A DNA stretch of 22,926 nt from an uncultured Faecalibacterium sp. (GTDB lineage: Bacteria > Bacillota > Clostridia > Oscillospirales > Ruminococcaceae): contig CAKTFS010000027.1 of the NCBI GenBank assembly GCA_934561115.1, forward strand, positions 1 through 22,926, given 5' to 3'. The position numbers and the translations under genes were made by a program. Positions 1 to 22,926 of this stretch are shown here, one piece after another. Under the pieces are notes generated by a model, which had not been told where the DNA came from, ran no database searches, and saw nothing but the letters and a program-made list of their open reading frames with translations. Numbering within the stretch: the first letter of the stretch is position 1; each line of letters begins with the position of its first letter.

Positions 1-252
1 CTGTTCCACTTTGAGATGAACGGCGCGGCGGTCTCCTCCGGCATGGGCACCTGCGGTCTGGTGGGTCAGATCGGCGTTTACACCGGCTGGGTCAGCGATA
101 TTGCCGCCGGTACCAAGGCTGCCATCACCCCCATGGACTGGGCTGCCATGGTGCTGCTGTGCTTTGTGCTGCCCGCCGTGCTCAGTGTGGTGTTCTGCGA
201 GATCGAGCGCAAGCTGGGCTGGATCAAAGAGGGCGACCTGAAGCTGAACTAA
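1..252 (+). CDS. C-terminal end of an integral membrane protein, probably a PTS-like IIC permease (partial)
   Basis: The reading frame is open from base 1 and stops with TAA at 250-252, so 83 residues of the C-terminus are present and the start lies outside the window. It has a glycine-rich stretch (GMGTCGLVGQIGVYTGW), a hydrophobic segment of about 20 residues (AAMVLLCFVLPAVLSVVFC) and a charged tail ending KEGDLKLN. The glycine-rich run followed by a last membrane helix resembles the C-terminus of the PTS_EIIC_2 type of permease; this is recognition from memory and the weakest part of the call. That it is a real membrane protein end is well supported by the clean stop and the strong terminator 12 bases later. 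It is followed by a separate transcription unit, so it gives no information on the arginine genes. Confidence 0.55.
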   Translation: MFHFEMNGAAVSSGMGTCGLVGQIGVYTGWVSDIAAGTKAAITPMDWAAMVLLCFVLPAVLSVVFCEIERKLGWIKEGDLKLN

Positions 253-263
253 ATAGTGATAGT

Positions 264-301
264 AAAACCACCGGAGCGTCTGCGGATGCTCCGGTGGTTT
301 T
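264..301 (+). terminator. Intrinsic terminator of the upstream membrane-protein gene
   Basis: A 17-bp stem (264-280 with 285-301, one G-T wobble) is closed by a TGCG loop, giving C(UGCG)G in RNA, a UNCG-class tetraloop. The 3' arm ends in TTTT and is followed by GTTTG. It sits 12 bases after the stop codon at 252. Confidence 0.85.
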
Positions 302-317
302 GTTTGTAGAGGGACGA

Positions 318-445
318 ACCCTCTCAGTCTCGCATACGCTCGACAGCTCCCCCGAGGGGGGAGCTTTTTGCATCTGACGGTTTGCAGCGTAAAACCTCCC
401 CCTTTCGGGGGAGGTGGCATCGCGCAGCGATGACGGAGAGGGTTT
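318..445. repeat. Family A palindromic element, copy A1
   Basis: The ends are ACCCTCTC and GAGAGGGT. The left arm holds a hairpin of the AGCTCCCC/GGGGAGCT type followed by TTTTT. The right arm holds its mirror (CCTCCCCC/GGGGGAGG) followed by a small hairpin CATCGC-GCA-GCGATG and GACGGAGAGGG. It lies between the terminator of the first gene and the argG promoter. The stretch 446-578 between this copy and the promoter shows no coding signal; it is A+T-rich and carries possible ARG boxes. Confidence 0.8.
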
Positions 446-481
446 ACTCCTGCAAAACCCCATGAAAAAATACACCCAAAT

Positions 482-526
482 TGCATAAAATGCGCATATA
501 TTTAAAAATACTTGCATAAAGATACA
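482..526. promoter_or_regulatory. Possible ArgR operator pair upstream of argG
   Basis: Two sites resemble the 14-bp ARG-box consensus TGAATAAAAATTCA. TGCATAAAGATACA (513-526) matches at about 11 of 14 positions. TGCATAAAATGCGCA (482-496) is an imperfect palindrome with the same left half. A third candidate, TGTATTTTTATTAA (671-684), lies in the leader just before the argG ribosome binding site. They lie about 50-100 bases upstream of the -35 box and downstream of the expected start, as in many ArgR-controlled genes. Match by eye only. Confidence 0.35.
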
Positions 527-578
527 GATTGAACCAAAAGAAAAGCGAAACGGGCGCTATGTTTGGCGGTTTTTGGCA

Positions 579-606
579 TTGACGAAAAACCCGCGCTGCG
601 TATAAT
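579..606 (+). promoter_or_regulatory. Promoter of the arginine gene cluster (before argG)
   Basis: The -35 box is TTGACG (579-584) and the -10 box is a perfect TATAAT (601-606), separated by 16 bases. The expected transcription start is near 613, leaving a leader of about 88 bases before argG. It is the best-matching promoter in the window. Confidence 0.85.
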
Positions 607-700
607 AAAAGCATCAACCGCAAACGAAAGACAGAGGATGCGAAGGGAAATGCGCATCAGAGAACAAAAGTGTATTTTTATTAAAAGGAGCGCGTTTATC

Positions 701-1933
701 ATGAAAAAGGAAAACATCAAAAAAGTCGTGCTGGCTTACTCCGGCGGTCTGGATACCTCCATCATCATTCCCTGGCTGAAGGAAAACTACAACAACTGCG
801 AGGTCGTCGCTGTTTCCGGTGATGTGGGTCAGGGCACCGAGCTGGACGGTCTGGAAGAAAAGGCCAAGGCTACCGGCGCATCCAAGCTGTATGTGCTGGA
901 CCTGAAGAAGGACTTTGTGGAGAACTACATCTTCCCCACCCTGAAGTTCGGCGCAAAGTACGAGGACTACCTGCTGGGCACCAGCTTTGCACGTCCGTGC
1001 ATCGCCAAGGCACTGGCAGACATCGCCATCAAGGAGGGTGCAGATGCCATCTGCCACGGCTGCACCGGCAAGGGCAACGATCAGGTGCGTTTTGAGCTGA
1101 CCCTCAAGGCCTTCTGCCCGGATATGGCTATCATCGCTCCGTGGCGTGAGTGGGACATCAAGAGCCGTGACGAGGAGATCGACTACGCCGAGGCACACCA
1201 CATCCCCCTGAAGATCAACCGCGAGACCAACTACTCCAAGGACAAGAACCTGTGGCACCTGAGCCACGAGGGTCTGGATCTGGAGAGCCCCTCTAACGAG
1301 CCCCAGTACAATAAGCCCGGCTTCCTGGAGCTGGGTGTCAGCCCCGAGCAGGCACCCGATGTGCCCACCTATGTGACCATCCACTTTGAAAAGGGCGTCC
1401 CCACTGCCGTGGACGGCAAGGAGATGGGCGCTGTGGAGCTGGTGGAGTACCTGAACCAGCTGGGCGGCGCAAACGGCATCGGTCTGCTGGACATCGTGGA
1501 GAACCGTCTGGTGGGCATGAAGAGCCGCGGCGTGTACGAGACCCCCGGCGGCGCTATCCTGTACAAGGCCATCGACGTGCTGGAGACCATCACGCTGGAT
1601 AAGGAGAGCGCTCACTTCAAGGCACAGCTGGCACAGAAGTACGCCGATATCGTGTACAACGGCCAGTGGTTCACCCCGCTGCGCGAGGCACTGGATGCCT
1701 TTGCCGACAGTCTGGAAAAGACCGTGACCGGCGATGTGAAGCTGAAGCTCTACAAGGGCAACATGATCAACGCCGGCGTCACCTCTCCGTACACCCTGTA
1801 CGACGAGCAGACCGCTTCCTTCGGCGAGGATGACGATTACAATCAGGCAGATTCCGCCGGCTTCATCAACCTGTTCGGCCTGTCCATCAAGGAGCGCGCA
1901 AAGCTGTCCAAGAACTGGCCGGAGGTCAAGTAA
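701..1933 (+). CDS. argG: Argininosuccinate synthase
   Basis: ArgG joins citrulline and aspartate with ATP to make argininosuccinate, the penultimate step of arginine synthesis in the cytoplasm. The 410-residue product has the usual length. The ATP-binding P-loop of the ATP pyrophosphatase fold is present as AYSGGLDTS (residues 12-20), and the family motif [13 protein letters not shown] follows at 120-132. The start at 701 is chosen because AAAAGGAG (683-690) sits ten bases upstream and because the promoter at 579-606 would begin transcription near 613. A longer in-frame ATG at 563 lies upstream of that promoter and is rejected. The gene is first in the cluster and separated from argH by a probable terminator and a repeat, so it may also be expressed alone. 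Confidence 0.97.
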
Positions 1934-2000
1934 CCGCAACATTTTCGACTGCGTGTGTTTTCACACTTTCACACGCGGGTTCTCACACCGGCATCGTTGC

Positions 2001-2051
2001 CGGCGGCACCGCCGCAGGAGCGTTTTCCCCTGCGGCGGCTTTGCCGTTTTT
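2001..2051 (+). terminator. Probable intrinsic or partial terminator after argG
   Basis: A 10-bp G+C-only stem (CCGCCGCAGG 2009-2018 with 2029-2038) has a T-rich 10-base loop. An outer CGGC/GCCG extension (2001-2004 with 2043-2046) is followed by TTTTTAT. If active it would separate argG from argH-argF or set a lower level for them. No clear new promoter is visible between it and argH, so partial read-through is likely. Confidence 0.6.
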
Positions 2052-2062
2052 ATAAGAAATTG

Positions 2063-2235
2063 ACCCTCTCAGTCAAAACCTGACGGTTTTGCCAGCTCTC
2101 CCGAAGGGCGAGCTTTATGCGCAGTTCGGGAAAGCTGTCCTCCGTGTGTGGAAAGGCTGCTGCTTTTCGGAAGCAGAAGAAAAGCTCCCCCTGTCGGGGG
2201 AGCTGGCACGGCGCAAGCCGTGACTGAGAGGGTTT
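2063..2235. repeat. Family A palindromic element, copy A2
   Basis: The ends are ACCCTCTCAGTC and GACTGAGAGGGTTT. The left arm has CAAAACC-TGAC-GGTTTTG, then a CTCTCCC/GGGCGAG-type hairpin followed by only TTTA. The right arm has AAAAGCTCCCCC/GGGGGAGCT, then CACGGC-GCAA-GCCGTG, a GNRA-loop hairpin. The element ends 12 bases before the argH ribosome binding site, so it must be part of any argG-argH read-through transcript. Confidence 0.85.
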
Positions 2236-2260
2236 GGACATAAAGTAAAGGATAAGTATT

Positions 2261-3661
2261 ATGGCAGAACAACTCTGGAAGGGTCGGTTTTCCAAGGCGG
2301 TGGACAGCCGCGTCAACGACTTCAACTCCTCCATCCGCTTCGACCAGCGGATGATCGCGCAGGATATGCGCGGCAGCGGCGTCCATGCCGCCATGCTGGC
2401 ACGGCAGGGCATCATCTCGGAGCAGGACTGCACGGATATCCTCAGCGGTCTGGCTTCCATCGCGGACGATCTGTCCAGCGGTGCGCTGACCATCGACCCC
2501 GCCGCCGAGGACGTGCACACCTTTGTGGAGCAGACCCTGACCGCCCGCATCGGGGATGCGGGCAAGCGGCTGCACACCGGCCGCAGCCGCAACGATCAGG
2601 TGGCGCTGGATATCCGCCTGACCCTGCGGGATTACAGCCACACCTTGCAGGCCTACATCGTGGAGCTGGTGCGGGTGCTGTGCAAAAAGGCAGCGGAGAA
2701 CACCGCCGCCGTCATGCCCGGCTACACCCACTTGCAGCGTGCTCAGCCCATCACCTTCGGCCATGCGCTGATGGCCTACGCCTCCATGCTGCTGCGCGAC
2801 CTTGACCGCTTTGCGGACGCCACCGCCCGCATGGACAGCCAGTGCCCGCTGGGCTCGGGCGCACTGGCCGGCACCACCTACCCGCTGGACCGGGATTTCA
2901 CCGCCGAAAAGCTGGGCTTTGCCGCCCCCTGCGCCAACAGTCTGGACGGCGTGTCCGACCGTGATTTCTGCATCGAGCTGGCCAGCGCCATCTCCATCTG
3001 CATGATGCATCTGTCCCGCCTTTCGGAGGAGATCATCCTGTGGTGCAGCTGGGAGTTCAAGTTCATTGAGCTGGACGATGCCTTTACCACCGGCTCGTCC
3101 ATCATGCCCCAGAAGAAGAACCCGGACGTCACCGAGCTGATCCGCGGCAAGACCGGCCGCGTGTACGGCGATCTGAACACCCTGCTGGTGATGATGAAGG
3201 GTCTGCCGCTGGCCTATAACAAGGATATGCAGGAGGACAAGGAAGCCATCTTTGATGCAGTGGACACCTTGGAGCTCTGCCTCAAGACCATCACCCCCAT
3301 GCTGGACACCATGAAGACCCTGCCCGCCAATATGCGCCGCGCCGCCGCCAAGGGCTTTATCAACGCCACCGACTGCGCCGACTACCTGACCAAGAAGGGG
3401 ATGCCCTTCCGGGATGCCTACAAGCTGACCGGCTGCATGGTGTCGGACTGCATTGCCGCCGACAAAACGCTGGAGGAGCTGACTTTGACCCAGTTCCAGA
3501 GCTACAGCCCGCTGTTCGGGGCCGATATCTATGATGCCATCGACCTTGTGCACTGCTGCGAGGGACGCACCAGCTACGGCGGGCCCAGTGCCGCCAGCGT
3601 AGAAAAGCAGATCGCGCTGGCAACGGCGCGGCTGGACGCATGGGAGGAGGAAAACGCATGA
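2261..3661 (+). CDS. argH: Argininosuccinate lyase
   Basis: ArgH splits argininosuccinate into arginine and fumarate, the last step of the pathway. The 466-residue product has normal length for the fumarase/aspartase superfamily. The signature loop GSSIMPQKKNPD is at residues 278-289 and carries the catalytic serine; other conserved stretches include TGRSRNDQVALD and MPGYTHLQRAQP. The start at 2261 has AAAGGA (2247-2252) in front. The TGA stop overlaps the argC start as ATGA (3658-3661), so the two are likely translationally coupled. The family is unambiguous. Confidence 0.97.
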   Translation: MAEQLWKGRFSKAVDSRVNDFNSSIRFDQRMIAQDMRGSGVHAAMLARQGIISEQDCTDILSGLASIADDLSSGALTIDPAAEDVHTFVEQTLTARIGDAGKRLHTGRSRNDQVALDIRLTLRDYSHTLQAYIVELVRVLCKKAAENTAAVMPGYTHLQRAQPITFGHALMAYASMLLRDLDRFADATARMDSQCPLGSGALAGTTYPLDRDFTAEKLGFAAPCANSLDGVSDRDFCIELASAISICMMHLSRLSEEIILWCSWEFKFIELDDAFTTGSSIMPQKKNPDVTELIRGKTGRVYGDLNTLLVMMKGLPLAYNKDMQEDKEAIFDAVDTLELCLKTITPMLDTMKTLPANMRRAAAKGFINATDCADYLTKKGMPFRDAYKLTGCMVSDCIAADKTLEELTLTQFQSYSPLFGADIYDAIDLVHCCEGRTSYGGPSAASVEKQIALATARLDAWEEENA

Positions 3662-4599
3662 AGGTAAAGGTATTTATTGATGGCTCTTCCGGCACCACCG
3701 GCCTGCGCATTGCCGACCGTCTGGCCGAACGGCCGGAGATCGAGCTGCTGTCCATCTCTGCCGAGGGACGCAAGGACGTGCAGGAGCGGGCAAAGGTCAT
3801 CAATTCTGCCGACCTTGCCTTCCTCTGCCTGCCGGATGCAGCCTCTAAAGAAGTCATGCCCCTGCTGCGCCCGGACGTGAAGGTGCTGGATACCTCCACC
3901 GCCTTCCGCACCGATGCCGCATGGGATTACGGCTTCCCGGAGCTGAAGGGACAGAAGGCAAAGATCCAGAACTCTTACCGCGTGGCGGTGCCCGGCTGCT
4001 ATGCCAGCGGCTTTATCAGCATTGCCCGCCCGCTGGTGGAGCTGGGGCTGGTGGCAAAGGATTACCCCTTCAGCTGCACCGGCATCTCCGGCTACTCCGG
4101 CGGCGGCAAAAAGATGATCGCGGACTACGAAAGCCCCGACCGCCCGGCGCACAGCAAGCTGGATGCGCCCAAGAGCTACGGCCTGAGCCTTGGCCACAAG
4201 CATCTGCCGGAGATGCAGAAGATCAGCGGCCTTGCGCACACGCCGATGTTCGTGCCGGTGGTGTGCGACTACTACTGCGGCATGCAGGTGCTGGTGCCGC
4301 TGGATCTTGGCCTTGCGGGCACCACCGCCGAGACCGTGGCTGCCGCCCTTGCGGACTACTACAAGGACGCCGCCACCGTCAAGGTGCACGGGCTGAACGA
4401 GACCCTGCCGGAAAACGGCCTGTACTCCAACGCCATGGCGGGCACCGACCGCATGGAGCTGTACCTGACCGTGAACGCCGCGGGAGATCAGATGATGCTG
4501 GTCTCGCTGTTTGATAATCTGGGCAAAGGCTCCTCCGGTGCCGCCGTCCAGTGCATGAACCTGATGCTGGGTCTGGAAGAGACCAAGGGATTGGAATAA
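3658..4599 (+). CDS. argC: N-acetyl-gamma-glutamyl-phosphate reductase (short type)
   Basis: ArgC reduces N-acetylglutamyl phosphate to the semialdehyde with NADPH. The product has 313 residues, the length of the shorter (type 2) ArgC family; classic ArgC enzymes are about 340-350. The N-terminal dinucleotide-binding glycine motif is FIDGSSGTTGLR. The catalytic cysteine is C114 in VAVPGCYASGF, and GISGYSGGGKKM is the conserved loop that follows. An ATG 18 bases earlier lies inside the argH end and before the ribosome binding site; the chosen ATG at 3658 has GGAGGAGG (3643-3650) seven bases upstream and overlaps the argH stop. The TAA is only eight bases before the next repeat element. Confidence 0.95.
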   Translation: MKVKVFIDGSSGTTGLRIADRLAERPEIELLSISAEGRKDVQERAKVINSADLAFLCLPDAASKEVMPLLRPDVKVLDTSTAFRTDAAWDYGFPELKGQKAKIQNSYRVAVPGCYASGFISIARPLVELGLVAKDYPFSCTGISGYSGGGKKMIADYESPDRPAHSKLDAPKSYGLSLGHKHLPEMQKISGLAHTPMFVPVVCDYYCGMQVLVPLDLGLAGTTAETVAAALADYYKDAATVKVHGLNETLPENGLYSNAMAGTDRMELYLTVNAAGDQMMLVSLFDNLGKGSSGAAVQCMNLMLGLEETKGLE

Positions 4600-4607
4600 C
4601 AAAGAAA

Positions 4608-4742
4608 ACCCTCTCAGTCACCTGACGGTGACAGCTCCCCCGAAGGGGGAGCTTTTGGCAAAAAAGATAACGTTTCCCTCTTGCTGAAAAGCTCCCCCTT
4701 TCGGGGGAGCTGGCAATGCCGTAAGGCATTGACTGAGAGGGT
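4608..4742. repeat. Family A palindromic element, copy A3 (clearest copy)
   Basis: This is the simplest copy and a good model of the family. The left arm is ACCCTCTCAGTC with hairpin GTCACC-TGAC-GGTGAC, then AGCTCCCCC-GAA-GGGGGAGCT and TTTT. A 30-base spacer follows. The right arm is AAAAGCTCCCCC/GGGGGAGCT, then AATGCC-GTAA-GGCATT (GNRA loop) and GACTGAGAGGGT. It starts eight bases after the argC stop and ends just before the argJ ribosome binding site. Confidence 0.9.
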
Positions 4743-4768
4743 CCGTCCTGTGGGAAAGGAAAATCGTT

Positions 4769-5998
4769 ATGCAGTATAAGGAAGTTGCGGGCGGCATCTG
4801 CGCGCCCAAGGGTTTTGCTGCCGCCGGTGTCCATTGCGGCATCCGGGCAAATCACAGCGAAAAATACGATCTGGCGCTCATCAAGGCCGAGGTGCGCTGC
4901 GCTGCTGCGGGCGTGTACACCACCAACAAGGTCTGCGGTGCGCCCATCAAGGTGGACCGTGCCCATCTGGCCGATGGCTACGCACAGGCCATTGTGGTCA
5001 ACAGCGGCAACGCCAACACCTGTGCCGCCAACGGCGTGGCGCTGGCTGAGGAGTGCTGCGCTCTGGTGGGCAAGGCGCTGAACATTGACAAAAAGGACGT
5101 TCTGCCCGCCTCCACCGGTGTCATTGGTCAGCCCATGGTCATCGACCCCTTTGCCCGGGGCATCCCGGCGGCAGCGGAAAAGCTGGCCGCCACCGCGCAG
5201 GGCAGCACGGACGCCGCCACTGCCATCATGACCACCGACACCCATAAAAAGGAGTACGCCATCCAGTTCGAGCTGGGCGGCAAGGTGTGCACCGTGGGTG
5301 CCATCGGCAAGGGCAGCGGCATGATCGCCCCCAACATGGCCACCATGCTGGCGTTCTACACCACCGACGCCGCCGTCTCGCCCGCGCTGCTGGAAAAGGC
5401 GCTCAAGACCGTTGTGCCCGGCACCTATAACCAGATGAGCGTGGATCTGGACACCTCCACCAACGACACCCTCATCATCATGGCGTCCGGTCTTGCGGGC
5501 AACCCGGAGATCTGCGAAGAGAACGCGGACTACGCCGCCTTTGTGGCAGCGCTGACCGCCATTGCGGAGCACATGTGCGCCGAGCACGCCGGAGACGGCG
5601 AGGGCGCTACCCACCTGATCACCTGCGAGGTGACCCACGCACCCGACCTCAAGACTGCCCGCGCCGTCAGCCGCAGCGTGGTCTGCTCCAACCTGTTCAA
5701 GGCGGCGGTCTTTGGCCGTGATGCCAACTGGGGACGCATCCTGTGCGCCATCGGCTACACCCCCGGGGACTTCTCCATTGATAAGGTCTGCGTCTGGCTT
5801 TCCAGCAAGGCGGGCGAGGTGTATGTGTGCGAGAACGCCGCCTACCACCCCTACAGCGAGGACGAGGCCGCCAAGGTGCTGGCTGAGCACGATATTCTGG
5901 TCAAGGTGGATATGGGCACCGGCGAGGCAAGCGCCAAGGCATGGGGCTGTGACCTGACCTACGACTATGTGAAGATCAACGGCGATTACAGAACCTGA
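4769..5998 (+). CDS. argJ: Bifunctional ornithine acetyltransferase / N-acetylglutamate synthase
   Basis: ArgJ moves the acetyl group from N-acetylornithine to glutamate, releasing ornithine and regenerating acetylglutamate, which makes the pathway cyclic. Many ArgJ proteins also use acetyl-CoA; whether this one does cannot be read from the sequence. The 409-residue length is normal. The self-cleavage site is visible in GMIAPNMATMLAF: cleavage would fall between A191 and T192, with T192 as the nucleophile of the beta chain. The start has GAAAGGA (4754-4760) upstream. No argA or argE is seen in the cluster, consistent with the cyclic route. Its TGA stop (5996-5998) is two bases before the next repeat. 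Confidence 0.96.
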   Translation: MQYKEVAGGICAPKGFAAAGVHCGIRANHSEKYDLALIKAEVRCAAAGVYTTNKVCGAPIKVDRAHLADGYAQAIVVNSGNANTCAANGVALAEECCALVGKALNIDKKDVLPASTGVIGQPMVIDPFARGIPAAAEKLAATAQGSTDAATAIMTTDTHKKEYAIQFELGGKVCTVGAIGKGSGMIAPNMATMLAFYTTDAAVSPALLEKALKTVVPGTYNQMSVDLDTSTNDTLIIMASGLAGNPEICEENADYAAFVAALTAIAEHMCAEHAGDGEGATHLITCEVTHAPDLKTARAVSRSVVCSNLFKAAVFGRDANWGRILCAIGYTPGDFSIDKVCVWLSSKAGEVYVCENAAYHPYSEDEAAKVLAEHDILVKVDMGTGEASAKAWGCDLTYDYVKINGDYRT

Positions 5999-6000
5999 TA

Positions 6001-6208
6001 ACCCTCTCAGGCGCTGCGCGCCAGCTCCCCCGAAGGGGGAGCTTTAGGAACGAACGATAAGCAGCTGAGTTTATTTTATGGAATAAAGTGACCCGTCCGG
6101 CAAAAGATCCCCCCGAGAGGGCAGACTTCCCCCGCGCCGGGGGAAGATGTCGCGTAAGCGACAAAAAGGGGAATCTGGCAATGCCGCAAGGCATTGACTG
6201 AGAGGGTT
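6001..6208. repeat. Family A palindromic element with nested module, copy A4
   Basis: The ends are ACCCTCTCAGG and GACTGAGAGGGTT. The left arm has GGCGC-TGC-GCGCC and AGCTCCCCC-GAA-GGGGGAGCT followed by only TTTA. The inner part carries an extra module: a CTTCCCCC/GGGGGAAG hairpin, GTCGC-GTAA-GCGAC, and a final AATGCC-GCAA-GGCATT hairpin. The same extra module occurs inverted at about 18631-18675 and 21153-21195. The element begins two bases after the argJ stop and ends directly before the argB ribosome binding site. Confidence 0.85.
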
Positions 6209-6221
6209 CAGAGGAAATCTT

Positions 6222-7076
6222 ATGAAAAACGAAGAAATGGCGCGGCTTTTTTCGGAGGCCACCCCTTATATCCAGAAATACCATGGCAGAACCATGGTCA
6301 TCAAATACGGCGGCAACGCCATGATCAACGAGACGCTGAAAAACGCCGTGATGAACGACCTTGTCACCCTGACGCTGCTGGGCGTGCGGGTGGTGCTGGT
6401 GCACGGCGGCGGCCCCGCCATCAACGAGATGCTCAAGAAGGTGGGCGTGGAGAGCCACTTTGCCAACGGTCTGCGGGTGACGGACGACGCCACCATGGAG
6501 ATCGTGCAGCAGGTGCTGGCCGGTAAGGTGAACAAGGACCTTGTGGCAAAGCTGCGCGGGCGCGGCGTGGGTCTGTGCGGCATGGACGGACAGATGCTCC
6601 GCTGCACCGAGCTGGACCCCCAGCTGGGCCATGTGGGCGAGATCGTCCACGTGGACGCCACCCTGATCGAAAGCCTGCTGGACGGCGGCTTTATCCCGGT
6701 CATCGCCACCGTGGGCATGGACGACCTTGGGCAGGCGTACAACGTCAATGCGGATACTGCCGCTGCGCAGATCGCCATTGCCCTCAAGGCGGAAAAGCTG
6801 GTGTCCATGACCGATATCGCGGGTCTGCTGCGGGATAAGGAGGACGAGACCACCCTCATCCCCGAGGTGGAAGTGACCGAGATCGAGGGCTACAAGTCCG
6901 CCGGCATCATTGCGGGCGGCATGATCCCCAAGATCGGCGGCATGGCAGATGCCATCTATCAGGGCGTGCACGAGGCGGTCATCATCGATGGCCGCGTGCC
7001 GCACTCCATCCTGCTGGAACTGTTCTCCGACCGCGGCTCCGGTACCCGTTTTTACCGCCGCAGCCATCGCGAATAA
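6222..7076 (+). CDS. argB: N-acetylglutamate kinase
   Basis: ArgB phosphorylates N-acetylglutamate with ATP, usually the controlled step. The product has 284 residues. The amino acid kinase motifs are clear: VIKYGGNAM at 26-34, HGGGPAIN at 61-68 and NGLRVTD at 82-88. About 23 residues (MARLFSEATPYIQKY region) precede the first strand. Known arginine-inhibited NAGKs carry such an N-terminal helix, whereas the insensitive E. coli type begins almost at the KxGG strand. So feedback inhibition by arginine is inferred, and fits a cyclic pathway. The ribosome binding site GAGGAAA (6211-6217) lies close to the end of the preceding repeat. Confidence 0.96.
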   Translation: MKNEEMARLFSEATPYIQKYHGRTMVIKYGGNAMINETLKNAVMNDLVTLTLLGVRVVLVHGGGPAINEMLKKVGVESHFANGLRVTDDATMEIVQQVLAGKVNKDLVAKLRGRGVGLCGMDGQMLRCTELDPQLGHVGEIVHVDATLIESLLDGGFIPVIATVGMDDLGQAYNVNADTAAAQIAIALKAEKLVSMTDIAGLLRDKEDETTLIPEVEVTEIEGYKSAGIIAGGMIPKIGGMADAIYQGVHEAVIIDGRVPHSILLELFSDRGSGTRFYRRSHRE

Positions 7077-7082
7077 AAAATA

Positions 7083-7111
7083 TTGCGCAATCGCCTGCGG
7101 AAAGCTATAAT
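7083..7111 (+). promoter_or_regulatory. Second promoter of the cluster (before argD-argF)
   Basis: TTGCGC (7083-7088) and TATAAT (7106-7111) are separated by 17 bases, right after the argB stop at 7076. An imperfect palindrome AATA-N5-TATT (7073-7086) overlaps the -35 box and could be an operator. Transcription from here would begin near 7118 and carry repeat A5 in the leader of argD-argF. Confidence 0.7.
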
Positions 7112-7180
7112 AAAGGCAACGAAACCGCTCCAGCTGCTGCACGGCGGTTGGCATAATGCAGATGCTTTTATTTTAGCGGG

Positions 7181-7320
7181 CTCGCCCTCTCCGTCACCTG
7201 CGGTGACACCTCTCCCAAAGGGAGAGGCCTTGGCAAAGAGATGAAGTTTGCGTGGACTGCCAAGGGCTCCCCCTTTGGGGGAGCTGGCATCGAGCAAAGC
7301 GAGATGACTGAGAGGGCGAG
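7181..7320. repeat. Family A palindromic element, copy A5 (CGCCC end type)
   Basis: This copy has the other end type, CTCGCCCTCTCCGTC and GACTGAGAGGGCGAG, which pair with each other over the added bases. The left arm has GTCACC-TGC-GGTGAC and CCTCTCCC/GGGAGAGG. The right arm has GGCTCCCCC/GGGGGAGCT. The 73 bases 7216-7288 are repeated at 21201-21273 with a single difference. Confidence 0.85.
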
Positions 7321-7366
7321 GATGCCAACCTTTGCGCAAGAACTCCATGTTACAGGAGGTACACCT

Positions 7367-8569
7367 ATGGATTCTGAAAAAGTCATCAAGCGGGACAACG
7401 AGTACGTCCTGCACACCTATAACCGCAGCCCCATCGTGCTGGAAAAAGGCCACGGGCTGTACGCCGAGGGCCCCGAGGGACAGAAGTATCTGGACTTCAC
7501 CAGCGGCATCGGGGTGAACAGCCTTGGCTACTGCGACCTTGCATGGGCAGAAGCCGTGTCCCAGCAGGCACACAAGCTGCAGCACACCTCCAACCTGTAC
7601 TACACTGCACCCTGCGGCAAGCTGGCCAAAAAGCTGTGCAAGCGCACCGGCATGAGTAAGGTGTTCTTCGGCAACTCCGGTGCCGAGGCCAACGAGGGCG
7701 CTATCAAGGCCGCCCGCAAGTACAGCGTGGATCACTACGGCAAGGATCGCTACAACGTCATCACGCTGGTCAACAGCTTCCACGGCCGCACCCTTGCCAC
7801 CCTGACCGCCACCGGGCAGGGAGTGTTCCACAACTACTTCGGCCCCTTCAACGAGGGCTTCCAGTACGTCCCGGCGGGCGATATCGAAGCGCTGCGGGAG
7901 CTGGTGGACCGCCACACCTGCGCCGTGATGATGGAGCTGATCCAGGGCGAGGGCGGCGTGATGGCGCTGGACCCGGAGTATGTACAGGCCGTGCGCGCTT
8001 TGTGCGACGAAAAAGACCTTGTGCTTATCGTGGACGAGGTGCAGACCGGCGTGGGCCGCACCGGCACCTTCCTGTGCTGCGAGCACTATAACCTCAAGCC
8101 GGATATCGTCACCCTTGCCAAGGGGCTGGGCGGCGGCCTGCCCATCGGCGCGGTGCTGATGAACGAAAAAGTAGCCGAGGGCATGGGCCCCGGCACCCAC
8201 GGCTCCACCTTTGGCGGCAACCCGGTGGTATGCGCCGGTGCCAACGTGGTGGTGGATCGTCTGGATCAGAGCTTCCTTGCACAGGTCAGCGAGCGCGCCG
8301 TACAGCTGCGCGCCGGTCTGGCAAAGCTGCCCCACGTCAAGAACATTTCCGGCATCGGCCTGATGGTGGGCATCGAATTCTTTGATGTGCAGGCTGCGGA
8401 TGTGCTGGCCGCCTGCCGCGAAAAGGGCCTGCTGGTGCTTACCGCCAAGACCCGGCTGCGTCTGCTGCCGCCGCTGACCGTCTCGGAGCACGAAGTAGAC
8501 ATGGCGCTGGAGGTGCTGGCCGAGGTGCTGGGCGCGATGGAGCCGACGGCTCCGAAGGAGCAGTCATGA
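7367..8569 (+). CDS. argD: Acetylornithine aminotransferase
   Basis: ArgD is a PLP enzyme that converts N-acetylglutamate semialdehyde to N-acetylornithine with glutamate as donor. The product has 400 residues, normal for class III aminotransferases. The PLP lysine is K252 in LAKGLGGGLPIG, preceded by the conserved LIVDEVQTGVGRTG, and GNSGAEANEGAIK is the phosphate-binding region. An in-frame ATG extends upstream through the repeat, but the start at 7367 has AGGAGGT (7354-7360) in front and is chosen. The stop overlaps the argF start as ATGA (8566-8569). Related omega-aminotransferases are excluded mainly by context. Confidence 0.95.
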   Translation: MDSEKVIKRDNEYVLHTYNRSPIVLEKGHGLYAEGPEGQKYLDFTSGIGVNSLGYCDLAWAEAVSQQAHKLQHTSNLYYTAPCGKLAKKLCKRTGMSKVFFGNSGAEANEGAIKAARKYSVDHYGKDRYNVITLVNSFHGRTLATLTATGQGVFHNYFGPFNEGFQYVPAGDIEALRELVDRHTCAVMMELIQGEGGVMALDPEYVQAVRALCDEKDLVLIVDEVQTGVGRTGTFLCCEHYNLKPDIVTLAKGLGGGLPIGAVLMNEKVAEGMGPGTHGSTFGGNPVVCAGANVVVDRLDQSFLAQVSERAVQLRAGLAKLPHVKNISGIGLMVGIEFFDVQAADVLAACREKGLLVLTAKTRLRLLPPLTVSEHEVDMALEVLAEVLGAMEPTAPKEQS

Positions 8570-9480
8570 AAAATCTGCTGAAAATGAGCGACCTTTCTCC
8601 CGCCGAGCTGACCCACATTCTGGATGTGGCCGACCAGCTGAAAGCGGACTGCAAGGCCGGCCGCACCGCGCCGCTGCTGGCGGGCAAAAGCGTGGCGCTG
8701 CTGTTCTCTAAGGCGTCCACCCGCACCCGCACCAGCTTTGAGGTGGGCGTGTACCAGATGGGCGGTCTGGGCAACTACATGAACACCGCTGAATTACAGG
8801 CCGGGCGGGGCGAGCCTTTGCGGGACACCGCCCGGGTGCTGGGGCGCTACTACGACTGCGCCGTCTGGCGCACCTACCGTCAGCGGGACTTGGAGGAGCT
8901 GGCCGAGCTTTCCGGTATTCCGGTGATCAACGGCCTGACCGACTACGCCCACCCCTGTCAGGTGCTGGCCGACCTGATGACCATCCGGGAGCGCCGGGGA
9001 ACGCTGGCAGGGCTGAAGCTCTGCTTTGTGGGCGACGGCAGCAACATGGCCAACAGCCTGATCGTGGGCGGCTTGCTGGCTGGGATGCAGGTGTCCTGCG
9101 TCTGTCCCCCGGGCTACCGCCCGGCGGCGGATGTGCTGATGTTTGCCCACAAATACGGCAATGCCTTCCACCTGACCACCGACCCCGCCGAGGGTCTGCG
9201 GGACGCGGACATCGTGGCCACCGCCGCGTGGAACACCACCGCACCCGGCACGGCCGAGAGCGAGCAGCGTCTGCGGGATTTTGTGGGCTTCCAGCTGACC
9301 GGCCGTCTGCTGGAAAACGCAAAGCCCGACGCGCTGGTGCTGCACTGTCTGCCCGCCCACCGGGGCGAAGAGATCTCCACCGCCCTGTTCGAGCAGCACG
9401 CGGACGAGATCTTTGACGAAGCGGAGAACCGCCTGCACGTCCAGAAAGCCGTGCTTGCGGTGCTGCTGGCGGGCAAGTAA
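8566..9480 (+). CDS. argF: Ornithine carbamoyltransferase
   Basis: ArgF transfers the carbamoyl group to ornithine to make citrulline. The product has 304 residues. The carbamoyl-phosphate site STRTRTSFE begins at residue 51, HPCQVLADLMT at 129, and the ornithine-site motif HCLPAHRGEE at 260. The last motif separates OTC from aspartate carbamoyltransferase. GAAGGAG (8554-8560) inside the argD end is the ribosome binding site, and the start overlaps the argD stop, so translation is probably coupled. The TAA is followed with no gap by a family B repeat whose hairpin may terminate the operon. Carbamoyl-phosphate synthetase genes are not in the window. Confidence 0.96.
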   Translation: MKNLLKMSDLSPAELTHILDVADQLKADCKAGRTAPLLAGKSVALLFSKASTRTRTSFEVGVYQMGGLGNYMNTAELQAGRGEPLRDTARVLGRYYDCAVWRTYRQRDLEELAELSGIPVINGLTDYAHPCQVLADLMTIRERRGTLAGLKLCFVGDGSNMANSLIVGGLLAGMQVSCVCPPGYRPAADVLMFAHKYGNAFHLTTDPAEGLRDADIVATAAWNTTAPGTAESEQRLRDFVGFQLTGRLLENAKPDALVLHCLPAHRGEEISTALFEQHADEIFDEAENRLHVQKAVLAVLLAGK

Positions 9481-9657
9481 GACGATTTGAAATGGCCTCC
9501 GCGCTGCTCTGGCCATCAATAGCGGAAAGAATATTTTAAATAGAGCAATGCCGGAGCGTCTGCGGACGCTCCGGCATTGCATTTTCACGGGAAAGGGGTC
9601 GTAAAGGCAAGCGGCATTTGCAGCGCCGCTTTCTGCGAAAGCGCGGCGCTGCGGGGC
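9481..9657 (+). repeat. Family B structured element, copy B1, with terminator-like hairpin
   Basis: The element begins at the base after the argF stop. In order it has: GACGATTT; a stem ATGGCC/GGCCAT enclosing TCCGC; AGCGGA, which could pair with the TCCGC loop; an A+T-rich run; a perfect 16-bp stem (9545-9560 with 9565-9580) with a TGCG loop followed by ATTTTC; the tail CACGGGAAAGGGGTCGT; and a hairpin of the type CAGCGCC/GGCGCTG near 9620-9653. The 16-bp stem is a plausible terminator for argD-argF. The tail is nearly the same as in copy B6 (22334-22376). Confidence 0.85.
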
Positions 9658-9660
9658 AGC

Positions 9661-9800
9661 GGGCTCGCCCTCTCCGTCTTTGCTTCGCAAATCCACCTCT
9701 CCCAAAGGGAGAGGCCTTGGCAGTCCACACAAAGTGACCGGTTTCGCCAGAGACTCTCCCTTTGGGAGAGCTGTCACCGCAGGTGACTGATGAGGGCGCG
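9661..9800. repeat. Family A palindromic element, copy A6
   Basis: The left end is GGGCTCGCCCTCTCCGTC with hairpin TTTGC-TTC-GCAAA and CCTCTCCC/GGGAGAGG. The right arm has ACTCTCCC/GGGAGAG, GTCACC-GCA-GGTGAC and a decayed end TGATGAGGGCG. Its spacer contains CCTTGGCAGTCCACACAAA, nearly the reverse complement of the spacer in copies A5 and A9, so the spacer has been inverted here. Confidence 0.75.
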
Positions 9801-9823
9801 CCTTTAGCTGCTGCTTGCCGATA

Positions 9824-9978
9824 CCCCTCATCCGGCGCTGCGCGCCACCTTCCCCCCAAGGGGTGAAGGCTTCAGCTCTCCCGCACAATTTGCAATTCAA
9901 CCGGTGACTTTCCCGCTATGCCAAGGGCTCTCCCTTTGGGAGAGCTGGCGCGTTAGCGCCTGAGAGGGCGAGGACGCT
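9824..9978. repeat. Family A palindromic element, copy A7
   Basis: The left end CCCCTCATCC with GGCGC-TGC-GCGCC and CCTTCCCC/GGGGTGAAGG is diverged. The right arm GGCTCTCCC/GGGAGAGCT, GGCGC-GTTA-GCGCC and CTGAGAGGGCGAGGACGCT is intact. With A6 and the flanking B elements it fills a gene-free region of about 640 bases. Confidence 0.7.
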
Positions 9979-10123
9979 AAAGTTTGCAGCTGCCGCTCCC
10001 GTTGCAGCCCCTCCTGTGAAAATAGCGTTTGGAGCGGCCCGCAGGCCGCGACAAACGCGAAATAAAAATAATCTTTCCGCTAATTATGGCCAGAGCGCAA
10101 GCGGAGGCCATTCAAAATCGTCC
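9979..10123 (-). repeat. Family B structured element, copy B2 (inverted)
   Basis: On the minus strand this reads GGACGATTT, stem ATGGCC/GGCCAT with TCCGCT in the loop, AGCGGA downstream, an A+T-rich run, and a 15-bp stem (10025-10039 with 10044-10058) with a TC/TC internal mismatch and a TGCG loop. It then continues with ATTTTCACAGGAGGGGC. With B1 it forms an inverted pair bracketing two family A copies. Confidence 0.8.
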
Positions 10124-10133
10124 CTACCCCGCA

Positions 10134-10165
10134 AAAACCGGGCAGCCTGCGGGCTGTCCGGTTTT
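10134..10165 (+). terminator. Intrinsic terminator downstream of the repeat cluster
   Basis: AAAACCGG-GCAGCC pairs with GGCTGT-CCGGTTTT around a TGCG loop and is followed by GTGTTTG. The flanking A-run and T-run make it potentially bidirectional. It insulates the arginine operon and repeats from the next promoters. Confidence 0.75.
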
Positions 10166-10275
10166 GTGTTTGCGTTGGCTGGTGTTTTCTGCCGCGATCC
10201 CACCCGGTAAAAGACATTTCGTGCCATTTTAGGCAATTTCGTGCAAAAGCACTCTACTTCTGCCGCCGCGCATGG

Positions 10276-10281
10276 TATACT
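10276..10281 (+). promoter_or_regulatory. Promoter P1 (extended -10)
   Basis: TATACT is preceded by TGG, giving an extended -10 TGGTATACT. No convincing -35 box is seen 16-18 bases upstream. Two copies of ATTTCGTGC (10216-10224 and 10236-10244) lie upstream exactly 20 bases apart, two helical turns, and could bind a regulator. Transcription would start near 10288. Confidence 0.55.
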
Positions 10282-10287
10282 ATGGGT

Positions 10288-10380
10288 GCAGAGCAATGCT
10301 CCGCAAAACGCCATCCCCAATATTTCCTATAGAACAGAGAACCGTCCGGTAACCGCAACCCGGGCGGCTTTCTGTTTTTT
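10288..10380 (+). ncRNA. Candidate short leader or small RNA ending at a terminator
   Basis: Between promoter P1 and promoter P2 lies a segment of about 90 bases that ends in a hairpin (CCGTCCGG 10342-10349 with CCGGGCGG 10360-10367, one G-T pair) followed by CTTTCTGTTTTTT. It contains no plausible coding sequence. It could be a stand-alone small RNA or an attenuated leader for the downstream surface-protein gene. I recognise no known riboswitch or RNA family in it. Confidence 0.4.
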
Positions 10381-10456
10381 ATGGGCACGCCGGGGCGTTT
10401 CAGCGCATTTGCGGGGCGATTCGTGACCAAAATCGTCCAAAATGCCTGAATCGTGG

Positions 10457-10462
10457 TACACT
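10457..10462 (+). promoter_or_regulatory. Promoter P2 for the surface-protein gene
   Basis: TACACT preceded by TGG again gives an extended -10 (TGGTACACT), closely like P1; both are followed by a G-run and GCA. Upstream are further TCGTG motifs at 10421 and 10451. An 8-bp leader hairpin AAGCGCCC/GGGCGCTT (10475-10482 with 10491-10498) follows, immediately before the ribosome binding site AAAGGAG (10501-10507). Confidence 0.55.
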
Positions 10463-10515
10463 GGGGGCAACAAAAAGCGCCCGGCTTGGAGGGCGCTTGA
10501 AAAGGAGAGGATCTT

Positions 10516-13500
10516 ATGCACAAACGGCTCATCAGCATGGTTCTGGCGCTGAGCATGGCACTGTCCGCATTGCCGCTGCCAGCCCTTGCCCAGAGCGCCC
10601 CGCCCGACACCGCCAGCGCCGAAGCGCTGGCAGAGGAAAACGACGATGTCATCAATATCTATACAGATGACTGGTCCAGCAAGCCCTCCGGCGGCAGCAG
10701 GGACAGCTGGTCCTACGATGAGACCAGCAAAACGCTTACCCTGAAAACCGGCACCTTCCGGCTCTACCATCATAGTAATAGCGTCTACAATAATTACAGC
10801 AAATTGAACGTGAAAATCGAAGCTGGTGCCACCCTGCAGGAAGCACGGATCGGCTCGGAACACGATACCAGATACACCGTGACCAACGCAGGCACCATCT
10901 CCGGCGGCACCTTCTACGGCAAGGTGACCTGCGAAGCCGGGGCTGTCATCAGCGGCGGCACCTTTAAAGGAACTGCCACTGTTGATGCTGCGGGCGGCGA
11001 TGTTACCATTGAAGATGGCACCTTTGAAGAGGTCAGTTATACCAGCGGCGTGACCGTTAAAGCCGCCGGTACCCTTACCATCAACGGCGGCACCTTTAAG
11101 GGCACGCGCACCTGCTCCGTGGATATCGGCAATTGTGAAAAGGTCGTCATCAACGGAGGCAGCTTTGAAACCTCGCTCATGAATTATGAAGAGACAACGA
11201 AAATCATCATCAATGGCGGTCTGTTCAACGGCAAGCTGTCTGTTGCAGGAGATAAATGCACCGTCAACGGCGGTCTGTTTACGGCGGCAAGCGACCCGCT
11301 GCCCGAGGGTGCAACCGTCAAGGGCGGCTACTTCACGGCAGAACACACAGGGCTTGTAGCCATTGATGCAGCCGATGTTCCGGTGTACCTCCCTGTCGCA
11401 GTGGCAGCGGACGGCACGGTGACCGCGTGGTCGGAAGATACTTATAGTACCGTCTATGTCACACCCAACACCAGTGTCACCCTGAAGCCCACCTGCAAGC
11501 TGGAAAGCATCGTCAGCGGCGGCGCGGAGCTGGAATATACCACCGGGAGCGGCGCGTTCAGCTTTACTGCGGGCACGGAAACTGTCCGGCTCAACAGCGC
11601 TTTTGCAGGGGAGCTGGTCATTGAAGCGAACGGCTTCCCCAAGGGCACGAACGGCGGTGTCTACGGAGCAAAGGGCGATGGCTGGACCTTCGAACCGGAA
11701 CGCAAAAATCCGGAGACTTTCGGCAGGAAGACCCCCACCCTGATCATCGGGAAGGACACGACGCTGGACTTCGACAAGGTGACAAATAAGGCCGGTGCGG
11801 TGAAATTTGCAGTCGAAAACTACGGCACCTTCAGCGGCACGCTGAGATCTGAAATGACATCTGACCTGTATGTGTACAACAGGGAGAGCGGCACGATCCG
11901 CAACGCCACGCTGGACGGGCTGAACAACCTTTACAACGACGGCCTTGTGGAGGACTCGGTGCTGCGCGTTGAATATATCGGCAACGGCTGGCGCGAAACG
12001 GCGCAGCCCGCTACCATCCGCAACTCTGCGCTGGATATTATCGGCTACGGTTGGCTGGTGGCCAACAGCTCTACCTACAAGGCTGTGCTGGACGGCTGCT
12101 ATAACAGCGCCGGTTATACCGGCACTGCCACGATCGACAACGGCGGCACGGTCAAAAACAGCAAAAGCACCCTGAAGCTGGTAGTGAAAAACATAGGCAG
12201 ATATGACGGCAATGGAAAGCCCTACCAGCCTGTCATTGACGGCGGCGAGTATACCGTTGTCTATAACGAGGACGGCATCATCCAGAATGCCCCCACCATC
12301 CACGCACTGGTGGCAAAGGATCCCAAAGACCTGAACGGCGCTACGGATTACTACACCCTGAAATACACCGCACCGGAAGACGCCACCTACTTTAAACAAT
12401 ACATCAACGGCATCAACGGCATGATCGAGGGCATCTGGAGCGCAAAGGTCTCCACCCTCTACGTTGACACCGATCAGGACACCATCTCGGTCATCACCCA
12501 CGCTCCCATCAAGAGCGTGAACGGCGTGACCTACAACGGCTCTGTGCCCTATGATGCAGAGCGCTACACCAGCACCATCGACCTGAGCCGGTACGATATC
12601 CCGCAGACCCATACCCTCAACCTGAGCGCCACCGCCGAGGGCACGGCAGCGCTGCCGGATGCAGACCCCGCAGACTTTACCTTTACCATGCCCGCCAACG
12701 CCGTATATGACGGCGAGGAACACGGCATCAAAGTGCGTGCAGCTGCCGGAAAGGGCTATGGCAATGTTACCGTGACCTATATCTCCGGTACAGAGAAGTT
12801 TACCGCAGTTTACGATGCGGACGGCGTGCTGCTGAGCGGCAAGCGACCCGTAAATGCAGGCGATTACACCTTTACCGCCGTGGCAGCGGCTACCGACAGC
12901 TGCGCGGGCGGCGATGTGACCCCGAAGGATAACAAATTTACCATCCAGAAGGCCGAGCTGAAGGCAACGGACTTCAACATTCTGGTGAGCTACACCACTG
13001 TCGGCGATGGGCAGAGTTATACGGCTTACATGAATGATCAGAGCCCCGATTCCCCGCTTATTCTGCGCTACGGCGATACGATCACCGGGTACAAGATCGT
13101 TTCCTATGCGGAAGCCGTTGGTGAGCCTGCTCCTTATACCGCGGCTGTCATGGGCAACTATGATGTGCTGGACGACAACGGCAACAAGATCGGCACCAGC
13201 AGCGGCACGCCCACAAAACCCGGGCACTACCGCCTGAGCATCCGGGTGACCGCCGATGCAAACCACTATGTGGCCTCGGAGCTGCAGAGCGAAGATTGGG
13301 TGCTGGATATCTGGCGCGCCCCGCTGTACATCTCGGACTTTACCGTGACGGAGCCCGACCTGACCTATGACGGCACTGCCAAGGCAGTGACCGTGACGAA
13401 CAACAGCGAAAAGGACTACGGCGAGATCACCGTGACCTACCGGAACGACCCCTATAATTCGGACGGCGCAGTGCTGGACGGTGCTCCCGTTGAGCCGGGC

Positions 13501-14052
13501 GTATACTTCTATACCGTCAACGCCGCAGGCGGCGCACTGCACGAGGGCGGTCTTGTGGCAAGCGGCTCGTTCCGCATCAGAGAAGCTGGTAAGCCGGATC
13601 CTGATCCGAAGCCCGAACCGGAACCTGAGCCGAAACCGGAACCCGACCCTGAACCTGCTCCCGCGCCGGATAGCACGGATTCCGGCCTGCTGGATGCCGT
13701 GACCATCGTGGCTGGTTCAGCGGCATTGTATGCGGGCATTGGAGCGGTCGGTTACGAGACCGTTACGTACAGCATCCTTGCAGAACTGCTGCCCAAGGGT
13801 ACGCCCATCCCGACCACCCGGGAACAGCTGGCAGTGCTGGTGTGGAACACCGCAGGCAAACCTGAACCCACTGCACCCGCTGTTTACAGCGATGTAGCCG
13901 AGCCCGAGACCGCCAAGGCAGCCCGCTGGGCTGTGGAGGCCGGGCTGCTGCCTGACATGGGCGAGGGCGCCTTTATGCCCGGCAAGCGTGTGACCAAGGT
14001 ACAGGTCATCCGCGCCTTGAACCGGCTGAAAAAGCTGGGTCTGGCGAAATAA
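10516..14052 (+). CDS. Large secreted surface protein with beta-helix-like repeats, Ig-like modules and an SLH-like C-terminus
   Basis: The 1178-residue product begins with a signal peptide (MHKR, hydrophobic core, likely cut after A25). Residues about 125-275 contain around eight repeats of the form (I/V)xGGTF, typical of a right-handed beta-helix or pectate-lyase-like solenoid. Residues about 715-815 and 936-1020 are two modules with the YDG...NAGDYTF and YDGT...PGVYFYTV pattern of MBG/Ig-like adhesin domains. A proline/acid-rich linker (about 1025-1052) leads to a hydrophobic stretch (1057-1080) and an SLH-like region (TTREQLAVLVW...YSDVAE...AARWAVEAGLL). No sortase motif is seen. It is probably exported and held on the wall by the SLH-like end. 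No catalytic residues are evident; a role in adhesion or glycan binding is inference. The start has AAAGGAG nine bases upstream. Confidence 0.75.
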   Translation: MHKRLISMVLALSMALSALPLPALAQSAPPDTASAEALAEENDDVINIYTDDWSSKPSGGSRDSWSYDETSKTLTLKTGTFRLYHHSNSVYNNYSKLNVKIEAGATLQEARIGSEHDTRYTVTNAGTISGGTFYGKVTCEAGAVISGGTFKGTATVDAAGGDVTIEDGTFEEVSYTSGVTVKAAGTLTINGGTFKGTRTCSVDIGNCEKVVINGGSFETSLMNYEETTKIIINGGLFNGKLSVAGDKCTVNGGLFTAASDPLPEGATVKGGYFTAEHTGLVAIDAADVPVYLPVAVAADGTVTAWSEDTYSTVYVTPNTSVTLKPTCKLESIVSGGAELEYTTGSGAFSFTAGTETVRLNSAFAGELVIEANGFPKGTNGGVYGAKGDGWTFEPERKNPETFGRKTPTLIIGKDTTLDFDKVTNKAGAVKFAVENYGTFSGTLRSEMTSDLYVYNRESGTIRNATLDGLNNLYNDGLVEDSVLRVEYIGNGWRETAQPATIRNSALDIIGYGWLVANSSTYKAVLDGCYNSAGYTGTATIDNGGTVKNSKSTLKLVVKNIGRYDGNGKPYQPVIDGGEYTVVYNEDGIIQNAPTIHALVAKDPKDLNGATDYYTLKYTAPEDATYFKQYINGINGMIEGIWSAKVSTLYVDTDQDTISVITHAPIKSVNGVTYNGSVPYDAERYTSTIDLSRYDIPQTHTLNLSATAEGTAALPDADPADFTFTMPANAVYDGEEHGIKVRAAAGKGYGNVTVTYISGTEKFTAVYDADGVLLSGKRPVNAGDYTFTAVAAATDSCAGGDVTPKDNKFTIQKAELKATDFNILVSYTTVGDGQSYTAYMNDQSPDSPLILRYGDTITGYKIVSYAEAVGEPAPYTAAVMGNYDVLDDNGNKIGTSSGTPTKPGHYRLSIRVTADANHYVASELQSEDWVLDIWRAPLYISDFTVTEPDLTYDGTAKAVTVTNNSEKDYGEITVTYRNDPYNSDGAVLDGAPVEPGVYFYTVNAAGGALHEGGLVASGSFRIREAGKPDPDPKPEPEPEPKPEPDPEPAPAPDSTDSGLLDAVTIVAGSAALYAGIGAVGYETVTYSILAELLPKGTPIPTTREQLAVLVWNTAGKPEPTAPAVYSDVAEPETAKAARWAVEAGLLPDMGEGAFMPGKRVTKVQVIRALNRLKKLGLAK

Positions 14053-14088
14053 CCATTGCCATCTCCCGATCGATCCTTTCCAATAAGC

Positions 14089-14128
14089 GCAGCAAGGCCG
14101 CCCGGCGAATGCCGGACGGCCTTGCTGC
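14089..14128. terminator. Terminator between convergent genes
   Basis: GCAGCAAGGCCG (14089-14100) pairs with CGGCCTTGCTGC (14117-14128), and an inner CCGGC/GCCGG stem with loop GAAT gives a very long hairpin. It is followed by ACTTTA on the plus strand. It lies between the stops of the plus-strand surface gene and the minus-strand nuclease gene and probably serves both. Confidence 0.7.
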
Positions 14129-14144
14129 ACTTTAGGGGAACTCG

Positions 14145-14429
14145 TTATACCTCAGGACACCCGGCGGCGCGCCATGCGGCGCACAGCACCTCTTTTTCCG
14201 CCTTGGAAAGCTTTTTCAGGGCGGCTTCCCGGCGCAGAGCGGCGCGTTTGTCCGCGCAGCGCTCTATATAGGCAAAGCCCACCGCGCCGTGGGCGCGGGT
14301 GTAGCGGGCCCCTTTGCCGCTCTGGTGCGCTTTCAGCCGGGCGGCGGGGTGGTTCGTCCAACCGGTGTACAGCTGCCCGCCGGTGCAGCGCACCATGTAG
14401 ACGTAGGCGGCGTCAGGCAAGGCGGCCAT
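14145..14429 (-). CDS. GIY-YIG domain nuclease, small YhbQ-like type
   Basis: The 94-residue protein is a stand-alone GIY-YIG domain: YVYMVRC at the start, LYTGWTNHPAARLKAH with the arginine of the active site, then GKGARYTR and a C-terminal helix with a conserved glutamate region (ALRREAALKKL). This matches the UPF0213/YhbQ group, whose members are thought to act on DNA but are poorly characterised. It starts inside the 3' end of the upstream gene, overlapping it by 17 bases, and only a weak AGGTG lies before its ATG, so its translation probably depends on the upstream gene. Family call is firm, function is not. Confidence 0.88.
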   Translation of the reverse strand: MAALPDAAYVYMVRCTGGQLYTGWTNHPAARLKAHQSGKGARYTRAHGAVGFAYIERCADKRAALRREAALKKLSKAEKEVLCAAWRAAGCPEV

Positions 14430-15243
14430 TGTTTTTCAGCACCTGACGGCAGGCGGCAAGGGCGGTCTCCTTGTCCTTGGCGGTAATGAGAAAACGGCTG
14501 GCGTGGCAGAAGCTGATGCCCGGGATGCCGCTCTTCTGCTCGATGACCTCCTGCGGCTGCCCCGCCCACGACTGCGGGAAGGGCAGTTTGGACTTTTTGG
14601 TTTTGTGGTCGGTGACGCACTGGGCGCTCCACCCGCCGCGCTGGCTGGGGTACACCACAAACAGGGCGTCGGTCTTGTACAGGCCGTTTTTCCACGGCAG
14701 ATAGCAGGGCAGCACCACGATGCCATCGCGGGAGCTGCGGTAGGCCTGCTGCACCTTTTCGTCCGCGCGGTTCACGGCGTTGGCGCTGTCGATCTGGTTC
14801 TCCAGGATCTGCTTTGCCACGGCCACCGCCTTGAAAAAGCAGGTGTCCTGATCTTCCTTGGAGTCCCACACCGGGTTGAAAAAGCCGATGGCATCGCACA
14901 GGCTGTTCTGCTCGCCGGTGTTGTCGTTCAGGTCCAGCGGCTGGATGAAGTTCTCGTCAATGAGCCGCGCCTGCCGCTCGCCCACAAGGCCGGGGCCTAG
15001 CACCCGCCACAGCAGGCCGAAGGCCGCGTAGGGCACGCCGTTGGCGCGGTACTCCCGGGGCTCCTGATGGTGGTCGAACATCCCGAAGCCGATGTCGTAC
15101 ACGATGCCCTCAAAATCGTCGGGCACGGTAAAGCCGCGGGTGATCCTGATATCCGGGCGCAGAATCTGCAGCAGCGCCGTAGCAAACACGTCATCGGCAT
15201 GGAACTTGCCGGCGTGGGTAAAACCGTTTGCGGGAATTTTCAT
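14413..15243 (-). CDS. MYG1-family (UPF0160) metal-dependent hydrolase
   Basis: The 276-residue protein carries the MYG1 signatures: THAGKFHADDVFATALL near the N-terminus and YDIGFGMFDHHQEPREY about 50 residues later. The His/Asp residues (HADD, FDHHQ) resemble the metal site of DHH phosphoesterases; eukaryotic MYG1 is described as a 3'-5' RNA exonuclease, and the bacterial role is unclear. An ATG at 15273 is in frame, but the promoter at 15282-15310 would start transcription almost on it, and the only Shine-Dalgarno (AGGAG/GAGG) lies between it and the ATG at 15243. The later start is therefore chosen. It forms a two-gene unit with the GIY-YIG nuclease. Confidence 0.88.
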   Translation of the reverse strand: MKIPANGFTHAGKFHADDVFATALLQILRPDIRITRGFTVPDDFEGIVYDIGFGMFDHHQEPREYRANGVPYAAFGLLWRVLGPGLVGERQARLIDENFIQPLDLNDNTGEQNSLCDAIGFFNPVWDSKEDQDTCFFKAVAVAKQILENQIDSANAVNRADEKVQQAYRSSRDGIVVLPCYLPWKNGLYKTDALFVVYPSQRGGWSAQCVTDHKTKKSKLPFPQSWAGQPQEVIEQKSGIPGISFCHASRFLITAKDKETALAACRQVLKNNGRLA

Positions 15244-15281
15244 GGACTTGATACCTCGTTCTCCTAATTTCATCTGGTATC

Positions 15282-15310
15282 AGTATAGCACAATCCCGCC
15301 CGTGGGACAA
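15282..15310 (-). promoter_or_regulatory. Promoter of the MYG1 / GIY-YIG pair
   Basis: On the minus strand TTGTCC (15305-15310) and TATACT (15282-15287) are separated by 17 bases. The start would fall near 15275, about 30 bases before the chosen ATG at 15243. Confidence 0.75.
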
Positions 15311-15313
15311 CAA

Positions 15314-15346
15314 AAAGGAACGGCAGCGCTGCCGCCGTTCCTTTTG
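15314..15346. terminator. Bidirectional terminator-like hairpin
   Basis: AAAAGGAACGGC (15314-15325) pairs with GCCGTTCCTTTT (15335-15346), with A-run and T-run on opposite ends. It sits directly upstream of the MYG1 promoter and would block read-through from either side. Confidence 0.7.
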
Positions 15347-15348
15347 TG

Positions 15349-15590
15349 TGGGATGATTGAAAATGGCTTCCGCTGCGCTCTAGCCATGTTTAGCGGAAAT
15401 ATGATTTAAAGATTCGCGTTTGGAGCGACCGCGTTTGTGGAGCGCAGCGTAGCAATGAAAGCCCCAGTGGGGCTTTTAAGCGGCAGAGCGGTCTGCGTTA
15501 GCAGATGGAGGTGCTTTGCCCCGACAAGCTCTGCGGAGCGCTCCAAACGCATTTTCACAGGAGGGGTTGCAACCGAAAACTGCATTTACG
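15349..15590 (+). repeat. Family B structured element with enlarged hairpin, copy B3
   Basis: The head has a GATTG-type start, stem ATGGCT/AGCCAT, loop TTCCGCT and downstream AGCGGAA. The usual terminal hairpin has arms GCGTTTGGAGCG and CGCTCCAAACGC, but these are separated by about 110 bases that carry their own hairpins (for example AAAGCCCC/GGGGCTTT). The tail ATTTTCACAGGAGGGGTTG follows. It looks like an insertion into the hairpin apex. Confidence 0.7.
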
Positions 15591-15822
15591 ACCCCTCCCG
15601 TGAAAATGGGATAGCGGAGCGTCCGCAGACGCTCCGCTATCCCGAAATAAAAATAATACTTCCGCTGATGATGCGCAGCAACGACGACGACCGCCGCCAG
15701 CGGCGGAAACAGGGAGGAGTTGTTGGGGCAGCGGCCAGCAAGACGCGAGTGCCGCCCAAGGCACGATGCGGATGCTGGGTGCCGCAACCCGGAAGCAAGC
15801 GGAAGCCATTTTCAACCGTCCT
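15587..15822 (-). repeat. Family B structured element, copy B4 (inverted, expanded)
   Basis: Read on the minus strand it begins GGACGGTTGAAAATGGCT with TTCCGCT. It is then interrupted by about 100 bases before TGCGCAT and AGCGGAA. It continues with an A+T run and a perfect 16-bp stem (15608-15623 with 15628-15643) with a TGCG loop on the element strand, then ATTTTCACGGGAGGGGTCGT. It lies tail to tail with B3. The two head arms (ATGGCT and TGCGCAT) no longer match, suggesting recombination between copies. Confidence 0.7.
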
Positions 15823-15863
15823 ACAACAAAAAGGCTGCTGCACAGCGGTTTGTGCAGCAGCCT
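15823..15863 (-). terminator. Intrinsic terminator of the phosphoribosyltransferase-like gene
   Basis: On the minus strand a perfect 13-bp stem AGGCTGCTGCACA/TGTGCAGCAGCCT is followed by TTTTTGTTG. It starts 13 bases after the stop of the gene at 15877. Confidence 0.88.
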
Positions 15864-15876
15864 ATAACAGTTTTGC

Positions 15877-16512
15877 TTACAGCGCCGAGTAGCCGAAGCT
15901 GTTCACCAGCGCGTCAATGTGCTGCCCGGCCTTGCACAGGGGGCAGTCGCGGGAGTCGAAGCTGGCGTAATCCGGCAGACTGGTGGGGTCAAAGATGGAG
16001 GTGACCGGGTAGCCGAGGCACTCGTGGGTGGTGGCGAAAATGGCCGAAAGCCCGGCCACGATGCCGCCGTAGTAGTTTACGGCTTCCACGGCTGCCTGAA
16101 TGGTGTAGCCGGTGGTGACGGACGCGGCCAGAATGAGGACGTTCTTGCCCTTGACCATGGGGGCAAGATTGTCCCGCAGAATGATTTGGCTGCCGGAGGT
16201 GTATTCCGGGGTGACGATATAGATGGTCTTGTGGGCGTTCATATTGGTAAAGCCGTCCTTGGTCAGCTCGTTGGCAAGACAGGTGCCAATGACCTGTGTG
16301 CCGTCCAAGCAGAGCACGGTATCCACGATGGTGCTGTGCTGGTAAGCGCTGACCAGCTCCTTTGCCACGGCCTTGGCCTCGGAAAGGCGGGTCTTTTGGG
16401 TGGTCACGTCGATGTAATAGTTGATGTGGCTGTGGCTGGTGGCAAAATGTCCCTTGGCCACCCGCAGGAACAGTTCGCTTTTGCTGGTGGGAAGCTTGAC
16501 CATGTTGATCAT
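15877..16512 (-). CDS. Phosphoribosyltransferase-like protein lacking the acidic pair
   Basis: The 211-residue protein resembles orotate-type phosphoribosyltransferases: an N-terminal GHFATSHSHINYYIDV, a middle domain with VLCLDGTQVIG, and the PRPP loop region VLILAASVTTGYT at residues 125-137. In active enzymes the two positions before the TTG loop are acidic (DD or ED) and bind the ribose hydroxyls; here they are A129 and A130. A CPLC motif (C190, C193) near the end could bind a metal. So it may bind nucleotides or PRPP without transferring, or be an unusual enzyme. AGGAG lies nine bases before the ATG at 16512. It is divergent from the MATE gene and has its own promoter, leader hairpins and terminator. 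Confidence 0.75.
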   Translation of the reverse strand: MINMVKLPTSKSELFLRVAKGHFATSHSHINYYIDVTTQKTRLSEAKAVAKELVSAYQHSTIVDTVLCLDGTQVIGTCLANELTKDGFTNMNAHKTIYIVTPEYTSGSQIILRDNLAPMVKGKNVLILAASVTTGYTIQAAVEAVNYYGGIVAGLSAIFATTHECLGYPVTSIFDPTSLPDYASFDSRDCPLCKAGQHIDALVNSFGYSAL

Positions 16513-16536
16513 TGTACAGCACTCCTTTTTTCACCG

Positions 16537-16594
16537 GGCGCAGCTGCGCCGCAAAATACAAAACAGCGCGGCAACGCATTCCGGTTGCAGCGCT
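16537..16594 (-). promoter_or_regulatory. Structured leader with possible attenuator
   Basis: The leader RNA of the gene at 15877-16512 (start near 16610) first forms a stem AGCGC/GCGCT plus GCAAC/GTTGC (16565-16594). On the minus strand this stem is followed by the T-rich GTTTTGTATTTT, so it is terminator-like. A perfect 14-bp palindrome (16537-16550) follows before the ribosome binding site. This arrangement allows transcription attenuation, but no second mutually exclusive fold was worked out. Confidence 0.4.
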
Positions 16595-16616
16595 TATTTT
16601 TCTTCTCTGTTCCTTT

Positions 16617-16645
16617 ATTGTACTGAAAAATGCCGCTGTGCACAA
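16617..16645 (-). promoter_or_regulatory. Promoter of the phosphoribosyltransferase-like gene
   Basis: On the minus strand TTGTGC (16640-16645) and TACAAT (16617-16622) are 17 bases apart. Between this promoter and about 16840 I see no gene and no clear signal. Confidence 0.7.
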
Positions 16646-16845
16646 GACACAAACCTGACGAAAAACCTTGGCTTTTTGCAGACATATCGCCGAAAACTTG
16701 GATGCAAAGGCCGCTGCCGCCCGGAAAAGCGCACCGCAAAGGGCGTGCAGCCGCAACACCGGCGCTGCGGCAGGGGAGAAGGGCACTCTTTTGCGCAGCA
16801 CGGGAAACTTTGCAAAAAGGGACTGGTATTTTTGTGGGTTTTGAG

Positions 16846-16938
16846 TATAATATAGGAAAGATAGTTCAAATTTGAAATATAGCAGTTTGCGTTTTTAATG
16901 CCTTGACAACATCCGCAAACTGCATATCGCAAATATGC
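16846..16938 (+). promoter_or_regulatory. Control region of the MATE gene with three palindromes
   Basis: A perfect -10-like TATAAT lies at 16846-16851 without a good -35. Downstream are a perfect 12-bp palindrome TTCAAATTTGAA (16865-16876), a 10-bp inverted repeat GCAGTTTGCG/CGCAAACTGC (16882-16891 and 16914-16923) that brackets a consensus -35 box TTGACA (16903-16908), and GCATAT/ATATGC (16922-16927 and 16933-16938). The -10 for that TTGACA is poor (TATCGC). Operators for a repressor or activator are likely; the regulator is not in the window. Confidence 0.55.
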
Positions 16939-16990
16939 CGTTTTGATAGGCGCTATTCTTGAAAATTGCGATAAAAGGAGAATCACATCC

Positions 16991-18358
16991 ATGGCACAGG
17001 CAAAACAGGATATGGGCTCTGGCAGCGTAAAAAAGCTGATGCTGCAGCTCATGATCCCGGCGGTCGTTGCACAGGTGGTCAACCTGCTGTATAACATCGT
17101 GGACCGCATCTACATCGGACATATCGCCGGCATCGGCGCGGCAGCGCTGACCGGCGTGGGACTGTTCACCCCCATCCTTATGCTGCTGAACGCATTCGCC
17201 ATGCTGGTGGGTGCGGGCGGCGCGCCCCGCACCGCCATTGCGCTGGGACAGGGCGACAAGGAGCAGGCGGAGAAGATCATCTCCAACAGCTTTACCATGC
17301 TGCTGCTCTTTTCGGTGGTGCTGACCGTGGTGTTCTACGCCGGGGCACCCACCCTGCTGCGGCTCTTTGGTGCCAGTGACGCCACCCTGCCCTATGCGCT
17401 GGCGTACAGCCGCATCTACATTCTGGGCTCGGTGTTCGTGCTGCTGGTGCTGGGCATGAACCCCTTTATCACCACGCAGGGCTTTGCCAAGACCAGTATG
17501 CTTACCACCGTCATCGGTGCGGTCATCAACATTATCCTCGACCCCATCCTGATCTTTGGGCTGGGGCTGGGCGTGCGGGGCGCTGCCATTGCCACCGTGC
17601 TCAGTCAGGCCGTGGGCGCGGTGTGGATCCTGCGCTTCCTCACCGGCAAAAAGACCATCCTGCGCCTGCGCAAGGACTATATGCGCCCGGAAAAAAAGGT
17701 CATCCTGCCGGTGATGGCGCTGGGCATCTCCACCTTTGTGATGATGTCCACTGAGAGCCTGCTGTCCATCAGCTTCAGCTCCAGTCTGGCGCGGTACGGC
17801 GGCGATGTGGCTGTGGGTGCCATGACCGTCATCACCAGCGCCTCCCAGCTGTGCACCCTGCCCATTCAGGGCATCTGTCAGGGCGGTCAGCCGGTGATGA
17901 GCTTCAACTTCGGCGCGGGCAAAAAGTCCCGCGTCAAGGAGGCGTTCCATTTCCAGCTGCTGCTGTGCAGCTGCTACACCTGCCTGTTCTGGCTGCTCAT
18001 GATGCTGGTGCCGGGGGCTGTGGCGGGCATCTTCACCTCGGATACGGCGCTCATCGACTACACCACATGGTCCATGCGCATCTACATGGCCGGCATCTTT
18101 GCCATGGGCTTCCAGATCGCCTGCCAGCAAAGCTTTATGGCGCTGGGACAGGCCAAGGTCAGCCTGCTGCTGGCCTGCCTGCGCAAGATCATTTTGCTGA
18201 TCCCGCTCATCTTCATCCTGCCGCACCTGCTGCCGGACCCGGTATTCGGCGTCTTTCTGGCAGAGCCGGTCAGCGATATTCTGGCGGCCACCATCACCAC
18301 CATCACCTTCTTCTCCCGCTTCAACGGCATTCTGGAACGGGGTGCTGCAAAGGTATAA
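16991..18358 (+). CDS. MATE family multidrug/cation antiporter
   Basis: The 455-residue protein has the length and roughly 12 hydrophobic segments of MATE transporters, which export cationic drugs or metabolites using Na+ or H+ gradients. The family signature appears near the N-terminus (MIPAVVAQVVNLLYNIVDRIYIGH) in parts, with GVGLFTPILMLLNAFAMLVGAGGAP after it and the second-half repeat ITSASQLCTLPIQGICQGGQPVMSFNFGA. This places it near the MepA/DinF-like group. The start at 16991 has AAAAGGAG (16973-16980) in front; an earlier in-frame ATG at 16943 lacks a site. Substrate cannot be read from sequence. It is divergent from the phosphoribosyltransferase-like gene. Confidence 0.92.
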   Translation: MAQAKQDMGSGSVKKLMLQLMIPAVVAQVVNLLYNIVDRIYIGHIAGIGAAALTGVGLFTPILMLLNAFAMLVGAGGAPRTAIALGQGDKEQAEKIISNSFTMLLLFSVVLTVVFYAGAPTLLRLFGASDATLPYALAYSRIYILGSVFVLLVLGMNPFITTQGFAKTSMLTTVIGAVINIILDPILIFGLGLGVRGAAIATVLSQAVGAVWILRFLTGKKTILRLRKDYMRPEKKVILPVMALGISTFVMMSTESLLSISFSSSLARYGGDVAVGAMTVITSASQLCTLPIQGICQGGQPVMSFNFGAGKKSRVKEAFHFQLLLCSCYTCLFWLLMMLVPGAVAGIFTSDTALIDYTTWSMRIYMAGIFAMGFQIACQQSFMALGQAKVSLLLACLRKIILLIPLIFILPHLLPDPVFGVFLAEPVSDILAATITTITFFSRFNGILERGAAKV

Positions 18359-18367
18359 TGAAATAGA

Positions 18368-18409
18368 ACAAGCCCGGAAAGTCTGTGGACTTTCCGGGCT
18401 TGTGTTTTT
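18368..18409 (+). terminator. Intrinsic terminator of the MATE gene
   Basis: A perfect 16-bp stem (18368-18383 with 18388-18403) with loop TGTG is followed by GTTTTTA. It starts nine bases after the MATE stop codon. Confidence 0.92.
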
Positions 18410-18423
18410 ACGGGAGGGAGACG

Positions 18424-18771
18424 AACTCCCTCAGTCATCGCTGTGCGATGCCAGCTCCCTCGGGGAGGGAGCCTCTGGCGAGAAGGGTGACTTTCTGGTT
18501 TTGCCAAAGGCCCCATCCCAGAGGGGGCTGTCTGCGTAGCAGACTGGGGGAGTTTGCTATGCGGCATAGCCACCTTCCCCAAGGGGACGGCAACCCTCTC
18601 AGTCATCGCTGCGCGATGCCAGATTCCCCTTTTTGTCACCTGCGGTGACATCTTCCCCCGGAGCGGGGGAAGTCTTTCCTCTCAGGGGGGAGCTTTTTTC
18701 ATCTTCCGGTTAGCACAAATAAAGCTCCCCCTTCGGGGGAGCTGGCGAACGAACGTGAGCCTGAGAGGGTT
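18424..18771. repeat. Compound family A region, copies A8a and A8b
   Basis: Two family A units are joined. A8a (about 18424-18555) runs from CTCCCTCAGTC with CATCGC-TGT-GCGATG to GTCTGC-GTA-GCAGAC with GGGGGAGT. A8b (about 18590-18771) runs from ACCCTCTCAGTC with CATCGC-TGC-GCGATG to CTGAGAGGGT. A8b includes the nested module GTCACC-TGC-GGTGAC with CTTCCCCC/GGGGGAAG and an AGCTCCCC-type hairpin followed by TTTTTT. It fills the gap between the convergent MATE and ATP-grasp genes; no gene is seen. Confidence 0.75.
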
Positions 18772-18787
18772 CGTTCGTCTCGCCCAA

Positions 18788-20071
18788 TTACTTTTCTACC
18801 TTTGCCGTCTCCGGCTCGCCAAGAGCCAGCACCTGCGTCAGCTCAGCCTGCACCTTTGCGTTGGTGGCATCGGTGACGGCCAGCACGTCGGAGTAGAACT
18901 TTTCCATCTCGTCACGGGTGGAGAAGGTGGCCACATACATCTGGTTGCCCATGGCACCGGACAGCGCCTCGGGGATGCGGTCCACCATGCGCATGTTGTC
19001 CTGATACTTCTGCATCAGCTGCTCGTGGCTGTAAACGAAGCTCTTGCCGTCCCGGCGTCCGGCAAAGGCGCAGTAGTAGTGCTCACCCACCGGCATGTCG
19101 GTGCCGCCGAAGGCGATCATGTCTGCCCAGATCTTGTACACGTTGGTGGAGCGGGCAAAGTCGATCATGTCCGGGGTAAAGCCGCCGCAGGGGCGCATGT
19201 TGACTTCCAGTGCCACGATCTGGCCTTTTTTGCCCATGCTGGCCTGATCTTCGGTCATGCGGAAGAACTCGAAGTGGACAAAGCGGCTCTTCACCCCAAA
19301 GCTCTTGACGGCGGCACGGCCTGCGGCGCGGGTGTCCTCCGGCAGATCCTTGATGATGTAGTAGATGGAGTTGTCGTCGTTGTTCACGATGTCCATGATG
19401 GACACGGGGCTCACGTTGCCCGCCTCAAAGATGGGGTTGCCGTGGGCGTCGATGATGGCATCGTAGCTGTTTACCTCGGCGCGGACGAACTCCTCCATGA
19501 TGTAGGCCACATCCGGGTGCTCCTTCTCCTTGTAAGCCAGAAATTCCTTCAGCTCCTTGTCGCTGGAAAGGCGGTGAGTATCCGAAGCGCCCACGCCGTT
19601 GTCCGGCTTGACCACCACCGGGTAGCCCACCTGCGCCACAAAGGCCTTGCAGCCTGCAAGGTCGTCCACCATGTGGTAGTGGGCAGTGGCGATGCCGGCC
19701 TTCTGGTAGTACTCCTTCATCTTGCTCTTGTACTTGATGCGGGGCATATCGCAGGTCTGGAAGCCGCTGGTGATGTGGAAATCGGTGCGCAGAGCGGCAT
19801 CCCGTTCCAGCCAGTATTCATTGTTGGACTCCAGCCAGTCGATGCGGCCATACTTGAAGGTGAAAAAGGCCACGGCGCGGTAGACCTCGTCGTAGTTTTC
19901 CAAGCTGTTCACCTTGTAGTATTCGTTCAGGCTTGCCTTCAGCTCCGGCTTCAGCTCCTCATAGGGCTGGTCGCCGATGCCCAGCACGTTCAGGCCGTTG
20001 TTCTTCAGCTCCCGGCAGAACTGCCAGTAGTTCGTGGGGAAGTTGGGGGAGATAAAAATAAAGTTCTGCAT
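18788..20071 (-). CDS. ATP-grasp family carboxylate-amine ligase
   Basis: The 427-residue protein has an ATP-grasp layout. There is an N-terminal pre-ATP-grasp domain (FIFISPNFPTNYWQFCREL), the glycine-rich ATP loop PVVVKPDNGVGASDTH at residues 151-166, the hinge IMEEF at 191-195, FVHFEFF at 265-270 and the Mg-ATP site EVNMRPCGGF at 289-298. Such enzymes activate a carboxylate as acyl phosphate and join it to an amine or thiol. The substrate is unknown; it is closer to stand-alone peptide-forming ligases than to biotin carboxylase or D-Ala ligase. A somewhat distant GAGGA lies 13 bases before the ATG. Two co-directional alpha/beta hydrolase genes lie upstream. Confidence 0.85.
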   Translation of the reverse strand: MQNFIFISPNFPTNYWQFCRELKNNGLNVLGIGDQPYEELKPELKASLNEYYKVNSLENYDEVYRAVAFFTFKYGRIDWLESNNEYWLERDAALRTDFHITSGFQTCDMPRIKYKSKMKEYYQKAGIATAHYHMVDDLAGCKAFVAQVGYPVVVKPDNGVGASDTHRLSSDKELKEFLAYKEKEHPDVAYIMEEFVRAEVNSYDAIIDAHGNPIFEAGNVSPVSIMDIVNNDDNSIYYIIKDLPEDTRAAGRAAVKSFGVKSRFVHFEFFRMTEDQASMGKKGQIVALEVNMRPCGGFTPDMIDFARSTNVYKIWADMIAFGGTDMPVGEHYYCAFAGRRDGKSFVYSHEQLMQKYQDNMRMVDRIPEALSGAMGNQMYVATFSTRDEMEKFYSDVLAVTDATNAKVQAELTQVLALGEPETAKVEK

Positions 20072-20130
20072 AGTATTTGTTGATTCCTCTTTCCGTTACC
20101 TCTATGATTGCAATGCCCCCGCGGGGCGGG

Positions 20131-20245
20131 ACGATTTAAAATGCCCGCCGCGCTGCTTTGGGCATTCTTAGCGGAATAATGATTTATATTCGGCACAACG
20201 GCGCGTCTGCGGACGCGCCGTTGTGCCATTTTCACGGGAAGGAGT
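20131..20245 (+). repeat. Family B structured element, copy B5 (compact)
   Basis: GGGACGATTT is followed by stem ATGCCC/GGGCAT with CCGC in the loop, AGCGGAA downstream, an A+T run, and a perfect 16-bp stem (20192-20207 with 20212-20227) with a TGCG loop. It ends with ATTTTCACGGGAAGGAG. It is oriented against the flanking minus-strand genes and occupies the gap between the hydrolase stop at 20283 and the ATP-grasp start. Confidence 0.85.
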
Positions 20246-20282
20246 GCCGCTCTGCCAGAAGCGGCACCCGGCGGGGCAGGGG

Positions 20283-21041
20283 TCACTGCTGGCCCAGAAC
20301 GTAGGGCATATAGTACGCCACCTGCTTATACCACCAGTTCCAGTCGTGGTTGACATCGTGACCCCACAGGTCTACCCAGATGGGGATATGCTTTGCCTCA
20401 AAGATGCGCTTGAGCAGCCATGTGGTGTCCGGCTGTTCCCAGTCGCCCTGACCGCAGCAGATGACCGCCTTCTGATTGCGGAACAGCTGCATATAGGGGT
20501 GATCCTCCGGGAAGTTCTTCATGTAGTCCACAGGGGAGTTCATGTACACCAGCTCGTCCATGTAGTTGCCAAAGCCGTAGTGGGCGGTGTAGATGCCGCT
20601 GAGCGCCAGACAGCCGCAGAAGATATCCGGGCGGCGCAGGTACAGGTTTACCGCGTGGGTAGCGCCCAGACTGCACCCGAAAGCGATGATGCCGGGCAGA
20701 TCGCTCCAGCCGTTGCGCTGCTGCGCCAGATGCTGAAGCATCGGGGCGACCTCGCGGGTGATGTAGCGCAGCCACTGCTCATAGCGGCGGATGCGCCAAT
20801 AGGGGTTGCCCTGTGCGTCCGACCATGTTTCCTGATCCATGGTGTCGATGGAAAGCACCATGATCTGCCCGGACTCGATCCACGGGGCAAGGGTGTCGGT
20901 CATGTGGAAGTTTTCAAAATCGAAAAACCGGCCGTCCTGACAGGGGATATACAGCATTGGGCGGCCTGCGTGGCCGTAAAGCTTACACTCCATATCCCGT
21001 CCCAGTTCCGGGCTGTACTCCTTGAAATACTGCATCTCCAT
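20283..21041 (-). CDS. Alpha/beta-hydrolase fold esterase-like protein
   Basis: The 252-residue protein has a nucleophile elbow GCSLG with S124 (context IIAFGCSLGATHAVN), a candidate acid D200 (CCGQGDWEQ) and candidate histidines H228/H232 in WGHDVNHDWNWW, the order of an alpha/beta hydrolase triad. There is no signal peptide, so it acts in the cytoplasm. The open frame extends to 21248 through a repeat, but AAAGGAGG (complement of 21049-21056) sits seven bases before the ATG at 21041, which is the chosen start. The substrate is unknown. It lies between another hydrolase gene and an ATP-grasp gene on the same strand. Confidence 0.82.
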   Translation of the reverse strand: MEMQYFKEYSPELGRDMECKLYGHAGRPMLYIPCQDGRFFDFENFHMTDTLAPWIESGQIMVLSIDTMDQETWSDAQGNPYWRIRRYEQWLRYITREVAPMLQHLAQQRNGWSDLPGIIAFGCSLGATHAVNLYLRRPDIFCGCLALSGIYTAHYGFGNYMDELVYMNSPVDYMKNFPEDHPYMQLFRNQKAVICCGQGDWEQPDTTWLLKRIFEAKHIPIWVDLWGHDVNHDWNWWYKQVAYYMPYVLGQQ

Positions 21042-21105
21042 GGTGTTTCCTCCTTTGATAGTCTGTGCAATCAAAACCCCTTTGGGTTTATCAAAAGTGG
21101 GCAGC

Positions 21106-21301
21106 GGGCTCGCCCTCTCCGTCAGTTCGCTTCGCTCACTGCCACACTCCCCCTTTTGTCGCTGCGCGACATCTTCCCCCGACCGGGGGAAGTCATTCCT
21201 CAAAGGGAGAGGCCTTGGCAAAAAGATGAAGTTTGCGTGGACTGCCAAGGGCTCCCCCTTTGGGGGAGCTGGCGCGTAAGCGCCTGAGAGGGCGAGGACG
21301 C
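21106..21301. repeat. Family A palindromic element with nested module, copy A9
   Basis: The ends are GGGCTCGCCCTCTCCGTC and CTGAGAGGGCGAGGACG. It contains the nested module GTCGC-TGC-GCGAC with CTTCCCCCG/CGGGGGAAG, then the 73-base spacer and arm shared with copy A5 at one difference, and GGCGC-GTAA-GCGCC. It lies between the two hydrolase genes. Confidence 0.85.
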
Positions 21302-21317
21302 TTCCCGTAATCGTTTC

Positions 21318-22088
21318 TTACTCCTCCACCTCATACAGCAGGGTGTGGAACACGAAGGGCAGCTGCTTTTCCCAGCTGGCCTCGCTGTGGGTGCCGCCGG
21401 GCACGATGCGGCTGGTCAGGTGGATGCCCCGGGTCATCAGCTTGCCGCTCAAGTTGGAAAACTCCCGGCGGATGCCCTCGTGGTTGCCCATCTCCCGGGA
21501 ACCGTAGTCCATGTACAGCACCGTGCCGGGGGAAAGCTTTGCACGCCCCACAAGGCCGGAAAGCTTATCCGGCGCCACCCAGATGGAGGGCGACAGTGCC
21601 GCCGCGCGGCTGTAAGTATCGTTATATTGCAGCAGGGCGTACAGGCTCATCAGCCCGCCCATGCTGCTGCCGCCGATAAAGGTATGTGCCCTGTCCGGCA
21701 GGGTGCGGAAATTCTGGTCGATCAGGGGCTTGAACCGGTGGATGAACCAGCTCATGGTGGCTTGTCCCTTGCCGTCAAAGTGGCCGTAGGTGGGGTCATC
21801 GAAGCGGTAGGGGGAATACTCCACCAGACGCTCATTATTCGCCCCGGCGTTGCACTCGATGGCCGCCACGATCAGCGGGGTGTCGGTATAGTCCAGATAA
21901 TCCGCCACGCCCCAGCTTTTGCCGTAGGTGGCATCCTCGTTGAAAAACACGTTCTGCCCATCGAACATATACAGCACGGGGAACCGGCGTTCCGGCTGTG
22001 CCTCGTACATGGTGGGCAGGTAGACATACGCCCGGCGCTGCTCGGTGCCGTTGACCGCCGGGTAACTCATGCTCCATTTTTTGATCAT
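21318..22088 (-). CDS. Esterase D-type alpha/beta hydrolase (putative esterase family)
   Basis: The 256-residue protein matches the putative esterase (esterase D / feruloyl esterase-like) family. RRFPVLYMFDGQNVF is the first strand and oxyanion region, GGSSMGG at 139-145 gives nucleophile S142, D194 lies in LYMDYGSRE and H234 in VPGGTHSEASW. These enzymes cleave small acyl or glycan esters, or siderophore lactones; which applies here is unknown. There is no signal peptide. AGAGGAAAG precedes the ATG at 22088. It is the first of three co-directional genes with the second hydrolase and the ATP-grasp ligase. Confidence 0.88.
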   Translation of the reverse strand: MIKKWSMSYPAVNGTEQRRAYVYLPTMYEAQPERRFPVLYMFDGQNVFFNEDATYGKSWGVADYLDYTDTPLIVAAIECNAGANNERLVEYSPYRFDDPTYGHFDGKGQATMSWFIHRFKPLIDQNFRTLPDRAHTFIGGSSMGGLMSLYALLQYNDTYSRAAALSPSIWVAPDKLSGLVGRAKLSPGTVLYMDYGSREMGNHEGIRREFSNLSGKLMTRGIHLTSRIVPGGTHSEASWEKQLPFVFHTLLYEVEE

Positions 22089-22204
22089 GGTGCTTCTTTC
22101 CTCTCAAATCTTCCTGCAAAGGGCACAGGCGGCAAGCCCACGCCCTTTATAGGTAGTGTAGCACCATGCGGCGGGAATTGCAATCTTTATGCGCAAAGGG
22201 GCGG

Positions 22205-22377
22205 CGGGACGATTTGGAATGCGCTCCGCTTTGCTCTGCGCATCATCAGCGGAATAATTATTTTATTTTCGCGTTTGTCGCGGCCTGCGGGCCGCTCCAA
22301 ACGCATTTTCACGAGAGGGGTCGTGACGGAAAACGGCATTTACAGCGCCGCTTTCTGCGAAAGCGCGGCGCTGTGGT
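22205..22377 (+). repeat. Family B structured element, copy B6
   Basis: GGACGATTT is followed by stem ATGCGC/GCGCAT with TCCGCT in the loop and a fully complementary AGCGGA downstream. Then come an A+T run and a 15-bp stem (22271-22285 with 22290-22304) with TGCG loop and a two-base internal mismatch, the same stem sequence as in B2. The tail ATTTTCACGAGAGGGGTCGT and a CAGCGCC/GGCGCTG hairpin match B1. Confidence 0.82.
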
Positions 22378-22383
22378 TGGCAT

Positions 22384-22541
22384 GCTCGCCCTCTCAGGCG
22401 CTAACGCGCCAGCTCTCCCAAAGGGAGAGCCATTGGCATAGCGGTGCAGTTTCCAGCTGAAGTGCAAAGTGTGCGGTTTCGCCAGAGCCTCTCCCTTTGG
22501 GAGAGGTGGCACGGCGCAAGCCGTGACGGAGAGGGCGAGCC
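22384..22541. repeat. Family A palindromic element, copy A10
   Basis: The ends are GCTCGCCCTCTC and GAGAGGGCGAGC. The left arm has GGCGC-TAAC-GCGCC and GCTCTCCC/GGGAGAGC. The right arm has CCTCTCCC/GGGAGAGG and CACGGC-GCAA-GCCGTG. It follows directly after B6, the same B-then-A order as after argF. Confidence 0.82.
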
Positions 22542-22571
22542 AGCTAAAGAAACACGGGCATCTGCGGTGAT

Positions 22572-22613
22572 ACAAAAGGGACTGTTGCCCCAGACGGTGT
22601 GCAACAGTCCCTT
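22572..22613 (-). terminator. Intrinsic terminator of the aminotransferase gene
   Basis: On the minus strand AAGGGACTGTTGC pairs with GCAACAGTCCCTT over 13 bp (22576-22588 with 22601-22613) and is followed by TTGTA. It begins about 25 bases after the ilvE stop. Confidence 0.88.
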
Positions 22614-22638
22614 AAAAAGCCGTAGGGTGACAGGCGGC

Positions 22639-22926
22639 TCAATATTTCTTTTCCACAGGTACGATCCAGCCCTTGGTGTCGGGCAGCTTGCCCCACTGCA
22701 TACCGGTCATGGTGTCGTACAGCTTCTGGGTGACAGGGCCGATCTTGCCGTCGCCGATAAAGGCGTGCTCGCCCTTCCAGACCAGCTCCTTGACGGGGGA
22801 GACGACAGCGGCAGTACCGGTGCCGAACACCTCTTCCAGCTTGCCTTCACGGGCAGCAGCCATGATGTCGGCAATGGCGATCTTGCCCTCGACGACCTCG
22901 TAGCCCCAGTCCTTCAGCAGCTCGAT
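22639..22926 (-). CDS. ilvE: Branched-chain amino acid aminotransferase, C-terminal part (partial)
   Basis: The frame is open from the window edge (22926) to TGA at 22639-22641, giving the last 95 residues. EEVFGTGTAAVVSPV is the class IV aminotransferase motif whose threonines hold the PLP phosphate, and GPVTQKLYDTMTGMQWGKLPD is the C-terminal helix typical of the eukaryote-like (group II) BCAT enzymes. The enzyme interconverts leucine, isoleucine and valine with their keto acids. The start lies outside the window. D-amino-acid aminotransferases share the fold but not this C-terminal pattern. Confidence 0.9.
   Translation of the reverse strand: MELLKDWGYEVVEGKIAIADIMAAAREGKLEEVFGTGTAAVVSPVKELVWKGEHAFIGDGKIGPVTQKLYDTMTGMQWGKLPDTKGWIVPVEKKY

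What the first reader, a model, noticed from the sequence alone, without database searches (positions are those of the whole stretch)
9481..22377. Family B: a repeated structured element with covarying stems and a possible pseudoknot
Six copies (B1 9481, B2 9979 minus, B3 15349, B4 15587 minus, B5 20131, B6 22205) share an ordered architecture rather than a fixed sequence. The first stem differs between copies but keeps pairing: ATGGCC/GGCCAT, ATGGCT/AGCCAT, ATGCCC/GGGCAT, ATGCGC/GCGCAT. The loop always contains CCGC and the downstream segment always contains AGCGG, complementary to it, the topology of an H-type pseudoknot. The following long stem is exactly 16 bp in B1, B4 and B5, with different sequences but the same TGCG loop, and is followed by ATTTTCAC and a GGGG tail. 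Compensatory change points to selection on the fold. It could be a mobile miniature element, a structured RNA, or a specialised terminator; none is proven.
Basis: partly seen in the sequence, partly recalled or inferred. Interest (0 to 1): 0.75.

Follow-up and report, generated by a model that had tools for sequence, protein, structure and literature searches.

The report
Faecalibacterium mosaic palindromic repeat with swapping stems
The six elements belong to a short repeated DNA family present in about a hundred copies in some gut Faecalibacterium genomes, whose hairpins appear to stay paired because whole matching arms are exchanged between copies, so the covariation does not by itself point to a working RNA.

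Summary
In detail: six copies in the described order, plus a hairpin-only remnant (18366-18428). The element is a dispersed repeat found only in Faecalibacterium in my searches: 79 to at least 119 copies in 8 of 31 genus genomes, 0-3 in the other 23; of 297 family genomes only two match, both Faecalibacterium. Covariation is strong in the first stem and the 16-bp hairpin. The CCGC/AGCGG "pseudoknot" does not covary, and 11 of 15 deviant copies break it. The interpretation shifts from RNA to DNA. Copies lie at random to gene direction, single copies included (45 of 85); many pair tail to tail; some are present or absent at orthologous sites. Between orthologues the hairpin or the first-stem module is often replaced whole, in some cases with the neighbouring module clearly retained. 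Hairpin arms lack the G-U bias of ordinary terminators in the same genomes. Best reading: a REP/BIME-like, probably mobile, mosaic palindromic element without a RAYT partner (none in single-contig genomes G006 and G037). How it moves is not shown.

The parts
9481..9598 (+). B1, complete unit: head GACGATTT, stem 1 ATGGCC (9492-9497)/GGCCAT (9511-9516), AGCGGAA from 9521, 16-bp hairpin 9545-9580, TTTTCACGGGAAAGGGG 9582-9598; begins right after the stop codon of the ornithine carbamoyltransferase gene
10008..10122 (-). B2, unit facing B1 (tail to tail, with family A sequence between them); imperfect hairpin 10025-10058
15349..15566 (+). B3; head at 15352, hairpin 15416-15550 with about 100 nt of another repeat (family C, about 15428-15531) in its loop; the G001 orthologue lacks that insert
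15592..15821 (-). B4, tail-to-tail partner of B3; 16-bp hairpin 15608-15643; family D insert (15678-15794) in the stem 1 loop; stem 1 arms do not match
20130..20244 (+). B5, single unit; hairpin 20192-20227. G001 and G006 have the hairpin at this site but an unrelated short stretch in place of the head
22208..22320 (+). B6, part of a stretch (about 22200-22575) absent from G006; G038 has a B unit with a different first stem and hairpin at the orthologous place
18366..18428 (+). hairpin-only remnant of a B unit (hairpin 18368-18403, loop TGTG) just after the MatE-family gene

Best explanation
B is a non-coding, dispersed palindromic DNA element of about 115-120 bp that works like a REP/BIME unit. 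SHOWN: it is multicopy, clade-restricted, often arranged as tail-to-tail pairs with GACGATTT ends outward, present or absent at some orthologous sites (one pair as a 323-bp unit), and mosaic: at the same site its head (stem 1) and its 16-bp hairpin can differ independently between genomes. INFERRED: units spread as non-autonomous elements, most likely because their folded single-stranded form is recognised by a recombinase or transposase that I did not identify. After insertion, copies exchange modules by gene conversion. The two arms are kept identical either by hairpin-templated DNA repair (quasipalindrome template switching) or by selection for a perfect fold-back in DNA. The conserved motifs GACGATTT, CCGC, AGCGGAA and TTTTCAC would be sequence-specific contacts rather than a pseudoknot.
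For: Copy number and distribution; the B-rich genomes cluster in an argG tree of 24 of the 31 genus genomes plus the window, 0 of 500 shuffles as clustered. Covariation: hairpin 15 of 16 pairs changed on both sides, stem 1 4 of 6. Wobble test: 79 unique hairpins (inner 15 pairs) have 3 G-T and 8 A-C mismatches, against 73 and 27 in 145 other terminators (Fisher p 0.004); with 99 hairpins 6 and 8 (p 0.031). Orientation: upstream gene on the same strand for 75 of 144 copies, 45 of 85 single ones. 27 of 42 plus-then-minus neighbours lie within 400 bp; no head-to-head (33) or tandem (37) neighbours lie within 1 kb. Sites lacking the element; at the B6 site three further genomes, G007, G010 and G012, also lack it, though their intergenic sequence has diverged. 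46 parsed orthologue comparisons: hairpin identical 20, changed at 1-4 positions 4, replaced 22. Where the hairpin was replaced but stem 1 kept (9), mean head identity is 0.91, 4 of 9 at 0.95 or more, against 0.81 and 1% for random copies sharing a stem 1.
Against: No mobilising enzyme was found. Y1_Tnp, RVT_1 and IS110 DEDD genes do not track the element, and G006, a single-contig genome with at least 119 copies, has none of the three. Target duplications are inconsistent: about 6-8 imperfect bases at two sites, none clear at two others. Several 'empty' sites are deletions with remnants, and apart from B6 the direction (gain or loss) was not tested. Gene conversion is inferred; no donor copies were proven, and only 14 of 65 (G001) and 19 of 49 (G006) sampled hairpins have an exact twin in the same sampled genome. 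In 13 of the 22 replaced cases stem 1 differs too and head identity (0.78) is near that of random copies (0.74), so a separate insertion at the same spot is not excluded there; of the 9 with stem 1 kept, 5 have heads below 0.95. Copies from G006 and G038 came from regions chosen for B hits, which may inflate pair counts. The 46 comparisons are not all independent. The wobble test rests on 11-14 mismatches. One covariation measure, the number of further pair types, was reached by 133 of 500 shuffles.
Confidence: 0.72

Rival explanations
1. Classical MITE: a tail-to-tail pair is one miniature transposon with about 115-bp terminal inverted repeats (GACGATTTNNAATG ends), moved by a DDE transposase; single units are half-deleted copies.
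For: Pairs have inverted outer ends; one 323-bp pair is absent as a unit from G001, and short near-duplications flank two sites.
Against: Partners share the hairpin in 0 of 17 parsed pairs and stem 1 in 3 of 17, so the repeats are not recent copies of each other. No gene-bearing element bounded by full B units was recognised in about 2 Mb. Target duplication is not consistent.
Confidence: 0.2
2. Structured RNA or specialised terminator: the transcript folds into stem 1, pseudoknot and long hairpin followed by TTTTC, acting on the upstream gene.
For: Strong covariation; TTTT follows the hairpin; many copies lie just after stop codons or T-runs; B1 begins at a stop codon.
Against: Random orientation to upstream and downstream genes, single copies included; no G-U excess while other terminators in the same genomes show it; the pseudoknot pairs do not covary; no Rfam match; the head can be missing or replaced at orthologous loci.
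Confidence: 0.08
3. Host-protein binding element (nucleoid protein, gyrase or a recombination or uptake signal) kept by selection on the chromosome, as proposed for some REPs.
For: Nearly invariant motifs with freely varying stem sequence; about a hundred copies kept across a clade.
Against: Presence or absence and replacement at orthologous loci; near absence in the other 23 genus genomes searched.
Confidence: 0.1

Closest known systems
REP/BIME and REPIN elements (PMC3116915: abstract and outline seen; PMC3733652: abstract, passages and the section on dimers seen)
   Same: About a hundred or more extragenic palindromic copies, inverted pairs, mosaic organisation, mostly downstream of genes
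   Different: Unit of about 115-120 bp with two stems (6 and 16 bp) instead of one 20-40 bp palindrome; no GTAG tag; no RAYT in B-rich single-contig genomes G006 and G037
CGTC-tagged REPs (PMC3733652)
   Same: The outer end read outward is ...AAATCGTC, so a CGTC motif marks the end; the paper knows no dedicated transposase for them either
   Different: Those have 8-9 bp stems and 4-5 nt loops; the paper lists them from five phyla without Firmicutes, a word it does not contain
Bacterial MITEs that fold strongly (examples named in passages of PMC3733652)
   Same: Short, non-coding, intergenic, folding, near genes
   Different: No clear target duplication here, stem sequences differ between copies, no parent transposon found
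Fungal mitochondrial double-hairpin elements (seen only in a search listing)
   Same: Two hairpins in a small mobile DNA (partly recalled)
   Different: Organellar; no sequence relation tested

Membership tests
REP/REPIN with RAYT | high-copy extragenic palindrome, frequently as inverted doublets | tested here: met
REP/REPIN with RAYT | Y1 tyrosine transposase (RAYT) in genomes carrying the family | tested here: not met
   PF01797: 0 matches in G006 and G037 (one contig each; at least 119 and 93 copies), present in 6 of the 8 B-rich genomes, one of them (G028) with a fragment only; an adjacency in G010 (L041) reads as an IS200-like insertion
REP/REPIN with RAYT | GTAG at the foot of the palindrome | tested here: not met
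   consensus of 56 copies has GACGATTT at the head, no GTAG
CGTC REP | terminal CGTC (read outward) | tested here: met
   G 0.74, A 0.99, C 0.93, G 0.97 at the head of 117 copies, which were located by a GACGATTT search with up to 2 mismatches
CGTC REP | 8-9 bp stem with 4-5 nt loop, 20-40 bp unit | tested here: not met
   stems of 6 and 16 bp in a 115-120 bp unit
MITE | terminal inverted repeats | tested here: inconclusive
   pairs have inverted ends, single units do not
MITE | target site duplication | tested here: inconclusive
   near-duplications at two sites, none clear at two
MITE | autonomous parent transposon with the same ends | tested here: not met
   none recognised in the roughly 2 Mb fetched by then (mainly G001 and G006); not searched elsewhere
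Intrinsic terminator | oriented downstream of genes | tested here: not met
   upstream gene on the same strand for 75 of 144 copies and 45 of 85 single copies, with simple ORF calls
Intrinsic terminator | RNA 3' end at the hairpin | not testable with these tools
   needs term-seq
Structured RNA with H-type pseudoknot | covariation in the pseudoknot helix | tested here: not met
   0 of 5 pairs changed on both sides; 15 of 128 copies deviate, 11 of them breaking a pair; one of the 11 also has one mirrored T-A pair
Structured RNA with H-type pseudoknot | covariation in other stems | tested here: met
   19 of 27 pairs of the whole structure, but see module replacement

The most novel reading that the evidence does not exclude
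A kind of mobile DNA recognised by fold rather than by stem sequence, in which hairpin and head are exchangeable cassettes swapped at occupied sites by a dedicated process, and whose loops and tail serve in turn as docking sites for at least three other repeat families.
Probability: 0.22. Interest if true: 0.8.

Novelty: new variant of a known kind. Interest (0 to 1): 0.52.

Why it matters
It adds a REP/BIME-like family in an abundant human gut genus (Firmicutes, now Bacillota) that lacks a consistent RAYT partner. It is also an example of how strong pairwise covariation, normally read as evidence of a functional RNA, can come from whole-arm exchange or templated repair of palindromic DNA. The wobble strand test (G-T against A-C mismatches, with terminators of the same genomes as control) is a simple check for separating the two. 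Polymorphic copies could serve as strain markers and help to find the unknown mobiliser.

Tried and rejected
Pseudoknot: rejected as a supported feature. Terminator or riboregulator: disfavoured. IS200/RAYT partner: an apparent Y1-B adjacency in G010 (L041) reads as an IS200-like insertion into a B pair. RVT_1 (tried because copies sit after terminators, as group IIC introns do; that comparison is recalled) and IS110: neither tracks copy number. Autonomous element with B-type ends: none recognised. Idea that insertion of family D always breaks stem 1: wrong, 6 of 10 parsed D-bearing copies keep a perfect stem. Avoidance of identical hairpins in pairs: 0 of 17 identical, but I ran no test against the expected rate. 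Papers: searches listed no description of this Faecalibacterium repeat; only open-access PMC text was searched. PMC7202029 and PMC8604942 (template switching in quasipalindromes) were seen only as a search listing.

Selection of data: alignment A1 (56 copies) was picked from 67 parsed copies for a TGCG loop and a near-perfect hairpin, so it is biased towards intact hairpins; the 79- and 99-hairpin sets required at least 12 of 16 pairs and are less so. Of 145 hits counted as full 128 parsed; of 208 in the larger set 184 parsed. Parsing allowed at most one mismatch in CCGC and in AGCGGAA, so strongly deviant copies are not among the 128. Twelve of 58 orthologue comparisons were dropped because a hairpin did not parse. 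The terminator control allowed at most 2 mismatches and masked B neighbourhoods. Gene orientation used simple ORF calls of at least 90 or 150 codons. Model counts per genome are limited to 119 scored candidates; the family search used stricter filters and 12 scored candidates per genome. The head-sequence scan listed 105 sites outside B hits, many of them chance matches.
Full report
WHAT IS THERE. The window carries genes whose Pfam domains fit an arginine biosynthesis cluster (argininosuccinate synthase, argininosuccinate lyase, semialdehyde dehydrogenase, ArgJ, amino acid kinase, class III aminotransferase, ornithine carbamoyltransferase), followed by other genes. Five core sites with a perfect first stem occur in the window, and 100 of 100 dinucleotide shuffles have none. 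The consensus is GGGACGATTTNGAATG(stem 1)CCGC...GCTCT(stem 1')nnTCAGCGGAA, an AT-rich linker of about 18 nt, a 16-bp hairpin with loop TGCG, then TTTTCACGGGAGGG.

DISTRIBUTION. A head pattern with up to two mismatches gives 82 copies in G001, 98 in G006, 25 in G010 and 0-2 in ten other Faecalibacterium; none in 8 genomes outside the genus. A stricter exact pattern found 29 stretches in the public genome collection, every one titled Faecalibacterium. A covariance model finds 119 (the cap) in four genus genomes, then 118, 113, 93 and 79 in four more, and 0-3 in the other 23 of 31. In 297 genomes of the family only two match, both Faecalibacterium. On an argG tree of 24 of the 31 genomes plus the window, the 9 B-rich rows (window included) fall in one starred group of 10 with one poor genome, G023; the label needs two changes, and no shuffle of 500 is as clustered. 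One expansion in one clade is the simplest reading, though a single gene does not prove it.

COVARIATION. On 56 selected copies the 16-bp hairpin has changes on both sides at 15 of 16 pairs, 0 one-sided (G-U) cells and 8 unpaired cells; stem 1 has both-sided changes at 4 of 6 pairs, 3 one-sided and 7 unpaired cells; sliding the partners by 1-3 columns drops paired cells from 97% to 35-43%; four of five measures beat all 500 shuffles, but the number of further pair types does not (133 of 500 reach it). The proposed pseudoknot helix has no pair changed on both sides. In 128 parsed copies 113 have CCGC with AGCGG; of the other 15, eleven break at least one proposed pair (most often CCGC with AGAGG, 6 copies), three keep the pairing through a wobble, and one differs only outside the four pairs. 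The motifs are conserved, but as sequence.

DNA OR RNA? If an RNA strand were selected, one-sided changes should favour G-U over its mirror A-C. 145 other terminators in the same sequences show this (73 against 27), while B hairpins do not (3 against 8 in 79 unique hairpins; Fisher p 0.004; 6 against 8 in 99; p 0.031). B hairpins also carry fewer mismatches of any kind (31 of 1,185 inner pairs against 141 of 1,844). Orientation to the upstream and downstream gene is 38/37/35/34 in 144 of 145 full copies. Because tail-to-tail pairs balance themselves, I repeated this for single copies: the upstream gene is on the same strand in 45 of 85. Copies often start close behind a stop codon, and 51 of 117 have a T-run within 30 nt upstream against 11% of random genomic 30-mers; that background is genome-wide, not intergenic.

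PAIRS AND SITES WITHOUT THE ELEMENT. Of 42 plus-then-minus neighbours 27 lie tail to tail within 400 bp; none of 33 head-to-head or 37 tandem neighbours lies within 1 kb. B6 lies in a stretch of 374 bp in the window and 357 bp in G001 that is absent from G006 and also holds a family A repeat. G007, G010 and G012 lack it too, though their intergenic DNA has diverged, and G038 has a B unit with another first stem and hairpin there. A 323-bp tail-to-tail pair in G006 is absent as a unit from G001. A 149-bp single unit in ATCC 27768 is absent from G006, and I4-1-79 has a longer composite at the same place. A degenerate single unit in G001 is absent from G006. Other cases leave remnants and look like deletions, so loss as well as gain occurs; apart from B6 I did not test the direction. 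B1 (in G001) and B5 (in G001 and G006) have orthologues lacking the head.

STEMS CHANGE AS MODULES. Of 58 orthologue comparisons 46 parsed: hairpin identical in 20, changed at 1-4 positions in 4, replaced by another hairpin in 22. In the small changes the arms change in mirror image; the one exception is the outermost position of one pair. In one replaced pair a single extra one-sided difference was seen, and hairpins of the imperfect GCGTTTG type differ by their fixed internal mismatch. Nine pairs changed the hairpin but kept stem 1: their heads are on average 0.91 identical (4 of 9 at 0.95 or more), against 0.81 for random copies with the same stem 1, of which 1% reach 0.95. Nine pairs kept the hairpin but changed stem 1: their heads are 0.80 identical, closer to random copies (0.74) than to unchanged orthologues (0.95). 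In 13 pairs both changed and the heads (0.78) are also near random copies, so whole replacement or separate insertion at one spot cannot be told apart. Thus head and hairpin can be exchanged separately at occupied sites. One hairpin, GCAATTCTGGAAAATC, occurs with four different first stems. Gene conversion between copies is the likely route, and template switching in quasipalindromes (recalled; papers seen only in a listing) or selection on the DNA fold-back would keep arms matched. These are inferences.

NESTED REPEATS. Family D lies within a few bases behind CCGC, in the stem 1 loop, in B4 and eleven other listed copies; another family (E) also follows CCGC in several copies; family C sits in the TGCG loop of B3 and is missing in the G001 orthologue; family A sits in the tail. 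B units therefore look like targets for other repeats.

WHAT MOVES IT. Y1 transposases, reverse transcriptases and IS110 transposases do not track the element, and G006 lacks all three. No autonomous version was recognised in about 2 Mb. The mobiliser is unknown or lost.

VERDICT. Observation confirmed; RNA interpretation not supported; a REP/BIME-like mosaic DNA element without a consistent RAYT, a new variant of a known kind. The fast exchange of palindromic modules is the part worth following.

Noticed in passing
window 15678-15794 (minus); G001 and G006 loci: Family D (about 117 nt, TATCGGGTTGCGGCACCC...GTCGTCGTCGTTGC) sits at nearly the same point, just behind CCGC in the B head, in B4 and eleven other listed copies.
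   Followed up: partly
window about 15428-15531: Family C repeat in the TGCG loop of the B3 hairpin; absent from the G001 orthologue; the same insert is seen in hairpins of other sequence.
   Followed up: partly
window 9650-9980, 21080-21310, 22384-22545: Family A (CTCTCCCTTTGGGAGAG... with GAGAGGGCGAG ends) is a separate mosaic repeat, often in B tails; the 21058-21317 block is missing at the orthologous site in G001 and G006.
   Followed up: partly
G006 L023:17911-18032 and L028:4214-4464 against G001: Terminator hairpins upstream of B copies also differ wholesale between orthologues while flanks stay alike, so palindrome replacement may be wider than the B family.
   Followed up: no
phage collection hits H1-H15: Fifteen unannotated 'Bacteriophage sp.' records from human faeces contain B-like sequence; they may be bacterial contigs or phages carrying B.
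   Followed up: no
L041:1474-2124: IS200-like gene fragment next to a B pair in G010, probably an insertion that truncated one B unit.
   Followed up: partly
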